In this document: positions 1 through 64,000 of the stretch, in pieces | Layout: each line of letters begins with the position of its first letter | How positions within the stretch are numbered: position 1 is the stretch's first letter | Assembly (NCBI RefSeq): GCF_004365705.1 | Contig: NZ_SOBN01000001.1 | Span: 4,698,001 to 4,762,000 of the forward strand | From: Streptomyces sp. 846.5 | GTDB lineage: Bacteria > Actinomycetota > Actinomycetes > Streptomycetales > Streptomycetaceae | Length of the DNA: 64,000 bases | Direction of reading: 5' to 3' | Position numbers and translations under genes: made by a program | Notes under the pieces: model-generated | Told to the model about the DNA's origin: nothing | The model's input: only the letters and a program-made list of their open reading frames with translations | Databases searched by the model: none

Positions 1-490
1 AGAGATCCATCCCGGCAGCCAGTCCGGCGGAGGTGAGGACCTCGCCGTCGTCGACGAAGAGCACGTCGCCGACCACGTCCACGGCCGGGAAGCGCTCCGC
101 GAGCTCGGCCGAGAACGGCCAGTAGGTGGTGGCCCGGCGGCCGTCCAGCAGCCCGGCCTGGGCGAGGACGAAGGCGCCGGTGCAGATGGAGGCGATCCTG
201 CTGCCGGCCGCCGCGGCCCGGCGCAGGGCTGTGAGCACCCGCGGGTCGGCATCACTGCGGGCCCCGGTACCGGTGACGATCACGGTGTCGGCGCCGTCCA
301 CGACCTCCAGCCCGTGGGCGACCGAGATCTGCAGACCGCCGTATGCCTCGACCGGGCCGGGTTCGGGTGTGCAGGTCAGCACCTGGTAGGCGGGTTCTCC
401 GCCGACGAGGGCGGTGCCGAAGACCAGCTCGGGGATCGACAGGTCGAAGGTCGTGGCCGGGGGAACAGCAAGGACGGCGACACGGTGCAT
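1..490 (-). CDS. GlxA/AraC-type regulator, DJ-1/PfpI domain, cut by window edge
   Basis: Reads from an ATG at 490 leftwards off the window, so only the first 163 codons are visible. The translation shows the DJ-1/PfpI (class I glutamine amidotransferase-like) sensor domain of GlxA-type regulators. It has a hydrophobic first strand (VAVLAVP), the nucleophile-elbow region IASICTGAF at about residues 100-108, and the family ending VDDGEVLTSAGLAAGMDL at the edge. An AraC-type DNA-binding domain would be expected further left but cannot be seen. The gene is divergent from the epimerase relic at 634, with 143 bp between them that should hold both promoters. Domain call is firm; the regulated target is unknown. 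Confidence 0.85.
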   Translation of the reverse strand, partial: MHRVAVLAVPPATTFDLSIPELVFGTALVGGEPAYQVLTCTPEPGPVEAYGGLQISVAHGLEVVDGADTVIVTGTGARSDADPRVLTALRRAAAAGSRIASICTGAFVLAQAGLLDGRRATTYWPFSAELAERFPAVDVVGDVLFVDDGEVLTSAGLAAGMDL

Positions 491-633
491 GGCCGGATCC
501 TCCGGTTCTCGGTCGGTTTTGCCGGTGGCCGACGGCAGGGCCGCAGACGGAGGCTGGTTCAGCGCCCGCACCCAGGTCCAACGGCCCTGGGAAGCGGGGC
601 CATTCCCCCGAATACCGTGTCGTCTGGAGCCCC

Positions 634-1562
634 ATGTCCCTCCATGTCATCGTCGGCGCCGGCGCTGCCGCCCGCGCCACCGCCCTGCTGCTCGCGGAGC
701 AGGGCCTGCCCGTACGCCAGATCACCAGGAGCGGCCGCGGAGCCGTGCACCCCCTGGTGGAACGGGTGGCTGCGGACGCCGGCCACAGCGATCGGCTGAC
801 CGAACTGGCCGCCGGCGCCGAGGTACTGATCAACTGCGCGATCCCCGCCTACGAGCGCTGGGCCACCGATGTGCCGCCGTTCTCCGCCTCGCTGCTGACC
901 GCGGTGGAACGCACCGGTGCCCGCTACGTGATGCTCGGCAACCTCTACGGCTACGGCCATGTGCACGGACCGATGACCGAGGACCTGCCGATGGCCCCGG
1001 TCTCGGTCAAGGGCCGGGCTCGCGCCCAGGGCTGGAGGCACTGGCCGCGACCGAGGCGGGACGGGTGCGGGCCACCGAGGTGCGGGCCGCTGCCTTCCTG
1101 GGCCGGGGCGCTTGGGGCACCTTCACCCTGGGCATCGCCCGGCAGGTGCTGGCCGGCGAGGTGGCCACCTATCCGGGCCGCCTCGATGTGGAGCAGTGCT
1201 GGTCGGACGTCCAGGACGTGGCCCGCACCCTGGTCGCCGCCGCGGCCGACGACCGCTCCTGGGGTCGCGCCTGGCACGCGCCGGTCACCGCCAACATCCC
1301 GGTCGGCGAACTGACGGAGCGCTTCGCCAAGCTGACCGGGTCCCCGGAGCCGCGGCTCCAGCGCCTCGACCGCGAGGCCCTGACCGCCCTCGCCGCCGAG
1401 ACCCCGCTGATGGGCGAGCTGATCGAGATGCTCTACGCCACCGAGAACCCGCACATCCTGGACTCCACCGAGACCGAGAGTGCCCTCGGCGTCACCGCGA
1501 CCCCGTTGGACGAAGTGCTCCTGGCCACCGCCGAGGACTTCGACGAGCGGCTCACCGGCTGA
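634..1562 (+). pseudogene. NAD-dependent epimerase/reductase-like gene, frameshifted
   Basis: The N-terminal half starts at ATG 634 (MSLHVIVGAGAAARATALLL, a Rossmann GxGxxAR-type dinucleotide loop) and reads well to about base 1030. The homologous continuation (LEALAATEAGRVRATEVRAA onward, to DFDERLTG) lies in another frame and ends at 1562. One frameshift near 1025-1035 joins the halves; the frames agree if two bases are restored in the GGCTGGAGGCACTGG stretch. Together they give a protein of about 310 residues, usual for extended short-chain dehydrogenase epimerase-like proteins. It may be a true pseudogene or a sequencing error in a G-rich run. It is divergent from the GlxA-type regulator, a common arrangement for a regulator and its target. 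Confidence 0.75.
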
Positions 1563-1635
1563 TCGGCTCCGTTGTCAGTGCCCTCTGCGAAGCTGGGCTG
1601 AACGGGACCCAGCGACGGGTGGCAGGAGCGGCGAG

Positions 1636-1881
1636 ATGGTTGAGGCGGAGAGTGGATGGCGGCGTCCCGGTGAAGACCTGTGCCTGCGGCGGCACGCCCT
1701 GACACAGGTCGAGTGCGTGCTGCCCGACACGCACTACCCGGCGCCGCATCTGGCGCTGGACGGGACGCTGTGGCACGACGGGCTGTGCGGCGAGTGCCAC
1801 GGCGACGGGGTGTCCGGCGGGGCGCCCTGCGGGACCTGCAAGGGGGTGGGCTTCGCCGTGGTCGACGCCGAGGACGCCTGA
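1636..1881 (+). CDS. Small cysteine-rich hypothetical protein
   Basis: An 81-residue protein. ATG 1636 is preceded by GGAG at good spacing, which decides this start over upstream in-frame codons. The C-terminal half carries two CxxCxGxG-like knuckles (CGECHGDG and CGTCKGVGF), the metal-binding repeat known from the DnaJ zinc-finger domain, so a single zinc site is likely. No J-domain or other partner domain is present. It lies 40 bp upstream of the spermidine-synthase-like gene on the same strand and may be cotranscribed with it. The function is not known; a protein-binding or redox role would be inference only. Confidence 0.6.
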   Translation: MVEAESGWRRPGEDLCLRRHALTQVECVLPDTHYPAPHLALDGTLWHDGLCGECHGDGVSGGAPCGTCKGVGFAVVDAEDA

Positions 1882-1921
1882 GCGGTGTCAAGCTGTGCAC
1901 AGGACGGACTAGGGAGTACCG

Positions 1922-2659
1922 GTGAGTGTGCGTTTCCAGGAGCTCGACTGGCGTCGGACAGCCCTAGGCGAGCTCGCGCTCCGCCGCCGTCGCTACCCCG
2001 ATGTGGGCGGCGTGGAGAAGGACGTCTACGAGATCAAGCTCAATGACGAGTACCTGATGTCGAGCCTGTTCACTGTCGCCGAGCTGGAGCTCGGACGTCT
2101 CGCCCTGGCCGAACTGGCAGGGGCGGCGGATGCCTCTCTCGACGTGGTGGTGGGCGGCCTGGGCCTGGGCTGCACCGCGCAGGCCGTGCTGGAGAGCCCG
2201 TCGGTCCGCTCGCTGGTCGTGGTGGACGCGCTCGCCGAGGTCATCGACTGGCACCGGCGCGAGCTGATCCCCTCCGGGCTGGCCGCCGATCCGCGCTGCC
2301 GGCTGGTGCAGGGCGACTTCTTCGCGATGGTCCGGGGCGGCTCCGGGCTCGACCCGGACGCCCCCGACCGGCGCTTCCACGCGATCGTCGTCGACATCGA
2401 CCACTCGCCGCGCCACTGGCTGCACCCCGGCAACGCCGACCTCTACCAACCGGCCGGCCTGCGCTGCCTGGCGGAGGGCCTGCACCCCGGCGGTGTCTTC
2501 GCACTCTGGTCCAACGACCCGCCCGACGACGACTTCATGGCCGCAATGGCCCAGGCCCGCGCCTTCACCGACGTACGGGCCGAGGTCATCAGCTTCGACA
2601 ACCCTCTACAGGGCCGCGAGTCGACCAACACCATCTACCTCGCCAGGTCGGGCGACTGA
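1922..2659 (+). CDS. Spermidine-synthase-like SAM-dependent methyltransferase-fold protein
   Basis: A 245-residue protein from a GTG start. It has the Rossmann-like nucleotide fold of the polyamine aminopropyltransferase/SAM methyltransferase superfamily. The glycine-rich loop VVVGGLGLGCTAQAVLE (about residues 75-92) is followed by VVVDALAEVIDW, whose acidic residue ends strand 2, then by CRLVQGDFF and FHAIVVDIDHSP. These match spermidine synthase-like proteins widespread in actinomycetes. The N-terminal tetramerisation domain of true SpeE is short here, so aminopropyl transfer is not assured and the substrate is unknown. It lies just downstream of the small cysteine-rich gene. Confidence 0.7.
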   Translation: MSVRFQELDWRRTALGELALRRRRYPDVGGVEKDVYEIKLNDEYLMSSLFTVAELELGRLALAELAGAADASLDVVVGGLGLGCTAQAVLESPSVRSLVVVDALAEVIDWHRRELIPSGLAADPRCRLVQGDFFAMVRGGSGLDPDAPDRRFHAIVVDIDHSPRHWLHPGNADLYQPAGLRCLAEGLHPGGVFALWSNDPPDDDFMAAMAQARAFTDVRAEVISFDNPLQGRESTNTIYLARSGD

Positions 2660-2794
2660 CCACTGACCGCCGCCGGCCTGACGGGTAGCGTGCGTGCACA
2701 TGGGATCCTGCGTGGCGGCCCGAGCCCGGCCTTCTGGTTCCAGCCCACCTGATCGACCCGCGCGGGCACCGCGACGGTGGCCGCGCGGCCGGAG

Positions 2795-4624
2795 TCAGGT
2801 TGCGGAGTAGCCGGTGAGCTTGGTGATCCAGGCGAAGAGATCGGGTGCGTCGTAGTTGACGGCGTGTCCGCCGTCCCAGTACAGGCCCGAGTTGACCTCG
2901 TCGCCGAGCTGCGTCGTGATGGCGGCGAGGTTGCACACCACGGTGTGGGCGGTGTTGGTGTCCAGCGTTCCGGTGCGCAGCCACCAGTGCTTGGCCCGGG
3001 AGGCGTTCTTGGCCTGGAGGTGGTGGAGCGGGTTCATCTGGCTGATCTTCTTCGGGAGGTCGCTGTCGAGCTGCGCCGTCTCCTTGCCGGTGGTGTGCCG
3101 CAAGCTGTAGGTGGTGAAGTGGCGGGCGTTCGTGGTCGCGTCGCCGAATTCGATGTTCTCCGCCGCCGACAGGTCGAAGGTGTCGAAGGCGGGAACGCCC
3201 TTCATCCGGGTGCCGACGTGCTTGAGGAAGTTGTCCCAGGTGAATGAGGCCTGGCCGCCGGACCAGGTGATCCAGGTGTTCTTCTTGAGATAGGCCGCCC
3301 GCTCGGACGCGGTCAGGGTCTTGCTCAGCGCCGTGGTGGCGGCCGGGATCAAGTAGTCCTTCATCATGTAGGACGAGTAGTTGTCCGCGCTGAGGGTGCC
3401 GAAGCTGTTGATGCCGGGCAGGGCGAGCTGCTTCTGGTAGCTCGCGAACTGCTCCTTGAGCTGCCCGGAGTAGGTCTGGTCGACCGTGGTGGAGGCACTG
3501 CTGGAAGCGCTGCTTGAGGCGGCGGCGGAGGAGGCGGCGGCAGAGGCGGTGCCGGATGCACTGCCGGAGCTGGAGCCCGGGCCGCCGCCCATCCCGCCCG
3601 ATGCCTGGTAGGTGAGCGTCCCCCACATCCACTCGTACTGACCGTCGGAGTGGTCGAGGTCGGTGATCGGCGAGTAGCAGGCGGACAGCCAGACGTTGTC
3701 GTCGGCGTCGGCCGCGCCGAGCGCCGCGAGCTCGCTGTCGTAGAGGGAGCTGTTGCCGGACGCGCCGACGAGTGAGGACAGCGCGCCGCCGGCGCTGCCG
3801 CCGGAGGAGATGATCCAGTCCTTGTTGCCCGGGATGGACGTGTTGTGACGTACATAGCGGATCGCGGCCTTCAGGTCGACGATCGCGGCCGGGGCCTTGC
3901 CGTAGTACGTGCCGTCCGTGCCCGACGACTTCTGGTCACGGCCCCGGCAGCCCGGCTCGACCACGACGTAGCCGTTGGCTAGCGCCATCTCGCCGTTGTC
4001 GTAGCTCGTCCACGAGCTGCCCATCGAGCTGCCCAGTCCCACCGAGGAGCCCCCCATCGCGGCGCCGCCGCCCCCGGCCCCGGCGGTACCGGAGGCGCCC
4101 GGCGCCCCGCCGCTGGATGCCCCGGAAGCCCCGGGCGCGCCGCCTGAGGAACTGCCGGGTCCGCCGGACGTGCCGCCCGGTGCGCCGCTGCTGCCGAAGC
4201 CGCCCGCCGCCGTACCGGAGGAGGTCCCGCCGCCCTGCTCGGTCGCGCCCCATGAGGAGGACGAGGTGTAGCCGCCGACGTTGATGGCGAACATGATCGG
4301 CGCCTTGGTGGCATCGACGGCCTTGCCGTCGATCTCGACCGGCACGCTGATGTTCAACGACTGGTACTTGTAGTTGACCGGGTGCTGGACGTAGACGTTG
4401 TCACTGTAGAAGCGGTACGTGATCTTCTTCGTGCCGCTGCCCGTGCTCACCGTCTTGGTCTTGGTCGAGTAGGAGGTGGCGTTGAAGTCCAGCGAGTAGC
4501 TGGTCGCGGAACCCGACGCGGACGACGACGCCGAAGACGACCCGGAGTGCGAGTCGGTGCACCCGGCGGCCACCGGGATCAGGGCTGCGCCCGCCATCGA
4601 CTTGAGCACGGACCTGCGCTTCAT
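2795..4624 (-). CDS. Secreted subtype B tannase/feruloyl-esterase-like lipoprotein
   Basis: A 609-residue protein starting at ATG 4624. The start is MKRRSVLKSMAGAALIPVAAGC: a twin-arginine-like n-region followed by a lipobox (VAAGC, Cys22), so export and lipid anchoring are likely. The alpha/beta-hydrolase core matches subtype B tannases. The nucleophile elbow is SSGGSAGGALS (Ser277), with a later Asp in RTGTLDTNTA and a His in DGGHAVNYD near the C-terminus completing a triad. Such enzymes cleave galloyl or similar aromatic esters. Two Gly/Ser/Ala-rich low-complexity inserts (about residues 130-204 and 342-380) interrupt the core; they are longer than I expect for the family and are probably flexible surface loops. 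No co-directional partner is adjacent. Confidence 0.8.
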   Translation of the reverse strand: MKRRSVLKSMAGAALIPVAAGCTDSHSGSSSASSSASGSATSYSLDFNATSYSTKTKTVSTGSGTKKITYRFYSDNVYVQHPVNYKYQSLNISVPVEIDGKAVDATKAPIMFAINVGGYTSSSSWGATEQGGGTSSGTAAGGFGSSGAPGGTSGGPGSSSGGAPGASGASSGGAPGASGTAGAGGGGAAMGGSSVGLGSSMGSSWTSYDNGEMALANGYVVVEPGCRGRDQKSSGTDGTYYGKAPAAIVDLKAAIRYVRHNTSIPGNKDWIISSGGSAGGALSSLVGASGNSSLYDSELAALGAADADDNVWLSACYSPITDLDHSDGQYEWMWGTLTYQASGGMGGGPGSSSGSASGTASAAASSAAASSSASSSASTTVDQTYSGQLKEQFASYQKQLALPGINSFGTLSADNYSSYMMKDYLIPAATTALSKTLTASERAAYLKKNTWITWSGGQASFTWDNFLKHVGTRMKGVPAFDTFDLSAAENIEFGDATTNARHFTTYSLRHTTGKETAQLDSDLPKKISQMNPLHHLQAKNASRAKHWWLRTGTLDTNTAHTVVCNLAAITTQLGDEVNSGLYWDGGHAVNYDAPDLFAWITKLTGYSAT

Positions 4625-4961
4625 CGGTCTCTCCCAGGTAGGTGTGAGCCGCACGCCTGCTCCCAGCCGGCGGTCGGCGTCATGTCAGTAATTCGACACA
4701 TTCGACGCTAGAATAAAGGCGACAAAATCGTCTACAATATCTGGGGATTCATGGCCGTTGCACAGCAATCACCCGACGCGTGAGCGCATCTCCCAAAATC
4801 GTCACAAGACGGACACCTGATGTGCGACGCTATTCGATCACTGCTCCGGGAAGATGACGGCGCGCCGAAGCCGGCCCGGCCGGCGACGGGCGTGATCGAG
4901 GCCGCGCGGGGCCCCAGGCCGGATGGTCGGGCCCGGGTGGTCGGGCCGGCTTCGCGGCGGC
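4625..4961. other. Intergenic region upstream of the tannase gene
   Basis: A 337-bp stretch between the tannase start and the end of the TetR relic. It contains the most AT-rich tract of this part (about 4700-4745), where the tannase promoter is probably located. No convincing gene, tRNA or long repeat was seen. Confidence 0.4.
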
Positions 4962-5492
4962 TCAGCGGGGTGCGAGTGCGGTGAAGGCTTCGTCCAGGAG
5001 GTCGACCAGATCCAACTGCCCGTCGGAGGCGGTCCAGTGGTCGATGGCGGCGTTGAGGCAGTCCAGGGCGGCGGCGGCCCGAACGGCGTGGGCCAGCGGT
5101 GTGGCCTGCGGCGGGTTGGTGCGGTCGGCGAGGGCCTGGGCCAGGGCGGGGCGCCAGCCGTTCTGCTTCTCCAGGCGCCGGGTGCACAGCGCCGGGGTGT
5201 CCTGGACCAGGCGGGTGGTGGCGAGTGCTGCGACCGGGTCCTGGTGGTAGTGCTCGGTGACGGTGTCCAGGGCGCGCCGCAGTGCGGTCCAGTCGTCCTC
5301 GTCGGCGGGGCGGGCCCGGAGGGCGTCGGCGACCTGGTCGCCCTGGGCGTCGAGGGCGCTGAGGACGGCCTCCTCCTTGCTGCCGAAGTAGCGCAGGAAG
5401 GTGCTGCGGGAGACCCCGGCAGCCGCGGCCAGGTCGGTGAGGGTCACCCGGTCGAATCCGTCACGGCGGAACAGTTCGAAGGCCACCTGGGC
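4962..5492 (-). pseudogene. TetR-family regulator lacking its 5' end
   Basis: The homologous reading frame begins at AQVAFELFRRDGFD (near base 5492) and runs through the HTH (VTLTDLAAAAGVSRSTFLRYFGSKEEAV) to a normal C-terminus at 4962. The start codon and the first helix, about 15-20 residues in TetR proteins, are absent. Upstream in-frame codons belong to sequence homologous to the gene on the opposite strand. The truncation point coincides with the truncation point of the divergent F420-dependent reductase, so one deletion removed the shared promoter region and both starts. The DNA-binding helices are mostly intact, but expression would need a fortuitous start. Confidence 0.7.
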
Positions 5493-6123
5493 CGGGATCG
5501 TCGGCGAACTCGGCGAACGCGCCAGGGCGGGCACGCCGGAGGAGGCCGCGCAGGCCGGAGACCTGGTGGTGGCGACCATCCCACTGAGCGCCTACGGCAG
5601 GCCGGCCGCGGCCCTGGCCGGACGGACCGTCATCGACACCATGAACTACTACCCGGACCGCGACGGCCGCATAGCGGAACTGGAGACGGGCACGCTGACT
5701 TCCAGTGAACTGGTGCAGCGTCACCTGGCAGACTCCCAGGTCGTCAAGGCGTTCAACAACATCGACTTCCGCCGCCTGCTCACCAGCGCCCGGCCCTCCG
5801 GCGACCCCCACCGCAGCGCCCTGCCCATCGCCGGGGACAACGACGCCGCCAAGGTCGACGTGGCACGGCTGCTGGACGCCCTCGGCTACGACACCGTCGG
5901 CATCGGCGCCCTGGCCGAGAGCTGGCGCAGCGAGCCGGGCACCCCGGTCTACGTCCAGCCCTACATGGCCCCCCGGCCGGAAGGGCTGAGCCAGGAGGAG
6001 GCCGGGCGATGGTTCTACCAGACGCCAGGAGTCCACGTACCCGCCGCGACGGTCAGGGAACTGATCGACGCGGCGGTCCGCCGCCCAGCAGGAGACACCG
6101 GCCCGGCCCAAGCGGAGGACTGA
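5493..6123 (+). pseudogene. NADPH-dependent F420 reductase-like gene lacking its 5' end
   Basis: The recognisable part runs from GIVGELGERARAGTPEEAA (base 5494) to the stop at 6123. It has LVVATIPLSAYG, VIDTMNYYPDRDGR and VQRHLADSQVVKAFNNIDF, typical of the F420-dependent NADP oxidoreductase/reductase fold. The first strand and GxGxxG dinucleotide loop (about 30-40 residues) are missing, so cofactor binding should be lost. In-frame codons upstream of 5493 are only the antisense of the TetR gene. It was originally divergent from the TetR gene, which probably repressed it. Confidence 0.7.
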
Positions 6124-6139
6124 ACTGCGGGCGGGCCCC

Positions 6140-6211
6140 GATCAGCTGGAGCGCTCCGGGCTGATCGAAGCCACACGTGCTCTGCGCGCTGGCCCGAGCC
6201 CGTCCGGCTGA
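6140..6211 (+). pseudogene. C-terminal relic of a PIN-domain toxin gene
   Basis: Bases 6140-6211 translate to DQLERSGLIEATRALRAGPS followed by PSG and a stop. The intact PIN toxin at 8303-8866 ends DQLERSGLIESASALRAGPS plus PSG, so only three residues differ. The rest of the toxin and its antitoxin are absent. This is the tail of a second, decayed copy of the same TA module, so the locus once held two related modules or underwent duplication and deletion. Confidence 0.8.
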
Positions 6212-6294
6212 GCACAGCAGTCACAGGTCACCGAGTCCGTGCGCACCGACGTGGTCGGCCTCCCGCACCTGGTTGCGGCGCCCGGGCGGACGGG

Positions 6295-6450
6295 TCAGCG
6301 GGGTCCCGGGCGGGCGAAGCGCAGGGCGAAGCGGACCGCCGGGAGCAGGATCCAGCACAGCGAGGCCGAGTGAGTGACCAGCGCGACGGGTATCGACGCT
6401 GCGAACGTCAGGATCACTGCGGCGATCCAGGACTGGGTGTCGGTGATCAC
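6295..6450 (-). CDS. Possible 51-residue membrane peptide or gene remnant
   Basis: From GTG 6450 the frame reads a hydrophobic segment (WIAAVILTFAASIPVALV, then LCWILLPAVRF) and ends in a basic tail before a stop at 6295. It could be a single- or double-pass membrane peptide or the C-terminal relic of a larger membrane protein. Its start overlaps the stop of the hypothetical gene at 6447 by four bases, which suggests translational coupling if both are real. No ribosome-binding site is obvious and the family is not recognised. Confidence 0.3.
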   Translation of the reverse strand: MITDTQSWIAAVILTFAASIPVALVTHSASLCWILLPAVRFALRFARPGPR

Positions 6451-7247
6451 CAAAGGCGGCGTGTGCGCCCGCAGGGCTGGTAGTCGCGCAGCCCTGTCAT
6501 CCGAGCAAGGAGGCGCCCGGCCTGTGCCACCACCTGGGGGTCGACCTGCTCCTCGCTGAGCACGTCGGAGAGTTGGATGGCCTCGGCGATTCTGCGGGCG
6601 GTTGAGGGTCCGACGGCACCGGAGCCGAGGGGGGTGCTGAGCAGCCAGTCGCGTGCATCGTCGTCGTCGCGTGAGGCGATGGCGTCGATCAGGTGGCGTA
6701 GGGCCGGGTGGCTTGCGCGGTCGGCCAACCAGACGAGAGCTGCTGTCGGGCAGTCGAGGGTGGTGAGAGCATCCACCGCGGGGCGAGTGAAGACTCTCAG
6801 TAGACCGAGGATCTTGAGGTAGGGCACGTCCTCCGGCTCCCCGAGTCGGCCGAGGAGGGCGATGCCGACGCTTACGGCCGACGTGCTGGTACCGGTGCGC
6901 GCAAGACGACGACCAAGAGCACGGGCCGTCGCAGTGTCGTCCAGGGGTAGATTGGCCATCGCCCCATGAATGTGACGGTCCCCAACTCCCAGCTCATGAA
7001 ACCTGCTGTGGACCTCGTCGGCCGCGCGGGCCGTGTCCGGATCGGACAGCAGGGGAGTGAGGGCCACGCGCACACTGGCTTTGGCTTCGCGCCAACCCAG
7101 ATTTCCGTGCTTCTGCGGGGGCTGCTCCGGCAAGGGGTAACCACGCTTGGGCAGTCGACCGTCGGGTTGCGATTCGTACAGGCCCAGCGCGTATGCATAC
7201 AGGGAGGGCGAAGAGGCGGGGAATTCACCCCCTGCCTGGGCGCTCAT
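6447..7247 (-). CDS. Hypothetical protein, helical-repeat-like
   Basis: A 266-residue protein I do not recognise. After a short polar N-terminus it is alpha-helical, with regular leucine/alanine spacing (DDTATARALGRRLARTG, ISVGIALLGRLG-type stretches, RRIAEAIQLSDVLSEEQV) that suggests HEAT/ARM-like repeats. No catalytic motif, signal peptide or membrane segment is visible. Base composition is slightly less G/C-biased than the core genes nearby, and it lies between TA-module debris, so it may be part of the accessory patch. Confidence 0.5.
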   Translation of the reverse strand: MSAQAGGEFPASSPSLYAYALGLYESQPDGRLPKRGYPLPEQPPQKHGNLGWREAKASVRVALTPLLSDPDTARAADEVHSRFHELGVGDRHIHGAMANLPLDDTATARALGRRLARTGTSTSAVSVGIALLGRLGEPEDVPYLKILGLLRVFTRPAVDALTTLDCPTAALVWLADRASHPALRHLIDAIASRDDDDARDWLLSTPLGSGAVGPSTARRIAEAIQLSDVLSEEQVDPQVVAQAGRLLARMTGLRDYQPCGRTRRLW

Positions 7248-7304
7248 CGGGCGGGGTGGAGCTCGATTCCATAGGTCATGCTGTCGAGCCTGTCACTACT
7301 GGCT

Positions 7305-7339
7305 GGTTGCTGGCTAGTGGGTTTAACCGGCCAGCAACC
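7305..7339. repeat. 10-bp inverted repeat upstream of the hypothetical gene
   Basis: GGTTGCTGGC (7305-7314) and GCCAGCAACC (7330-7339) are perfect complements separated by 15 bases. They lie 58 bp upstream of the start of the minus-strand gene at 7247. They could form a hairpin or an operator; no U-tract follows on either strand. Confidence 0.45.
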
Positions 7340-7456
7340 GGACTGGGCGATCTTGGACTGCGCTGCATCGTGCCCTGGCGGCTTGAAAGCCCGGGTCCGA
7401 AAGCCCTCGTCGACAATGTTCTCGATCCCGTGCCAGGGGCGGCGGAGGGTCAGGCG

Positions 7457-7723
7457 CTACGTGGCGGACCGAGGCTCTTGCCCCTCTTCGAGCGAGGTGG
7501 CGACCCAGCCCGAGTGGAGCTTCTGCTCGAACTCGGCGAGACCGAGCAGCCTCCAGCAGCCAGCCAGCCCGTCGACGTGCCGGAAGGTGGGGTGGTGGGC
7601 CGCCATACGTAAGTTCGGCCTGGGCATTTCCGGCAGGCTGTCGGCGTCCGTGTGCAGCGGAAACGTCTCTCCTGATCTTGGATTCGACGGTTCGGAAGAG
7701 CGGGCTCGGAGGATGGGCTCCAC
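7457..7723 (-). CDS. Possible small hypothetical protein
   Basis: An 88-codon frame from GTG 7723, with a balanced amino-acid composition in the second half (NLRMAAHHPTFRHVDGLAG, then CWRLLGLAEFEQKLHSGWV) that looks more protein-like than an antisense shadow. No ribosome-binding site precedes it and no family is recognised. It occupies most of the otherwise empty 7248-7834 interval and may be a remnant. Confidence 0.3.
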   Translation of the reverse strand: MEPILRARSSEPSNPRSGETFPLHTDADSLPEMPRPNLRMAAHHPTFRHVDGLAGCWRLLGLAEFEQKLHSGWVATSLEEGQEPRSAT

Positions 7724-7834
7724 TCGTTTGGGTGAAGCTGACGAGCTTCAGCGGATCTGAAGCGAGCGTATGGAAGCATTGCGCATGCTTCGTTTGTTGC
7801 GAATAATGCGAATAGGAGTCGAAGGAGGTACACC

Positions 7835-8299
7835 ATGGCTTCCGCAACGGAGGGCCGCAAGATCTCGCCTGGAGTCGTCGACAGTGGCGACGCCGCGCGG
7901 GCACTGCGCCGGATCAAGGACTACCTGGCACATACTGCAGGGGCTGGCGACGACGTCACGATCCGCGGTGAGATCGGGTCCGACGACCCACTGGTGTTGC
8001 CCAGGCCCACCGTCGAGATGTTCGCGGCGATCCTGGCTGCCCTGGCGGCGGGGCAGGGTGTCCAACTCATGCCGGTCAATGCAGAGGTCACGACACAGCA
8101 GGCGGCTGAGATGCTCAACATCTCACGTCCGTTCCTCATCGGGCTGCTGGAACGCGGAGAGATCCCGTTCAGGCTTGTCGGCCGGCACCGCCGGATCCTA
8201 TTTGAGGACGTCATGGGCTACCTGCGCGAAGACGACAGCAGGCGCAAGGATGCCGCTGACGAACTCACGCGACTCGACCAGGAGTTGGGGCTGGACTGA
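7835..8299 (+). CDS. Antitoxin with excisionase-type HTH domain
   Basis: A 154-residue protein from ATG 7835, preceded by a strong AAGGAGG site. The C-terminal part carries an excisionase/MerR-like helix-turn-helix: VTTQQAAEMLNISRPFLIGL followed by the wing IPFRLVGRHRRILFEDVMGYL (about residues 88-130). The N-terminal half (ALRRIKDYLAHT, LVLPRPTVEMFAAILAALA) is a known partner region of HTH antitoxins paired with PIN toxins. Its stop lies 3 bp before the toxin start, so they form an operon. The upstream direct repeat GCGAAT-aat-GCGAAT (about 7799-7813) is a plausible autoregulatory operator. Confidence 0.8.
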   Translation: MASATEGRKISPGVVDSGDAARALRRIKDYLAHTAGAGDDVTIRGEIGSDDPLVLPRPTVEMFAAILAALAAGQGVQLMPVNAEVTTQQAAEMLNISRPFLIGLLERGEIPFRLVGRHRRILFEDVMGYLREDDSRRKDAADELTRLDQELGLD

Positions 8300-8302
8300 C
8301 TG

Positions 8303-8866
8303 ATGGCATTCGTAGTGGTCTACGACGCGTGTGTGCTCTACCCCAACACTCTTCGCGACCTGCTGATTCGGGTTGGCCAGGCCCGCATCATGCAAGCCAA
8401 GTGGACGGAGCAGATTCTCGATGAGGTTGACCGGGCCCTGGCCGCGCGGCCGATCGAGGAGAGCAAGCGGCGTGTGCTCCGTGAGCGCATGAACGCGGCG
8501 ATCCGCGATTGCATGATCACGGGCTATGAACCGCTCGTTGAGGGCCTGAAGCTCCCGGATCCAGACGATCGGCATGTCCTGGCGGCGGCCATCAGGGCGG
8601 GAGCTCAGGTGATCGTCACATCCAACCTGAAGGACTTCCCGTCTGCCTACTTGGCTGAATGGGACATCGAAGCGAAGTCTCCCGACGAGTTCGTGATGGA
8701 CCTCATCGGGATGGATGATCGCGTCGTGTATTCGTGCGTCCAGCAGATCGCCGCCGCACGACGGAATCCGCCCGGAACCTTCGCCGAGGTGCTCGATCAA
8801 CTGGAACGTTCCGGCTTGATCGAGTCCGCCAGCGCCCTAAGGGCAGGCCCAAGCCCGTCCGGCTGA
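8303..8866 (+). CDS. PIN-domain toxin (VapC-like ribonuclease)
   Basis: A 187-residue PIN-domain protein. The first acidic residue of the Mg2+ site is in VVVYDACVLYPNTLRDLL, and further conserved acids lie in WTEQILDEVDRAL and KLPDPDDRHVLAAAIRAGAQ, followed by VIVTSNLKDFP. This is the usual PIN order. PIN toxins cleave RNA and are neutralised by the cognate antitoxin, here the gene 3 bp upstream. The C-terminal residues are repeated in the relic at 6140-6211. Family call is strong; target RNA unknown. Confidence 0.85.
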   Translation: MAFVVVYDACVLYPNTLRDLLIRVGQARIMQAKWTEQILDEVDRALAARPIEESKRRVLRERMNAAIRDCMITGYEPLVEGLKLPDPDDRHVLAAAIRAGAQVIVTSNLKDFPSAYLAEWDIEAKSPDEFVMDLIGMDDRVVYSCVQQIAAARRNPPGTFAEVLDQLERSGLIESASALRAGPSPSG

Positions 8867-9034
8867 GCTGCGTGTCTCGTGGGTCACAAGCCGTGCAGGG
8901 CGATCTGATGTCTCCGGCGCGCAATGGATCTACCTGGACATTTTCTGGTGTGCCCTCAATGTGCCCGCTGGACATCTGGTAGTTGGCGTTGACTTCGTCG
9001 CTGAGGTAGACCGATTAGGGGGTAAACCCGCAGC

Positions 9035-9670
9035 TCAGGGCCACATCAGACAGTAGAGCTGGTGCCCGGCGTCGTGGAGGCGCTCGGCGAACTCGTGCCA
9101 CTCGTGGAGCATCTGGTAGATCACGAAGGCGTCGCGGGGGCCGCGGCGGTCGGGGACGGTGGACCAGATGAAGGCGGCGGTGCCGAGTTCGGCCTCGTCG
9201 GCCTTGCGGAGGGGTTCGACGACGGTGTGGGGGAGCTGGAAGACGGCGTAGTCGGGGTGGAGCACGACCAGTTCCAGCGGCGGGACGTTGGCCAGCGGGA
9301 TGCCCTTGATGCCGGTGAGGACCATGGCGCTCATGGTCTCCGGCTTGATCTTGGTGGAGAGGCCGCCGCTGAAGGTCTCGTCGCCGTCGCGGCCCTCCGC
9401 GCCGAAGAGCTCGCCGAGGCGGCCCAAGGTGCCGAGCTCGCCGGCGTCCAGGCCGAGGCCGTCCCGGCCCAGGGCGGTCGGGACCCGTGCGGCGGTGGCA
9501 CGGTCGGGTGCGCCGAAGTACTTGTAGGTCACCCCCACACCGCCACCGCCTCTGTTGCTGCCACCGCTGTTACCGCTACCACTGCCCCCGCGACGCCTGC
9601 GCGAAGCCCTCGCCGGACCCTCGGACCCCTCGCGCGCCTCCGACACGGCACCATCCTTACTGGCAGTCAT
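9035..9670 (-). CDS. Conserved hypothetical protein upstream of hemL
   Basis: A 211-residue protein from ATG 9670. The first 45 residues are disordered and rich in Arg/Gly/Ser. A folded part of about 160 residues follows ([58 protein letters not shown]). Proteins of this layout are commonly found next to hemL in streptomycetes as uncharacterised genes, from memory. No catalytic motif is clear. It is divergent from hemL with about 175 bp between the starts. Confidence 0.65.
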
Positions 9671-9844
9671 CGTTTTGCCAACAGGCAACGGGCGTGTGAC
9701 AGTCCGCCCTCCCCGAAAGTGGCACCGTCCGCCGAGTTCTGTCGGCAGGTGGGTGTGCACTGCGGCACGATCATCGTCCCAGATGATCGGCCGGGACATG
9801 CCGAAGGACAGGCTGCGGTTTGGAGAAGATGGGGATTTGAGACC

Positions 9845-11188
<1,344 letters not shown>

Positions 11189-11325
11189 GTGGGTGGGGGT
11201 TCGGGTTTGCGGCGGGGTGCGTGCGGTGGGTGGTTGGCCGCGCAGTTCCCCGCGCCCCTGGGTTGGTGCGTGGCTGAGCGAGCGATACTGGCGGCACGTC
11301 CGATGCAAGTAGAGGAGCAGTACAG

Positions 11326-12009
11326 GTGAGTAGTGCTGAGACCACCGTCGTCCACCTCATGCGGCATGGTGAGGTGCACAACCCGGAGGGCGTGCTCTAC
11401 GGGCGGCTGCCGGACTACCACCTCTCCGAGCTGGGGCGGAAGATGGCCGACCGGGTCGCCGACCATCTCAGCGGGCGGGACATCACGCATGTGGTCGCCT
11501 CCCCGCTGGAGCGGGCCCAGGAGACGGCGGCTCCGATCGGCGCGGCCCACGGGCTGGCCGTCGCCGCCGACGAGCGGCTGATCGAGGCCGCCAATGTCTT
11601 CGAGGGCAAGACCTTCGGCGTCGGCGACGGCTCGCTGCGCAACCCCCAGTACTGGAAGTACCTGACCAACCCGTTCCGCCCGTCCTGGGGTGAGCCGTAC
11701 ATCGAGCAGGTGGTGCGGATGATGGGCGCGCTGAACGCGGCCAGGGACGCCGCGCGCGGGCACGAGGCCGTGTGCGTCAGCCACCAGCTGCCGATCTGGA
11801 TCACCCGCAGCTTCGCCGAGCACCGGCGGCTGTGGCACGACCCGCGCAAGCGGCAGTGCTCGCTGGCGAGCCTGACCAGCTTCACGTACCACGGGGACAA
11901 GATCGTCTCCATCGGCTACAGCGAGCCGGCCAGGGACCTGCTGCCGGCCCACCTCGCCGCCAAGACCCGCTTCGGCGACGCCCCGGTCGCCAAGAGCTTC
12001 GGCGCCTAG
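11326..12009 (+). CDS. Histidine phosphatase (phosphoglycerate mutase-like) family protein
   Basis: A 227-residue protein from GTG 11326, preceded by GAGGAG. It has the phosphohistidine motif VHLMRHGEVHNPEG near the N-terminus and the second histidine in AVCVSHQLPIWITR. The intervening VASPLERAQETAAPI stretch is typical of the family. It is likely a small-molecule or protein phosphatase; the substrate cannot be told from sequence. It sits between hemL and the cytochrome c operon, a neighbourhood seen in other actinomycetes. Confidence 0.85.
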   Translation: MSSAETTVVHLMRHGEVHNPEGVLYGRLPDYHLSELGRKMADRVADHLSGRDITHVVASPLERAQETAAPIGAAHGLAVAADERLIEAANVFEGKTFGVGDGSLRNPQYWKYLTNPFRPSWGEPYIEQVVRMMGALNAARDAARGHEAVCVSHQLPIWITRSFAEHRRLWHDPRKRQCSLASLTSFTYHGDKIVSIGYSEPARDLLPAHLAAKTRFGDAPVAKSFGA

Positions 12010-12129
12010 CGTCCGACGAATTGTCTGACTGGTTGACAGAACATGGTGTCGCGGCAGGTCAGCAGGGCTGCCGCGACCCGTCGCCGGGGTCGGTGAACCC
12101 GTTCAAAACACCCATGCGAAACTCTTCAC

Positions 12130-12738
12130 ATGCGTTCCCGTCCGCTCCGCCGCAGCTCCGCCCGCACGCTGATCGCCGCCCTCGCGGCCGCGTCGGCCCT
12201 TGCTCTGGCCGGTTGCTCGACCTCCTCGGGGTCGAGTGACAGTGCCGGCACGAACTTCGTCAAGGGAACCGGCGAGACGAGCACGGTGGCGGTCAAGGAC
12301 CGGGGGGCGCCGATCAGCATCTCCGGCAAGGACCTGAACGGCAGCCAGCTGAGCCTCTCCGACTACCGGGGCAAGATCGTCGTCCTCAATGTCTGGGGCT
12401 CCTGGTGCTCGCCCTGCCGGGCCGAGGCGGACGGCCTGGAGACGGTGTACACCGCCGACAAGGACAAGGGCGTGCAGTTCGTCGGCATCGACACCCGCGA
12501 TCTGCAGACCGCACAGCCGAAGGCCTTCGTCGCCGACCACAACATCACCTACCCGAGCCTCTACGACCCGGCCGGTGACCTGCTGCTGAAGTTCCCGGCC
12601 GGCACGCTCAACCCGCAGACCATCCCCACCACGATCATCCTGGACCGTCAGGGCCGGGTCGCCGCCCGCGCGCTGCTCCCGCTGAGCAGCGGGCAGCTGA
12701 CCCAGATGCTGGCCCCGGTGCTCGCGGAGAAGTCGTGA
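12130..12738 (+). CDS. resA: ResA/TlpA-like thioredoxin lipoprotein for cytochrome c maturation
   Basis: A 202-residue protein with a lipoprotein signal (MRSRPLRRSSARTLIAALAA, then ALAGC as lipobox) and a TlpA/ResA thioredoxin domain. The redox motif is WGSWCSPCRAE (CSPC) and the cis-proline region is NPQTIPTTIILD. It should keep the haem-binding cysteines of apocytochrome c reduced on the outer face of the membrane. Its stop overlaps the ccdA start by 4 bp. It is the first gene of resA-ccdA-resB-ccsB, the System II cytochrome c set. Confidence 0.9.
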   Translation: MRSRPLRRSSARTLIAALAAASALALAGCSTSSGSSDSAGTNFVKGTGETSTVAVKDRGAPISISGKDLNGSQLSLSDYRGKIVVLNVWGSWCSPCRAEADGLETVYTADKDKGVQFVGIDTRDLQTAQPKAFVADHNITYPSLYDPAGDLLLKFPAGTLNPQTIPTTIILDRQGRVAARALLPLSSGQLTQMLAPVLAEKS

Positions 12739-13511
12739 GCGGCGCCGCGCCGGTACTGCTCGCGGACATCAGCGGCCAGGTCTCGGGGGCGCTGGTCCTG
12801 GCCGTCCCGGTGGCCCTGCTCGGCGGGCTGGTCTCCTTCTTCTCGCCCTGCGTGCTGCCGCTGGTGCCCGGCTACCTCTCCTATGTGACCGGCTTCTCCG
12901 CGGTTGACCTGGCGAGCGCCGAGGGCAAGCGCCGCGGACGGGTCGTGCTCGGGGCGGTGCTGTTCATCCTGGGCTTCACGGCCGTCTTCGTCTCCGGGGG
13001 CGCGCTGTTCGGCTTCTTCGGCAATCACCTGCTGGCCCACCAGCGGGTGATCTCCGAGGTGTCCGGGGTGCTCACCATCGCCATGGGCCTGGCCTTCATG
13101 GGCTTCCTGCCCGGCTTCACCCAGCGCGAGCTGCGCAGCCACCGCAAGCCGATCGTCGGACTGCTGGGCGCGCCGATGCTGGGGATCGTGTTCGGCGTCG
13201 GCTGGACGCCCTGCCTGGGGCCGACCCTCACCGCCGTGAACGCCCTGTCGATGAACCAGGCCAGCGCGAGCCGCGGCGCACTGCTCATGGCGGTCTACTG
13301 CATCGGCCTCGGCCTGCCCTTCATCGTCGCTGCGGTCGCCTTCCGGCGGGCGCTCGGCGCGTTCGGGTGGATCAAGAAGAACTACCAGTGGGTGATGCGG
13401 ATCGGTGGCGGCATGCTCGTCGTGGTCGGCATCCTGCTGGTCACGGGGGCGTGGGATCAGCTGGTCGGCCAGCTGCGCTACTGGACCTCCGACTTCACCA
13501 CGGGAATCTGA
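12735..13511 (+). CDS. ccdA: Cytochrome c biogenesis protein CcdA (DsbD-like)
   Basis: A 258-residue membrane protein from GTG 12735, overlapping the resA stop (GTGA). It has six to seven predicted helices. The two conserved cysteine-bearing segments are FFSPCVLPLVPGYLSYVTG and GVGWTPCLGPTLTAV, which pass reducing equivalents from cytoplasmic thioredoxin to the external ResA-like protein. It is followed after 3 bp by resB. The family assignment is clear. Confidence 0.95.
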   Translation: MSGAAPVLLADISGQVSGALVLAVPVALLGGLVSFFSPCVLPLVPGYLSYVTGFSAVDLASAEGKRRGRVVLGAVLFILGFTAVFVSGGALFGFFGNHLLAHQRVISEVSGVLTIAMGLAFMGFLPGFTQRELRSHRKPIVGLLGAPMLGIVFGVGWTPCLGPTLTAVNALSMNQASASRGALLMAVYCIGLGLPFIVAAVAFRRALGAFGWIKKNYQWVMRIGGGMLVVVGILLVTGAWDQLVGQLRYWTSDFTTGI

Positions 13512-13514
13512 CTC

Positions 13515-15269
13515 ATGACCGACGATCGAGAAGCCGCCGACGAACGCGCCGCCGACCAGCTGTCCGCTGACGAACTGTCCGCCGCCGGACGGCTCAGCAG
13601 CGCGCCCGTCGCCGAGCAGGACCAGCCCGAGGCCGAGGTCGTCGGCATAGGCGTGCTGGGCTGGCTGCGGTGGACCTGGCGCCAGTTGACGTCCATGCGG
13701 GTCGCGCTGATCCTGCTGTTCCTGCTGTCGCTCGCCGCCGTCCCCGGCTCGCTGATCCCGCAGACCGCCGCCTCGCCGTCGAAGGTCGAGGCGTGGCAGG
13801 CGAAACACAAGTCCTGGGTGTCGCTCTTCAACGACCTGGGGATGTTCCACGTCTACAGCTCGTTCTGGTTCTCGGCGATCTACATCCTGCTGTTCGTCTC
13901 CCTGGTGGGCTGCATCATCCCGCGCACCTGGCAGTTCGTCGGCGTGCTGCGGGCCAGGCCGCCGGCGGCGCCGCGGCACCTGGTCCGGCTGCCGGTGTAC
14001 GCGACCTGGCGCAGCAGCGCGGACGCCGACACCGTCCTCACCGCGGCGCACGGGGTGCTGCGCAAGCGCCGGTTCCGGACCTCGGCCGCGGGCGACGCGA
14101 TCAGTTCGGAGAAGGGCTACCTGCGCGAGTTCGGCAATCTGCTGTTCCACATCTCGCTGGTGGCGATGCTGATCGCCTTCGCGGTCACCAAACTGGCCGG
14201 GGGACAGGGCACGGTGATCGTCGTGGAGGGCGGCACTTTCAGCAACAACGTCACCCAGTACGACGACTTCGAGCCCAGCAGCCTCTACACCGCGGACAGC
14301 CTCGCGCCCTTCGGCTTCACCCTGGACGGCTTCGACGCCAGCTTCCAGACCAGCGGCAGCGCGCGCGGACAGGCCATCAACTTCGACGCCAAGCTCTCCT
14401 ACTGGCTGGGCGCGGACGGCAAGAAGACCTCCGGCACGGCCTCCGTCAACCACCCGCTCCAGGTGGGCGGCGACAACATCTACCTGACCGCGCACGGCTT
14501 CGCCCCGGTGATACAGGTGACCAACGCCAAGGGCGAGGTCATCTTCAACGGTGCGACGCCCTGCCTGCCGCAGGACGCCAATGTGACCTCCCTGTGCACC
14601 ATCAAGGTCACCGACGGCTACGTCGGCAAGGACGGCAAGAAGACCCAGCTCGGCTTCAGCGGCATCTTCGCCCCCACCGCGGAGATCGACTCCGTCCTCG
14701 GCCCGAGGTCGACCTTCCCGGCCGCGAACAACCCGGGTCTGTTCATCACCGGCTTCCAGGGTGACCTGGGCATGGACACGGGCAACGCGCAGAGCGTCTA
14801 CGAGCTCGACACCACCGCCATGAAGCAGCTCAAGCTGGACAGCACCAACCTCTGGAAGGCCCAGCTGCACCCGGGCCAGGGCATGAAGCTGCCGGACGGC
14901 GGCACGATCACCATGACCGGCCTCAAGCAGTGGGCCAACTTCACCGTGGCGCACAACCCGGGCACCGGATCCGCGCTGGTCAGCTCGGCGCTGGCGATCC
15001 TCGGACTGATCGGCTCGCTGTTCGTCCAGCGCCGCCGGATCTGGGTGCGCGCGGTGACCGGTACGGACGGGGTGACCACCGTCGAACTGGCCGGGCTGGC
15101 CCGCAACGAGTCCTCGCGCATCGCCGACGAGCTGGCCGAAGTGGCCCTGGCCCTCCAGGACTCCGCACCGGCCGACCAGGACGACGAAAACGACGGCAGC
15201 GGCGAAGACGACTATCCGTCAGCGGAAGATCCTGAACTGACCGCCACCTCCCTCTCCAAGGAACGATGA
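13515..15269 (+). CDS. resB: Cytochrome c biogenesis protein ResB
   Basis: A 584-residue ResB protein. After an acidic N-terminal tail it has helices at RVALILLFLLSLAAVPGSL, FWFSAIYILLFVSLVGCII and LLFHISLVAMLIAFAVTKLA, a large extracytoplasmic domain, and a last helix (ALVSSALAILGLIGSLFV) near residue 495. The C-terminus is an acidic tail. ResB works with CcsA/CcsB to deliver and attach haem to apocytochrome c. Its stop overlaps the ccsB start by 4 bp, so the four genes are translationally coupled. Confidence 0.95.
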   Translation: MTDDREAADERAADQLSADELSAAGRLSSAPVAEQDQPEAEVVGIGVLGWLRWTWRQLTSMRVALILLFLLSLAAVPGSLIPQTAASPSKVEAWQAKHKSWVSLFNDLGMFHVYSSFWFSAIYILLFVSLVGCIIPRTWQFVGVLRARPPAAPRHLVRLPVYATWRSSADADTVLTAAHGVLRKRRFRTSAAGDAISSEKGYLREFGNLLFHISLVAMLIAFAVTKLAGGQGTVIVVEGGTFSNNVTQYDDFEPSSLYTADSLAPFGFTLDGFDASFQTSGSARGQAINFDAKLSYWLGADGKKTSGTASVNHPLQVGGDNIYLTAHGFAPVIQVTNAKGEVIFNGATPCLPQDANVTSLCTIKVTDGYVGKDGKKTQLGFSGIFAPTAEIDSVLGPRSTFPAANNPGLFITGFQGDLGMDTGNAQSVYELDTTAMKQLKLDSTNLWKAQLHPGQGMKLPDGGTITMTGLKQWANFTVAHNPGTGSALVSSALAILGLIGSLFVQRRRIWVRAVTGTDGVTTVELAGLARNESSRIADELAEVALALQDSAPADQDDENDGSGEDDYPSAEDPELTATSLSKER

Positions 15270-16429
15270 GCGCGATGAATCTCGCAGCGGCACAGTCCGT
15301 CAACAGCAGCCTCGCCCATATCTCCAACGTCCTCATCTACTCGGCGATGGCGGTGTACCTCTGCGCCTTCCTCGCCTACACGGCCGAGTGGACCTTCGGC
15401 GGCCGCAGCCGGGTCGCCCGCCAGTCGGCGGCGCTCGCCGCACGTCCCGGGGCGTCCGTCGCCACCTCGATGGCGGAGGCGGAGGCCGCCGCCAGCACGG
15501 CGGCGCCCAAGGTCTCGGTCAGCGTCGCCAAGGCCGGCGGCGGTACCACCACGCTGACCCGCACCGTCGCCGCCAAGGCCGGCAAGGTCGACATCGTGGC
15601 GAAGGGCGACTCCGCCCCGCCGGTCGAGGGCGCGGGTGCGTCCGGCGGTGACGAGCAGGCCGACCGGCTCGGCCGGATCGCGGTCAGCCTCACCACCCTC
15701 GCCGCGCTGCTGCAGCTCGGCGGCGTCGTCGCGCGGGGGCTGTCGGCGGGCCGTCCGCCGTGGGGCAACCTGTACGAGTTCACCTGCGCGATGACGCTGG
15801 TCGCGGTGATGCTGTTCCTGGGCCTGCTGTACTCCGGGCGCGACGTGCGCTGGCTCGGCCTGCCGCTGATGCTGGGCGTGCTGACCGGTCTCGGCGTCGC
15901 CGTCACCGCCCTCTACGCCGCCTCCGAGCAGCTGGTCCCGGCGCTGCACTCGTACTGGCTGTGGATCCATGTCTCCGGCGCGATGATCTGCGGCGGCGCG
16001 CTGTACGCGGGTGCGATCACCTCCGGGATGTACATCTGCAAGGACTTCTACGAGGTCGCCCGGGCCGAGGGCCGCACCAAGGGCGGCCGCTGGTCCGACA
16101 TCTGCGAGCGGATGCCGTCGGCGGCCAGCCTGGACAAGCTGTCCTACCGCATCAACGCCATCGTCTTCCCGCTGTGGACCTTCACCATCGTGGCCGGGGC
16201 GATCTGGGCGGAGTCGGCCTGGGGCCACTACTGGCAGTGGGACCCGACCGAGACCTGGGCCTTCATCACCTGGGTCGTCTACGCCTGCTACCTGCACGCG
16301 CGGGCGACGGCCGGCTGGAAGGGCCGCAAGGCCGCGGTGCTGGCCCTGATCGCCTTCAGCTGCTACCTGATCAACGCCTACGGCGTCAGCATCTTCATTA
16401 ACGGGGTGCACTCCTACGCCGGTCTGTAG
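15266..16429 (+). CDS. ccsB: Cytochrome c haem-handling protein CcsB/CcsA
   Basis: A 387-residue polytopic membrane protein of the haem-handling family. The diagnostic tryptophan-rich motif WQWDPTETWAFITWVVYA is present near residue 320, with histidines in LHSYWLWIHVSG and YLHARATAGW that can ligate haem. An Ala/Lys-rich cytoplasmic loop (about residues 50-130) separates helix 1 from the core; similar loops are common in actinobacterial CcsB. It is the last gene of the resA-ccdA-resB-ccsB operon. Confidence 0.95.
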   Translation: MSAMNLAAAQSVNSSLAHISNVLIYSAMAVYLCAFLAYTAEWTFGGRSRVARQSAALAARPGASVATSMAEAEAAASTAAPKVSVSVAKAGGGTTTLTRTVAAKAGKVDIVAKGDSAPPVEGAGASGGDEQADRLGRIAVSLTTLAALLQLGGVVARGLSAGRPPWGNLYEFTCAMTLVAVMLFLGLLYSGRDVRWLGLPLMLGVLTGLGVAVTALYAASEQLVPALHSYWLWIHVSGAMICGGALYAGAITSGMYICKDFYEVARAEGRTKGGRWSDICERMPSAASLDKLSYRINAIVFPLWTFTIVAGAIWAESAWGHYWQWDPTETWAFITWVVYACYLHARATAGWKGRKAAVLALIAFSCYLINAYGVSIFINGVHSYAGL

Positions 16430-16450
16430 GCCGCCGAGTCTGTAACAGCG

Positions 16451-16687
16451 TCAGTGACGGTGGCGGCCGTGGCGGCTGATGCCGATCATCAGCACCAGGC
16501 CGGTGCCGATGAACGCCGCCGCGCCCCACGCCAGCACGCCCGCGTTGGTCCCGTCCGAGCTGTCGCTGTGCGCCACCCGGGTGGCCTCCGCCGCGTGCGC
16601 GGCCGTCGGAAGCAGGACGGTGAAGCCGGTCACCGCGGCGGTCAGCAGGACGGCGGCGATGACGGCGATGCGGACACGAGTGGACAT
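16451..16687 (-). CDS. Small exported membrane-anchored protein
   Basis: A 78-residue protein from ATG 16687. It has an N-terminal signal-like helix (VRIAVIAAVLLTAAVTGF) with an AHA-type cleavage site, a short polar region, a second hydrophobic helix (GVLAWGAAAFIGTGLVLMIG) and a His/Arg-rich tail (SRHGRHRH). It is probably inserted in the cytoplasmic membrane with a short external loop. It is convergent with ccsB. No family name is known to me. Confidence 0.6.
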   Translation of the reverse strand: MSTRVRIAVIAAVLLTAAVTGFTVLLPTAAHAAEATRVAHSDSSDGTNAGVLAWGAAAFIGTGLVLMIGISRHGRHRH

Positions 16688-16913
16688 GGTCGGTTCCCCC
16701 TGGGAACGGTGGTGGTGACAGGCACAAGCCTGCCACCGGAAGATCCCTGCATCGTCCATCAGCCGTTACAGCAGGGCAACAGTCGGGGCGGGGAGTGCTC
16801 CTGGCGCGCCATGTCGGTGGAAACAGGCAGAATGCCCGCGTACAGGTTGACCGACCCGTACGGCTTCGGCCTCGCCAACGGGTGGGGGCGGTGAGAGCGG
16901 GGAGACGACGGCC

Positions 16914-19900
16914 ATGGATACGCGGATCGTAGGGGACACGGCCGGCGGCGGCGTGGCCGACGGGTTCGGGACGGCGCAGCTGCGGCGTCGGGTGCTGGAG
17001 GCGTGGACGGCGTCGCCGGCGCGGTTCCGGGAGGACGCCAACGCCGAGGAGGAGCTCGCCCTCGGCGGCTACCGGGACCGGCTGGTCGTCGAGCTGGCCC
17101 AGAACGCGGCCGACGCGGCGGCGCGGGCCGGGGTGCCCGGGCGGCTGCGGCTGGCGCTGCGCGACGGCGTGCTCTGCGCCGCCAACACCGGTGCGCCGCT
17201 GGACCCGCAGGGCGTCGAGTCGCTGTCCACGCTCCGGGCCTCGTCCAAGCGCGAGCAGGAGTCGCAGGTCGGACGGTTCGGCGTCGGCTTCGCCGCCGTC
17301 CTCGCAGTGTCGGACGAGCCCGCGGTGCTGAGCCGTCCCGGCGGCGTCCGCTGGTCGCTGGGCGAGGCCAGGGCGCTGGTCGAGGAGCGCGGTCGCGAGG
17401 GGCACGGCGAGCTGACCGAGGAGCTGCGCCGCAGGGACGGGCACGTCCCGCTGCTGCGGCTGCCGCTGCCCGCCCAGGGCACCCCGCCGGACGGGTACGA
17501 GACCGTGGTGGTGCTGCCGCTGCGCGACTCCGCCGCCACCGATCTGACCCGCCGGCTGCTGGACGAGATCGACGACGCCCTGCTGCTGACGCTCGGCGGG
17601 CTGGTCGAGGTGGTCGTCGAGACCGAGTCCGGGACCAGGACGCTGACCCGCCGCGAACTGCCTCCGGTCAACGAGGAGGGCGGCCCGGCGGTGGTCGTCG
17701 TCGCGGGCCCGGCGGGGGAGAGCCGCTGGCAGGTGGCCTCGGCCGGCGGCGAGCTGGCCGCCGAACTGCTCCAGGACCGCACCGTCGAGGAACGGCACCG
17801 CCCGCACTGGTCGCTGACCTGGGCCGTACCGGTGGACGCGGACGGGCGCCCGCAGCGCCCGGGCACCGCCCCGGTCGTGCACGCGCCGACGCCGACGGAC
17901 GAGCCGCTGGGCATCCCCGCGCTGCTGATCGCCTCCTTCCCGCTGGACTCGACGCGCCGTCACATCGCGCCGGGGCCGCTCACCGACTTCCTGGTCGCCC
18001 GGGCCGGCGAGGTCTACGCCTCGCTGCTGCGCGAGCGCGGCGCCGACCTGTCCTCGCTCGACCTGGTCCCCGGACCGCTGGGCCAGGGCGAGCTGGACGC
18101 GCGGCTGCGCCGTGCGGTGCTGGACCACCTGCCTGAGGTCCCCTTCCTGCCGCCGGTGAGTGAGGGCGAGGGCACCACCCTCCGTCCGCGCGACGCCGTC
18201 GTGCTGGAGGGCGCGGACGCCGGAACCGTCCGCGCGCTCGCCGACGTCCTGCCGGGGCTGCTGCCGGCCGGGCTGGAGCGGCGGCAGGAGCTCCGTACCC
18301 TCGGCGTGCGCCGGGTCGCCCTCGCCGAGACCGTGGACCAGCTCGCCAACCTGGAGAAGGAGCCCGCCTGGTGGCGCAACCTCTACGGCGCGCTGGCGGG
18401 CAGCGGATCCGGCGGCGCCGCCGCGGAGACCCTGGGCGCGCTGCCGGTCCCGCTCGCCGACGGCCGGATGGTCACCGGGCCGCGCCGGGTACTGGTCCCG
18501 GTCGACCTGCCCGAGGGCTCGGCGATCCCGGCCGAGGACCTGGCGCTGCTCGGCCTGCGGCTGGCCCACCCCGAGGCCGCGCACCCGTTGCTGGAGAAGC
18601 TGGGCGCCGGCACCGCGAGCCCGATCGGCCTGCTGGAGAGCGCCGAGCTGCAGGCCGCCGTCCGCCGCTCGGCCGACCTGGACGACCAGGACGAGGCGGA
18701 GGACGTCGCCGAGGCCGTGCTGCGGATCGTCCGGGCCGCCGTGCAGGCCGGTGACCTGGCCGAGGGCGCGTACCCGTGGCTCGCGCACCTCGCGCTGCCG
18801 GACGACGAGGGCGAGCTGGTGGCCGCCGGCGAACTGGTGCTGCCGGGCAGCCCGCTGGCCGCGATCGTGCACGAGGACGACGCCGTCTTCCTCGACGACG
18901 AGTGGCTGGAGCGCTGGGGCCCCGAGGTGCTGCGCGCCGTGGGCGTCGGCCACGTCCTGGGGCTGGTCCGCGCCGAGGAGGTGGTGCTCGACCCGGACGA
19001 CCTGGAGCGGCTCGACCCCACCGCCCCCGCCGACCGCGCCGCCGGCGGCGAGCCGAGCGGCCTGCTGGACGAGGCCCCGGACGGATTCGCCGACTGGGCC
19101 GAGGAGGCCGCCGAGCAGCTGACCAAGGATCAGTCGGACGGCCCCGAGGTCCCGCCGGTCGCCGCCGAACTGCTCGCCGTCCGCGACCTCGACCTGGTCG
19201 CCGACGACGCCTGGCCGCAGGCCCTGGCCATGCTCGCCGCCCCGCCGCTGCGCGACGCCGTGGTGACGCCGGTCCGGCTGCTGCTGCCCGACGGCCGCAC
19301 CGCCCAGGTGCCCCCGTACGCCGCCTGGTGGCTGCGCGACCACCCGGTGCTGGACGGCCGCCGACCGGCCGGGCTGCGCGCCGCCGGCGCGGACCCGCTG
19401 CTGCGCGGCCTCTACGAGGAGGCCCGCACCCAGCTGGACGAGGTCTTCCTGCACGCCCTCGGGGTGCGCACCACGCTGACCGCGCTGCTCGCCGAGACCG
19501 AGGGTCCCGACGAGGTGCTGTACCGGATGACCGACCCGGACAGCGAGGTGTCGCACCGTCAGCTGCACGGCCTCTACACCGCGCTGGCCTCGGTCGAGCT
19601 GAGCCGGATCGCCCTGCCCGAGGAGGTCCGCGCGCTGCCGCCGATGGAGCCGGACACCCTCCGCCGTCCCGAGGGCACCGTCATCGTGGACGTCACCGAG
19701 GCCGTCATCGCCGACGCCCCCGACCTGGTCCAGCTGCTGGACGACTTCCCGCTGATCACCGTTGCCCCGGCGCTGGCCGCCGCCCTCGGTGAGCGGCTGC
19801 ATGTCTCGCTGGCCAGCGAGGTGGCCGGCGGCCGGGTGCTCAGCGAGGGCACCGTGCACCGCGTGCCTGAGGAGGTCAAGGAGCTGCTGCCGGGCTGCCC

Positions 19901-20228
19901 CGAGGTCTACGAGGAGCACGAGGAACTGCTGGTCGTCGGCCCGGACGGACAGGACGCGGCGGTCGACTGGCGCTGGGACGCGGACAGCCCCGCGCCCCGG
20001 CCGGCCCAGGCGGACGGCGAGGGCGGTGAGTCCGGGGACGAGGAAGAGGAGCAGGACGAGTTCGCCGCCCCCGTGCCGCACGGCGCCCTGCACGCGGCCA
20101 CCCCGGAGGGGCTGGCCGCCGGGCTGGCCTGGGCGGCGGGTCAGTGGCACCGCCGCTTCGAGGTGCTGGCGGTGCTGTCCGACCCCGACCGCGCCTACGA
20201 GCTCAGCGCGGCCAGGGACTTCGAGTGA
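16914..20228 (+). CDS. Large protein with sacsin N-terminal ATPase-like domain
   Basis: A 1104-residue protein from ATG 16914. The N-terminal about 200 residues are a GHKL/HSP90-like ATPase: LVVELAQNAADAAARAGVPG (N-box), LCAANTGAPLDPQGVESL (G1-like) and SQVGRFGVGFAAVLAVSDEP (G2-like). This matches the sacsin-type domain found in streptomycete proteins. The remainder is leucine-rich and repetitive without a clear enzyme motif, and the C-terminus has an acidic linker. An ATP-dependent chaperone-like or scaffold role is plausible but unproven. It stands alone between two minus-strand genes. Confidence 0.85.
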   Translation: MDTRIVGDTAGGGVADGFGTAQLRRRVLEAWTASPARFREDANAEEELALGGYRDRLVVELAQNAADAAARAGVPGRLRLALRDGVLCAANTGAPLDPQGVESLSTLRASSKREQESQVGRFGVGFAAVLAVSDEPAVLSRPGGVRWSLGEARALVEERGREGHGELTEELRRRDGHVPLLRLPLPAQGTPPDGYETVVVLPLRDSAATDLTRRLLDEIDDALLLTLGGLVEVVVETESGTRTLTRRELPPVNEEGGPAVVVVAGPAGESRWQVASAGGELAAELLQDRTVEERHRPHWSLTWAVPVDADGRPQRPGTAPVVHAPTPTDEPLGIPALLIASFPLDSTRRHIAPGPLTDFLVARAGEVYASLLRERGADLSSLDLVPGPLGQGELDARLRRAVLDHLPEVPFLPPVSEGEGTTLRPRDAVVLEGADAGTVRALADVLPGLLPAGLERRQELRTLGVRRVALAETVDQLANLEKEPAWWRNLYGALAGSGSGGAAAETLGALPVPLADGRMVTGPRRVLVPVDLPEGSAIPAEDLALLGLRLAHPEAAHPLLEKLGAGTASPIGLLESAELQAAVRRSADLDDQDEAEDVAEAVLRIVRAAVQAGDLAEGAYPWLAHLALPDDEGELVAAGELVLPGSPLAAIVHEDDAVFLDDEWLERWGPEVLRAVGVGHVLGLVRAEEVVLDPDDLERLDPTAPADRAAGGEPSGLLDEAPDGFADWAEEAAEQLTKDQSDGPEVPPVAAELLAVRDLDLVADDAWPQALAMLAAPPLRDAVVTPVRLLLPDGRTAQVPPYAAWWLRDHPVLDGRRPAGLRAAGADPLLRGLYEEARTQLDEVFLHALGVRTTLTALLAETEGPDEVLYRMTDPDSEVSHRQLHGLYTALASVELSRIALPEEVRALPPMEPDTLRRPEGTVIVDVTEAVIADAPDLVQLLDDFPLITVAPALAAALGERLHVSLASEVAGGRVLSEGTVHRVPEEVKELLPGCPEVYEEHEELLVVGPDGQDAAVDWRWDADSPAPRPAQADGEGGESGDEEEEQDEFAAPVPHGALHAATPEGLAAGLAWAAGQWHRRFEVLAVLSDPDRAYELSAARDFE

Positions 20229-20252
20229 GTTCCCACCGGCCGGGACCGCGAC

Positions 20253-21722
20253 TCAGCCGCTGACCAGCTTCAGCACATAGAACTGCTGCTCGGCGAAGAC
20301 CGTCTGGTAGACCGTGCCCGGGTGCAGCCCCTCGACGTACCCGGGCACGTCGGTCGGCGCGCTGGGCGACCAGCCGTACGACATGTCCAGGGCCACGTAC
20401 TGCGGCGGCGAGGTCTTGTCACCGCCGATCCAGTAGAGCTGGGTGCGCCCGGCCAGATGGGCCATCAGCGTGACATTGGCCTCGACCGTCACCCCGTCCG
20501 GGACCGTCGCCGAGGCCCGCTGCAGCATGGAGATCCGGTCGCTGGACGCATAGGTGGACGAGGACAGCACATTGGCTGCCGGGAGGTTCATGGTGATGCA
20601 GAGCGCCGCCGCGATCCCGGTCACGGCCGGGACGACGGCCCGTCCCGCGTAGGCGCGCAGCCACTCCCAGGGGCCGGCCTCGGACCGCTGGACCGCGTCC
20701 ACCAGGGCCAGGAACAGGATGGGCATCAGCACGGCGCTGTAGTGCCAGTCCATGCCCCAGTAGGCGTCGTTGGACGAGGTGAACCGCCACAGCAGGGTCG
20801 GCAGGGCGATCAGCACCAGCGGAGAGCGCAGCGCGAGGAAGCCGGTGATCGCGAGCAGATAGCCCAGGGTGTGCAGCTTCACGTCCGGCGAGATCAGGCT
20901 GTGCAGCAGCCCGAACGGCGCGGTGAGCAGCTCGTGGGTGGGGGAGTTGCCGGGCAGCTTGGACATGTAGTCGTACTGTCCGGTCGGGTTGAAGCGCGGG
21001 ATCACCAGATAGACGGTGATCAGCAGCATCGCCGCGCCGTAGACCGTGAGCAGGGCGCCGATCAGCCGCTGCCGCAGCAGCACCAGCACGATGCCGATCG
21101 CCGAGACGGTGAGCCCCATGTCCTCCTTGACCAGCACCAGCGGAAGCGCCCAGAACGCCGCCGGGTACCAGCGCTTCAGCACGATGTTGCGCAGCACCAT
21201 GGCGAGCAGCGGCACGCCGAAGGCGATCTCGTGGAAGTCGAAGTCGACGGCCCGCTGTACTCCCCAGGACAGCCCGTAGGCGATGCCGACGCACAGGCCC
21301 TTGGCCCGGGTGGTCACCTTCGCGGCGGTGTCGGAGACGATCGCGACCGAGCCGGCGAACAGCGCGGCCTGGGCGACGAGCAGGGTGACGGGGGAGGGGA
21401 AGACCCGGTAGAAGGGGGCCAGCAGCGCCAGCACCGGGCTGAAGTGGTCACCGAGGATGTTGTAGCCGACGCCTTTTATGGTGACGATCGGCGCCTGGAA
21501 GTGGGCGTAGTCCCTGACCTCTTGGACGAAGATCGCAGTGTCCCAGGACATCGAGGCGAAGTGGGTGTACCGGACTATCGAGATCGCGCAGTAGCCGGCC
21601 AGGAAGATCAGTCCCAGCGCCAAGTGCGGCAGTGCTGAGCGCGGCGGTACCAGGCGCAGGCGGCGCGGGGTCTCGGCCGGAACGCCGATGTCCGCCTCGG
21701 GGGCATCGGTGTCAGTCGTCAT
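20253..21722 (-). CDS. DUF2079 polytopic membrane protein
   Basis: A 489-residue membrane protein from ATG 21722. After a 35-residue cytoplasmic start it has about ten hydrophobic helices (for example LALGLIFLAGYCAISIVRYT and LLVAQAALFAGSVAIVS). The DUF2079 signature is SMSWDTAIFVQEVRDYA, then IVTIKGVGYNILGDHFSPVL, resembling the early region of GT-C-type transferases, where the acidic residues near helix 1 are catalytic. The C-terminal region is a small external domain. The substrate is unknown; lipid-linked sugar transfer is an inference from fold. Confidence 0.8.
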   Translation of the reverse strand: MTTDTDAPEADIGVPAETPRRLRLVPPRSALPHLALGLIFLAGYCAISIVRYTHFASMSWDTAIFVQEVRDYAHFQAPIVTIKGVGYNILGDHFSPVLALLAPFYRVFPSPVTLLVAQAALFAGSVAIVSDTAAKVTTRAKGLCVGIAYGLSWGVQRAVDFDFHEIAFGVPLLAMVLRNIVLKRWYPAAFWALPLVLVKEDMGLTVSAIGIVLVLLRQRLIGALLTVYGAAMLLITVYLVIPRFNPTGQYDYMSKLPGNSPTHELLTAPFGLLHSLISPDVKLHTLGYLLAITGFLALRSPLVLIALPTLLWRFTSSNDAYWGMDWHYSAVLMPILFLALVDAVQRSEAGPWEWLRAYAGRAVVPAVTGIAAALCITMNLPAANVLSSSTYASSDRISMLQRASATVPDGVTVEANVTLMAHLAGRTQLYWIGGDKTSPPQYVALDMSYGWSPSAPTDVPGYVEGLHPGTVYQTVFAEQQFYVLKLVSG

Positions 21723-21801
21723 GATCTCCCCTGCCGCATGGAACGTGTGTGCCCAGAACGGTACAGGGGATCCATATGTGGCCAGCAGACCGAAGCGACG
21801 T

Positions 21802-24261
21802 CTATTTGGCGGCGTCCCCGGTGACCTCTGCCGGGACCTCGGCTGCGACCTCGGCCGGGACGTCCTCCGCAACCCTGGCCCCGGACCCGGCTTCGGTTCC
21901 GTCTCCGGCCCCGACCTCGGCCTCGGGCCGGATCACCCGCCAGACCAGCTCCAGCAGCACCCCGGCGCCGACCGAGATCGCCACCCCGGTCCACGGGTCC
22001 CGCCAGCCGACCAGGTGCAGCTGGAAGAAGGTCTGCAGCCAGGGCACCACCAGCACCAGCGCGAAGCCCCCGCCCATCGCCAGCACCAGAAGCACCCGCC
22101 ACCAGGTGTACGGCCTGGCGATGATCGCCAGCACCCACAGCGCGACCAGGAACAGCGTCAGCGTGGTGCTGCTGGTGTCCGCGACCTGTCCGGTCGCATG
22201 GTCGGCCCGGGCCAGCAGGTAGCAGGTGAACGAGGCCGCCCCGGCGATCACCCCGGCCGGAACGGCGAACCGCAGCACCCGCCGGACGAAGCCCGGCCTG
22301 GCCCGTTCGTTGTTGGGCGCCAGCGCCAGGAAGAAGCCGGGCACGCCGATGGTCAGCGCGCTCAGCACGGTGGAGTGCCGCGGCAGGAACGGGTACGGCA
22401 CCCGGCAGATGATCACGGCGAGCGCCAGCAGCACCGAGTACACCGTCTTCACCAGGAACAGGTTGGCCACCCGCTCGATGTTGCCGATCACCCGGCGGCC
22501 CTCGCCGACGACCTGCGGCAGCGTGGCGAACCGGTTGTCCAGCAGCACGATCTGGGCGACCGCGCGGGTCGCCTCGCTGCCCGCGCCCATGGCCACGCCG
22601 ATGTCGGCGTCCTTGAGCGCCAGCACGTCGTTGACGCCGTCGCCGGTCATCGCCACATGGTGGCCGCGGGACTGCAGCGCGCCCACCATGTCCCGCTTCT
22701 GCTGGGGCGTCACCCGGCCGAAGACGGAGTGCTTCTCGACGACCTCGGCCAGCAGCACCGGGTCGGTGGGCAGGTTCCGCGCGTCCACCGGGTCCTCGGC
22801 CCCGGGCAGCCCGAGCGAGGCGGCGACGGCGCCGACCGACACCGCGTTGTCGCCGGAGATCACCTTGGCGTCGACGTTCTGGTGCCGGAAGTACGCGAGG
22901 GTCTGCGCCGCGTCCGGACGCACCCGCTGGCGCAGCGCCACCAGCGCCAGGGCCGCCAGCCCGGCCGCCGGGTCGGGCGCGCTGAGCGGAGTCCCGGAGC
23001 GTCCCAGCAGCAGCACCCGCAGGCCCTGCTCGCCCAGCCGGTCCACCTCGGTGAGGACGGGGTGCCCGGCCGGCAGCAGCACGTCGGGTGCGCCGAGCAG
23101 CCAGGTCGCCTCCCCTCCGGCCGGTTCCTGCAGCACCGCCCCGGACCACTTGCGGGCCGAGGAGAAGGGGGCGGCCTCCAGCAGCCGCCAGCCCTCCCCG
23201 ACCGGATAGCTGTCGATGATCGCCTGGAGGCTGGCGTTGGGCCGGGGGTCGGCGGTGCCCAGGATGCCCAGCACCCGTTCGGCCATGGCCGGGTCCGCGC
23301 CGTCGAGCGTCCGCAGCTCGGCGATGTCCATGCCGCCCTCGGTGAGGGTGCCGGTCTTGTCCAGGCAGACCGTGTCCACCCGGGCCAGCCCCTCGATCGC
23401 GGGCAGCTCCTGGACCAGGCACTGCCGCCGCCCCAGCCGGATCACCCCGATGGCGAAGGCCATGGAGGTGAGCAGGACCAGGCCCTCGGGCACCATCGGC
23501 ACGATCCCGGCGACCATCCGCCGTACCGCCTCGGCGACGTTCTGCTTGTTGACGTACAACTGACTGAGGATCAGGCCGAGCGCGGTGGGGAACAGCATCC
23601 AGGTGATGTAGCGCAGGATGGTGTCGATGCCGCTGCGCAGTTCGGAGGAGACCAGGGTGAACCGGCTGGCCTCCTCGGCGAGCTGGGCCGCGTAGGCCTC
23701 GCGGCCGACCTTGGTGGTGGTGAAGGCGCCGGAGCCGGCGACCACGAAGCTGCCGGAGAGCACCGGGTCGCCGGGCTGCTTCAGCACCGGGTCGGCCTCG
23801 CCGGTGAGCAGCGACTCGTCGATCTCCAGCGCGTCGGCCTCGCTGATCCGGCCGTCCACGGTGACCCGCTCGCCGGAGCCCAGCTCGACCAGGTCGCCGA
23901 GGACGATCTCGGCATTGGTCAGTTCCCGGCTCGCGCCGTTCCTGCGGACCCGGGGGTGCGCCTCGCCGACCACGGCGAGGTTGTCGAGGGTCCGCTTGGC
24001 GCGCAGCTCCTGGATGATCCCGATGCCGGTGTTGGCGACGATGATGAAGCCGAACAACGCGTCCTGGACCGGCCCCACCGTCATGATCACCACGAACAGG
24101 GTGCCGATGATGGCGTTGAAGCGGGTCAGGACGTTGGCCCGGACGATCTCGGCGGTGGAGCGGCTGGACCGCACCGGTACGTCGTTGACCTCGCCGCGGG
24201 AGACCCGCTCGGCGACCTCTGCGGAGGTGAGGCCGGTCGCGCGTTCGCCCACTGCAGTCAT
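21802..24261 (-). CDS. HAD-type cation-transporting P-type ATPase
   Basis: An 819-residue P-type ATPase from ATG 24261. Hallmarks in order are the actuator loop ESLLTGEADP, the phosphorylated aspartate in VCLDKTGTLTEGG and the hinge MTGDGVNDVLALKDADIGVA, flanked by membrane helices and six C-terminal helices. MVPEGLVLLTSMAFAIGVI is the PEGL-type M4 sequence of the actinobacterial HAD-IC (CtpE-like) group. Some members of that group take up calcium, but the ion here cannot be read with certainty. The C-terminus is rich in Glu/Ala repeats. The DUF2530 gene follows upstream on the same strand. Confidence 0.9.
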   Translation of the reverse strand: MTAVGERATGLTSAEVAERVSRGEVNDVPVRSSRSTAEIVRANVLTRFNAIIGTLFVVIMTVGPVQDALFGFIIVANTGIGIIQELRAKRTLDNLAVVGEAHPRVRRNGASRELTNAEIVLGDLVELGSGERVTVDGRISEADALEIDESLLTGEADPVLKQPGDPVLSGSFVVAGSGAFTTTKVGREAYAAQLAEEASRFTLVSSELRSGIDTILRYITWMLFPTALGLILSQLYVNKQNVAEAVRRMVAGIVPMVPEGLVLLTSMAFAIGVIRLGRRQCLVQELPAIEGLARVDTVCLDKTGTLTEGGMDIAELRTLDGADPAMAERVLGILGTADPRPNASLQAIIDSYPVGEGWRLLEAAPFSSARKWSGAVLQEPAGGEATWLLGAPDVLLPAGHPVLTEVDRLGEQGLRVLLLGRSGTPLSAPDPAAGLAALALVALRQRVRPDAAQTLAYFRHQNVDAKVISGDNAVSVGAVAASLGLPGAEDPVDARNLPTDPVLLAEVVEKHSVFGRVTPQQKRDMVGALQSRGHHVAMTGDGVNDVLALKDADIGVAMGAGSEATRAVAQIVLLDNRFATLPQVVGEGRRVIGNIERVANLFLVKTVYSVLLALAVIICRVPYPFLPRHSTVLSALTIGVPGFFLALAPNNERARPGFVRRVLRFAVPAGVIAGAASFTCYLLARADHATGQVADTSSTTLTLFLVALWVLAIIARPYTWWRVLLVLAMGGGFALVLVVPWLQTFFQLHLVGWRDPWTGVAISVGAGVLLELVWRVIRPEAEVGAGDGTEAGSGARVAEDVPAEVAAEVPAEVTGDAAK

Positions 24262-24304
24262 GCTCCCGACCCTAGACGTCGGGGTGTGCGGATGCCCGCT
24301 GGAC

Positions 24305-24592
24305 CTACTCCGCCCGGGAAGCGTCGGCCGCCTCCGCCGTCCCGGCCGCCTCGGCGGCCTGCGAGCGCCGGATCGCCTCACGGCGGGCCCGGCAGTACCA
24401 GATGCCGATCAGCCCGAGCCCGAACCCGGCCAGGCAGGTCCACAGCCACTTGGTGTCGCCGTGGTCGGCCAGCCAGCCGTGGAAGGGCAGCAGCACGACG
24501 AAGCCCACCAGCCACAGCACGGTGCCGCCGGTCACGATGGCGACATCGTTGGCCTCCATGGGCGGTGCCGAGGGCAGCTTGCTCGTCTTCAC
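24305..24592 (-). CDS. DUF2530 small membrane protein
   Basis: A 95-residue protein from GTG 24592. It has two hydrophobic helices (VAIVTGGTVLWLVGFVVLL and LWTCLAGFGLGLIGIWYC) joined by a short polar loop containing HGDTKW, then a basic/alanine-rich tail. This matches the DUF2530 family of actinobacteria. It precedes the P-type ATPase gene on the same strand (43 bp gap) and is divergent from the NCS2 permease. Function unknown. Confidence 0.75.
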   Translation of the reverse strand: MKTSKLPSAPPMEANDVAIVTGGTVLWLVGFVVLLPFHGWLADHGDTKWLWTCLAGFGLGLIGIWYCRARREAIRRSQAAEAAGTAEAADASRAE

Positions 24593-24794
24593 GGGACAAG
24601 CGTACGGGGGGCCGTAGCGGGGAACGGATGACACCCCCGTTCGGCCGTTCTTTGGAGGAACGTACAGTCTACGCGCGCAGATGGCCAGGTCGGCTTATGC
24701 AATTCATACTGGCCGTTCCGGTTTCGTACGGCGAGTCTTCTTGACGTTTCGTACTCCGACTTTGATCCATCCGCACGTGCAAAAGGAACAGCGC

Positions 24795-26213
24795 ATGCCA
24801 TCCCTGGCCCCGGCCAATGCCGTCGACCGCTACTTCAAGGTCAGCGAGCGCGGCTCGACCTTCGCCCGGGAGATCCGTGGCGGCGCCGCGACCTTCTTCA
24901 CGATGGCGTACATCATCGTGTTGAACCCGATCATCCTGTCCTCGGCGACGGACAAGTTCGGTCACCACCTGAACGGCGGGCAGCTGGTCACCGCCACGGT
25001 GATCACCGCGGCGTTCACCACGCTGCTCATGGGTGTCATCGGCAACATCCCGCTGGCCCTGGCCGCCGGTCTGGGCACCAACAGCATCGTCGCGCTGCAG
25101 CTCGCCCCCAAGATGAGCTGGCCCGACGCTATGGGCATGGTGGTGCTGGCGGGCCTGGCGATCATGCTGCTGGTCGCCACTGGCCTGCGCGAGCGGGTCA
25201 TGAACGCCGTCCCGCTGGGTCTGCGCAAGTCCATCGCCATCGGCATCGGCCTGTTCATCGCACTGATCGGCCTGGTCGACGGCGGCTTCGTCACCCGCAT
25301 CCCGGACGCCGCGCAGACCACCGTGCCGCTGCAGCTGGGCGACAACGGCCACCTCAACGGCTGGCCGGTGCTGGTCTTCGTGGTCGCCGCGCTGCTCACC
25401 CTGGTGCTGATGGCCCGCAAGGTCCCCGGTGCCATCCTGATCAGCATCGTGGTCGCCACCGTGCTGGCCGTCGTACTCGACAAGGCGGCCCACGTCCCGG
25501 CCGCCCAGTGGGGCCTCACCGTCCCGGAGCTCCCGCACCACCTGGTCTCCACCCCGGACTTCGGCCTGGTCGGCAAGGTCAGCCTGTTCGGCGGCTTCCA
25601 CCAGGTCGGCATCCTCACCGGGATCCTGTTCGTCTTCACCGTGCTGCTGTCCTGCTTCTTCGACGCGATGGGCACCATCCTCGGCGTCAGCGACGAGGCG
25701 CACCTGCTGGACGACGACGGCAACCTGCCCGGCATGAGCAAGGTGCTGATGGTCGACGGCATCGCCACCGCCATCGGCGGCGCGACCTCCAGCTCCGCCA
25801 ACACCTGCTTCGTCGAGTCCACCGCCGGCGTCGGCGAGGGCGCCCGCACCGGTCTGGCCTCCATCGTCACCGGCCTGTTCTTCGTGGTGGCGCTCTTCCT
25901 CACCCCGTTGGCCACCATGGTCCCGACCCAGGCGGCCACCCCGGTGCTGGTCGTGGTCGGCTTCCTGATCCTCTCCAACGGCATCAGGGACATCGACTGG
26001 TCCGACTTCACCCTCGCCGTCCCGGCGTTCCTGACCATGGTGATCATGCCGTTCACCTACAGCATCACTACCGGAATTGGTATTGGGTTCATCACCTACG
26101 CGGTACTGAGCGTGGCCACCGGTCAGTGGCGGCGGGTGGCACCGCCGCTCTATGTGGTGGCGGGCGTGTTCGTCTTCTACTACCTGATGCCGGCCTTCGG
26201 CCTGGCCCAGTAG
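24795..26213 (+). CDS. NCS2 nucleobase permease with element-supplied 3' end
   Basis: A 472-residue AzgA-like NCS2 permease (purine/xanthine-uracil superfamily) from ATG 24795, preceded by AAAGGAA. Family marks are GGAATFFTMAYIIVLNP, GLGTNSIVALQLAP, CFFDAMGTILGVSDEA and GATSSSANTCFVESTAGVGE. The last about 48 codons, from ITTGIGIGF onward, differ in sequence and codon use from the orphan C-terminus at 46300-46447, which shares about 30 of 48 residues. The gene is therefore a chimera: host sequence up to about 26061, then a replacement tail brought by the integrated element, still full length. It probably remains a functional proton-coupled nucleobase importer. Confidence 0.9.
   Translation: MPSLAPANAVDRYFKVSERGSTFAREIRGGAATFFTMAYIIVLNPIILSSATDKFGHHLNGGQLVTATVITAAFTTLLMGVIGNIPLALAAGLGTNSIVALQLAPKMSWPDAMGMVVLAGLAIMLLVATGLRERVMNAVPLGLRKSIAIGIGLFIALIGLVDGGFVTRIPDAAQTTVPLQLGDNGHLNGWPVLVFVVAALLTLVLMARKVPGAILISIVVATVLAVVLDKAAHVPAAQWGLTVPELPHHLVSTPDFGLVGKVSLFGGFHQVGILTGILFVFTVLLSCFFDAMGTILGVSDEAHLLDDDGNLPGMSKVLMVDGIATAIGGATSSSANTCFVESTAGVGEGARTGLASIVTGLFFVVALFLTPLATMVPTQAATPVLVVVGFLILSNGIRDIDWSDFTLAVPAFLTMVIMPFTYSITTGIGIGFITYAVLSVATGQWRRVAPPLYVVAGVFVFYYLMPAFGLAQ
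26061..26065 (+). other. attL crossover region (core within AGCAT)
   Basis: At the left junction the host permease frame passes into element-derived sequence around AGCATCACTACCGG. The same position at the right junction reads AGCATTACCAACGG. The exact shared block is AGCAT (26061-26065 and 46295-46299), followed by a shared AC. Serine integrases need only a 2-bp identical crossover, so the true dinucleotide lies within or just next to this block. Confidence 0.65.
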
Positions 26214-26233
26214 CGACCCTGTGGCAGGAATGA

Positions 26234-26269
26234 CAGGGCCCCGTTCCCCAGGCCGGGGACGGGGCCCTG
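26234..26269 (+). terminator. Rho-independent-like terminator after the chimeric permease
   Basis: CAGGGCCCCGTTCCCC (26234-26249) pairs with GGGGACGGGGCCCTG (26255-26269) with one bulged T. A related hairpin follows the orphan permease tail at 46465-46500, so the element seems to carry its own copy of the gene end together with a terminator. Confidence 0.85.
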
Positions 26270-26283
26270 AGGGCACCAAGAGG

Positions 26284-27606
26284 TCAGGCGCTGCGCAGGG
26301 TTCTCAGGCGCTCGCTGAAGTCCTGCGTTGCCGTCTCACGGGGGTACTTGAGCTGGAGTTCGCGCAGCACCTCTCCCGCGACGAGAACCAGGGACGGCAG
26401 TGATTTGCGGTCGATGTCCAGGGCTTGGGTGCTGAGTGTGATGGCCTGGTCGAGTTCGCCTTGGCGAGCTGAAGTGACCCCGAGGGTGAGTTGTGCTTCG
26501 GCTACCCGCATGGGGGCGTGCCTGGGGCCGTCGGCGGACAGTCCCATTCGGATGACCTCGTGGGCGTGCTGGGTGGCTCGTTCGTCGTCGCCGAGGAGTC
26601 GGAAGGCGTCCATTGCGTAGTAGTCCCACTTGTCGGGGTCGATGACGAAGTGGTGATCGAGATGCTCCGGTAGGGGTAGGCGGTCCAGTCGGGCCCGTCC
26701 GGCGTCGAGGGCGTCCATGACGGCGCGGCGGTCGCCGAGTCGGGCGTATGCCTTGGCCTTGTGGGCGTACAGCTGCACGCCGACGGAGTGTGTGGAGTCA
26801 GCGACGTGCCCGGCCTCGACGGCGGTGACCATGTCGGTGAACCGGCCCTGGGTGAGGGCGAACCAGGCCTCGATCTCCCACGCCCATGCCACTATCTCGC
26901 CGTGCTCGGCCTCCTGGCCGATGCGTAGGGCGGCCTTGCGGCTGAGGTTGGCGGCTTCGCGTTTGCCCCGGTCGTACTGGACGCAGGCGTTCAGTAGGAA
27001 CAGCCACCCTGCGTCTACCAGGAGGTCACGGTGCTGGCGCAGTGACATCCGGTGTTCCAGCTGCTTGGTGACGTACTCCAGCCCCTGATGGGTCTGGCTG
27101 TACAGCTGGTCTGCCGGCGCATGTGGGTAGGCGCGGGCCAGGTGGTCAACGGCCTGTTCGATCGACTCCAGTGACGCCGCGTTGATGTCCGACATCTCTG
27201 TTCGTCTGACCAAGTCCGTGACCTCCCAGAGCTCTGCACCTCCCCCTACGAAGAGAGGGCTGGCGTCGACCGGCGTCGGTTGCTGTGCGCTGACCCGCGC
27301 GGCTGCCTCGGTTTCCCATGGGCGGGGGGCGAGTCCGATCAAGTGTCCGGGGATGCGCAGTCCGTCGGCAACCTCGATGATCTTTTCGTGGCTCTCGATG
27401 CGGCCCTGACCTCGGGCGAGTAAACCGACTCGCTCTGCCTTGATGCTGATGGCCTCGGCGATCTTGCTGTAGCTGATCGCTCCGTCGGTGTATTCGCGGG
27501 CGAGCCGGAAGACCTCGCCGAGATCGAGCCGGGACAGGGCGGCGCGCACGTCGGCACGTTCCAGGACGTGCGGCGGCAGAGCAGCCGGTGTCGGCGCTGC
27601 GGTCAT
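26284..27606 (-). CDS. XRE-type HTH regulator with TPR-like repeats
   Basis: A 440-residue regulator starting at about 27606. The N-terminal HTH (about residues 28-85) includes VFRLAREYTDGAISYSKIAE, then ISIKAERVGLLARGQG and IIEVADGLRIPGHLIGLAPR. The rest is a chain of TPR-like helical repeats (DQLYSQTHQGLEYVTKQLEH, AKAYARLGDRRAVMDALD, GVTSARQGELDQAITLSTQA). This is the common streptomycete HTH-TPR architecture, in which the repeats sense a peptide or protein partner. It is the leftmost element gene and is divergent from a small gene at 27932, its likely target. Confidence 0.8.
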   Translation of the reverse strand: MTAAPTPAALPPHVLERADVRAALSRLDLGEVFRLAREYTDGAISYSKIAEAISIKAERVGLLARGQGRIESHEKIIEVADGLRIPGHLIGLAPRPWETEAAARVSAQQPTPVDASPLFVGGGAELWEVTDLVRRTEMSDINAASLESIEQAVDHLARAYPHAPADQLYSQTHQGLEYVTKQLEHRMSLRQHRDLLVDAGWLFLLNACVQYDRGKREAANLSRKAALRIGQEAEHGEIVAWAWEIEAWFALTQGRFTDMVTAVEAGHVADSTHSVGVQLYAHKAKAYARLGDRRAVMDALDAGRARLDRLPLPEHLDHHFVIDPDKWDYYAMDAFRLLGDDERATQHAHEVIRMGLSADGPRHAPMRVAEAQLTLGVTSARQGELDQAITLSTQALDIDRKSLPSLVLVAGEVLRELQLKYPRETATQDFSERLRTLRSA

Positions 27607-27931
27607 ATCACTTCCCCGTAGTGGCTGACCCTGACGCCACGTCGGGCGCCCGTCTGCCGAGTGTACCCATCGGGGGGATCCCCACCAGGGGGGAGCGACA
27701 CCTCATAGTTCGGATGCATCCTCCTTTCACTGCACCGGGATTGGCCTGGTGGAGATGCCAAGGACGGTGAACAGTGGCATGGACTCGAACAGAGCCGTGG
27801 GCCGTACGCACTCGGCGGCAGCGCCAGGAATCTCGGGAATTCACGCGGAATCTGCTCCGGGTGTTGGGCCGCGCTTCTTGGCGGTCGACTCGCAGGGCAG
27901 CGACACGCACACGGCGCGGGGGACTCTGATC

Positions 27932-28150
27932 ATGACGCCGCTGTCCCGACTGCTCCCTGAGATCCAGTGGGATCGTCCAGCGGGCCTGTGGCGTCTCACC
28001 GTCTCGGGCGAGCCGGTCACGGGGGACGACGGTCAGCCGAAGTGCTGGATCACCTTCAACGAGGCGTTCAACGCGCTGAGGGAGTGGGAGCGCGCTGCTC
28101 CCCTCTCTGACAGTCTCGACAGAGACGCCCGGAATGTCGGGTTAGTCTAG
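27932..28150 (+). pseudogene. Small element gene, 3' end replaced by the IS3 insertion
   Basis: From ATG 27932, with GGGGG upstream, the frame reads MTPLSRLLPEIQWDRPAGLW, then LTVSGEPVTGDDGQPKCWIT and AFNALREWERAAPLS. It then enters the left end of the IS element at about 28108 and stops at 28150. Joining 28107 directly to 29624 keeps an open frame that ends near 29696, consistent with an original gene interrupted by the insertion. Its position divergent from the HTH-TPR regulator suggests a regulator-partner pair. The family is not recognised. Confidence 0.5.
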
Positions 28151-29623
28151 ATGGACGAGACAGGAGCACTTCGGCATGGCCAGTACCACCACCCCCGCGT
28201 CCGGCTCCGGGCAGGACCCGGCGCCCGGCCCGAAGCGGCGCACGTTCACGGCGCAGTACAAGCTGCGGATCGTCGCTGAGTACGACGCGGCCCCGAACGG
28301 CGAGAAGGGCGCGATCCTGCGCCGCGAGCGGCTCTACCACTCGCACATCATCGAGTGGCGGGCCGCGCGCGACGCCGCTGCGGCGGCCACCCTGGTCGAC
28401 CAGCGCACCTCCGCGGCCCGGCCGAAGAAGGCCGCCGAACAGGCGGAACTTGAGCGGCTGCGCAAGAAGGTCGCCCGCCTCGAGAAGGACGTGGCGCATC
28501 GCGACGCCGCTTTGGAGCTGCTGGGAAAAACACACGCGCTCTTGGAGAGGCTCTCCGAGAGCGCGGGCTGAAGCACGCCGCCGAGCCCCTGCTCGACGAG
28601 GCGTTCACCGGCCTGGAACGGGAGTTGAACACCACGGCGGCCTGCCGGCTGACCGGACGCTCGCGAGCCACGCACTACCGGCGCCTGCACCCGCCGACGC
28701 CGCGCGAGCGCGCACCGCGCCCCTCGCCGGCTTCCGCGCTTTCCACGACCGAGCGGCAGGCCGTGCTGGACCTGCTCAACCGCCCGCAGTACGCCGACCT
28801 CGCCCCGGCCCAGGTCTGGGCCCGGGAACTGGACGAGGGCCGATACCACTGCTCGGAACGCACCATGTATCGGATCCTGGAGGCCGCCGGGCAGAGCGGG
28901 GAACGCCGCAGGCTGGCCTCCCATCCGGCCAAGACCGTCCCCCAGTTGCGGGCCACAGCCCCGTGCCAGGTACTGACCTGGGACATCACCAAGGTTCAGG
29001 GGCCGAACAAGGGCGAGTGGTACCACGCCTACGTCATCATCGACATCTACAGCCGCTACATCTGCGGCTGGACCGTGGAACGCGCCGAATCCGCCGACCG
29101 CGCCGAGGAGTTGATCCGCGAGACCATCGAGCGCAACGGCATCGTGCCCGAAACCGTCCACGCGGACCGGGGCACCGCGATGACCTCCAAGAAGGTCTCC
29201 CAACTGCTGATCGACCTCGGCGTCACCAGAAGCCACTCCCGACCCAAGGTCAGCAACGACAACCCCTTCAGCGAGTCGAACTTCAAGACCATGAAGTACA
29301 TGAGCGACTTCCCAAAATCATTCAACTCACTTGAAGAAGCCCGTAGTTGGTTCGACGGGTTCATCTCGTACTACAACCACGAGCACCGCCACTCGGGCAT
29401 CGGCCTGCACACCCCGGCGTCAGTCCACTTCGGCACCGCCGAACTGGTCCGCGAACAGCGGGCCACCACCCTTGCCGAAGCTTACGCCCGCCACCCCGAA
29501 CGCTTCGCCCGTCGACCCCAGCCACCCAAACTCCCGGAACAGGTCTGGATCAACGAACCCCAACCAGAGACAGAACCGGCACAACAGTCTTCATAGCATC
29601 AAATCGTCTCATTTGACTTGACA
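28108..29623 (+). mobile_element. IS3-family insertion sequence
   Basis: About 1.5 kb around an orfA/orfB transposase. The proposed ends are TGACAGTCTCGACAGAGACG on the left and, read inward on the opposite strand, TGTCAAGTCAAATGAGACG on the right. They align with a few mismatches and share GAGACG. I see no clear 3-bp target duplication, so ends may be off by a few bases or the copy may be rearranged. Confidence 0.7.
28176..29596 (+). CDS. IS3-family transposase OrfAB made by -1 frameshifting
   Basis: OrfA runs 28176-28571 (131 codons). It has an HTH (FTAQYKLRIVAEYDAAPNGE) and a leucine-zipper-like tail (ELERLRKKVARLEKDVAHRD). OrfB is in the -1 frame and ends at 29596. It carries the DDE integrase core: VLTWDITKVQG (first D), VHADRGTAMTSKKV (second D) and the final E in NDNPFSESNFKTMKY. 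The heptamer GGGAAAA at 28523-28529 is in the correct phase (G GGA AAA) for a -1 slip from OrfA into OrfB. The resulting fusion is the usual active IS3 transposase. Both halves look intact. Confidence 0.88.
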
Positions 29624-29655
29624 AGTTCCGCTCCGACAGGGGGCGGGTGGGCGTG

Positions 29656-29889
29656 GTGAGCGATGGGCATCCGATGATCCCAACCGTTGGTGACTGGGTC
29701 GTCGATACCCGGACTGAGCGTGCCGCTGTCCTCGTCGATGTCCGTTCTGGGCGTCTGTACCTGCGGTCGCCTGGGCTCGGTGAGGAGTGGGAGGCCATGC
29801 CGGTGCATGTGCGTGCCGCAACTGAGTCTGAGCAGTTATCCGCACGCGTCGCGGAGTTGAACCACAACAGCAGGGCGCGGGGCTGGTGA
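29656..29889 (+). CDS. Small hypothetical element protein
   Basis: A protein of about 77 residues. GTG 29656 is chosen, but GTG codons at 29647 and 29653 are in frame. The sequence IPTVGDWVVDTRTERAAVLV followed by SGRLYLRSPGLGEEWE predicts a small beta-barrel, and the family looks familiar from streptomycete mobile elements as an uncharacterised protein. The C-terminal helix (ESEQLSARVAELNHNSR) is polar. It lies just downstream of the IS insertion. Confidence 0.55.
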   Translation: MSDGHPMIPTVGDWVVDTRTERAAVLVDVRSGRLYLRSPGLGEEWEAMPVHVRAATESEQLSARVAELNHNSRARGW

Positions 29890-30079
29890 GAGTGCCTGGC
29901 TGGGCCCGCTCCGAAACAGACTCCCGCGTGCAGTGGACGACCTCGTTGCACGCGGGTCAGGGCCCCTGGTCCCGGTCCCCGTTCGGGGCCGGGGGCCTGC
30001 ATGGTGATCAACAACCGAAGAGTTAGGGAACCGGACCACCCGTCAACCTTGGCGGGAAAAGGGTGGTCCGGGGGGCGTA

Positions 30080-30102
30080 CCCCGGTAGAGATCCTACCGG
30101 GG
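30080..30102 (+). terminator. 9-bp perfect hairpin, terminator or attenuator
   Basis: CCCCGGTAG (30080-30088) and CTACCGGGG (30094-30102) with a 5-base loop, followed by CTTTCG. It lies 70 bp before the start of the gene at 30172. Confidence 0.65.
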
Positions 30103-30171
30103 CTTTCGTGCGTACGTTCGGCCTCGGACAAGAGAGTTGAGTGATTCTCAGGATTTGGGAGGGCTGGACAG

Positions 30172-30474
30172 ATGGCGTACGAAGAGGAGAACGAGGCGGC
30201 AGCGTTCATGGTCGATCTCGACCCGGACGTGTGGCTGTGGCTGCCTGGGGTGGACTACGTGGCGGGCTGGCAGGAGGCCCGTGGAGCGGCGGAGACGCTG
30301 AACCTGGCTTTGTTCGCGGTGGGCCTGGACCGTGACCAGGCGCGGGCGACGGCGGGCACGCGGGCCGATGGTCAGGGTCTGGTGCACCTGAAGGCGACCC
30401 GGTACGGCGCGTGCCGCCTGGCACAGTTGCTGGCCCTGGCGGTGGAGGGCGGCCACGCCGGTGCCACTGAGTAG
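30172..30474 (+). CDS. Small acidic hypothetical element protein
   Basis: A 100-residue protein from ATG 30172 with a clear GGGAGG site. The start is acidic (MAYEEENEAAAFMVDLDPDV), followed by WLWLPGVDYVAGWQEARGAA. Helical segments follow (AETLNLALFAVGLDRDQAR and GACRLAQLLALAVEG). No known domain. Genes of this size at this position are usual in streptomycete integrative elements and are often part of the regulatory or spread cargo, but nothing in the sequence shows the function. Confidence 0.6.
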   Translation: MAYEEENEAAAFMVDLDPDVWLWLPGVDYVAGWQEARGAAETLNLALFAVGLDRDQARATAGTRADGQGLVHLKATRYGACRLAQLLALAVEGGHAGATE

Positions 30475-30559
30475 CGGCCCTGAGCTGCACTTTGGTGGGT
30501 TTGTTACTTCGGCCGGCGGGAGCGGTGGGGTCAGCTCCGCAGGAACCATGACGGTCCCC

Positions 30560-30710
30560 GCTGCCGTCCCGTCTGCCGTCGTCCCACACCTCGGTGGAGC
30601 GGGCTTGCCCCCGGGTGTCCAGGTGGAGCGCCCCACTGGACGACCGACCTGGACACCCGGGGGCAAGGCTGCTCGGCTCTGCCTGGGGCGACGGCAGACG
30701 GGACGGCAGC
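30560..30710. repeat. Nested long inverted repeat (151 bp), possible cruciform or cis-acting transfer/replication site
   Basis: The outer arms 30560-30581 and 30689-30710 are perfect 22-bp complements. The inner arms 30604-30624 and 30647-30667 are perfect 21-bp complements around a 22-base loop. GAGC (30597-30600) and GCTC (30671-30674) add pairing between them. The outer arm contains the octamer CTGCCGTC twice (30561-30568 and 30573-30580), so four copies exist in the structure. There is no coding frame across it. It lies in the gap between the small gene at 30172 and the convergent flavin-domain gene. Confidence 0.85.
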
Positions 30711-30809
30711 TCCCTCGCTCAGCCACGACGGACCGGTGCAGGCCGACTGGTCAAGGCCATCCCGGAGCCGGAGCCCCCCGCTGGAGGCATGCGTGCACTG
30801 GCACTGGCT

Positions 30810-31295
30810 TCAGCGGAGAGCGAGCCGAACCCCAGTGATGATCTCAGGGTGGATATGCACGGCGCAGTCCATGACCCGGTCTACCCAGGGCATCAGGTGA
30901 CTCCGGTACGTCTCCAGCTCGGTAGAGTCGGTGACCAGGCGGCCGAAGCCGGTGACCACCACACTCCAGCCCAGATGGGTGCTGGGGTCGATGTCGTCGG
31001 CTTCGTAGGCAACCACGGTCCCCGGCGTCGCGGTGCCCTGAACGTGGGCGGCGAGTGCTGCTCCGAGATGGGTGCGCACGATGATGTCGCCGCCGAGCAC
31101 GATGTGATTGACCGGGCGAATCGCTGGCAGAGCGTTCTCGGTGAACACGATCCGACCCAGCGAGGTACTTGCCAACAAGCGCAAGGCCTCGGCCGCGTCG
31201 ACTTCGAGGACGCGGCGCGGCCGGGCCTGGGCGTGCTCGTCCCACAGGCTGAGTTTGATCCTCGCGCGGACGGACTCGTCGCTCATCAGGTTCAC
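30810..31295 (-). CDS. Pyridoxamine 5'-phosphate oxidase-like split-barrel protein
   Basis: A protein of about 161 residues (start at 31295, or at the ATG at 31286). The PNPOx-like split barrel is visible as AEALRLLASTSLGRIVFTEN, ALPAIRPVNHIVLGGDIIVR, then TVVAYEADDIDPSTHLGWSV and VVTGFGRLVTD. This matches the small flavin- or F420-binding proteins numerous in streptomycetes, with unknown substrates. It may be an oxidoreductase or a flavin/haem-binding protein. It is convergent with the inverted-repeat region. Confidence 0.8.
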   Translation of the reverse strand: MNLMSDESVRARIKLSLWDEHAQARPRRVLEVDAAEALRLLASTSLGRIVFTENALPAIRPVNHIVLGGDIIVRTHLGAALAAHVQGTATPGTVVAYEADDIDPSTHLGWSVVVTGFGRLVTDSTELETYRSHLMPWVDRVMDCAVHIHPEIITGVRLALR

Positions 31296-31543
31296 CGGTT
31301 GGGATAGTTGGGCATCGGTGTGCGACCCACTCCGCGTGCAGGTACGTCCTGCCCGAGCAAGCCGGTACTCAGATCAGTACAGAGGTTGCACGCGGGGTCC
31401 GACAGGGCCGTTCGGCCCTTCTTGCGTGAGTCCGCTGGCGGCTTGGGGTGGCTGGCGAAGGTCCTGACCACTCACCTGGACGCGTTGCGCGGTTGGGTGG
31501 CCTGCCGTCCGGCCGGGACCGGCCGAAGGCCGCATGCCCGGCC

Positions 31544-31581
31544 GGGGCGGCGAGGCCGCCCCGGCGGCGCGCAGCGCCGCC
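31544..31581. terminator. Two tandem GC hairpins
   Basis: GGGGCGGC-gag-GCCGCCCC (31544-31562) is followed at once by GGCGGCGC-gca-GCGCCGCC (31563-31581). Each has an 8-bp perfect stem. They lie between the flavin-domain gene and the small membrane peptide gene, both on the minus strand, and could stop transcription in either direction. Confidence 0.6.
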
Positions 31582-31634
31582 CTTGAGTAAGTAAAGAAGG
31601 TCTTCGACATCTACGCGGCCTGACCAAGAAGCAA

Positions 31635-31793
31635 TCAGTGCCAATGGATGCTCAGGTGAGTCAGCAGGTCAAGGACAACCGCGCCGACGATCGAGCTCGC
31701 CACAGCGATGAGCCACGCACCGGAAGGCGTGGACGGGTCCAACTGCTTCTTGCGTGTGGCCGTGCGCCGGGATCGCTCTGGCTGACGCGTCAT
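31635..31793 (-). CDS. 52-residue single-pass membrane peptide
   Basis: ATG 31793 to TGA 31635. The peptide has a strongly basic N-terminus (MTRQPERSRRTATRKKQ) and one hydrophobic helix (GAWLIAVASSIVGAVVLDLL), ending THLSIHWH. The positive-inside rule places the basic part in the cytoplasm. Codon third positions are G/C-biased, supporting coding. No family is known to me. It is divergent from the HTH/pentapeptide gene across about 230 bp of AT-richer DNA. Confidence 0.55.
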   Translation of the reverse strand: MTRQPERSRRTATRKKQLDPSTPSGAWLIAVASSIVGAVVLDLLTHLSIHWH

Positions 31794-32024
31794 AACTGCC
31801 TCCGAAGTTAGTGACTTGCGCTATTGATCAAGCAGGTGAGCCGCCTGATCTGCTGTATCACCAGCATGTTCTCCCTGGTGAACTGCTTGATCCGGATTGG
31901 ACGACATTGGATGAGTCACGTCAGAGCTGGACGTTGTGCGAGAAAGGCCGGACACAAGAGCTGCATAGCCCCATGCTGGTCTGACGGTTCCGGACAGTTC
32001 CGGACAGCGGGTTGAGGGGGCATC

Positions 32025-33269
32025 GTGCCGCGTGGAGTAGTCATGCCGGGGGTTGATGTCCTACCGGAGGGGCCTCGCCGTGAGCTGGTGATCGCTCTTC
32101 ACGAGCTCTATCGCGCGGCAGGTAAGCCGCCGTTCCGTAAAGTCGCAGAGACGATCAAGAACAATGACAGCCTTTCAGGGACCTTCAGCCCCGACACGGT
32201 TGGCAAGGTGTTGAACGGCAGCGTAGTGCCCAGTTGGGCACGCCTTCAGGCACTTATCACTTACTTCCACGAGCATGCCGTCGGGAGTAGGGAAGATAGT
32301 CTCGATAAGTGCCTAGGTCGCTGCCACAGGATTTGGCTCACGGCTTCTGATGAGCCAAATAAATCGGCTAGCTTTTCGACCCAGGCAAGTGCGGAATCGA
32401 TACACTATGCGCCCCGCTCTGTCGTCGATACGGAATCGGTTTTGCGAGACCTTGAGTCAGATAATGCCGGGCGCCAGTTGCGCGCTCTCTACGACATAGA
32501 AACCATAATATGGCGCTCTGATTATGGGCAGAGTGGACCTTTGACTCCTCAGCTAGTAGCCGATTTCCTGCTGCGCCACTCTTTGCCATTGGAGCGGCTT
32601 GACCAAATGAAGAATTTGACACCCTTGGATCAATTGAACATGGCCGCCCGCATTCTCAGAAGGCTCCCCGACACCGTCCGCCCAGGGATATCTTTGGACG
32701 GGCTTCGCATGCCGAATTTACAGTTGTCAGGCGCTGTCCTCCGCAATGTGCGGCTGCGCAATGCTCATCTTTACGCCAGTTCCCTGAATCGTGCCGATTT
32801 GACGTTATCCCTTATGAGTGGATCCGATTTGACTTGTGTAGGCATGGTTCAGTCGCTGCTTGGTGGAGCGGATCTCAGTCGCTCCTGCCTTAATGACACC
32901 ACCCTAACAAGAGCTCACCTTTTCCATGCAAAGCTGCAAGCAGCGGTGATCGATCGTGCGAAGTTCATGGGGGCAGAGATCGGTAGCTGTAGTTTTGATG
33001 GTTCTCGTGGAAGTCATACAGACTTCTCGGATGCGACAGCAACGCGTGCTTCATTTCGCAACGCTCGATTGGACTATGCGCGTTTCGGTGGAGCCACCTT
33101 GGATCATGCTGATTTCTCGAACGCGCATCTCAGGGGCGCAGTTTTCTTTGGTGCAAATCTAACCCATGCCCGCTTTGAAGGGGCAAAGCTGGACGGATGT
33201 AATTTTCGGTGGGCAATCCTGAATAATGTAGAATTCACCGACGAGCAGCGTCGTCAAATCTATAGTTAG
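32025..33269 (+). CDS. HTH-like N-terminus fused to pentapeptide repeats
   Basis: A 414-residue protein. GTG 32025 has GAGGGGG upstream; ATG 32043 is an alternative. The first about 85 residues resemble the HTH module of streptomycete regulators (RRELVIALHELYRAAGKPPF, then FSPDTVGKVLNGSVVPSWAR). The C-terminal half is a run of pentapeptide repeats A(D/N)Lxx, for example LRNVRLRNAHLYASSLNRAD and FSNAHLRGAVFFGANLTHAR, forming a right-handed beta-helix. Such helices can mimic DNA. The base composition is clearly AT-richer than the backbone, marking the start of the foreign cargo. A regulatory or defence-associated role is inference. Confidence 0.8.
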   Translation: MPRGVVMPGVDVLPEGPRRELVIALHELYRAAGKPPFRKVAETIKNNDSLSGTFSPDTVGKVLNGSVVPSWARLQALITYFHEHAVGSREDSLDKCLGRCHRIWLTASDEPNKSASFSTQASAESIHYAPRSVVDTESVLRDLESDNAGRQLRALYDIETIIWRSDYGQSGPLTPQLVADFLLRHSLPLERLDQMKNLTPLDQLNMAARILRRLPDTVRPGISLDGLRMPNLQLSGAVLRNVRLRNAHLYASSLNRADLTLSLMSGSDLTCVGMVQSLLGGADLSRSCLNDTTLTRAHLFHAKLQAAVIDRAKFMGAEIGSCSFDGSRGSHTDFSDATATRASFRNARLDYARFGGATLDHADFSNAHLRGAVFFGANLTHARFEGAKLDGCNFRWAILNNVEFTDEQRRQIYS

Positions 33270-33641
33270 GGGCAAGCAAGTAGGCCATCGCGGTGCAACT
33301 GCCAGGAGATGCCGGCGGGGTTGCAATGGAGCACGTCAGGTTATTGTGTGCCCGACCATGGCTTTCGGTGCGGGCGATTCCATTGAGGGTTGTGCTATGT
33401 GGGCGTGGGCAAGTCTGTCGGAGTATCAAAATCAACCAGGCCGCGCCATGAGTAGTGCCTTCGGTCAAGCTATTCAGAGGCCGGCGAAGCGGCCACGCTC
33501 GTACGTCGCACGACATCCATTGTGCGACGCTTCATCTGGAGAATAGCTTCAAGCCCAGCTCCGACCGTGCAGTCGAAGCTGGGCTGTGTAGTGATATCGC
33601 TTGCTGTGGCGCTGAACCTAGTACGCGGGTAGCGTTGTTAC
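33270..33641. other. Gene-poor interval in the cargo
   Basis: A 372-bp stretch between the pentapeptide gene and the TIR-like gene. No frame here has convincing coding bias. It presumably holds the promoter of the TIR-like gene in its last 60 bp. Confidence 0.4.
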
Positions 33642-34691
33642 ATGAGCACTGAACAAGATCGCGATCCGCGTAGGGTGTTTGTGGTACACGGGCGGGACAT
33701 GCGTACGCGGAACAGCATGTTTGAGCTACTCCGTACGTTCGACCTGCATCCACTTGAGTGGACTGAGGTAGTACGTGCCACCGGGAACACGATGCCGAGC
33801 ATTCTTGAGATTTTGACAGCCGGGTTTCAGATACCACAGGCCGTCATTGTGCTGCTCACACCAGATGACCTGGGGATCCTGCGGCGCCAGTATCAGGATC
33901 GATCGACAGACCCAGACTATGAAAGCAAGTTGGTGGGACAGGCTCGACTAAATGTAATCTTTGAAGCAGGGATTGCCTGTGCACTTTTCCCCAAGTCTAC
34001 GATCTTCGTGGAGCTGGGGCAAGTACGTCCGTTCACCGACATCGGCGGGATTAACACTGTTCGAATCTCGCAGGGTGGAAGCTGGAAAACCGAGCTCCGC
34101 CGGCGTCTGCATACATCAGGTTGCGCCGTATCAGACAATGACGCTTGGCAAAAAGTGCCCGGGTTTACTATCTCATTCGTGGATCGCTGGACGGAGTACG
34201 ACGAGAACGGCAGGAAACACGAGGACCTACTCGACAGAAGTGAGCTTGACGAGGCGAGACGCGGTGCCGAACAACTCGGAAGCCGTACGAGTGCCTATTG
34301 CTTGATCTCTAGCGTTCAGGAGGCATACGATATGGCCTATTGGGCTATGCGCTGTCGCGCCAATAGGAACGCCGCCTCTCTCTTGACTGAATTCCTCATT
34401 AACTCGCCCTTTGACCACGGGCGCCCACGCTTCCGCGCAGCCCGCGTGCTGGAGATGTTTGATGCCAATCTTCGTGAAGAGGCATTGAACGCGGCTCAGA
34501 GCGCCGGAGGTAGGGCAGCCTTGCCATTGAACGCAGACCTCCTCAAGGCCGCACGCTCACTGGGAGTGGAGGAATATTCTCGCTCGACGGAACTAATTAA
34601 GAGCGAGGACAGCCGCCAACAGCTGCTTATTGAGATCTCAACGCTCCCCAAAATGGATGAGGTGCGACTGCTCGATGCTGGAGAGGATTGA
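33642..34691 (+). CDS. CAP12-like TIR (predicted nucleotide-binding) protein
   Basis: A 349-residue protein from ATG 33642. Residues 10-150 are a TIR-like domain of the type found in CBASS Cap12 (PF10137 group): RVFVVHGRD, PLEWTEVV, SILEILTAGFQIPQAVIVLL, TPDDLG and ARLNVIFEAGIA, then VELGQVRPFTDIGG. The glutamate of NVIFEAG (Glu108) is at the position used for NAD+ cleavage in this family. The C-terminal about 190 residues are helical and unassigned (EAYDMAYWAMRCRANRNAAS); they probably sense or relay the trigger. It converges on the TIR-caspase-SLOG operon with an 11-bp gap. No cyclase is nearby, so it is not an ordinary CBASS effector. Confidence 0.82.
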   Translation: MSTEQDRDPRRVFVVHGRDMRTRNSMFELLRTFDLHPLEWTEVVRATGNTMPSILEILTAGFQIPQAVIVLLTPDDLGILRRQYQDRSTDPDYESKLVGQARLNVIFEAGIACALFPKSTIFVELGQVRPFTDIGGINTVRISQGGSWKTELRRRLHTSGCAVSDNDAWQKVPGFTISFVDRWTEYDENGRKHEDLLDRSELDEARRGAEQLGSRTSAYCLISSVQEAYDMAYWAMRCRANRNAASLLTEFLINSPFDHGRPRFRAARVLEMFDANLREEALNAAQSAGGRAALPLNADLLKAARSLGVEEYSRSTELIKSEDSRQQLLIEISTLPKMDEVRLLDAGED

Positions 34692-34702
34692 GTAGCGACT
34701 CG

Positions 34703-35170
34703 TCATCTCACAAGCCCCTCTGGCCAAATTACTCGAACAGGAACACCGAGTTCCTCAGCGTAACGAACTACGTCGGCTGTTCCGCCGAGTCCTTTCGCTG
34801 GCTTGCCATCCCATACGGCTATCATCTGGTCGCAGATTCCCACGATCTCTTTCCCGGCAGCGAAAAAGGCTTCCTCGCTGGGCTCAGAAAATGGAAGAAC
34901 TCTAACCCTTCCCGCTGTAGCGAGAAGTCGCCGATATTCATCGAGCGGCGATCCGGACATCGTAGATTCGTAGTGGTCCGACGGAACAATAACTTCCAGG
35001 CTCCCACCGAGCTCCAGAACAGTGGCGGCGCAGAGTTGATCGGCTCCGGCCGCCAAGCTGCTGACTCCCGTAACGTCTCCTAGTGATATTAGTTCGGCTC
35101 TCAGGGCAGACTCGATAGTCGAGACTGCCTGCACGGGAATATTCTGATGTCCAGTGAATCCAACCCTCAC
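34703..35170 (-). CDS. SLOG-fold nucleotide-binding protein, third gene of the TIR-caspase operon
   Basis: A 155-residue protein. GTG 35170 is preceded by AAGGAGG and overlaps the caspase stop (GTGA), which decides the start. It is a single Rossmann-like SLOG/DprA-like domain: MRVGFTGHQNIP (loop after strand 1), SLAAGADQLCAATVLELGG (the GAD-type glycine/acidic loop), LEVIVPSDHYE, IAVWDGKPAKGLGGTADVV and VPVRVIWPEG. SLOG domains bind nucleotide-derived ligands, and in type I Thoeris a SLOG domain of ThsA senses cyclic ADP-ribose isomers. Here the stand-alone domain could bind, sequester or remodel the TIR product. The coupling implies a stoichiometric role with the protease. Confidence 0.82.
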   Translation of the reverse strand: MRVGFTGHQNIPVQAVSTIESALRAELISLGDVTGVSSLAAGADQLCAATVLELGGSLEVIVPSDHYESTMSGSPLDEYRRLLATAGRVRVLPFSEPSEEAFFAAGKEIVGICDQMIAVWDGKPAKGLGGTADVVRYAEELGVPVRVIWPEGLVR

Positions 35171-36156
35171 AACTTCCCCTCCTTGGCGAGCTTCCAAAAG
35201 TATCGGCCTAGTGCCGTTAGATAGACGTCCTCAGAAGCAAGAGCCACAAAGTATAGGTCCTTTTCATTGTCAGTCGTCAATAGTCCGGCGTTCCGTAGCG
35301 CCTTGAAGTAGTCAAAAGCGTCTTGCTCGGATGTCGGACATTGGCCCGCTGGGATCGGCCTAACACCCTCGTGCTCTGGCGTCATTGTATAATGAGCAGC
35401 AGGTGCCGAGAAGAAGTCCGGGATCTTCCGCAGCAGTGCAGGATCAATTCCCGGCTTGCAGATCCGGAGTGGGGATGATTGTGTGATGTGGGACTTGAAA
35501 ACAGGGCGTTGCTCCCACGCGTCGAACGCCCTGGATACGAAGTCGTAGAGCGAAAGAACGGAGACGTTGCCAAGAGGATCGGCGGCCGCTCCCTCTAGCC
35601 CTTCGAGCAATAGCCGGGTATAGGCTCCATGGCCGCCGGACTCGGCAGAGGTTTCGGTGGCCTGAGATGCCGCAAGAAGAGTGACGCCTTCCTTCAATAC
35701 CGCTTTCCCGGCGCCGAAAGCTTCGGAGAGGCCCATCGGCTGGAGTCCTGGAATGTTCCCGAGATCGCCACTGAAGCAAGCATCTAGGATGATGACAACT
35801 TCCTGAGCGGGTGAGTCGTTTGCAAGGGTGAGGACATCGTTCATCGATACACCGAGCGCGTTCTCCGAGAAATCCTGCGTGACCAGCTCCGCACCCCACG
35901 GCGTTTGCACTCCGTGGCCAGCGAAATAGAACAAGATCTGATTGTTGCGTGAGCTAGCGAAGAGTTGGCGCAGTTCCGTCCGCAAGACCCCACGGTCTAC
36001 AGCCGCTGTGTCGCTCGTCATGCGGCGTACGGTGTAGTTGCGCGAGCCGTCATCGTTGCGTTCGAGCAAGCCTGCCATGCCCTGAGCATCGGCGACGCAG
36101 CCGTGCAGAGGGCTATTGGCGTAATGGTCGATGCCAACTACTAGAGCTTTCTTCAT
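35167..36156 (-). CDS. Caspase-like (peptidase C14) protease of a Thoeris-like system
   Basis: A 329-residue protein from ATG 36156, 7 bp after the TIR gene stop. The N-terminal about 215 residues are a caspase/metacaspase fold. The start is KKALVVGIDHYANSPLHGCV, then ILFYFAGHGVQTPWGAE with the catalytic His81, and EVVIILDACFSGDLGN with the nucleophile Cys127. TLLAASQATETSAESGGHGA follows as the usual substrate-pocket region. The C-terminal about 110 residues (FSAPAAHYTMTPEHEGVRPI, AFDYFKALRNAGLL) are unlike common caspases and are the likely signal-binding part. In TIR/caspase Thoeris the protease is switched on by a TIR-made cyclic ADP-ribose and kills the infected cell. Confidence 0.88.
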   Translation of the reverse strand: MKKALVVGIDHYANSPLHGCVADAQGMAGLLERNDDGSRNYTVRRMTSDTAAVDRGVLRTELRQLFASSRNNQILFYFAGHGVQTPWGAELVTQDFSENALGVSMNDVLTLANDSPAQEVVIILDACFSGDLGNIPGLQPMGLSEAFGAGKAVLKEGVTLLAASQATETSAESGGHGAYTRLLLEGLEGAAADPLGNVSVLSLYDFVSRAFDAWEQRPVFKSHITQSSPLRICKPGIDPALLRKIPDFFSAPAAHYTMTPEHEGVRPIPAGQCPTSEQDAFDYFKALRNAGLLTTDNEKDLYFVALASEDVYLTALGRYFWKLAKEGKL

Positions 36157-36163
36157 TCTCGCG

Positions 36164-36580
36164 TCACTTCTTATTCTTTCCTTCGCCCATCATCTGATCG
36201 ATGGCGGCTGCAATGCCCGACCAAGTCCATGCAATTACCCTATTTCGAGCGAGCCCCGTTGGCAGGTTCGAGGTCGTGTTGGCGCCATCAACGTAGACGC
36301 CGAACACTGGAACGTTGGCGTTCTTTGCGAACTGAATCTCCTTTGCGACGCCAGTTGCGCTTGCCATGTATCGCCCGACGAGCACGATAACCATGTTGCA
36401 GCGGCTTATCTTATCGGCAATAATTGCCTCCCATTGACTCTGGGGGAGCGAGGACTTAGACGACCAGTCCGCTACTACAAACGGTGTTGGCGAATCCTTC
36501 TTGCCCTGCCCAACAAAGAGCATTCGCGAGGTCTCGTCATGGTCGAAATCGAAACTAATAAATGCGCGCGGGTCGGCCAT
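36164..36580 (-). CDS. ThsB-like TIR-domain protein (DUF1863-type)
   Basis: A 138-residue protein from ATG 36580, with AAGGAG 7 bases upstream; a longer frame to 36622 lacks such a site. It is a single compact TIR domain of the ThsB/DUF1863 group: RAFISFDFDHDETSRMLFVG, PTPFVVADWSSKSSLPQSQW, NMVIVLVGRYMASATGVAKE and VPVFGVYVDG. The glutamate in GVAKEIQFA (Glu81) is at the expected NADase position. ThsB proteins sense infection and convert NAD+ to a cyclic signal. It is the first gene of the TIR-caspase-SLOG operon, so it probably makes the activator of the protease. Confidence 0.88.
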   Translation of the reverse strand: MADPRAFISFDFDHDETSRMLFVGQGKKDSPTPFVVADWSSKSSLPQSQWEAIIADKISRCNMVIVLVGRYMASATGVAKEIQFAKNANVPVFGVYVDGANTTSNLPTGLARNRVIAWTWSGIAAAIDQMMGEGKNKK

Positions 36581-36622
36581 GGTATTCTCCTTTTTTGGAA
36601 TTATGCTCTTTCGGTGCGGCAA

Positions 36623-36904
36623 ACCACAAGCGCAAGCAAGATGACTACTCGACTGTCACGTGGCTGAGATTGGCTAGCTTGGGCAGCCTCTCAGCGACCC
36701 GCCCACGTCCCGACCCCGATCGCAGGATCGACCCAGTAACACGTTAGCGCAGTCAGCCGACCCTACGTCAGAAACCGTAACCCGCTTGGGTAATGTTCGG
36801 CACGCGTGATCGCCAGGATTCCCAGCTGCAGCGGCGGCCATGTTCGACTACCTCAACGCTCCGCATGTCATCATGAACCGTTAGTGACAGGCTGAGTGGG
36901 CCAG
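36623..36904. other. Promoter-bearing gap upstream of the TIR operon
   Basis: A gap of about 280 bp between the divergent TIR operon and the alpha/beta-hydrolase gene. Both promoters should lie here. I see no gene and no long repeat. Confidence 0.35.
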
Positions 36905-37739
36905 ATGCGCAAGCGCAGCAAGACCGCACAGTTCTGCAGCCTGGACGGCCTCAACCTGGCGGGGACAGTAGAAGCTCCTGTGGACACCACGAGTGCCACG
37001 GCCGTACTCGTGCATGGCGGAGGGATCACCCGTGAAGAAGGCGGCTTCTTCACTCGGTTGGCGGACGGCCTAGCCGATGCGGGTGGTGCTTCTCTCCGCT
37101 TCGACCTGCGCGGCCATGGTGAGAGTGAAGGCCGCCAAGAGGACCTGACGCTGTCCGGCATCGCCAACGACATCCGGGCCGCGCTCGACCAGCCCGAGGC
37201 AAGCACGCTCGGTGTACCGCTCTTCCTTCTCGGGGCCAGCTTCAGCGGCGGCATCAGTGCGTACGTGGCTACTCAGGAGCCACCGCGGCTGCGGGGATTG
37301 GTGCTCATCAACCCGCTCCTCAACTACAAGAAGCGGTTCATCGACGAGAAGCCGTATTGGCATGACGACCACCTGGACGCAGCAGCCGGCGCGGAGCTGG
37401 CGGCACAGGGGTACCTGTCTCATTCCTCGACCTTCAAGCTCGGACGACCACTCCTCAAGAGGTCTTCCACTTTGACCGCACCGAGTCGTGCAACACCTCG
37501 CTATACCCACCCTCATCGTCCACGGCACTCGCGACACCTTCATCCCGGTGGAGAGCTCACGCCAGTACGCCAAGGACATCCCGACCGACGTCGAGCTGCT
37601 TGAGGTCGAGGGGGCCCAACACGGCATCGCCGTTCACGGCGATCCGACGTATGCCGACCCCCAGACGCGAGAGTGGCAGCGCTCCGTCATCAGCTCAGTG
37701 TCGGGCTGGGTGGTGGGTCGATCGGCCGGGGCCGGTTAG
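36905..37739 (+). pseudogene. Alpha/beta hydrolase gene with two single-base frameshifts
   Basis: The hydrolase starts at ATG 36905 (or GTG 36896) and shows AVLVHGGGITREEGGFFTRL, LRFDLRGHGESEG and the nucleophile elbow FLLGASFSGGISA. After LGRPLLK (about 37464) the homologous frame moves to EVFHFDRTES, and near 37490 it moves again to LQHLAIPTLIVHGTRDTFIP, with the catalytic His in VEGAQHGIAVHG, ending at 37739. Each shift equals one missing base (a G, then a C) within about 30 bp. Product length would be about 278 residues. Decay is likely, though base-calling errors cannot be excluded. Confidence 0.75.
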
Positions 37740-38590
37740 AAAGCGTTGAGGCTCTGGGTTTCGATGTACTCTTCCCCGTTCTCCCGCCAGCTGTAGCTGA
37801 CCTTCCATTGCACCGATGTTCCCAACGTCAGGATGAGAGGGAAACGCATGGCTGTGTTTGGGAGGAGGCGCTCCACCTCCAGAGGGATGAGAATCTGAGG
37901 GTCTCTTCCCTCGCCAGTAGATTCGATCTTAGCTTTCACATCTTCTGCGGCTGCATCGCCGATGTTTTCCAAGACTAGACGGTGGCTCGGAGAACGAGAG
38001 ACTCCCGCGAAGGCCTCCTCATGGCGAACCCTGACTACGGCTCGGCCCTGTTCGCTGACGCCGGAGTCCTCGTCATTCGGCGGAGCAAGTGCGGCAGTAT
38101 CCCGATCCAGATCGGCACGCACCTTGGCGGCCAGATCATCGGGCGAGACGTACCGCCCCAAGAGACCTTGGCTGTTGAGCGAGTTTTTGAAATCTCGAAG
38201 TGCCGTGAGCTGCTCAATGTCGAGATCGCTGGGGTGAGGCATGTCCGCAAAGTAGACGTGAGTTGGAACCCCTCGCTCAACGCCCTGCAAGATCTCTTCA
38301 GCTGTCCCCGATGCGCCCCGGGAGGTCGACTGTCCAAGCCGGCTATGGAACATGCCAACGATGATGTCGGCCTGTTCGACCAACTGCCGATTGACTACGG
38401 CTTGAGCATCGCCGCCTCCGAGTTCGGTTCTGCTGTCGAACTCCCAACGCAACGGCAGGAACACGACTTTGTCTCTTCTGGATCGGTCGCTGTTCCAGCT
38501 TCGGATGGCGGCCTCCACTGCATCCCGCTCTAGCACCGTGTCGCCAGGAGAGGCGATGAGAACGGACAGCACCCGTGCTTCGAATGGCAT
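37736..38590 (-). CDS. DUF4062-like protein with C-terminal beta-rich domain
   Basis: A 284-residue protein from ATG 38590, preceded by GGAG. Residues 1-165 fit the DUF4062 type: VLSVLIASPGDTVLERDAVE, VVFLPLRWEFDSRTELGGGD, QLVEQADIIVGMFHSRLG and SGTAEEILQGVERGVPTHVY. This is a Rossmann-like fold related to TIR/SLOG-type nucleotide-handling domains. The last about 90 residues (SHRLVLENIGDAAAEDVKAK, then FPLILTLGTSVQWKVSYSWR) predict an Ig-like beta sandwich that may sense or bind a surface. The gene is convergent with the hydrolase relic by 4 bp and is part of the AT-richer cargo. A role in defence is inferred from context. Confidence 0.7.
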   Translation of the reverse strand: MPFEARVLSVLIASPGDTVLERDAVEAAIRSWNSDRSRRDKVVFLPLRWEFDSRTELGGGDAQAVVNRQLVEQADIIVGMFHSRLGQSTSRGASGTAEEILQGVERGVPTHVYFADMPHPSDLDIEQLTALRDFKNSLNSQGLLGRYVSPDDLAAKVRADLDRDTAALAPPNDEDSGVSEQGRAVVRVRHEEAFAGVSRSPSHRLVLENIGDAAAEDVKAKIESTGEGRDPQILIPLEVERLLPNTAMRFPLILTLGTSVQWKVSYSWRENGEEYIETQSLNAF

Positions 38591-38647
38591 ACGAAACTCT
38601 CCGGTGTTTTAGTGGCCGCGTTAGGCGATCCTCTTGTGGCAGCCACG

Positions 38648-38995
38648 TTAGGCCAAGAGAGTACCGCGCAGCTCGCGAACCGCCGACTGACCAGCCCACG
38701 GCTCCAAACACTCGACCACACGCAGCAGTTCCTGCGTGGTGCGGGTTGAGTTGGTCGTCGTGGCGAGCGGTAGCGCCTGCATACTCACTCGGGCGGCTTC
38801 TTCGGCTTCGCCTGCTGCTGCCAGGGCTCCGGCCCGGAGGGAGAGAAAGTAGCCGAAATCCCGCCGGGAGAAGCCTCTCGCGGACAGATGGGAGTCGTAC
38901 AGCTTGGCCGCGCGAGTAGGTTGCCCGGCTTCTGAGTAGCAGATGGCTGTCTGCATCATCAGGAGCGTGGCGGAGTAGTGGCGCCCCAACTCGTC
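38648..38995 (-). pseudogene. C-terminal relic of an HTH-TPR regulator
   Basis: This frame reads LGRHYSATLLMMQTAICYSE, then AGQPTRAAKLYDSHLSARGF and AGEAEEAARVSMQALPLATT, which is the end of the TPR region of a streptomycete HTH-TPR regulator. The HTH and most repeats are missing. It is joined at about 38995 to the cut end of the ISAs1 transposase, so an IS insertion or recombination removed the 5' part. Confidence 0.75.
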
Positions 38996-39551
38996 ACTCG
39001 GACATCTTCGCGCCGACTTCGGCCTGGGCGAGGGTCACGACCGTGCCATGGGTGACCACGGAGAGCAGGTGCCGTCGCGGCGCTTCGAGACGGGAGGACC
39101 CCTTGAGTGCTTTGCCGTCGACGGCTATCACGGCTGCTCGCCCGGGGCTCGCGGCGCGGGTCCCGGTGGCGGTGCGGTGTCGGTCGGCCAGGTAGGCACC
39201 GACTGCCCGGTCCAGGGCGTCACCGTCAACAGCCCCCAGCACGCGCCCGATTGTGGCCGCCGACGGGGTACGCCGCCATCCCAGCAGACGACGGCGGATG
39301 CCGATGGTCTTCAGCAGCGTGTCTGCGGCACGCTGGCCCCACTCGGCGAGTTCGTCGATGCTCCGGGCTCCCGAGACCACCGCACAGGCACCCACCAGCA
39401 GGATCGCTGTCAGCGAATACCACCGGCCCCGCCGTGCACGGGGGTCGGGTACCGAGTCGAGGTATGGGCGGAGGTCCGCGACCCGGTCACTGTCCAGCGA
39501 CCCCAGTTTCAGCAGCGCGGCGGGGATGGGAGAGGATGCAGCAGCAGGCAC
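38994..39551 (-). pseudogene. 5' part of an ISAs1-family transposase
   Basis: The N-terminal 185 codons of an ISAs1-type transposase from about 39551. It includes LRPYLDSVPDPRARRGRWYS, LVGACAVVSGARSIDELAEW and the first catalytic aspartate segment VIAVDGKALKGSSR. It breaks off after LAQAEVGAK, where family members continue with the second aspartate region, and then stops at foreign codons (MSE). About half of the usual length (near 370) is lost, so it cannot be active. Confidence 0.82.
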
Positions 39552-39609
39552 GGGTTACCTCGTGATCATCGGGCTTAGACACCACAATGATCACGAAGCC
39601 CGTGCCTGC
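39544..39609. repeat. Imperfect inverted repeat at the 5' end of the ISAs1 relic
   Basis: The arms 39544-39569 and 39587-39609 pair except for a short bulge; both contain GCAGGCACGGG-type and GTGATCAT-type blocks. The structure overlaps the transposase start. It may be the IS terminal region or a hairpin that blocks read-through translation into the transposase. Confidence 0.6.
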
Positions 39610-39672
39610 TTTGCTGTGCACCCCAGTCGGTCACCAACCGCGCGAACCCGGAACTTGAAACCGCCCTGGACC

Positions 39673-40437
39673 TCACCTGCTCCGCCGTGTGGCCTCTGCC
39701 CTGATTGTGTACTTGGCTGCCGTGCTGTCGGCACTGGTGCGCAGTTCTTCGAGGATGAGCGGCTTTCCGGTGCTGGCGTCGTGGGTGACGCGGCGCAGTA
39801 GTAGGAGCGGGGCGGCGTCCGGGATGCGCAGGGCGCTGCGTTCGTCGGGTTGGGGCATGCGGGCGTGGACGGTTTCGGTCCAGGCAGGCTTGTGCCCGGC
39901 GGTGGCGAGTGCTGCGTACAGCTCGGCGACGGGGCGTGCGGGCTCGTCGGCCAGCGTGGTGCCGGCGGCGGTGGCCAGGGGGATGGTGACGCGTTGGAGG
40001 TAGCGGGTGCCGGTGGCGGGGTCTCTCAGGGTGCGGCCCACGGTGATCGTGGCCTCGTCCTCGTCCAGGCCGAGCAGGGGTGCAGTGGTGGCGTCGGTGG
40101 CGGCGCGATAGACGGTCGGGGGCTCCAGCTCGGTCCAGTCGTCGGCCGGGGTGGTGTAGCGGGCACCGGTTTTGGTCACGGTGCGTTCGACGGTGCTGGT
40201 GGCCCCGGTGGCGGTGGCGCGGACGAAGGAGCCTTTGCCCATGATCACGTCCACGAGGCCTTCGCTCCGCAGTGAGGCGATGGCCTGGCGGACGGTGGGG
40301 CGGGAGACCTTGTAGCGCTCGGCCAGGACGGCTTCCGAGGGCAGAGGGCCGCCGGGCTCGTATTCGCCGTCGGCGATGGCCTGGCGCAGGACGGTGGCGA
40401 CCTGCTTGTAGAGCGGTTCGTTCCTGATGATGTCCAC
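39673..40437 (-). CDS. GntR/HutC-type regulator of the transfer region (KorSA-like)
   Basis: A 254-residue regulator. GTG 40437 is chosen because the GntR domain starts at once: VDIIRNEPLYKQVATVLRQA, then PLPSEAVLAERYKVSRPTVR as the winged helix. The remaining part is a UTRA-type ligand domain (ATITVGRTLRDPATGTRYLQ, PLLLLRRVTHDASTGKPLIL). In AICEs such as pSAM2 a GntR protein (KorSA) represses the replication/transfer genes, and this gene is divergent from the transfer cluster. The 216-bp gap holds two inverted repeats with ACAGGT half-sites, its probable operators. Confidence 0.85.
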   Translation of the reverse strand: MDIIRNEPLYKQVATVLRQAIADGEYEPGGPLPSEAVLAERYKVSRPTVRQAIASLRSEGLVDVIMGKGSFVRATATGATSTVERTVTKTGARYTTPADDWTELEPPTVYRAATDATTAPLLGLDEDEATITVGRTLRDPATGTRYLQRVTIPLATAAGTTLADEPARPVAELYAALATAGHKPAWTETVHARMPQPDERSALRIPDAAPLLLLRRVTHDASTGKPLILEELRTSADSTAAKYTIRAEATRRSR

Positions 40438-40511
40438 GGTTGATGCCTCATCGGGTCGGCGGGGCTCCCTTGTCTGCTCGTCAGCTTGCTCGGTAGGACG
40501 CTGGACGTCAA

Positions 40512-40531
40512 GACAGGTTCGGTCACCTGTC
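40512..40531. promoter_or_regulatory. Operator-like inverted repeat 1 (ACAGGT half-sites)
   Basis: GACAGGT-tcggtc-ACCTGTC, perfect 7-bp arms, 75 bp upstream of the GntR start. It shares its half-site with the repeat at 40586-40603, fitting autoregulation by the GntR protein. Confidence 0.7.
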
Positions 40532-40585
40532 ATAACAACAGACCGAAAGACCCTTGCATATGCCGGATCGGCGGAGCAGACTCGA

Positions 40586-40603
40586 CACCTGTAAGGACAG
40601 GTG
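40586..40603. promoter_or_regulatory. Operator-like inverted repeat 2 (ACAGGT half-sites)
   Basis: CACCTGT-aagg-ACAGGTG, perfect 7-bp arms, about 50 bp upstream of the first transfer-cluster gene (40654), in the position where a repressor would block its promoter. Confidence 0.7.
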
Positions 40604-40653
40604 ACGGCCGACGGGTAGCGTCGGCGGCTTGAACGGACCAGGAGTCCACACAC

Positions 40654-41019
40654 ATGCAGCTCATCCCGATGGATGACAGCCGGATGGCACCGATGCTCTG
40701 CGTCGGCTCCCCGGCACCCAAGCTGGTCAGCAACGAGACAGGAGAGATCAAGCGCGACAAGGACGGCAACCCGGTGTTCAGCGTGCCGGTGGTCGTCAAG
40801 GACGGCTACCGCGTGTCCGTGATCGAAATCGCGGTACCCGGGGAACCTGCGGGCATCACCGAGGGCGTGCACGTCAAGGCTCTGGGCCTGGTCGCGCTGC
40901 CCTGGACCATGGGCGAGCGCACCGGCATCAGCTTCCGCGCCGACGCCCTCATCCCCGCACCCCCCACCCCACCCACCGGACCGCCGGCCGGGCCCGGCAA
41001 GGGCGGTGACGCCAAGTGA
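40654..41019 (+). CDS. AICE-conserved small protein heading the transfer cluster
   Basis: A 121-residue protein from ATG 40654. The core reads APMLCVGSPAPKLVSNETGE, then GNPVFSVPVVVKDGYRVSVI and LGLVALPWTMGERTGISFRA, predicting a small beta domain, with a proline-rich tail. Proteins of this look lie directly upstream of the FtsK-like tra gene in many streptomycete elements, and some related ones are described as activators of replication and excision (Pra). I cannot confirm that assignment. Its stop overlaps the next start (GTGA). Confidence 0.6.
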   Translation: MQLIPMDDSRMAPMLCVGSPAPKLVSNETGEIKRDKDGNPVFSVPVVVKDGYRVSVIEIAVPGEPAGITEGVHVKALGLVALPWTMGERTGISFRADALIPAPPTPPTGPPAGPGKGGDAK

Positions 41020-41249
41020 CACAAGACTGGAGGACCCTGCGCAGCCTGCTGCGCACCCTCGGCGACCTGGGCGAGGAACTGCACCCCGGCACCGACCCCG
41101 ACAGCGATGTGCTGGTGTTCCGGCAGGTCGAGACGGCGTCCCGCGACGCCGGACGCCTGGCCGGGGACCTGGCCACCGACCACGCCAACCTGGCCGCAGA
41201 GAACAACATCCCGCATCCCACCTCGGACGGGGGACGCCATGAACGGTAA
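41016..41249 (+). CDS. Small helical protein in the transfer operon
   Basis: A 77-residue protein from GTG 41016 overlapping the previous stop by 4 bp; its own 3' end overlaps the tra gene start by 11 bp. The sequence WRTLRSLLRTLGDLGEELHP and TASRDAGRLAGDLATDHANL suggests a helical hairpin. No family is recognised. The coupling indicates a role in element transfer or its control. Confidence 0.55.
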   Translation: MTQDWRTLRSLLRTLGDLGEELHPGTDPDSDVLVFRQVETASRDAGRLAGDLATDHANLAAENNIPHPTSDGGRHER

Positions 41250-42651
41250 CTGCGGTGGGCTGGTCGGGATGGCCTGCGCGATGCAGCAGCACCCCGCAAC
41301 GGCTCCGGCGGTGACGGTGGGTCGGCATGGCCCGTCGGCCGCGCTGGTCCTGCTGGCCGCGCTGGCGGGGGTGCTGTTGGTGCTGGCGGCGGTCGCCCCG
41401 GTGCTGCGGCGTCGGGCGCCGGTGGCCTGGTGGTACCTGGCCGGGTTCCCAGTCGCCTGCCTGCGGATGCGGGTCACCTGGCGCCGGCTGACGGTGCTCA
41501 CTGATCTGGCGGTGCCGCGCCGTCCGGGGCGGCTGCTGCTGGGCGGGATGATCGTCAAGGGCGATCCGCTCAAACCGATACCCCCACGCCTGGGCATGCC
41601 CCGGATCCGGCGCGGGGGCCTGGTGGTGCGGGTGCGCCTGCACCCCGGGCAGGTCCCGGAGATGTTCGCGGGCGCGGCGGAGGCGATGGTGCACGCCTGG
41701 CGGGTCCACGCCGTACGGGTGGCCTTCGACGCGCGCGGCTTCGTGACCCTGACCGCAACCGCCTGGGACCCCCTCACCAACCCCTCGATCCCACACCAAC
41801 TCGGAACCCGACTGCTGGCCGCATTGGTCGGCCAGCGGGAGGACGGCGTGCCGTGGGTGGTGGATCTGCGCAGGGTGCCGCACTGGCTGATCGTCGGAGC
41901 GACCCGGTCCGGCAAGTCCACGCTGCTGGCCTGCCTGGTGGCGCGCTGGGCCCCGCAACGCCTAGCCCTGGTCGGCATCGACCTCAAGGGCGGCATGGAA
42001 CTGTCCCTGTTCCACCCGCGCCTGTCCGCCCTAGCCACCAGCCGCACCGAAGCTGCTGACCTGCTTAAACACCTGGTGCAGCTGACAGGTGAGCGCATGG
42101 CGCTGTGCCGCTCGGTGGGGGCCCGCTCCATCTGGGACCTGCCCGACCGGCAACGTCCCATCCCGATCATCGTGCTCGTCGACGAGGTGGCTGAACTGTT
42201 CCTGATGGCCACCCGCGCGGACAAGAACGAGGTGGGCGAGGTCTCCACCGCGCTGCTGCGCCTCGCCCAGCTCGGGGCCGCGCTCGGGGTGCACCTGGTC
42301 GTCGCCGGTCAACGCGTCGGCTCCGACCTGGGCCCCGGCGTCACCGCGCTGCGCGCACAACTCGCCGGACGCGTCTGCCATCGCGTCAACGACCCCGGGA
42401 CCGCCGAAATGGCCCTGGGCGACCTGAACCGCGACGCCTTGGCAGCAGCCCAGGAGATCACGTTCGAGGAAGCCGGGGTGGCGATCACCTTCGGCGACGA
42501 CGGCCACTGGACCCGCGCCCGCTCCACCCTGACCACCCCCGACGAAGCACAGCGCATCGCCGAGAAGTACGCCCACCTGACCCCGCCCATGGCAGCCCTG
42601 GGCGCACACGCCCCCGGGGACTTCGAGGAGCTTGGAGTGTACGAGCCGTGA
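41239..42651 (+). CDS. FtsK/SpoIIIE-type conjugative DNA translocase (TraSA/TraB-like)
   Basis: A 470-residue ATPase from ATG 41239. One hydrophobic helix lies near the N-terminus (SAALVLLAALAGVLLVLAAV), then the motor: Walker A LIVGATRSGKSTLLACLV (about residue 220), Walker B IPIIVLVDEVAEL, and HLVVAGQRVGSDLG as the sensor region. AICEs transfer double-stranded DNA with a single such hexameric motor that recognises short repeats (clt) on the element. The size and layout match TraSA. It is followed by a coupled Spd-like gene. Confidence 0.92.
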   Translation: MNGNCGGLVGMACAMQQHPATAPAVTVGRHGPSAALVLLAALAGVLLVLAAVAPVLRRRAPVAWWYLAGFPVACLRMRVTWRRLTVLTDLAVPRRPGRLLLGGMIVKGDPLKPIPPRLGMPRIRRGGLVVRVRLHPGQVPEMFAGAAEAMVHAWRVHAVRVAFDARGFVTLTATAWDPLTNPSIPHQLGTRLLAALVGQREDGVPWVVDLRRVPHWLIVGATRSGKSTLLACLVARWAPQRLALVGIDLKGGMELSLFHPRLSALATSRTEAADLLKHLVQLTGERMALCRSVGARSIWDLPDRQRPIPIIVLVDEVAELFLMATRADKNEVGEVSTALLRLAQLGAALGVHLVVAGQRVGSDLGPGVTALRAQLAGRVCHRVNDPGTAEMALGDLNRDALAAAQEITFEEAGVAITFGDDGHWTRARSTLTTPDEAQRIAEKYAHLTPPMAALGAHAPGDFEELGVYEP

Positions 42652-42836
42652 CCGTGGCCCTGCCGCTGGTGGCGTTCCTGGCCATCGTCGTGTTCCTGCT
42701 GGTCCGCTCCGGTGACCTGCCCATCTGGCAAGTGATCCTCGTCGGGCTGCTGGGCTTCTACCTGGCCCGCACCCACCTCGCCGACCCCATCGCCGCAGCC
42801 GTCACCTGGATCGTGCGCGGCCTCACCCACACCTGA
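42648..42836 (+). CDS. Spd-like small membrane protein
   Basis: A 62-residue protein from GTG 42648, overlapping the tra stop (GTGA). It has two hydrophobic helices (LPLVAFLAIVVFLLV and IWQVILVGLLGFYLA). Small membrane proteins right after tra are known as spread (Spd) proteins in streptomycete plasmids and help intramycelial spreading of the DNA. The call rests on position and topology, not on a motif. Confidence 0.65.
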   Translation: MTVALPLVAFLAIVVFLLVRSGDLPIWQVILVGLLGFYLARTHLADPIAAAVTWIVRGLTHT

Positions 42837-42854
42837 CCCGAGGAGAGCCATCTG

Positions 42855-42968
42855 ATGACCTTCCGCCGCGTGATCTGCCCCGACTGCCGGGGCTGGCGAC
42901 GCCGCTGGACCCCGACCGGAGGCGGACACCGCTGCCGCTGCTGCCGGGGCAAAGGCACCATCCGCTAG
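42855..42968 (+). CDS. 37-residue zinc-ribbon-like peptide
   Basis: ATG 42855 to TAG 42968, with AGGAGAG upstream. The peptide shows CPDCRGW and, after a Gly-rich turn, HRCRCCRGKGTIR: two CxxC-type knuckles that can hold one zinc ion, with many arginines for nucleic-acid binding. It lies between the Spd-like gene and the replication gene. Very small zinc peptides like this are common in streptomycete elements. Confidence 0.65.
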   Translation: MTFRRVICPDCRGWRRRWTPTGGGHRCRCCRGKGTIR

Positions 42969-43112
42969 ACCCCAACCATCCGATCCACCCACGCGAACAG
43001 GAGCAACCCATGCACCACCACCCGACCCGTGACCTGACCAACGCCGCGCCTGGCCCCGCCCCTCTCGGGGCCCGGTCGGGCGCGGTGCCCGCCCCCTGCC
43101 TTGGGAGATCGT

Positions 43113-44564
43113 TTGATAGCTGCACCCGGCCGGACCCCTGAACCCGGCAACCCCTTCGAAGACCCCGCCGCACGCCGCGCCTACCTCGACCGAGACACCC
43201 GCCTGAAAGCCCTGGCCAGCACCGACCGGGAACTGATCGACCTGGTCAACATGCCCGGCTTCAAGCGCTGGACCGAGCAGATCCGCGCCACCGGCGGCTG
43301 CGCCCACCCGATCTACCTCGCCGGACACACCACCACCGTCGACACCGCCACCGGGCACGTACTGCACCACTACAGCACCGCCGATGAGCCGCGCGGACGC
43401 CTGACGGTCCGCTGCCGCAACCGCCGCGCCTCCCGCTGCGCCCCCTGCTCCCGCGAACACCAGGGCGACACCTTCCACCTGATCCGCGCAGGCCTGATCG
43501 GGGGCAAAGGCGTCCCGCCGTCGGTGGCCACCCACCCCCGGCTGTTCGTCACCCTGACCGCCCCCTCCTTCGGCGCCGTCCACCGCACCGGAGAGACCTG
43601 CACCACCGCGCGACGCGGGATCTGCCTGCACGGACGCCCCCGCGCCTGCCACCAGGTCCACACCGACGACGACTCCGTCAACGGGCAACCACTGTGCGGC
43701 AGTTGTTACGACTACGCCGGACATGTGCTGTGGAACGCGCACGCCCCCGCGCTGTGGAAGGCCTTCGGCGACAACCTGTACCACCACCTCGCCAAAGCCG
43801 CCGGCATCGGGCGCACGGCGGTGCGCTCGCTGGTACGGGTCTCGGCGGCCAAGGTGGCGGAGTACCAGCGACGTGGCGCGATCCACTTCCACGCCGTCCT
43901 CCGCCTGGACGGCCCCGCCGGTCCCACCACCGCGCCCCCGACCTGGGCAACCGCTGAACTGCTCCTGGACGCGGTGCGCACTGCGGCGGCGGCCGTGGCA
44001 CTACGACTGCCCCACTCGGCTGCCCTCGGGGAACGGGTGCTGCGGTTCGGCGCCCAGCTCGACGCCCACCCGCTCACCGCCGACGGCGGCGACCGGATCA
44101 CCGACGACCAGGTTGCCGCCTACGTCGCCAAGTACACCACCAAGAGCGTGGAGACAGCCGGGGCCCTGGACCGCCGCGTCACCTCCGCCGCCGACATCCG
44201 GGCCCTGATCGTCAACGACCACGTACGGGCCCTGATCGGCACCGCCTGGCGCCTCGGCGGCCTGCCCGAAATGGAACACCTTCGGCTGCGGACCTGGTCG
44301 CACATGCTCGGGTACCGGGGTCACTGCCTCACCAAGACCCGCGCCTACTCCACCACGTACGGGCAGCTCCGCAGCGTCCGGGCTGCGCATGCCCGCATCG
44401 CCTCCGGCCGGACGCTGTACGCCGACTGGGACGACGACACCGCCACCGAATCCGCCTGGCGCTACGTCACCTCCGGCCACACCTTCGCCGAAGCCCTCAT
44501 CGCCGCCGGCATCGCCGAAGACCTCGCACTGAACCGCGAAGCAGCGCGAGAGGACAGCCGGTGA
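43113..44564 (+). CDS. RepSA-like rolling-circle replication initiator
   Basis: A protein of about 483 residues. TTG 43113 is chosen for its GGGAG site; TTG 43101 is in frame but poorly placed. The N-terminal part has a Cys cluster (RCRNRRASRCAPCSREHQGD), a second CxxC (PLCGSCYDYAGH), then the HUH-like motif RRGAIHFHAVLRLDG and the likely tyrosine region DDQVAAYVAKYTTKSVE. These are features of the RepSA family (pSAM2), which starts rolling-circle replication of the excised circle. The 3' end overlaps the next small gene by 4 bp. Confidence 0.88.
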   Translation: MIAAPGRTPEPGNPFEDPAARRAYLDRDTRLKALASTDRELIDLVNMPGFKRWTEQIRATGGCAHPIYLAGHTTTVDTATGHVLHHYSTADEPRGRLTVRCRNRRASRCAPCSREHQGDTFHLIRAGLIGGKGVPPSVATHPRLFVTLTAPSFGAVHRTGETCTTARRGICLHGRPRACHQVHTDDDSVNGQPLCGSCYDYAGHVLWNAHAPALWKAFGDNLYHHLAKAAGIGRTAVRSLVRVSAAKVAEYQRRGAIHFHAVLRLDGPAGPTTAPPTWATAELLLDAVRTAAAAVALRLPHSAALGERVLRFGAQLDAHPLTADGGDRITDDQVAAYVAKYTTKSVETAGALDRRVTSAADIRALIVNDHVRALIGTAWRLGGLPEMEHLRLRTWSHMLGYRGHCLTKTRAYSTTYGQLRSVRAAHARIASGRTLYADWDDDTATESAWRYVTSGHTFAEALIAAGIAEDLALNREAAREDSR

Positions 44565-44719
44565 CTCATGCTTCCAATCGCCGGAGCGAGCAGAAGCCCA
44601 GGCCAAGGGTGCCGACTCCTGAGGAATGGGCGCGGGAGCACATGAGGGGCGCCCCCGCGCGATCCCGCGAGTGGATGAAGCGCATTGCTCAGATCTACGG
44701 CTTGGAGATTGGTCCTTGA
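44561..44719 (+). CDS. Small basic element protein overlapping the integrase 3' end
   Basis: A 52-residue peptide from GTG 44561 (overlap GTGA with the rep gene). It is basic and helical (RSEQKPRPRVPTPEEWAREH, SREWMKRIAQIYGLEIG). It occupies the place where AICEs usually encode Xis, but no HTH is evident. If the serine integrase needs a recombination directionality factor, this is one candidate by position only. It converges with and overlaps the integrase gene by 25 bp. Confidence 0.55.
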   Translation: MTHASNRRSEQKPRPRVPTPEEWAREHMRGAPARSREWMKRIAQIYGLEIGP

Positions 44720-46260
44720 TCGTCGTTGGACTCCGCGTCGTGATCGCGCCAGATCGGAGTGATCTTGCTCGGGTCGAAGATCTTGCTGCCTGCTCCGGCG
44801 GGATGGATCTCGACCGCAATCAGGCTCTCGGCGACAGCGCCCTGACGTTGTTCAAGCAAGAATTTCTCGTCAGCCCATCGCTCCCGAAGATCTGTCACAG
44901 CTGACATTCGACTCTCGCGGGCACTGTCGTACTTACGACGCTCAGCCAAGAGCGCTCGCTCGTCGGACTCCAGCTCCTCAAGCAGGGGGAAGTATCGGCC
45001 ACCCGTGATCCGGTCGGCTCGATACTGCTGCGTCAGTTCGTTGATCTTTGTCCTGACGGAGCGAAGTGCCTCTTCCTTGCCCCATGGTGGAAGCTCCTCG
45101 ATCGACTTCAAGGAGGCTCGCTCATGGTCCTGGATGACCAGTTCAGTGATGTACTCGTCCACGCTGCTGCCCAGGCGTGAGCACCCCCCGCACCCTCCCT
45201 CTTCCTTGCTGCGACACCAATAGACGTGGACCTTGACGCCTCCGGGGCCGGGCCGCGTTCCTCCGCGCATACGGGCTCCGCAGGCCCCGCAACGAACGAA
45301 CGGCGACAGCAAGTACTTGGAGACGTGCCCCCGGCCGTCGCGGGGGTTCACGCGTGGGCCGTAGCTCGTCACGCGGGAGTCAACGGCGCTGAACTGATCC
45401 TCGGTGAGGATCGCCTCCCAAGCGCCTCGCACTGGCAGGCCGTCAGAGTTGAGCAGGATCTCACCCTTGTAGGTGCGCACGCCGTAGAGCCTTGGGTTGG
45501 TGAGGATCTGGGACAGCGTCTGAGTGGTCCACTGCTTTCCGGTGACTGACAGGATCCCGGCCGCGTTCCAGGCCTTGACGATGCTCGCTACTCGCACGCC
45601 GCTGACAACTTGATCAGCTGCCTTGCGGAGCAGGTCGGCCTCGACCTCGTTGAGCGTCGTCTTGTCCTCGTTCCAGCCGAACGGGCGATAGGCGCCACCG
45701 CTGTTCCGCCCCTTGAGGGCTGCTTTGCGTTTGCCGTTCATCATCCGCCGTGAGGTGTTGCGCGACTCAAGGTTGCGCTGGTTGATCTCGTTCCGCGCCA
45801 TGGCTATGCCGGAATCGGTAGTGAGATCGAGGAAGCCTGTGATCGCCGCTACGAAGACTCCGTACCGCTCGACAAGGTCAATGAGGTCTTCGAGGTCGCG
45901 AGGGTCACGCATCCCTCGGTCGATGTTGACCAGTGCAAGCGCGTTGTGGGTTCCTCGCCGCAGGTCGGTCATCACGGCATCCCACACGGGGCGAACCACG
46001 CGGTAGGCGTGTGTGCCGTCGGGAAGCCGTACGCGCTTCTTCTTGAACGCGGAGGTGTCGTTCTCCACTGCCTCGCGGCCGACGCGGCCACCGAACTCCG
46101 TGGCGTATTCGCGGAGGTCGTCCATCTGGTTGGTGACCTGCTCGCCCGCGCCTTCGGCGTCCTCGGACTCTCGGGCGTAGAGGACCCAGGACAGTTGTTC
46201 GGGGTCGATGTTCAGCTCAGTGCGTCCGCCGGCGCGGCGCGGTGTCTCCCGTAATCCCAT
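44695..46260 (-). CDS. int: Large serine recombinase (element integrase)
   Basis: A 521-residue serine integrase. The resolvase-type catalytic domain has the nucleophile in WVLYARESEDAEG (Ser32), with the arginine-bearing LVNIDRGMRDPRDLEDLIDL and DSGIAMARNEINQRN. The recombinase domain follows (GGAYRPFGWNEDKTTLNEVE), then the zinc ribbon (VRCGACGARMRGG ... YWCRSKEEGGCGGCSR) and a coiled coil (LRSVRTKINELTQQYRAD). Its start is about 35 bp inside the right junction, the usual place next to attP. It inserts the element into the NCS2 permease gene. Confidence 0.93.
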   Translation of the reverse strand: MGLRETPRRAGGRTELNIDPEQLSWVLYARESEDAEGAGEQVTNQMDDLREYATEFGGRVGREAVENDTSAFKKKRVRLPDGTHAYRVVRPVWDAVMTDLRRGTHNALALVNIDRGMRDPRDLEDLIDLVERYGVFVAAITGFLDLTTDSGIAMARNEINQRNLESRNTSRRMMNGKRKAALKGRNSGGAYRPFGWNEDKTTLNEVEADLLRKAADQVVSGVRVASIVKAWNAAGILSVTGKQWTTQTLSQILTNPRLYGVRTYKGEILLNSDGLPVRGAWEAILTEDQFSAVDSRVTSYGPRVNPRDGRGHVSKYLLSPFVRCGACGARMRGGTRPGPGGVKVHVYWCRSKEEGGCGGCSRLGSSVDEYITELVIQDHERASLKSIEELPPWGKEEALRSVRTKINELTQQYRADRITGGRYFPLLEELESDERALLAERRKYDSARESRMSAVTDLRERWADEKFLLEQRQGAVAESLIAVEIHPAGAGSKIFDPSKITPIWRDHDAESNDDQGPISKP

Positions 46261-46294
46261 GACTCCACTCTATCTACCTAAGTACATACTGACT

Positions 46295-46299
46295 AGCAT
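46295..46299 (+). other. attR crossover region (core within AGCAT)
   Basis: Right junction. Element sequence upstream (start of the integrase gene, 35 bp away) meets the original host permease 3' end, which continues in the permease frame from about 46300. It shares AGCAT with the left junction. Confidence 0.65.
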
Positions 46300-46447
46300 T
46301 ACCAACGGGATCGGCATCGGCTTCCTGGTCTTCTGCATCCTCAAGCTCGCCACCGGCCGCTTCCGCGAGGTCCCCGTCGCCCTCTACGTCGTCGCCGCGG
46401 TGTTCGCCTTCTACTACCTGATGCCGGCCCTCGGCCTGGGGCAGTAG
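46300..46447 (+). pseudogene. Orphaned original 3' end of the NCS2 permease gene
   Basis: The frame NGIGIGFLVFCILKLATGRF ... LYVVAAVFAFYYLMPALGLG followed by Q and stop is the last helix and C-terminus of an NCS2 permease, without the rest of the gene. It shares about 30 of 48 residues with the tail now attached to the permease at 24795. By the logic of site-specific integration this is the host's own tail, displaced by 20 kb; it has G/C-biased host-like codons. Confidence 0.88.
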
Positions 46448-46464
46448 CTCCCCGCCTGCACGTA

Positions 46465-46500
46465 CACAGCCCCGTTCCCAGGTCTGGGAACGGGGCTGTG
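46465..46500 (+). terminator. Terminator of the displaced permease tail
   Basis: CACAGCCCCGTTCCCA and TGGGAACGGGGCTGTG form a perfect 16-bp stem with a 4-base loop. It is related to the hairpin at 26234-26269. Confidence 0.9.
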
Positions 46501-46557
46501 ATGGATGTCCTATGCAATGAATTATACTTAGACTCGGTAATGAGTTAGGCTAAAGAC
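46501..46557 (+). promoter_or_regulatory. marR promoter region with TATACT box and short palindrome
   Basis: An AT-rich 57-bp leader with a TATACT -10-like box (46523-46528) and ACTC-ggtaat-GAGT (46532-46545), flanked by partly matching TTAG/TAGG. It is a plausible MarR autoregulatory operator. Confidence 0.5.
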
Positions 46558-46992
46558 ATGCCTGAGCTCTCCGAGAGCGACGCCGCAGCGGTCAGCATGC
46601 TGCGGTCCGCCGTGATGCGACTCTCCCGCCGCCTGCGCAACCAGCGCGTCGAGGAGTCGCTGACGCCCACCGAGATGCAGGTGCTGGCGACTCTCGCCCG
46701 CTGCGGCAGCGCGTCCCCGGGCGAGCTGGCGCGCAAGGAGCACGTCCAGCCGCCGTCGATGACGAGGATCATCGCGATGCTGGAGGAGAAGGGCCTGGTG
46801 CGGAGGGAACCGCACCCCGACGACCGTCGACAGGTCGTCGTGAGCAGCACCGAGCAGGCCGAGAGCATCCTCGACCAGAGCCGGGCCAAGCGGGACGCGT
46901 GGCTCGCCGACCTCGCCGGGGAGCTCAGCGAGGAGGAGTGGGCCGTGCTGCGTGCCGCCGCTCCGGTACTGGAGCGCCTCGCGCAGCTCTGA
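46558..46992 (+). CDS. MarR-family regulator
   Basis: A 144-residue MarR protein from ATG 46558. The winged helix includes LTPTEMQVLATLARCGSASP, GELARKEHVQPPSMTRIIAM and LEEKGLVRREPHPDDRRQVV with the wing D-x-R motif; the flanking helices provide dimerisation. The MFS transporter gene follows after 53 bp, so the protein probably controls its own operon and a drug or metabolite exporter. It lies just outside the right end of the integrated element and belongs to the host chromosome. Confidence 0.92.
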   Translation: MPELSESDAAAVSMLRSAVMRLSRRLRNQRVEESLTPTEMQVLATLARCGSASPGELARKEHVQPPSMTRIIAMLEEKGLVRREPHPDDRRQVVVSSTEQAESILDQSRAKRDAWLADLAGELSEEEWAVLRAAAPVLERLAQL

Positions 46993-47045
46993 ACCGCCGC
47001 GCCCGACAGAACTTGATCATTCGTTACCAGCCAGGGGACAAGCTA

Positions 47046-48554
47046 TTGCCTGCACAGACCGGAGCCACCACAGCGAACATCCGTACCAGTGACACCAGCC
47101 GCACCACCGCCAACGCGGTCAGCCTCGCCACCGAGGCCGACGCCGCCGAGGAGACCCCGAGGCAGTCTCTCGTCGTCCCCGTCGACGACGACCCCGACGA
47201 ACGCACCCGCCCCGGCCGTACACGCATCGGGGACAGGACCGTCAAGACCGACAAGTCCGAGAAGACCAATCGCGGGATGTTCTCCGCGCTGCGGAACCGC
47301 AACTACCGCTACTTCTTCATCGGCCAGGTCATCTCCAACTCGGGCACCTGGGTCCAGCGCATCGCCCAGGACTGGCTCGTCCTCAGCATCACCGGCAGTG
47401 CCTTCGCCGTCGGCGTGACCACCGCCATGCAGTTCCTGCCCATGCTGCTGTTCGGCCTCTTCGGCGGCGTCCTCGCCGACCGCTTCCCCAAGCGGCAGCT
47501 GCTGATCGCCACCCAGGCCGCGATGGGACTGCTCGCCGTGGGGCTCGCCGCGCTGACGCTCTCCGGCGTCATCCAGGTCTGGCACATCTACCTCTTCGCC
47601 TTCCTGCTCGGCCTGGTCACCGTGGTCGACAACCCGACCCGGCAGACCTTCGTGGTCGAGATGGTGGGCAAGAAGGACCTCGGCAACGCGGTCAGCCTGA
47701 ACGCCGCCAACTTCCAGACCGCCCGGCTGATCGGCCCGGCCGTCGCCGGTGGCCTGATGGCCGCCGTCGGCGCCGGCTACGCCTTCGCGGTCAACGCGGT
47801 CTCCTTCGGCGCGGTGATCCTCGGCCTGCTCGCGATGCGCAGCGCCGAGCTGCACCGCACCCCGCAGCTGCCGCGCGAGAAGGGGCAGTTGAGGGAAGGG
47901 CTGCGCTACGTCGCCGGCCGCCCCGACCTGATCTGGCCGATCGTCCTGGTCGGTTTCATCGGCACCTTCGGGTTCAACTTCGCGACCATCCTGTCCGCGT
48001 TCGCGTACTCGGTCTTCCATGTCGGACCCGGGCTGTACGGTCTGCTCAACACCGCGATGGCCGTCGGCTCGCTGGCCGGTGCGCTGGTCGCCGCCCGCCG
48101 CAGCAGGCCCCGGCTGCGGCTGCTGGTGGTGGCCGCGCTGGTCTTCGGCCTGGTGGAGGCGGTCTCGGCGGTGTCGCCCTCGTACTGGGTCTTCGCGGGG
48201 CTGCTGACCCTGGTCGGCCTGTTCGGCATGACCACGAACACGGCGGCCAACTCGCTGATCCAGCTGCGCACCGACCCGGCGATGCGGGGCCGGGTGATGA
48301 GCCTCTACATGATGGTCTTCGCCGGCGGGACGCCGTTGGGCGCGCCGCTGGTCGGCTGGGTCACCGAGCAGTTCGGCCCCAGGGTCGGGCTGCTGGCCTG
48401 CGGCCTCGTCTCGGCCGCCGCCGCGGCGGGGATCGGTCTGGTGCTGGCCCGGATCGGCAATCTGCGGGTCCAGCTCGACCTGCACCGCGGCCCCGAGCAC
48501 CAGTTGATCGCCTTCGTCCCGCGGCAGGCACCGCAGGTCGTCGTCGCGGCGTGA
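47046..48554 (+). CDS. MFS transporter (EntS/enterobactin-exporter-like)
   Basis: A 502-residue protein. TTG 47046 is preceded by CAGGGGAC at proper spacing, better than starts inside the marR gene. After an unusually long polar N-terminal tail of about 75 residues come 10-12 helices with MFS marks: FFIGQVISNSGTWVQRIAQD, LFGLFGGVLADRFPKRQLLI (motif A) and PLVGWVTEQFGPRVGLLACG. This matches the MFS_3/EntS-like exporters. It is likely under the MarR protein upstream. The substrate is not readable. Confidence 0.9.
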   Translation: MPAQTGATTANIRTSDTSRTTANAVSLATEADAAEETPRQSLVVPVDDDPDERTRPGRTRIGDRTVKTDKSEKTNRGMFSALRNRNYRYFFIGQVISNSGTWVQRIAQDWLVLSITGSAFAVGVTTAMQFLPMLLFGLFGGVLADRFPKRQLLIATQAAMGLLAVGLAALTLSGVIQVWHIYLFAFLLGLVTVVDNPTRQTFVVEMVGKKDLGNAVSLNAANFQTARLIGPAVAGGLMAAVGAGYAFAVNAVSFGAVILGLLAMRSAELHRTPQLPREKGQLREGLRYVAGRPDLIWPIVLVGFIGTFGFNFATILSAFAYSVFHVGPGLYGLLNTAMAVGSLAGALVAARRSRPRLRLLVVAALVFGLVEAVSAVSPSYWVFAGLLTLVGLFGMTTNTAANSLIQLRTDPAMRGRVMSLYMMVFAGGTPLGAPLVGWVTEQFGPRVGLLACGLVSAAAAAGIGLVLARIGNLRVQLDLHRGPEHQLIAFVPRQAPQVVVAA

Positions 48555-48560
48555 GTTCGG

Positions 48561-48609
48561 TACGGATGGGGGATCTGTCCCGAAAAGCGGGACAGATCCC
48601 CCATCCGTA
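48561..48609. terminator. Bidirectional terminator, 22-bp perfect stem
   Basis: Arms 48561-48582 and 48588-48609 are perfect 22-bp complements with a 5-base AAAAG loop. It separates the MFS gene from the convergent GNAT gene and can end transcription from both sides. Confidence 0.93.
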
Positions 48610-48623
48610 TCCCCACTTCGGCC

Positions 48624-49142
48624 TCAGCCCAGCCGCTGTGCCAGCAGCATCCCCGGCCAGTCCGGCAGCCCCTCGCGCGAGACGGTGAACGGCTCCACCT
48701 CCTGGAAGCCCTGACTCCGGTAGTACGCCACCAGCTTGCCGTCGTCCCCGGCGTAGCAGTCCACCCGCAGCAGTCCGAGCCCCTGCCGCAGCGCCTCCGC
48801 CCGGGCGGCGTCCAGCAGCGCGCCGCCGACGCGACGGCCCTTGAAGCGGCGCTCGGTCGCCAGCAGGTTCACATACAGCTCCGGTTCCCCGGCCGGGCGG
48901 ACGTAGGGCTGCGCCTCGCCGGACACCGACACCACCCCGGCGACCTCCCCGTCCAGCACCGCCACCCGTGCCTCACCGCGGGCGATCCGCCCGCTCACCC
49001 GTTCCGCCAGACCTGGACGGGTGGACCAGGGCTCGGTGCCCCACTGGCCGGTGCGGCCCTGGGCGACCAGCCATTCCACCGTCCCGTCCAGGATCTTCAG
49101 CACGGGGTGGAGGTCCTGGGGTTCGGCAAGTCGTATCTCCAT
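48624..49142 (-). CDS. GNAT-family N-acetyltransferase
   Basis: A 172-residue GNAT protein from ATG 49142. The fold is shown by the start MEIRLAEPQDLHPVLKILD, ARVAVLDGEVAGVVSVSG, the acetyl-CoA pyrophosphate loop region NLLATERRFKGRRVGGALLD (R/G-x-x-G/A type) and VAYYRSQGFQEVEPF. The substrate cannot be predicted. It is divergent from thpR, with only about 40 bp between the starts. Confidence 0.9.
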   Translation of the reverse strand: MEIRLAEPQDLHPVLKILDGTVEWLVAQGRTGQWGTEPWSTRPGLAERVSGRIARGEARVAVLDGEVAGVVSVSGEAQPYVRPAGEPELYVNLLATERRFKGRRVGGALLDAARAEALRQGLGLLRVDCYAGDDGKLVAYYRSQGFQEVEPFTVSREGLPDWPGMLLAQRLG

Positions 49143-49182
49143 ATGATCTTTGTACCCGTTGGCCCTTTCCCGAGAGAAGGCC

Positions 49183-49806
49183 GTGACCGAGACTGCCCGC
49201 ATGAGACTCTTCGCCGCTGTCGTGCCGCCCCCGGCGGCGATCCGGGAACTGGCCGCCGCAGTGGCGCCGCTGCACGCGCTGCCGCAGGCCGCCGGCCTGC
49301 GCTGGACCGGGGAACCCACCTGGCACCTCACCCTGGCCTTCCTCGGCCAGGTCGACGCCGAGGTCCTGGAACCGCTGCGCGGCCGCCTGGCCACCGCTGC
49401 GGCCTCCGTCGCCCGGACACCCCGGCTGCGCCTCGCCGGCAGTGGCCGCTTCGGCGAACGCGCGCTGTGGGCGGGCGTCGAGGGGGACACCCTGCCGCTG
49501 CGCCGACTCGCCGACGAGGTCGCGAAAGCGGCCCGCGACACCGGCATCGACGTCGACGAACGCCCGTTCCAGGGCCATCTCACCCTGGCCAGGGCGGGCG
49601 GTCGCAGCGGTCCCCCTTCGGCGGCAGGCAGGGGTCTGCACGCGCTGGCCGGTGCGCTCGCGGACTTCTCCGGCACGGAGTGGCCGGCCACCTCGCTACG
49701 CCTGATGCGCAGTCACCTGGGCGCCGGGCCCGCGCACTACGAGACGGTGGCCGAGTGGGCGCTGGGCACGGCGGGGTCGGAATCGGTGCTGTCGGAGCCG
49801 CTGTAA
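49183..49806 (+). CDS. thpR: RNA 2',3'-cyclic phosphodiesterase ThpR
   Basis: A 2H phosphoesterase of about 207 residues. GTG 49183 is used because of GAGAAGG upstream; ATG 49201 is the family-like alternative. Both HxT/S motifs are visible: TWHLTLAFLGQV and FQGHLTLARAGG. These enzymes open 2',3'-cyclic phosphates on RNA ends. The last 70 bases overlap the convergent MFS gene. The C-terminal tail beyond the fold (GTAGSESVLSEPL) is short and acidic. Confidence 0.88.
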   Translation: MTETARMRLFAAVVPPPAAIRELAAAVAPLHALPQAAGLRWTGEPTWHLTLAFLGQVDAEVLEPLRGRLATAAASVARTPRLRLAGSGRFGERALWAGVEGDTLPLRRLADEVAKAARDTGIDVDERPFQGHLTLARAGGRSGPPSAAGRGLHALAGALADFSGTEWPATSLRLMRSHLGAGPAHYETVAEWALGTAGSESVLSEPL

Positions 49807-50990
49807 CCGACCGCCGGCGCGGGGATCAGCCGCCGCCGGGTGGTCAGCAGCAGCACCGCCCCCGCCGCGATCCCGCCGACGGCGATCAGCGCGGCGGCAC
49901 GCAGCGAGCCGCCGACGACCGCGCCGGAGACGGCGGAGCCGAGGGCGTTGCCGGTCGCGAACAGGGTGACCAGCCAGGCGAACGCCTCGGTAGTGGTCCC
50001 GGCCGGAGCCAGCTCGGCTATCAGCAGGAACGCGGCGGCGAGCAGCGGCGCGAGGCCCAGGCCGGAGACGAACGCCACTGCGCCCATCCACCCCGGGCCG
50101 GGGACCAGCAGCAGCGGCAGGTAGCAGAGCGCCATGCCGACGGCGAGGGCCCAGGTCCGGGTGGAGGTCGGTGCCTTCCACCGGACCGCGCCGTAGCCGA
50201 GGGCGCCCAGCAGCCCGGCGAGCGCGGCCAGCGCGAGCAGGGCGCCGGCGCCACCGGGGATGCCGGGGTGCTCCTGGGCGTAGGCGACGAAGAGGATGTT
50301 CTGCGCGCCGATGGCCCAGCCGGTCCCGGCGAAGGCGACCAGCAGCAGCACCAACCCGGGGGAGCGCAGCGGCCCCAGCCAGCCGGCGCCCACGCCGTTC
50401 GCGCGCACCGGGGCCCGCCAGGCACGGGCCGGCGCGGAGGTCGCCACGGTCACGGTGCCGAGCAGGCCCAGCCCGGCGGCCAGCCACAGCGCGATCGACG
50501 GGCTGCCGAAGGCGGCGACCCCGGCGACCAGCAACGGCCCGGCCACATAGAGGATCTGCTGGGCGGCCGAGTCCAGCGCATAGGCGGTCTCCAGGGCAGC
50601 CGGGGCGACGATGTCCGGCCACAGCGAACGCAGGCAGGGCTCCAGCGGCGGCATGGCGAGCCCGGCCAGTGCGGCGCCGGCCAGTGCGGCGGCCGGATTC
50701 CCCGGCGCCACCGCCAGCGCGGCATAGCCGCAGGCGGCGACAGCGGCGGAGACCAGCAGCACCCGCGGCTGCCCGGCCCGGTCCACCAGCCGTCCCAGCA
50801 CCGGACCGCCGACGGCGGCGGCGACCGCGTACGCGGCGGTGGTCAGCCCGATCCTGGTGTAGGGCGCGCCCGCGCCGTGCAGGGCGAGGGCGATGGCGAC
50901 GACGGTCATCCCGGCGGGGAGCCGACCGGTGAGGGTGCCCAGCAGCAGCCGGGCAACCCGGGGGCTGCGCAGGACGATGAGGTAGCCCAC
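49737..50990 (-). CDS. MFS transporter
   Basis: A 417-residue MFS protein. GTG 50990 follows AGGAG by 10 bases; longer in-frame starts run through a non-coding leader. Twelve helices are evident, with motif A-like GGPVLGRLVDRAGQPRVLLV after helix 2. It resembles actinobacterial exporters without a known substrate. A perfect 16-bp palindrome (51035-51050) lies 45 bp upstream and probably binds a regulator. The 3' end overlaps thpR in the convergent orientation. Confidence 0.85.
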   Translation of the reverse strand: MGYLIVLRSPRVARLLLGTLTGRLPAGMTVVAIALALHGAGAPYTRIGLTTAAYAVAAAVGGPVLGRLVDRAGQPRVLLVSAAVAACGYAALAVAPGNPAAALAGAALAGLAMPPLEPCLRSLWPDIVAPAALETAYALDSAAQQILYVAGPLLVAGVAAFGSPSIALWLAAGLGLLGTVTVATSAPARAWRAPVRANGVGAGWLGPLRSPGLVLLLVAFAGTGWAIGAQNILFVAYAQEHPGIPGGAGALLALAALAGLLGALGYGAVRWKAPTSTRTWALAVGMALCYLPLLLVPGPGWMGAVAFVSGLGLAPLLAAAFLLIAELAPAGTTTEAFAWLVTLFATGNALGSAVSGAVVGGSLRAAALIAVGGIAAGAVLLLTTRRRLIPAPAVGYSGSDSTDSDPAVPSAHSATVS

Positions 50991-51034
50991 AGCGGCTGGT
51001 CTCCTGGTGGTGGGGGCGGGTGGCTCGGCTTCCA

Positions 51035-51050
51035 AGTTATACGTATAACT
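51035..51050. promoter_or_regulatory. Perfect 16-bp palindrome upstream of MFS gene
   Basis: AGTTATACGTATAACT, an AT-rich perfect palindrome in GC-rich surroundings, 45 bp upstream of the MFS start. It also contains TATAAC/TATACG -10-like boxes. It is a likely operator for a dimeric repressor (MarR/TetR type). Confidence 0.75.
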
Positions 51051-51155
51051 GGCTTGAGGGCAAAAGGCGGCAGTGCTCTCGGCGGTGGGGCGGCCTTGCT
51101 GGGCGCCGTACCCGTGCGGGGGCCTGGGGCGGGCTAGGGGGGCGTGCGGCGGTGC

Positions 51156-51176
51156 CGCCATGTAAGCCACCCGCAG
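51156..51176 (-). repeat. 21-bp repeat, copy 1 (encodes LRVAYMA on the minus strand)
   Basis: This exact 21-bp sequence recurs at 60382-60402 in the same orientation. Read on the minus strand it encodes LRVAYMA, within K-LRVAYMAAPP here. It lies in the 460-bp noncoding gap between the MFS and PucR genes. Confidence 0.75.
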
Positions 51177-51266
51177 CTTCCGGACCAGCCGGCGGCGCCG
51201 CCCCGCCTCCCCTGCCCACCGCCCGGCCACCACCCTATGCGGGTGATCCTCGTCCGCTTTTCAACG

Positions 51267-51296
51267 TTGACACTCCGGTAACAAGCGACAGATACT
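51267..51296 (+). promoter_or_regulatory. Housekeeping-type promoter upstream of pucR-like gene
   Basis: TTGACA (51267-51272), an 18-base spacer and GATACT (51291-51296), about 150 bp upstream of the regulator start. It matches the main sigma-factor consensus of streptomycetes well. Confidence 0.65.
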
Positions 51297-51449
51297 GCGT
51301 CCCAGGCGTCAAGGATTTTCAATGTTGCAGGAAATCGTGGGCGGATTCTTCACGTCGGGGGATGTGATTCTCCGGAACTTGCCATCGGTTGCTGGCAATT
51401 ATCGAAATTGCTGCATCGGCAGGTATTGCGGACCGACGCAGGAGGTTTG

Positions 51450-52676
51450 ATGGCCGTTTCGACCCAGCTACAGGGACCCGCTCAAGCCCAGGCCCGGGCG
51501 TACTTGCAGGCTCGTCCCTGGGCGGTGTTGCCCTCCGGGCTTTCGGCGTTGATCAGAGCCGAGAATGTGCGGCTGGTGCCGGAGATCGTGCAGGAGATAC
51601 GCCGCCAGATTCCCGAGTACGCGAGGCCGCTGGACGGCAGGTTCGGGGCCGGAATCCAGCAGGGCGCGGCGCGTGCGGTGGCGCAGTTCGCCGAGCTCGT
51701 CGCGGACGATCGTGCCAACCCCGAGGAATCGCTGCAGGTGTACCGGGCGCTGGGGAGAGGCGAGTGGCGCGAGGGCCGCAGCCTGGACGCGTTGCAGGCG
51801 GCCTACCGGCTCGGGGCCAGGCTGGCCTGGCGCCGGTACGCCCGGCTCGCGCGCCGGGCCGGGGTGCCGGAGGCGGCGATGACGGCGCTGGCGGAGGCGA
51901 TTTTCGCGCATATCGACGAGATGGCCGCCGCCTCGGTCGAGGGCTACGCCGAAGCGCGGGCGGACGCGGCCGGCACGCTGCGGCGGGCCCGGCGGAGGCT
52001 GGTGCAGCTGCTCGTCGGCGGCGCGGCCGAGCCGGTGCTGGCCGAGTGCTCGCGGGCGGCCCGCTACCCGCTGCCGGAGCGGATCGCCGCCGTGGCGCTG
52101 CGTGCGGACGGGCTGGTCGGCGCGGCCGCCGGGCTGCGGACGATGCCTGCGGTGCTCGCGGACCTGGAGGGCCACGAGCCCTGCCTGTTCCTCGCGGACC
52201 CGGAACTGCCCGGCCGGATCGACCAGCTCGGCGCCGTCCTGGCGGACCGTACCGCCGTGCTGGGACCCGCCGTCCCGGTGACCCAGGCGGCGCAGTCGCT
52301 GCGCTGGGCCCGCACCGTCGCCGCGCGACAGCCGGCGGATGCGGCGCCGGGGCTGGTCCACTGCGACCAGCAGCTGTCCTCCGTGCTGCTGCTGGGCGAC
52401 CAGGACCTGGTCGCGCTACTGGGCACGCGGCGGCTGGCGCCGCTGGAAGGGCTGACCGGGAAGCGGCGGGAGCGGCTGGAGGAGACCCTGCTGGCGTGGC
52501 TGGAGACCTCGACCGGCAGCGCCCCGGAGGTCGCTGCCCGGCTGGGGCTGCACCCGCAGACGGTGCGTCAGCGGATGCGCGGCATCGAGGAACTGTTCGG
52601 GGAGGTGCTGGCGGATCCGGACGCCCGCTTCGAGATCGAGTTGGCGTTGCGCGGGCGGCGGCTGCAGGCGCCCTGA
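51450..52676 (+). CDS. PucR/CdaR-type transcriptional regulator
   Basis: A 408-residue protein from ATG 51450 with a strong AGGAGG site. The N-terminal region is the helical RsbR-like/PucR sensor (IPEYARPLDGRFGAGIQQGA, YRALGRGEWREGRSLDALQA). The C-terminal domain is the PucR-type HTH (VAARLGLHPQTVRQRMRGIE, then ELFGEVLADPDARFEIELAL). These proteins activate catabolic or developmental genes in response to an unknown ligand. A consensus promoter lies upstream and a hairpin terminator follows. Confidence 0.9.
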   Translation: MAVSTQLQGPAQAQARAYLQARPWAVLPSGLSALIRAENVRLVPEIVQEIRRQIPEYARPLDGRFGAGIQQGAARAVAQFAELVADDRANPEESLQVYRALGRGEWREGRSLDALQAAYRLGARLAWRRYARLARRAGVPEAAMTALAEAIFAHIDEMAAASVEGYAEARADAAGTLRRARRRLVQLLVGGAAEPVLAECSRAARYPLPERIAAVALRADGLVGAAAGLRTMPAVLADLEGHEPCLFLADPELPGRIDQLGAVLADRTAVLGPAVPVTQAAQSLRWARTVAARQPADAAPGLVHCDQQLSSVLLLGDQDLVALLGTRRLAPLEGLTGKRRERLEETLLAWLETSTGSAPEVAARLGLHPQTVRQRMRGIEELFGEVLADPDARFEIELALRGRRLQAP

Positions 52677-52726
52677 CGAGCGGGCGCGGTGTCCGCCGAC
52701 CCCGCCAGAACAAGACAGAGCAGGCA

Positions 52727-52762
52727 GAGGGCCCGTCGTCGCTGCAGCGGCGCGGGCCCTCT
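52727..52762 (+). terminator. Terminator after the PucR-type gene
   Basis: AGAGGGCCCG (52727-52736) pairs with CGGGCCCTCT (52753-52762), with a further short CGTCG/CTGCAG fold in the loop. It is followed by TGGG and a T-containing stretch. Confidence 0.8.
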
Positions 52763-52843
52763 TGGGTTGGTGCTGTGCTAGCCACCGGTCGATCGTGCGG
52801 CCTGATCACGGATGATCAGGAGCGGGTGATCAGTGGGTGGGAT

Positions 52844-53047
52844 TCAGATCGTGGTGACGTTCTCGGCCTGCGGGCCCTTGGGACCCTGCGTGACGTCGAA
52901 CTCCACGGTCTGGTTCTCCTCAAGCGAGCGGAAGCCGTTCGCGTTGATGGCGGAGTAGTGGACGAAGACGTCGGGGCCGCCGCCGTCCTGGGCGATGAAG
53001 CCGAAGCCCTTCTCGGCGTTGAACCACTTGACGGTTCCGGTCGCCAT
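52844..53047 (-). CDS. Cold-shock protein (CspA family)
   Basis: A 67-residue cold-shock domain from ATG 53047 with GGAG upstream. Both RNA-binding motifs are intact: [17 protein letters not shown] (RNP1, KGFGFI) and DVFVHYSAI (RNP2, VFVHY). It binds single-stranded RNA/DNA and keeps transcripts unstructured. The long upstream leader (53048-53280 shared with mqnA) could hold a temperature-responsive 5' UTR. Confidence 0.97.
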
Positions 53048-53232
53048 ACCGTTCTCCTTGCGAGGGACGTAAAGGACGCCACACCTCGTGGCGCCCGGTC
53101 CGCTGCGCTGATCGCCCCGCTTCAGGTACTTCGCTGTGACAAAGCTTCTGAAAACGACAGAAGCCCGCGGTCACATGCTCCGCAGGCTCGAGTACTGCAT
53201 GGGAAATCAAACTGCAACTGCGAAAACCCTAG

Positions 53233-54198
<966 letters not shown>

Positions 54199-54232
54199 CA
54201 GGCCCTCGGTCCGGCGGACATGATGGCGAGTC

Positions 54233-55915
54233 ATGGAACCGTTGGGGGCGGGAGATCCGCGACAGATCGGGGCGTACCGACTGCTGGGGCGGCTCGGCGC
54301 GGGCGGGATGGGCCGGGTCTACCTGGGGCGTACGGCGGGGGGCCGTACCGTCGCGGTCAAGCTGGTGCGCACCGACCTGGCCGACGACACCGACTTCCGG
54401 GCCCGTTTCCGCCAGGAGGTCGCGGCGGCGCGGCGGGTCGAAGAATACTGGGCGTCGCGAAGCGACTCGGACAAGGGTGGTGGCGGGCGACGGGTGGGCG
54501 GTGTCTGGACCGCGCCGGTGCTGGACGCCGACACCGAGAGCGATCAGCCCTGGGTGGCGACCGGTTACGTCCCCGGGCCCGGACTCGACGTCGCGGTACG
54601 GGACTTCGGGGTGCTGCCGGAGCAGTCGGTGCGGATGCTGGGGGTCGGGCTCGCCGACTCGCTGGCCGCGGTCCACGCCACCGGGCTGGTGCACCGCGAC
54701 CTGAAGCCGTCCAATGTGCTGCTCACCCTGGACGGACCGCGCCTGATCGACTTCGGCATCGCCCGGGCCCTGGACGCCGCGACGGCGCTGACCCGGTCCG
54801 GGTATGTGGTCGGCTCGCCCGGCTACATGTCGCCCGAGCAGGGCGCCGGGGAGACGGCGGGGCCTGCGAGCGACGTCTTCGCGTTGGGCGGGGTGCTGGC
54901 CTTCGCGGCGACCGGCGCCGGGCCCTTCGGCGAGAGCGGGACCTCGCCGGTGCTGCTGCTGTACCGGGTGATGCACGAGGCCCCGCGCCTGGAGGGCCTG
55001 CCGGACGGACCGCTGCGCGCGGTGGTGCAGCGCTGCCTGGCGAAGGAGCCGGACGAGCGCCCGGGCCTGGACGAGCTGCGCGCGGAGCTGGGCGGGGTCG
55101 GCCCGTCCGACGGCTGGCTGCCGCCGCTGCTGGTCGCCTCGGTGGGGCGGCGGACGGCCGAGCTGCTGGACCTGGAGACGGTGGGGGAGGCGGTCACCCC
55201 GGCGCCTGGGGCATTCGGTCCCGCGCCGGTGATGGATGCCACACCGGCACCGGTGTCCGACGTTCCCCCCTTGGTGGCCCCGCCGACGCGGCAGCAGCCG
55301 CCACCGCAACCACCGGGGCGCGGTCGAACGCCAATGCTGGTTGGCGGGGTGGTGCTGCTGGCGGTGCTCGCTGCGGTGCTGGTCCCACTGCTGCTGCACA
55401 AGAACGCCAGTACCGGGAGCACAGGGGGCGCGCTCGGGACGGGCACGGCGACGGCTTCCGCCCCCGCCACGACGACCACCACTGCTTCCACGCCACCCTC
55501 CGGCGCCGGCCCGACCCCGCCGGCTGCCCCGTCCCCCGGGCCGACCAGCCCCAACGCCGTCCCGGCCGTCTTCCTCGGGACCTGGACCGGGACGCTGATC
55601 ACCTCCGACGGCCTGCTCAGCGAGCCGTACTCGATCGCCATCCGGCAGGGGACGGTCGGGGCCGAGAACAGCACCAGCATCACCACCGTCACCGGGCTCT
55701 CCGGACTGGCCTGCCTGGGCGCCGACAAGCTCGCGTCGTCCACCGCGACCACGATCACCTTCAAGGACCGACTGCTGCCCGGCAGCAGCACGGGCAGCTG
55801 TTCCACCGCCTCCGACACCCAGCTCTTCACCCTCAACGCCGATGGCACCCTGCACTACCAGGACAACGGCGCCGGCAGCGGGACGCCCAGCGGTGACTTG
55901 CACAAGGTGAGGTAG
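54233..55915 (+). CDS. Membrane Ser/Thr protein kinase (PknB-like) with in-frame insertion
   Basis: A 560-residue Hanks-type kinase from ATG 54233. Motifs are RLGAGGMGRVYLGRTAGG (P-loop), VAVKLVRTD (lysine), HRDLKPSNVLL (catalytic loop), LIDFGIARAL (DFG) and GSPGYMSPEQ. A proline-rich linker leads to one membrane helix (MLVGGVVLLAVLAAVLVPLL, near residue 365) and an external Ser/Thr-rich domain ending WTGTLITSDGLLSEPYSI-type beta sequence. A 57-nt in-frame insertion at 54440-54496, after FRQEVAAARRV, repeats RRV at its end and carries a small hairpin. It sits between mqnA and mqnC. Confidence 0.93.
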   Translation: MEPLGAGDPRQIGAYRLLGRLGAGGMGRVYLGRTAGGRTVAVKLVRTDLADDTDFRARFRQEVAAARRVEEYWASRSDSDKGGGGRRVGGVWTAPVLDADTESDQPWVATGYVPGPGLDVAVRDFGVLPEQSVRMLGVGLADSLAAVHATGLVHRDLKPSNVLLTLDGPRLIDFGIARALDAATALTRSGYVVGSPGYMSPEQGAGETAGPASDVFALGGVLAFAATGAGPFGESGTSPVLLLYRVMHEAPRLEGLPDGPLRAVVQRCLAKEPDERPGLDELRAELGGVGPSDGWLPPLLVASVGRRTAELLDLETVGEAVTPAPGAFGPAPVMDATPAPVSDVPPLVAPPTRQQPPPQPPGRGRTPMLVGGVVLLAVLAAVLVPLLLHKNASTGSTGGALGTGTATASAPATTTTTASTPPSGAGPTPPAAPSPGPTSPNAVPAVFLGTWTGTLITSDGLLSEPYSIAIRQGTVGAENSTSITTVTGLSGLACLGADKLASSTATTITFKDRLLPGSSTGSCSTASDTQLFTLNADGTLHYQDNGAGSGTPSGDLHKVR

Positions 55916-56003
55916 GGGTGCTGGCGTAGTCTGGGCGGCGACCGCATGAACACGTTGGACCGCAGTAGCGACAACCGCAGTAGTGACACGAGAGGACGCC
56001 GAG

Positions 56004-57218
56004 GTGCTCGAGACCGCCCAGCCCCAGGAGACGGATCTGCAGGCAGTCCTCGACCGCGCCGCGGCCGGGGGGCGCATCACCCCGGAGGAGGCGCTGGAGA
56101 TCTACCGCCACGCCCCTCTGCACGCCCTCGGCGCAGCAGCAGACGCCGTACGCCGCCGCCGGTACGCCGGCACCGAGCACATCGCCACGTACATCATCGA
56201 ACGCAACATCAACTACACCAATGTGTGTGTGACGGCCTGCAAGTTCTGCGCCTTCTACGCCGCGCCCAAGGATGTGGAGAAGGGCTGGTCGCGGGATCTG
56301 GAGGAGATCCTGCGCCGCTGCGCGGAGACCGTCGAGCTCGGCGGCACCCAGATCATGTTCCAGGGCGGGCACCACCCCGACTACGGCGTGGAGTACTACG
56401 AGCGGGCGTTCTCCGCGATCAAGAAGGACTTCCCGCAGCTGGTGATCCACTCCCTCGGCGCCTCCGAGGTCGAGCACATGTCGCGGATCTCCGGGGTCAC
56501 CGCGGAGGAGGCCATCCGCCGGATCCACGCCGCCGGGCTCGACTCCTTCGCGGGCGCCGGCGCGGAGCTGCTGCCCGAGCGCCCCCGCAAGGCCATCGCG
56601 CCGCTCAAGGAGTCCGGTGAGCGCTGGCTGGAGATCATGGAGATCGCGCACAACCTGGGCGTCGAGTCCACCTCCACCATGCTGATGGGCACCGGCGAGA
56701 CCAACGCCGAGCGGATCGAGCACCTGCGCATGATCCGCGACGTGCAGGACCGCACCGGCGGCTTCCGCGCGTTCATCCCGTACACCTACCAGCCCGAGAA
56801 CAACCACCTCAAGGGCCGCACCCAGGCGACGCTGTTCGAGTACCTGCGACTGATCGCGGTGGCTCGGTTGTTCCTGGACAACATCGCGCACATCCAGGGC
56901 TCCTGGCTGACCGTCGGCAAGGAGATGGGCCAGCTGACGCTGCACTACGGAGCGGACGACCTGGGCTCGGTGATGCTGGAGGAGAACGTCGTCTCCTCCG
57001 CCGGGGCCAAGCACCGGTCCAACCGGATGGAGCTGATCAACCTGATCCGCTCGGCCGGACGCGTCCCCGCGCAGCGCGCCACCACCTACGAGCACATCGT
57101 GGTCCACGACGACCCGGCGCACGACCCGGTCAACGACCACGCCTACTCGCACATCGCCTCCACCGCGATCGTCGGTGGCACGGCGCACCCGGAGCTCAAG
57201 CTCCTGAACGCCAACTGA
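56004..57218 (+). CDS. mqnC: Cyclic dehypoxanthinyl futalosine synthase MqnC (radical SAM)
   Basis: About 404 residues. GTG 56004 has GAGAGGAC 9 bases upstream and is preferred to GTG 55983, which has no such site. The radical-SAM cluster motif is CVTACKFCAFY (CxxxCxxC). Further marks are GGTQIMFQGGHHPDYGVEYY, STMLMGTGETNAERIEHL and FIPYTYQPENNHL. The enzyme cyclises dehypoxanthine futalosine in the menaquinone pathway. Its neighbours mqnA and menG complete much of the route here. Confidence 0.96.
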   Translation: MLETAQPQETDLQAVLDRAAAGGRITPEEALEIYRHAPLHALGAAADAVRRRRYAGTEHIATYIIERNINYTNVCVTACKFCAFYAAPKDVEKGWSRDLEEILRRCAETVELGGTQIMFQGGHHPDYGVEYYERAFSAIKKDFPQLVIHSLGASEVEHMSRISGVTAEEAIRRIHAAGLDSFAGAGAELLPERPRKAIAPLKESGERWLEIMEIAHNLGVESTSTMLMGTGETNAERIEHLRMIRDVQDRTGGFRAFIPYTYQPENNHLKGRTQATLFEYLRLIAVARLFLDNIAHIQGSWLTVGKEMGQLTLHYGADDLGSVMLEENVVSSAGAKHRSNRMELINLIRSAGRVPAQRATTYEHIVVHDDPAHDPVNDHAYSHIASTAIVGGTAHPELKLLNAN

Positions 57219-57225
57219 TCCGGCG

Positions 57226-57633
57226 TTGCTCACTCTTCATACCGGGTCGGACGGCATCGCCGTGGCCGTGGACGGCGAGCGCATCGCCGCCCACGGCCCG
57301 GCGGACGAGCTGACGGCCGCCTACCCGCAGGCCAGGGTGCGGCGCTGGGACGGGGTGGTCACGCCCGGCGCGCTGCACCAGGGCGCGCTGCCGGACGCGC
57401 CCAGCGCGCGGGAGCGGGTGTACGCCCTGCTGCGCTCCGGCACGACCGCGGCCCAGCCCGCCGCCTTCGCCGACCCCGAGCTGCGCGCCGCCGCCCACCG
57501 CAACGGTCTGGCCATGGACGGGCACACGCCCATCCTGGCCGTCGGCGGCCGGGCCGACCTGGCGGTCCGCGCCGCGGACGGCAGCTGCCTGGCCACGGTC
57601 CTCGGCGGGCGACTCGTCCACCGCCGTGCCTGA
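57226..57633 (+). CDS. Imidazolonepropionase-like N-terminal-domain protein
   Basis: A 135-residue protein from TTG 57226, 7 bp after mqnC. It resembles the small composite beta domain of amidohydrolases: AVAVDGERIAAHGPADELTA, RVRRWDGVVTPGALHQGAL and ILAVGGRADLAVRAADGS. It lacks the metal-binding TIM barrel, so it is not an amidohydrolase by itself. The position between mqnC and menG recurs in streptomycetes, from memory, but the role is unknown. Confidence 0.65.
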   Translation: MLTLHTGSDGIAVAVDGERIAAHGPADELTAAYPQARVRRWDGVVTPGALHQGALPDAPSARERVYALLRSGTTAAQPAAFADPELRAAAHRNGLAMDGHTPILAVGGRADLAVRAADGSCLATVLGGRLVHRRA

Positions 57634-57655
57634 GCAGGACGTCGGTGGGTGAACA

Positions 57656-58357
57656 ATGGGGTCCGTGACCCGAGCCTCTCTGGACAAGCAGCCGCACGAA
57701 GTCGCCTCGATGTTCGACGACGTCGCGGCCAAGTACGACATCACCAACGATGTGCTCTCGCTGGGCCAGACCCGGCTCTGGCGCAAGGCCGTCGCCCGTG
57801 CGGTGGACGCCAGGCCGGGCGAGCGGGTGCTCGACCTCGCCGCCGGGACGGCGACCTCGTCGCTGCCCTTCGCCGAGGCCGGCGCGACCGTCGTGCCCTG
57901 CGACTTCTCGCTCGGGATGCTGCGGGAGGGCAAGCGCCGCCACCCCGAACTGCCGCTCACCGCCGGCGACGCCACCCGGCTGCCCTTCGCCGACGGCGTG
58001 TTCGACGCCGCCACCATCTCCTTCGGGCTGCGCAACGTCCAGGACACCGACGCCGCCCTGCGCGAGCTGCTGCGCGTCACCAGGCCCGGCGGCCGGGTCG
58101 TCATCTGTGAGTTCAGCCACCCCGTCTGGGCGCCGTTCCGCACCGTCTACTCGGAGTACCTGATGCGCGCGCTGCCGCCGGTGGCGACCGCCGTCAGCAG
58201 CAACCCCGACGCCTACGTCTACCTCGCCGACTCCATCCGCGCCTGGCCCGACCAGCCCGCGCTCGCCGCCCGGCTGCAGGCGGCGGGTTGGTCCAAGGTC
58301 GCCTGGCGCAACCTGACCGGCGGCATCGTGGCCCTGCACCGGGGGATCCGGGGCTGA
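57656..58357 (+). CDS. menG: Demethylmenaquinone methyltransferase (MenG/UbiE)
   Basis: A 233-residue SAM methyltransferase from ATG 57656 (GTG 57665 possible). It starts with the family sequence [20 protein letters not shown], then [20 protein letters not shown] (SAM loop), [20 protein letters not shown] and [12 protein letters not shown]. It methylates demethylmenaquinone to menaquinone, the last step of the pathway started by mqnA and mqnC. Confidence 0.96.
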
Positions 58358-58465
58358 GCCGAGGACTTCGGCTGCGGACCGTGGACGGCTTGGCGCGCAG
58401 TTCCCGCGCCCCCGGTGAGTGCAACCGGCCCGGTCGCAGACCCGTGCCGTTCGCAGGCAGGGCCG

Positions 58466-58876
58466 TCAGCCGTTGTGCGCCGAGCCCTCCGGCCAGACGC
58501 GGTGGACGTAGGTGCCCTGCGCCTCGGCGCGGGCGACCGCCTCGGAGATCCAGCCGTCCTGGCCGCCGTCCCAGACCACGACGATTTCCTCGACCAGGCC
58601 GAGCAGGGCGTCGATCGGATCGACCCCCGGGGCCAGCCGGTGCACGGCGCGGGCCTGGCGCAGCAGGGGTGAGGGAGCCGGGGTGCCGAGCACCTCCAGG
58701 GTGCCGCCGTGCTCCAGGACGGCGGCGGCGAACCAGCTCTCCGGTCCCGGGCCCAACGGGCTGACGCCGACCAGGCCGTAGGTCTGGTACCCGGTCACCA
58801 GCTTCCACAGCTCGCCGCGGACCAGCATCTCGGTGATCTCCGAGAGGTCCGTGTGCCCGATGACGCCGATGTTCAT
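58466..58876 (-). CDS. Small SLOG-like Rossmann protein
   Basis: A 136-residue protein from ATG 58876. It shows the same single-domain layout as the third gene of the defence operon: MNIGVIGHTDL after strand 1, LGPGPESWFAAAVLEHGG as the glycine/acidic segment, LEVLGTP, VVVWDGGQDGWISEAVARA and TYVHRVWPEG. Sequence identity to the element gene is low but the motif order is the same. It is a host core gene next to menG; function unknown, nucleotide-derivative binding likely. Confidence 0.6.
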   Translation of the reverse strand: MNIGVIGHTDLSEITEMLVRGELWKLVTGYQTYGLVGVSPLGPGPESWFAAAVLEHGGTLEVLGTPAPSPLLRQARAVHRLAPGVDPIDALLGLVEEIVVVWDGGQDGWISEAVARAEAQGTYVHRVWPEGSAHNG

Positions 58877-59018
58877 GGCCAGCCCCGCCCGCCCCTGGTG
58901 ATGTGGTTGTGTGGTCGTGGATCCGGATCAGCCTAGGTGATCAGACATAGACTGCGGAGTGGCCCGACGCGGGTCCGAACCAGCGAAGACGTCCGACGAG
59001 AGCAGGCAGGAGTCCCCG

Positions 59019-60335
59019 GTGTCGCAGTCGACCCAGCAGACCCAGCAGACCGCGCAGAGCGCAGCCGTCGAGGCCGAGGCCGATGTGATCGTCGTCGGAG
59101 CCGGTCCCGCGGGCTCGACCACGGCCTATCACCTGGCCCGGGCCGGCCTGGAGGTGCTGCTGCTGGAGAAGGCGCAGTTCCCGCGGGAGAAGGTCTGCGG
59201 GGACGGGCTGACCCCGCGCGCAGTCAAGCAGTTGGTGGACATGGGGATCGACATCTCCGAGGAGGCCGGCTGGCTGCGCAACAAGGGCCTGCGGATCATC
59301 GGCGGTGGGGTGCGCCTCGAACTGGACTGGCCGGAGCTGGCGAGCTTCCCCGACTACGGGCTGGTCCGCAAGCGCGCCGACTTCGACGAACTGCTGGCCT
59401 CCCAGGCGGAGAAGGCCGGGGCCAAGCTGCACCAGCTGTGCAACGTCACCGGCCCGGTCGTCGACCCGAGGACCGGCCGGATCACCGGAGTGACGGCGAA
59501 GCTGGGGGAAGAGAAGCGCGAGGTCGTCTTCAAGGCCCCGCTGGTGGTCGCCGCCGACGGCAACTCCACCCGGCTCTCCCTGGCCATGGGCCTGCACCGG
59601 CGCGAGGACCGCCCGATGGGCGTCGCCTACCGCACCTACTTCAACTCCCCGCGCAGCGAGGACGACTACCTGGAGTCCTGGCTGGAGCTGTGGGACCGCA
59701 GGTCCGGGCAGGAGAAGCTGCTCCCCGGCTACGGCTGGATCTTCGGCATGGGCGACGGCACCAGCAACGTGGGCCTGGGCCTGCTGAACACCACCAAGTC
59801 CTTCAAGGACATCGACTACCGCGAGCTGCTCAAGGTGTGGTGCGCGGGCATGCCCGAGGAGTGGGGCTACACCCCCGAGAACATGACCGAGCCGATCCGC
59901 GGCGCGGCCCTGCCCATGGCCTTCAACCGCCAGCCGCACTACACCCGCGGCTTCCTGCTGGTCGGCGACGCGGGCGGGATGGTCAACCCCTTCAACGGCG
60001 AGGGCATCGCCTATGCGATGGAGTCCGGCCAGATCGCGGCCGGCGTCATCGTCCAGGCCCTGGCCCGGCAGACCGACCTCGGCCGGGAGCGGGCGCTGGA
60101 GGCGTACCCGACCATCCTCAAGGACATCTACGGCGGCTACTACTCGCTCGGCCGCGGCTTCGTGAAGGCCATCGGCAACCCCCTGGTGATGCGGATGGCG
60201 GCCCAGCACGGCCTGACCCACCCGCTGCTGATGAAGTTCGTCCTGAAGCTCCTGGCCAACCTCACCGACCCCCAGGGCGGCGACGCGATGGACCGGATCA
60301 TCAACGGGCTGGCGAAGGTGACGCCGAGGGCGTAG
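59019..60335 (+). CDS. Geranylgeranyl reductase family FAD-dependent oxidoreductase
   Basis: A 438-residue flavoprotein. GTG 59019 follows AGGAG by 7 bases and is preferred over GTG 58959. The FAD-binding motif is DVIVVGAGPAGSTTAYHLAR, then PREKVCGDGLTPRAVKQL, and the second FAD motif is FLLVGDAGGMVNPFNGEGIA. It reduces prenyl double bonds, in this setting probably in the menaquinone side chain (MenJ-type), since menaquinone and complex I genes flank it. Archaeal-type lipid reduction is not expected in this host. Confidence 0.9.
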   Translation: MSQSTQQTQQTAQSAAVEAEADVIVVGAGPAGSTTAYHLARAGLEVLLLEKAQFPREKVCGDGLTPRAVKQLVDMGIDISEEAGWLRNKGLRIIGGGVRLELDWPELASFPDYGLVRKRADFDELLASQAEKAGAKLHQLCNVTGPVVDPRTGRITGVTAKLGEEKREVVFKAPLVVAADGNSTRLSLAMGLHRREDRPMGVAYRTYFNSPRSEDDYLESWLELWDRRSGQEKLLPGYGWIFGMGDGTSNVGLGLLNTTKSFKDIDYRELLKVWCAGMPEEWGYTPENMTEPIRGAALPMAFNRQPHYTRGFLLVGDAGGMVNPFNGEGIAYAMESGQIAAGVIVQALARQTDLGRERALEAYPTILKDIYGGYYSLGRGFVKAIGNPLVMRMAAQHGLTHPLLMKFVLKLLANLTDPQGGDAMDRIINGLAKVTPRA

Positions 60336-60877
60336 GGGGTCGGGGAGGCGGGGCCGCACCGCCGGCTGGCGGCAACGGTGGCGCCATGTAAGCCACCCGC
60401 AGTTGCCGCATCACGCAGCGTCGCCGTTCGGCCTCCCCGGTGCTGCTGGGCCCCTCGCCGTCGCTGCTCGCCGGGCCCTCGTCAACGCGTCGCCTGCCTC
60501 GCCACCCTCCCGGGGCCGCGAGCAATAACACGTGCGCCTGCAAGTGGCAAAAGTTGCGATGGAAGCACTTTTTCTGATAGACGACACGGCCTCCAACCTG
60601 CAGTGATGCCCCATCAGTTGGCGCTTTGTGAATGCATGCACACGGTGAGTGGCCGATTTTACGCGCCTGTAACCTCATGATCGTTCATTGGGTGGCGTAG
60701 ATCACATTGAAGGTGCTTACCCCCGTGTCGCAGATCACACATGAACGGGCATAGGATGCAGCCGTCTTGGGGGCTTGTGAACTGCCTCACATGAGCTGAT
60801 CAAGCTCCCGAGCTGTACGGACACTCAGCCACCGACATGGACGTCGGCTCGGACTGACGCCTGGGAGGTCGTTCGGT
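60336..60877. other. Noncoding region upstream of the nuo operon
   Basis: A 542-bp gap. It holds copy 2 of the 21-bp repeat (60382-60402), two AGATCACA direct repeats 33 bp apart (60699-60706 and 60732-60739), and a TAGGAT -10-like box (60752-60757) without a good -35 box. The repeats could be activator sites for nuo. No gene is convincing. Confidence 0.55.
60382..60402 (-). repeat. 21-bp repeat, copy 2 (encodes LRVAYMA on the minus strand)
   Basis: Identical to 51156-51176. Here a minus-strand frame reads MRQLRVAYMAPPLPPAGG and then a Pro/Ala-rich tail, with an ATG a few codons upstream of the repeat. Confidence 0.75.
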
Positions 60878-61237
60878 ATGAACGCATATGCGCCGATTCT
60901 GGTACTTGGCGCCCTCGCGGCTGCCTTCGCGATCGGCTCCGTGGCGATGGCCGCGCTGACCGGTCCGAAGCGGTACAACCGCGCCAAATTGGACGCCTAC
61001 GAGTGCGGTATCGAGCCGACGCCGCAGCCGGTGGGCGGCGGGCGGTTCCCGATCAAGTACTACCTGACGGCGATGCTCTTCATCGTCTTCGACATCGAGA
61101 TCGTCTTCCTCTACCCGTGGGCGGTCTCCTTCGACTCGTTGGGGATCTTCGGCCTGGTGGAGATGGTGCTGTTCATCGCCACGGTCTTTGTCGCCTATGC
61201 GTACGTCTGGCGGCGCGGGGGCCTGGAGTGGGACTGA
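60878..61237 (+). CDS. nuoA: NADH-quinone oxidoreductase subunit A
   Basis: A 119-residue membrane subunit from ATG 60878. It has three helices; the conserved loop after helix 1 carries [18 protein letters not shown], followed by [20 protein letters not shown] and FLYPWAVSF. It is the first gene of the complex I operon; nuoB follows after 76 bp. It belongs to the proton-pumping membrane arm near the quinone site. Confidence 0.96.
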
Positions 61238-61313
61238 TCGCACGGCACAGGCCAGGACGCGAAGGCCCAGGACGCCGTATGCAGTCGAACCGGACGAGCT
61301 GAGAGGACACCAG

Positions 61314-61864
<551 letters not shown>

Positions 61865-61868
<4 letters not shown>

Positions 61869-62644
61869 GTGACGGCACCGAGAAGAGCACTGCCGCGGAA
61901 GCGGAAGCCGCGGAGAGCGGCGTCCCGACGCCGCGCGCCGGTGCGACGGAGCTGGAGGTCGTCGGCGTCCGGCACGGGATGTTCGGCGGGTCGAACCCCA
62001 GCGAGCATGCCGGGGTCGGCGGCAACAGCGGGGACACCTCGGGCTACGGCCGGCTGGTCCGGCCGATCGTGCTGCCCGGGGCTTCGCCCCGGCCGTACGG
62101 GCACGGCTGGTTCGACGAGTGCGCCGACGAGCTGGAGGGCGCGCTGGAGGAGCAGGGCCTGGACGTGGGCGCGGTGATCGACAAGACGGTCGTGGACCGG
62201 GGCGAGATCACCTTCCATGTCGAGCGGGAGTTCCTGCCGCAGGTGATGAAGACCCTGCGGGACGACCCGGCCCTGCGCTTCGAGCTGTGCACCGGTGTCA
62301 GCGGGGTGCACTACCCCGGCGACCGTGGGCGCGAGCTGCACGCGGTCTACCACCTGCGCTCGATCACCCACAACCGGCTGATCCGGGTGGAGACCTCGGC
62401 GCCGGACGACGACCCGGTGATCCCCTCCACCGTCGCCGTCTATCCCACCAACGACTGGCACGAGCGGGAGACGTACGACTTCTTCGGCATCGTCTTCGAG
62501 GGCCATCCGGCGCTCACCCGGATCATGATGCCGGACGACTGGCTGGGCCACCCGCAGCGCAAGGACTATCCGCTCGGCGGCATCCCCGTCGAGTACAAGG
62601 GCGCGCAGATCCCGGCTCCCGACCAGCGGAGGTCGTACAACTGA
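61865..62644 (+). CDS. nuoC: NADH-quinone oxidoreductase subunit C
   Basis: A 259-residue 30-kDa subunit from GTG 61865. The first about 80 residues are an actinobacterial acidic/Gly-rich extension. The family core reads [40 protein letters not shown] and the signature [18 protein letters not shown], then [20 protein letters not shown]. Its stop overlaps the nuoD start by 1 bp. Confidence 0.96.
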
Positions 62645-63987
62645 TGGAGAGTCAGACTCAACAGCAGCCGGAGGCCCCGGGGCGGGAGACGACCGAAGGG
62701 CGCGTCTACACCGTCACCGGCGGGGACTGGGACGAGATCGTCACGGCGGCGGCCAAGGCCGACGACGAGCGGATCATCGTCAACATGGGTCCGCAGCACC
62801 CCTCCACCCACGGGGTGCTGCGGCTGATCCTGGAGATCGACGGCGAGACCGTCACCGAGGCCAGGTGCGGGATCGGCTATCTGCACACCGGCATCGAGAA
62901 GAACATGGAGTTCAGGAACTGGACCCAGGGCACGACCTTCGTGACCCGGATGGACTACCTGACACCGCTGTTCAACGAGACCGCCTACTGCCTCGCGGTG
63001 GAGCGGCTGCTCGGGATCACCGACGACATCCCGGAGCGGGCCACCGTGATCCGGGTGCTGATGATGGAGCTCAACCGGATCTCCTCGCACCTGGTCTGCC
63101 TGGCCACCGGCGGGATGGAGATCGGCTCCACCACCCTGATGATCTACGGGTTCCGCGACCGGGAGATCATCCTCGACATCTTCGAGCTGGTCACCGGGCT
63201 GCGGATGAACCACGCCTACGTCCGCCCCGGCGGCCTGGCGCAGGACCTGCCGCCCGGCGCGCTTGACCAGATCCGCGAGGGCATCAAGACCCTGCGCGGC
63301 CGGATGCACGAGTACGACAAGCTGGCCACCAACAACCCGGTGTTCAAGGCCCGGCTGGTGGACGTCGGCTATCTGGACCTGGCCGGCTGCATGGCGCTGG
63401 GGGCCACCGGTCCCATCCTGCGCTCCACCGGACTGCCGCACGACCTGCGCAAGTCCCAGCCCTACTGCGGCTACGAGCAGTACGACTTCGACGTGCCGAC
63501 CGCCGACACCTGCGACTCCTACGGCCGGTTCCTGATCCGGCTCGCGGAGATGGAGCAGTCGCTGCGGATCGTCGAGCAGTGCCTGGACCGGCTGCGCGGC
63601 GGACCGGGGCGGGTCATGGTCGAGGACAAGAAGATCGCCTGGCCGGCCCAGCTGTCGCTGGGACCGGACGGCATGGGCAACTCGCTGGACCACATCCGCA
63701 CCATCATGGGCGAGTCGATGGAAGCCCTGATCCACCACTTCAAGCTGGTCACCGAGGGCTTCCACGTCCCGGCCGGACAGGCGTACGTGGCGGTGGAGTC
63801 GCCCAAGGGCGAGCTGGGCGTGCACGTCGTCAGCGACGGCGGCACCAGGCCCTACCGGGTGCACTTCCGCGACCCCTCCTTCACCAACCTTCAGTCGATG
63901 GCAGCGATGTGCGAGGGCGGGCAGGTCGCGGACGTCATCGTCGCCGTGGCCGGGATCGACCCCGTGATGGGAGGCGTGGACCGGTGA
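62644..63987 (+). CDS. nuoD: NADH-quinone oxidoreductase subunit D
   Basis: A 447-residue 49-kDa subunit from ATG 62644. Motifs are [40 protein letters not shown], and the C-terminal [17 protein letters not shown] and [16 protein letters not shown]. With NuoB it forms the quinone-binding pocket that receives electrons from cluster N2. The stop overlaps the next start by 4 bp. Confidence 0.97.
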
Positions 63988-64000
63988 CCACCACTGAGAA
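63984..64000 (+). CDS. nuoE: Start of the next nuo gene, presumably nuoE (cut by window edge)
   Basis: GTG 63984 overlaps the nuoD stop (GTGA) and begins V-T-T-T-E. Only five codons are visible; the assignment rests on the invariant nuoABCDE gene order. Confidence 0.65.

Follow-up and report, generated by a model that had tools for sequence, protein, structure and literature searches.

A nested hairpin at positions 30560-30710 of the window (the whole 64,000-nucleotide stretch of Streptomyces sp. 846.5 DNA that we analyzed) works as a folded single strand in the sense of the rep gene. It is probably part of a putative single-strand (second-strand, minus-strand) origin region of actinomycete integrative and conjugative elements (AICEs), common conjugative elements of actinobacteria that replicate by the rolling circle. 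This reading, reached by comparing sequences, draws on the features by which a single-strand origin (sso) is recognized: carriage by rolling-circle elements (49 of the 74 listed hairpins lie near a listed RepSA gene), a fold on one strand, a fixed orientation, and independence of the type of Rep.

Geometry and Covariation of the Hairpin

The sequence-only reading of this DNA had described a nested inverted repeat at 30560-30710 containing four octamers. Its coordinates and arms were reproduced here, and the dimensions given for it (22-bp outer arms, 21-bp inner arms, and a 22-base loop) were all borne out. The claim that the structure lies beyond chance also stands, as the + strand folded as single-stranded DNA reaches -81.6 kcal/mol (z = -13.3), which none of 200 shuffled sequences equaled; the - strand folds more poorly (-75.6 kcal/mol, z = -9.7). 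A scan of the 64-kb window for close inverted repeats ranks the hairpin first, with a score of 116 against 67 for the runner-up; the scan is not exhaustive and undercounts, since the type-B hairpins of plasmids L137-L139 (see below) escaped it.

The overall shape, given here on the + strand, is a long outer stem leading to a junction that bears two short side hairpins; beyond it, a long inner stem is topped by the apical loop. The outer stem, which is supported by inverted-repeat match, fold, and covariation, pairs a 27-nt 5' arm (30560-30586) with a 3' arm at 30684-30710; the match over these 27 nt is 96%, and the outermost 22 bp (30560-30581/30689-30710) are free of mismatches. At the junction, the 5' shoulder mini-hairpin (CAC/GTG, 30587-30596) folds with 87.5% of its cells paired across 75 copies, and the 3' shoulder mini-hairpin (30675-30683) folds with its two inner pairs paired in 88% of cells. 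A middle helix (GAGCGG at 30597-30602 with its partner at 30669-30674) is supported by fold and covariation. Above it, the inner stem (30604-30624 with 30647-30667) is perfect over 21 bp; its 5' arm is part of helix 3, with 97.5% of cells paired, and its 3' arm is supported by fold and covariation. The stem is capped by the nearly invariant 24-nt apical motif TGGAGCGCCCCACTGGACGACCGA (30624-30647), which has a mini-helix of its own and whose ends form the base pair at the top of the stem, so that the loop bases proper are the 22 at 30625-30646. Inside the loop, a G-U/C-G exchange is seen at alignment columns 81-88.

Across the 75 aligned copies, the stem sequence drifts and the apical motif stays near constant. 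Compensatory double changes occur in 49 of the 65 base pairs, and compensatory cells number 461, as against 115 in shuffled alignments (none of 500 reached 461) and 74 to 97 when the pairing partners were slid. The first 22 copies alone give double changes in 33 of 65 pairs, with 117 compensatory cells versus 26. When the outer and inner stems are read on the + strand, G·T occupies 274 cells and A·C 37 (29 versus 9 columns). Because G·T is tolerated and A·C is not, the + strand, which is the sense of rep, is the folding strand; the structure was itself derived on the + strand and favors that strand somewhat, a bias that the size of the difference makes an unlikely cause.

The octamer CTGCCGTC is found at 30561 and 30573 (+) and at 30690 and 30702 (-), two per outer arm. 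Both 5' octamers are kept in 2 of the 75 aligned copies, and 36 of the 75 have none on either strand. The conserved features are thus the fold and the 24-nt apical motif, not the octamers. A conserved box, ATCCCGGAGCCGGAGC..CCCCGC.GGAGGCAT, lies about 50 nt 3' of the hairpin (30759-30790, +, by eye); it was seen by eye in 16 of 18 actinobacterial downstream sequences, is partial in L291 and absent from L059, and is absent, again by eye, from the two phage downstream sequences compared. In several copies this box (CCCGGAGCCGGAGC..CCCCGCCGGAGGC in relatives) has GGAGCGCCCC in common with the apical loop.

The Host Element and the Spread of the Family

The window element is AICE-like, with RepSA, FtsK/TraB, a serine recombinase, and an end repeat all present. 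It encodes a GntR-type regulator (39703-40422, -; 38% identical to the annotated GntR regulator of plasmid L138), an FtsK/SpoIIIE-type TraB translocase (41107-42651, +), a RepSA rolling-circle initiator (43101-44564, +; PF20199, 514.6 bits), and a serine recombinase that is the probable integrase (45160-46254, -). The 3' end of a xanthine/uracil permease gene occurs at both element ends (26143-26273 and 46378-46504, 75.6%). Among the cargo between them are a CAP12/Pycsar-type TIR protein and a protein with a caspase domain (33642-34691 and 35167-36156), possibly an anti-phage defense, as well as a pentapeptide-repeat protein. An IS-type gene pair (HTH_Tnp_1-like plus rve integrase core, 28176-29596) lies just left of the conserved hairpin region.

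Two more copies of the hairpin, 87% and 88% identical, reside in sister elements of the same genome; with one sister, the homology to the window element covers 798 bp around the hairpin as well as the tra/rep region, and with the other it is less extensive. Sister elements with the same tra/rep genes thus also have the arms, which agrees with the earlier proposal of a cis element belonging to the mobile element. BLAST matches were obtained in 11 of 14 same-genus genomes, two of these partial only. A covariance model (R1) built from 22 copies finds the hairpin in 46 of 101 family genomes; these include 9 of the 14 from the same genus, and 10 of the 17 genera sampled are represented. A loop-pattern scan of named genomes returned at least 119 stretches; all 119 listed titles are actinobacterial, and the genera listed are Streptomyces, Actinacidiphila, Streptacidiphilus, Micromonospora, Plantactinospora, Virgisporangium, Phytohabitans, Planomonospora, Planotetraspora, Nonomuraea, Actinomadura, and Geodermatophilus. 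Of the 119 stretches, the first 80 were scored with R1, which confirms 75 and misses L172, L177, L185, L187, and L191 at E 1e-5. Some elements have two same-strand R1 hairpins separated by 2 to 4 kb, as in L103 (6281-6430 and 10001-10152, 3.7 kb apart) and L114 (7778-7929 and 10001-10152, 2.2 kb apart); the two R1 copies of L014 are 11.6 kb apart.

Position Relative to rep and Replacement by Other Hairpins

Among the matches listed for the 101 genomes, the hairpin shares the strand of rep and lies 5' of it by 263 to 12549 bp in all 49 R1-RepSA pairs within 20 kb; counted against the listed RepSA matches only, 25 of 74 R1 hairpins have no RepSA within 20 kb. The typing set behind these counts comprised 74 listed R1 rows (opposite-strand twins and six weak or partial rows excluded), 60 of 81 type-B rows (the 21 excluded score 75 bits or less), and 150 listed RepSA rows out of at least that many. 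The hairpin is usually followed, in this order, by a GntR regulator, a small gene, traB, repSA, xis, and int, and in 28 of 40 contexts it lies 5' of a traB-like gene of the same strand; L135 runs against this order, with its traB-like match 5' of the hairpin. In pMR2, an 11-kb AICE-type plasmid of Micromonospora rosaria, the R1 copy (L011 8166-8316, 147.7 bits) is found 3' of int; on the circle, this position is upstream of tra/rep. The pMR2 record has no annotation there. No FtsK/TraB match was found on the contig or within ~70 kb for five R1+RepSA elements from four genomes, which had been chosen since no traB was seen nearby and one of which sits on a contig of only 20.6 kb. Beside the rep-less copies L098, L132, and L108, none of the 8 proteins tested is a replication protein.

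The RepSA plasmids L137, L138, and L139, which have no R1 hairpin, carry another nested hairpin (type B) upstream of tra/rep and in the same sense (L137:3361-3520; L138:9981-10140; L139:10081-10240 and 20461-20620). L139 (NZ_CP071873, an S. formicae plasmid) consists of tandem AICE copies of ~10.4 kb with traB, rep, and int, the third copy being incomplete. Type B, whole or partial, is found by BLAST in 37 of the 101 family genomes, and 32 of 33 type-B-RepSA pairs agree with the R1 pairs in order and strand. Among 150 listed RepSA genes, 46 are accompanied by R1, 30 by type B, none by both, and 74 by neither; the probability of zero overlap is 3.6e-6 assuming independence, in a count made without 27 rows that are weak or short, among which is a 34-nt type-B fragment next to R1 (G066:C43). 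Inspection of 20 of the 74 RepSA loci with neither type (L312-L331) revealed a third hairpin frame upstream of RepSA, type C, in L316 (13436-13581) and L331 (15328-15482 of its reverse complement), a B-like hairpin in L320, and strong simple inverted repeats in L314, L319, and L330. These results show that the hairpin types substitute for each other beside RepSA.

The hairpin is also found with a different initiator. L291, a Streptomyces longwoodensis plasmid, has R1 together with a Rep_1-like initiator (30.3 bits, with the Pfam cut-off at 33.2) and no RepSA; we term it pIJ101-like because of its gene order and annotation, and its R1 hairpin sits between rep and GntR/traB. Around the R1 loop of L291, the type-C landmarks GGTTCT and CCAAGG can be made out by eye, which would suit an exchange of loops and frames. 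A second very large hairpin lies directly 3' of rep in this plasmid (L291:2182-2312).

A pIJ101-Like Segment Downstream of the Hairpin

The minus strand of pIJ101 at ~7264-7392 resembles a segment located 3' of many hairpins, with identities of up to 83% over 118 bp. A search of 232 loci with this pIJ101 segment and its L049 relative gave 131 matches no more than 1.5 kb from an R1 or B apex, of which 129 are downstream on the same strand, 2 upstream, and none on the opposite strand; for R1 alone, 113 of 115 are downstream on the same strand, with none opposite, and 20 further matches have no R1 or B apex nearby. Some of these loci come from one genome under two names (e.g., L055/L186), so the counts are not all independent. 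The median apex-to-segment offset is 211 nt for R1 and 127 nt for B, and the segment is present within 600 nt of 107 of the 165 R1 apexes with room for it (58 lack it) and of 15 of 21 such B apexes. A smaller scan found the segment starting 0.1 to 0.35 kb 3' of 46 of 62 hairpins and not within 1.2 kb of 15, which include the window element and three close sisters; one of these misses, L134, whose R1 lies on the + strand, was scanned on the wrong strand. The match in L291 is short and lies at a distance of 746 nt.

In the window element, the place of the pIJ101-like segment is taken by 31492-31622 (+), which is shared with sister L007 (8580-8708, 91.6%) and gives no BLAST match to pIJ101 or to its L049 relative; the nearest sisters also have such a segment. 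A stretch missing in L007 (30791-31491) separates the hairpin from this downstream segment and holds a pyridoxamine 5'-phosphate oxidase-like gene (30810-31295, -); it has shifted the window segment away from its hairpin.

The segment also occurs without a hairpin. Seven of ten RepSA loci with a pIJ101-like segment (L317, L322, L315, L324, L328, L326, and L330) have no strong hairpin 5' of it (z of -2.5 to 0.2, simple shuffles), which speaks against the simple idea that every RepSA element has such a hairpin. In pIJ101 itself, R1 scores at chance level (best 20.5 bits, E 0.27), and the loop pattern with up to 3 mismatches gives 4 matches where 2.9 are expected. Since pIJ101 and some RepSA elements have the segment without the hairpin, the latter looks like an exchangeable upstream module.

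In the literature, sti is called the single-stranded origin of pIJ101 (PMC4170104) and the site of second-strand synthesis, downstream of rep (PMC11985553); one remark describes it as orientation-dependent (PMC9761944), and this 0.2-kb site is placed within 1.2 kb downstream of the replicon (PMC9761944, PMC11985553). The pIJ101 segment lies outside the replicon end, as marked by a published rep primer at 8477, and ~1.1 kb off; the partner of this primer was not found in the pIJ101 record, in which rep is unannotated. The PstI (8075) and SacII (8489) sites of pIJ101 are 0.41 kb apart, a rough fit to the 0.5 kb given for sta (PMC9761944). Because the map position relative to the replicon agrees with the published placement of sti, we read pIJ101 7264-7392 as sti-like, a designation that would apply by map position only. 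The clt of pIJ101 presumably lies at the other end of korB.

The Apical Loop in Low-GC Tailed Phages

Three IMG/VR stretches with 32-37% GC carry a loop that fits the pattern on wholly different, AT-rich stems (L261:1095-1245; L262:6894-6981; L263:56-146). The L261 loop is letter-identical to that of L291, and L262 and L263 have a common hairpin with one loop base different. The phage folds beat their shuffles by a wide margin (z = -8.0 for L261 and -7.1 for L262), and R1 detects L261, not L262 or L263, at E 1e-5. Terminase and portal proteins are encoded on L261 and L262. Two Paenibacillus phages have a terminase with 34% identity to the L261 protein, and the loop is absent from Paenibacillus phage API480, whose terminase resembles that of L261. 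An SSB-like gene lies ~0.3 kb from the L262 hairpin.

In a phage collection, neither the window region nor the L261 hairpin had a match, and L262 had a single weak one, outside the loop. When a plasmid collection was searched with the phage hairpins, loop-length matches came only from Nonomuraea, S. longwoodensis (two plasmids), and Nocardiopsis, the other matches being weak and elsewhere in the query. Relaxed loop patterns in viral contigs yielded mainly chance matches; the flanking positions are paired at 13 or 14 of 14 in L259-L263 and at 8 or fewer in all other relaxed-pattern contigs. Since these tailed phages have the loop and show no sign of rolling-circle replication, they provide the strongest hint of a wider role or of an RNA. 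We tentatively suggest, as a possibility that we take seriously and would not yet bet on, that some replication or transcription factor conserved widely among bacteria recognizes the apical loop in single-stranded form. The loop would be a portable motif that was grafted onto unrelated stems in actinobacterial AICEs, in a pIJ101-like plasmid, and in low-GC tailed phages, and it would define a new cross-phylum class of single-strand initiation element.

Discussion

We propose that, when RepSA nicks and displaces the rep-sense strand, the hairpin would fold on this exposed strand and display its nearly invariant apical loop. A host factor, which may be RNA polymerase or a primase/primosome, would be loaded at the loop, and second-strand synthesis would be primed near or inside the downstream sti-like segment. 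The hairpin would then be an exchangeable upstream module of the priming site, not the whole site.

This proposal can be set beside several known systems. Like sti of pIJ101, whose map position we infer, the hairpin occupies the rep side of korA/tra and has the same strand sense; unlike sti, with coordinates placed in the same inferred way, it is an extra upstream module, pIJ101 being without an R1 hairpin. The single-strand origins of Gram-positive rolling-circle plasmids fall into exchangeable classes (ssoA, ssoT, ssoU, and ssoW). From these and from sso1 of ICEBs1, the present hairpin differs in its much longer stems, its nearly invariant 24-nt loop, and its actinobacterial hosts. Like sso1 of ICEBs1, it is noncoding and strand-specific, folds back on itself, and belongs to an integrating element; the ICEBs1 sso was recognized by its resemblance to those of plasmids and is orientation-specific (PMC4595007). 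STAXI, presented as a candidate RNA or structured single-stranded DNA near DNA-handling genes (PMC2864571), likewise has a conserved fold and is proposed there to act possibly as single-stranded DNA. Unlike the nested hairpin with a four-way junction described here, STAXI is a repeated pseudoknot, and its authors weigh RNA on account of its UUCG loops. No account of AICE second-strand synthesis was found in the AICE literature searched, including the available text of PMC3218068, and no description of this fold was found in the literature searched, which covered few subscription papers.

The sequence-only reading had listed a replication origin and a structured RNA among its options. The first survives in the form of an origin module, our best reading, and the second is now its main rival. 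A structured noncoding RNA in the rep sense, e.g., a regulator of replication or transfer or a binder of a host factor, in which fold and loop act as RNA, strikes us as rather unlikely. Covariation and the preference for G·T are equally expected of such an RNA, and the recurrence of the loop in tailed phages is easier to explain by RNA than by a rolling-circle single-strand origin. Against it, no Rfam 15 family reaches gathering level (window 29500-31800; L261; L291), and the flanks just 5' of the hairpin diverge fast in a 23-copy alignment examined by eye, so that no conserved promoter is apparent. Moreover, the fixed strand relative to rep, the replacement of one hairpin by another, and the adjoining pIJ101-like segment are unexplained by RNA alone. 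With E values of up to 1 allowed, the hairpin matched four Rfam microRNA models; these were rejected because their scores fell well short of gathering level.

The hairpin could instead be the double-strand origin (dso) nicked by RepSA, which we regard as improbable. RepSA elements dominate the matches, and dsos are often close to rep and can form hairpins. Here, however, the same loop accompanies a Rep_1-like initiator, RepSA elements use at least two alternative hairpins, and the hairpin-rep distance varies across the range given above. The window stem contains CTTG, which we take to be part of pC194-type nick sites, but this CTTG is lost in many other copies.

We consider it very improbable that the hairpin is the transfer site clt and the octamers its TraB-bound TRS repeats, a link that the sequence-only reading had brought into play. 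AICE transfer requires clt (PMC3218068), and many hairpins lie 5' of a same-strand traB-like gene. Yet CTGCCGTC is rejected as a TRS for lack of conservation; complementarity rather than stem sequence is preserved, unlike what a double-stranded recognition site would show; and the five R1+RepSA elements described above have no FtsK/TraB match on the contig or within ~70 kb. The suggested link of the octamers to TRS and clt is not supported. A MITE or other small transposable repeat, also raised by that reading, is hardly credible and fails the check which that reading itself had set: the genome has three copies and some elements have two, but the copies travel with the AICE backbone (the 798 bp of flanking homology in one sister; order and strand fixed in 49 of 49 pairs with rep), and their stems covary.

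This family makes the synthesis of the AICE second strand open to testing: its site and strand are defined, a covariance model describes it, and its modules are exchangeable. The host factor may be approached through the conserved loop, whose reuse in low-GC phages is puzzling and may have a bearing beyond AICEs.

Follow-up and report, generated by a model that had tools for sequence, protein, structure and literature searches.

Type IV Thoeris reportedly pairs a TIR protein with a caspase-like protease, and is said to have been described by Rousset et al. in 2025 (Science 387:510). The TIR protein makes N7-cADPR, which activates the protease (PMC12847820). The effector of type I Thoeris, ThsA, is a SIR2-SLOG protein, and SLOG proteins are also known from SLOG-SLATT systems (Burroughs et al. 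2015, as cited in PMC9503650). The window studied here, a 64,000-nucleotide stretch of the Streptomyces sp. 846.5 genome, carries a three-gene operon on the minus strand (36580-34703) whose reading frames encode a TIR protein, a caspase-like protease, and a stand-alone SLOG protein. Like type IV Thoeris, the operon has a TIR protein with a catalytic Glu beside a caspase-like protease with intact His and Cys, and lies in mobile DNA with other defence genes; unlike type IV Thoeris as described, it adds an apparently translationally coupled SLOG protein. The first-pass annotation placed this third gene outside the published description, and none of the accounts searched joins SLOG to type IV Thoeris. 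The founding paper lay outside that search, so a prior mention is possible, and the source papers for CATRA and SLOG/SLATT likewise lay outside the literature comparison, which leaves the priority of the SLOG-type IV link uncertain.

The operon and its TIR-caspase pair

The three genes had been proposed to be tightly coupled, and their coordinates agree. The TIR gene (36164..36580, minus strand) runs from an ATG at 36580, with the ribosome-binding-like stretch aaaaaaggagaatacc upstream, to a stop at 36164. After a 7-bp gap, the caspase gene (35167..36156, minus strand) begins with an ATG at 36156 and stops at 35167, and the SLOG gene (34703..35170, minus strand) begins with a GTG at 35170, within the protease stop (gTGA, 35167..35170), and ends at 34703. 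This 4-nt overlap is kept in 17 of the 19 loci compared, and protease and SLOG are likely to be translationally coupled through it. Because relatives of the three genes occur in the same order and with the same overlap in many unrelated genomes, the operon is more than a chance arrangement.

The host genome is actinobacterial and 9.0 Mb in size. The operon has a G+C content of 54-57%, compared with 69% for the window; a gene caller based on codon usage missed the entire low-GC operon and is not the basis for its gene calls. Genes of a pSAM2-like integrative conjugative element flank the operon on one side (39673-46260; GntR regulator, FtsK/TraSA-type, RepSA, and serine recombinase), and insertion-sequence genes lie at 28176-29596 and 38994-39551. 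Together with the low G+C, these indicate that the operon is within horizontally acquired DNA. Also in the neighbourhood are a CAP12/PCTIR-type TIR protein (33642-34691, plus strand), convergent with the SLOG gene and with 11 bp between the stops, and a pentapeptide-repeat protein (32025-33269, plus strand) within the same low-GC stretch as the operon. A DUF4062-like protein (37736-38590, minus strand) has a weak Pfam match and matches PADLOC PDC-S60 at 1e-22; a 2026 preprint (PMC13174449) describes DUF4062 proteins as the TIR-like NADases of Swarozyc, a defence system. A second, shorter SLOG-like protein of 136 aa (58466-58876, minus strand; E 2e-13 to the SLOG profile) is encoded in high-GC DNA outside the low-GC stretch.

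The TIR protein (138 aa), a predicted NAD+-using signal synthase, is of ThsB type, matching Pfam ThsB_TIR (4.1e-8) and PADLOC ThsB (1.6e-10), and its catalytic Glu81 is present without exception in the 94 sequences that cover this column of the alignment. The protease (329 aa) matches Peptidase_C14 in Pfam (1.3e-18), and its His81/Cys127 dyad is invariant in 74 of 74 relatives; the catalytic residues of both proteins are where the first-pass annotation put them. The structural model of the protease (pLDDT 93.5) matches MALT1 paracaspase, caspases, and metacaspases, and a sequence search of solved structures also gave metacaspases; the protein has a conserved extra C-terminal domain at approximately residues 230-329. 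When five full-length proteases were scanned against one genome per species, the best 80 loci came from many phyla, and where the protease was full-length a TIR gene nearly always adjoined it; over all bacteria, 69 of the loci examined have a TIR gene next to a member of this caspase family. In gene content and neighbourhood, the window pair fits a type IV Thoeris-like system, as first suggested. Against the profile of the EACC1-caspase system (NCBIfam caspase_w_EACC1) the protease scores 82 bits, below the cut-off of 140, and searches of the neighbour proteins scanned around the operon with Pfam, PADLOC, and NCBIfam found no EACC1. The same three collections gave no SIR2 match in the six proteins scanned for type I Thoeris. 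Several Pseudomonadota and Bdellovibrionota loci have a further TIR-like gene immediately downstream of the protease or SLOG gene (L193 4442-4948, L197 4398-4874, L063 6947-7525, L067 6971-7516, and L072 6969-7448), and genes for DUF6338 proteins are found near TIR-caspase pairs on two unrelated plasmids (L194 1728-2312 and L202 3028-3756).

The SLOG protein: recurrence, fold, and putative site

The SLOG gene is a recurrent third gene, with approximately 29 independent loci by gene neighbourhood, several of them on plasmids. It directly follows the caspase gene in 19 loci of the first set, window included, and in five further independent actinobacterial loci. Among the best 80 loci across bacteria, 11 have it downstream of the protease, one of them in Planctomycetota, and another, in a rhizobial genome, has a frameshifted SLOG remnant. 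Sampling by rank gave SLOG beside all five full-length proteases in the order (295 genomes), beside 8 of 11 intact full-length proteases in the class, with one more cut by a contig end, and beside four of seven in the phylum. The check proposed by the first-pass annotation, whether SLOG recurs at TIR-caspase loci, was therefore answered in its favour. Caspase-associated SLOG genes are found in Actinomycetota, Planctomycetota, Pseudomonadota, and Bacillota, and follow the protease on Bacillus subtilis pBS72, two Rhizobium plasmids, and an Agrobacterium Ti plasmid; in Methylorubrum the gene order is SLOG-TIR-caspase. On the protease tree the SLOG label changes four times, compared with 16.5 times in shuffles, and the tree has a SLOG-less clade of 51 rows. 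Recurrence and the SLOG-less clade together indicate that SLOG is a real, old, and lineage-restricted component rather than a universal one, and since most type IV-like pairs are without it, SLOG is not needed for the basic pathway. Natural caspase-SLOG fusions were sought among the loci and none were seen. An IMG/VR contig (L153) has a TIR-caspase pair with a separate SLOG gene approximately 4 kb away on the opposite strand (9583-10083, minus strand).

The window SLOG protein (155 aa, with a GHQ signature) has no match in Pfam, PADLOC, or NCBIfam, so its name needed the support of a predicted structure. The AlphaFold2 model (pLDDT 95.5) has YpsA (2nx2) as its top Foldseek match (E 3e-10, TM 0.81), followed by DprA, LOG, and the 3'cADPR-bound SLOG of ThsA (7uxs, E 1.7e-4), while a sequence search of solved structures returned only DprA (E 0.33). 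The third protein is, on this model, a SLOG fold closest to YpsA. Its identity as SLOG is thereby upheld, while the likeness to ThsA survives in part: the match to 7uxs is significant, but weaker than that to YpsA. As in type I Thoeris, the window SLOG fold has a TIR partner; unlike in ThsA, it is a separate protein, and a protease takes the place of the SIR2 NADase as effector.

The GxD/E motif is the signature of a predicted ligand site in the YpsA-like SLOG clade (PMC6459960). The window protein has G42-A43-D44, with G42 and D44 invariant in 40 relatives, and agrees with the ligand-binding YpsA clade in both predicted fold and this motif (PMC6459960, PMC9503650). In the alignment and model, conserved residues follow the strand ends, where Rossmann-type ligand sites lie, and no part of the protein is more conserved than this putative nucleotide site. 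Unlike the YpsA/DUF1273 clade, which it resembles in fold and motif, the SLOG family falls under the Pfam cut-off or is unmatched and is operonic with defence effectors: the window protein has no match to PF06908 (YpsA), and plasmid relatives score 15.7-18.4 bits against a cut-off of 27.7, with one plasmid copy named DUF1273 in RefSeq. Residue 9, which lies in the predicted site's first loop, is Gln in 24 of 24 caspase-linked SLOGs and Arg in 21 of 23 stand-alone SLOGs, and the two groups separate on the SLOG tree (two changes, compared with 13 in shuffles).

The conservation of this site bears on two possible roles for SLOG. An immunity-like inhibitor or chaperone, binding the protease regardless of ligand, would agree with translational coupling and co-inheritance with the protease, but a pure protein inhibitor would not need a nucleotide site, and members of this SLOG family also occur with unrelated membrane effectors; this role is unlikely. 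Even less probable is a role as another effector or as a protease-activated substrate, such as an enzyme that cleaves nucleotides. SLOG proteins of the LOG type are enzymes (PMC9503650), and protease-activated proenzymes are mentioned for other defence operons in PMC12799240, but the LOG catalytic motif GGxGTxxE is absent from the window protein, which reads GLGGTAD, and relatives of the same family occur with effectors that are not proteases.

Partners of the SLOG protein

Pairwise distances between caspases and SLOGs correlate (Mantel r 0.48, p 2e-4, n=18; r 0.51 in an extended set, n=23). In the 13 loci with all three genes the correlation is present for caspase and SLOG (r 0.34, p 0.014) and absent for caspase and TIR (r 0.00, p 0.42), and for SLOG and TIR r is 0.10; two TIR subfamilies accompany the SLOG-bearing proteases. 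The SLOG label was also tried as a test of partner, and changes four times on the TIR tree and four times on the caspase tree, singling out neither. Because of these equal counts the distance correlations are support, not proof, and the partner swaps are, judged from gene neighbourhoods, the stronger evidence on which partner SLOG follows.

Frankia-like genomes carry the caspase-SLOG pair next to a CATRA-N/C-EAD1 gene and with no TIR gene nearby; CATASP usually flanks the pair on the other side. There are six such CATRA-caspase loci (L095 and L181, which represent one locus, L183, L184, L185, L186, and L188); five of them include SLOG on the contig, and the sixth (L185) ends before it. These loci appear to link CATRA with type IV Thoeris proteases. 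The window operon shares the caspase family of the CATRA conflict system, but neither CATRA nor CATASP is present in the window, and profiles built from the Frankia-like loci match nothing in the window. On Novosphingobium plasmid p4 (L198 2002-3474) there is an apparent effector swap, with TIR, the octameric membrane protein 8xMP, and SLOG in this order but no caspase. On a Caballeronia plasmid (L199 2546-5511) SLOG is fused to a DUF4231/SLATT-type membrane region and is followed by a TIR gene. For stand-alone SLOGs in the window's order, 25 of 26 loci carry a SLATT gene convergent with SLOG. The same SLOG family is thus found beside or fused to SLATT-type 2TM effectors, as in SLOG-SLATT systems, whereas the effector in the window is a caspase-like protease.

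The main rival to a gating subunit is a signal buffer or destroyer, in which SLOG would bind or cleave the cyclic signal of the TIR protein so that leaky synthesis spares the protease. SLOG stays with TIR at the Novosphingobium locus while the effector changes, SLOG-less pairs are common, as would be expected of an accessory, and viral SLOGs of the YpsA clade have been proposed to degrade or bind ADPR-type signals (PMC9503650), with relatives of similar predicted fold carried by Streptomyces phages. However, SLOG is still beside the caspase in the CATRA loci without an adjacent TIR, a relative is fused to the membrane domain of an effector in Caballeronia, SLOG distances track the protease and not TIR, and the LOG catalytic motif is missing. 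A buffer is rather doubtful. Of the roles guessed in the first-pass annotation, sensor or effector subunit is favoured over signal buffer, because SLOG stays with the caspase where CATRA stands in for TIR, and because a SLATT-type effector elsewhere carries a fused SLOG relative. The phage relatives (Francob gp74, Faust gp76, and Mildred21; L196 2501-2986, BFVD A0A222YVC8) are annotated as DprA-like, are approximately 31% identical or have a similar predicted fold (TM 0.84), and are candidate counter-defence proteins.

SLOG as a proposed regulatory subunit

The reading preferred here, with somewhat more confidence than doubt, is a SLOG-bearing type IV Thoeris whose SLOG protein serves as a regulatory subunit, binding a ligand and gating the effector. 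By analogy with type IV Thoeris, the TIR protein would sense phage and turn NAD+ into a cyclic ADP-ribose-type signal, and the caspase-like protease would act as effector, breaking down cell proteins and so aborting infection. Translational coupling would keep the synthesis of SLOG matched to that of the protease. Through its conserved YpsA-type site, SLOG would bind the signal of the TIR protein, or else a related nucleotide, and, presumably in physical contact, gate the protease as either activator or brake, in addition to whatever the C-terminal domain of the protease senses. The recurrence of SLOG beside the protease in at least four phyla makes it probable that a separate subunit senses for the protease or gates it. 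Neither the 8xMP nor the SLATT settings have a caspase C-terminal domain to receive a signal, and for a SLOG common to differing triggers and killing devices the simplest reading is nucleotide-signal binding and effector gating.

Several findings count against a gating subunit. Most type IV-like pairs do without SLOG, and the label counts on the trees do not point to the protease in particular. The C-terminal domain of the caspase is kept in lineages with and without SLOG, with residues F249, E263, L292, L313, and G317 conserved in both, and there are loci without TIR, namely L046, L047, L190, and the CATRA loci. At L045 (8888-9142) the TIR gene is cut to approximately 55 codons and has lost its Glu-bearing half, next to intact caspase and SLOG genes. 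Near L045-L047, a membrane protein that has a VLYLR motif is a candidate stand-in for TIR; it is seen in only four loci and has no informative family match. As the C-terminal domain is conserved in the lineage of the window, control of the protease may be double, by SLOG and by its own domain. A broader proposal, put forward tentatively and with less confidence than doubt, is that SLOG is an interchangeable signal-receptor subunit, which would couple TIR-made or CATRA-triggered signals to an adjacent caspase-like, 8xMP, or SLATT-type effector, and that type IV Thoeris here has three components with a doubly controlled protease.

In type IV Thoeris a caspase-like protease is linked to TIR signalling, a combination clearly echoed in eukaryotic immunity. 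If the subunit has a conserved ligand site as proposed, a separate receptor would gate the protease across a large lineage, and, given the swaps with CATRA, 8xMP, and SLATT-type partners, SLOG would be a general link from nucleotide signals to killing devices. This also suggests what the SLOG relatives of Streptomyces phages might imitate or block.
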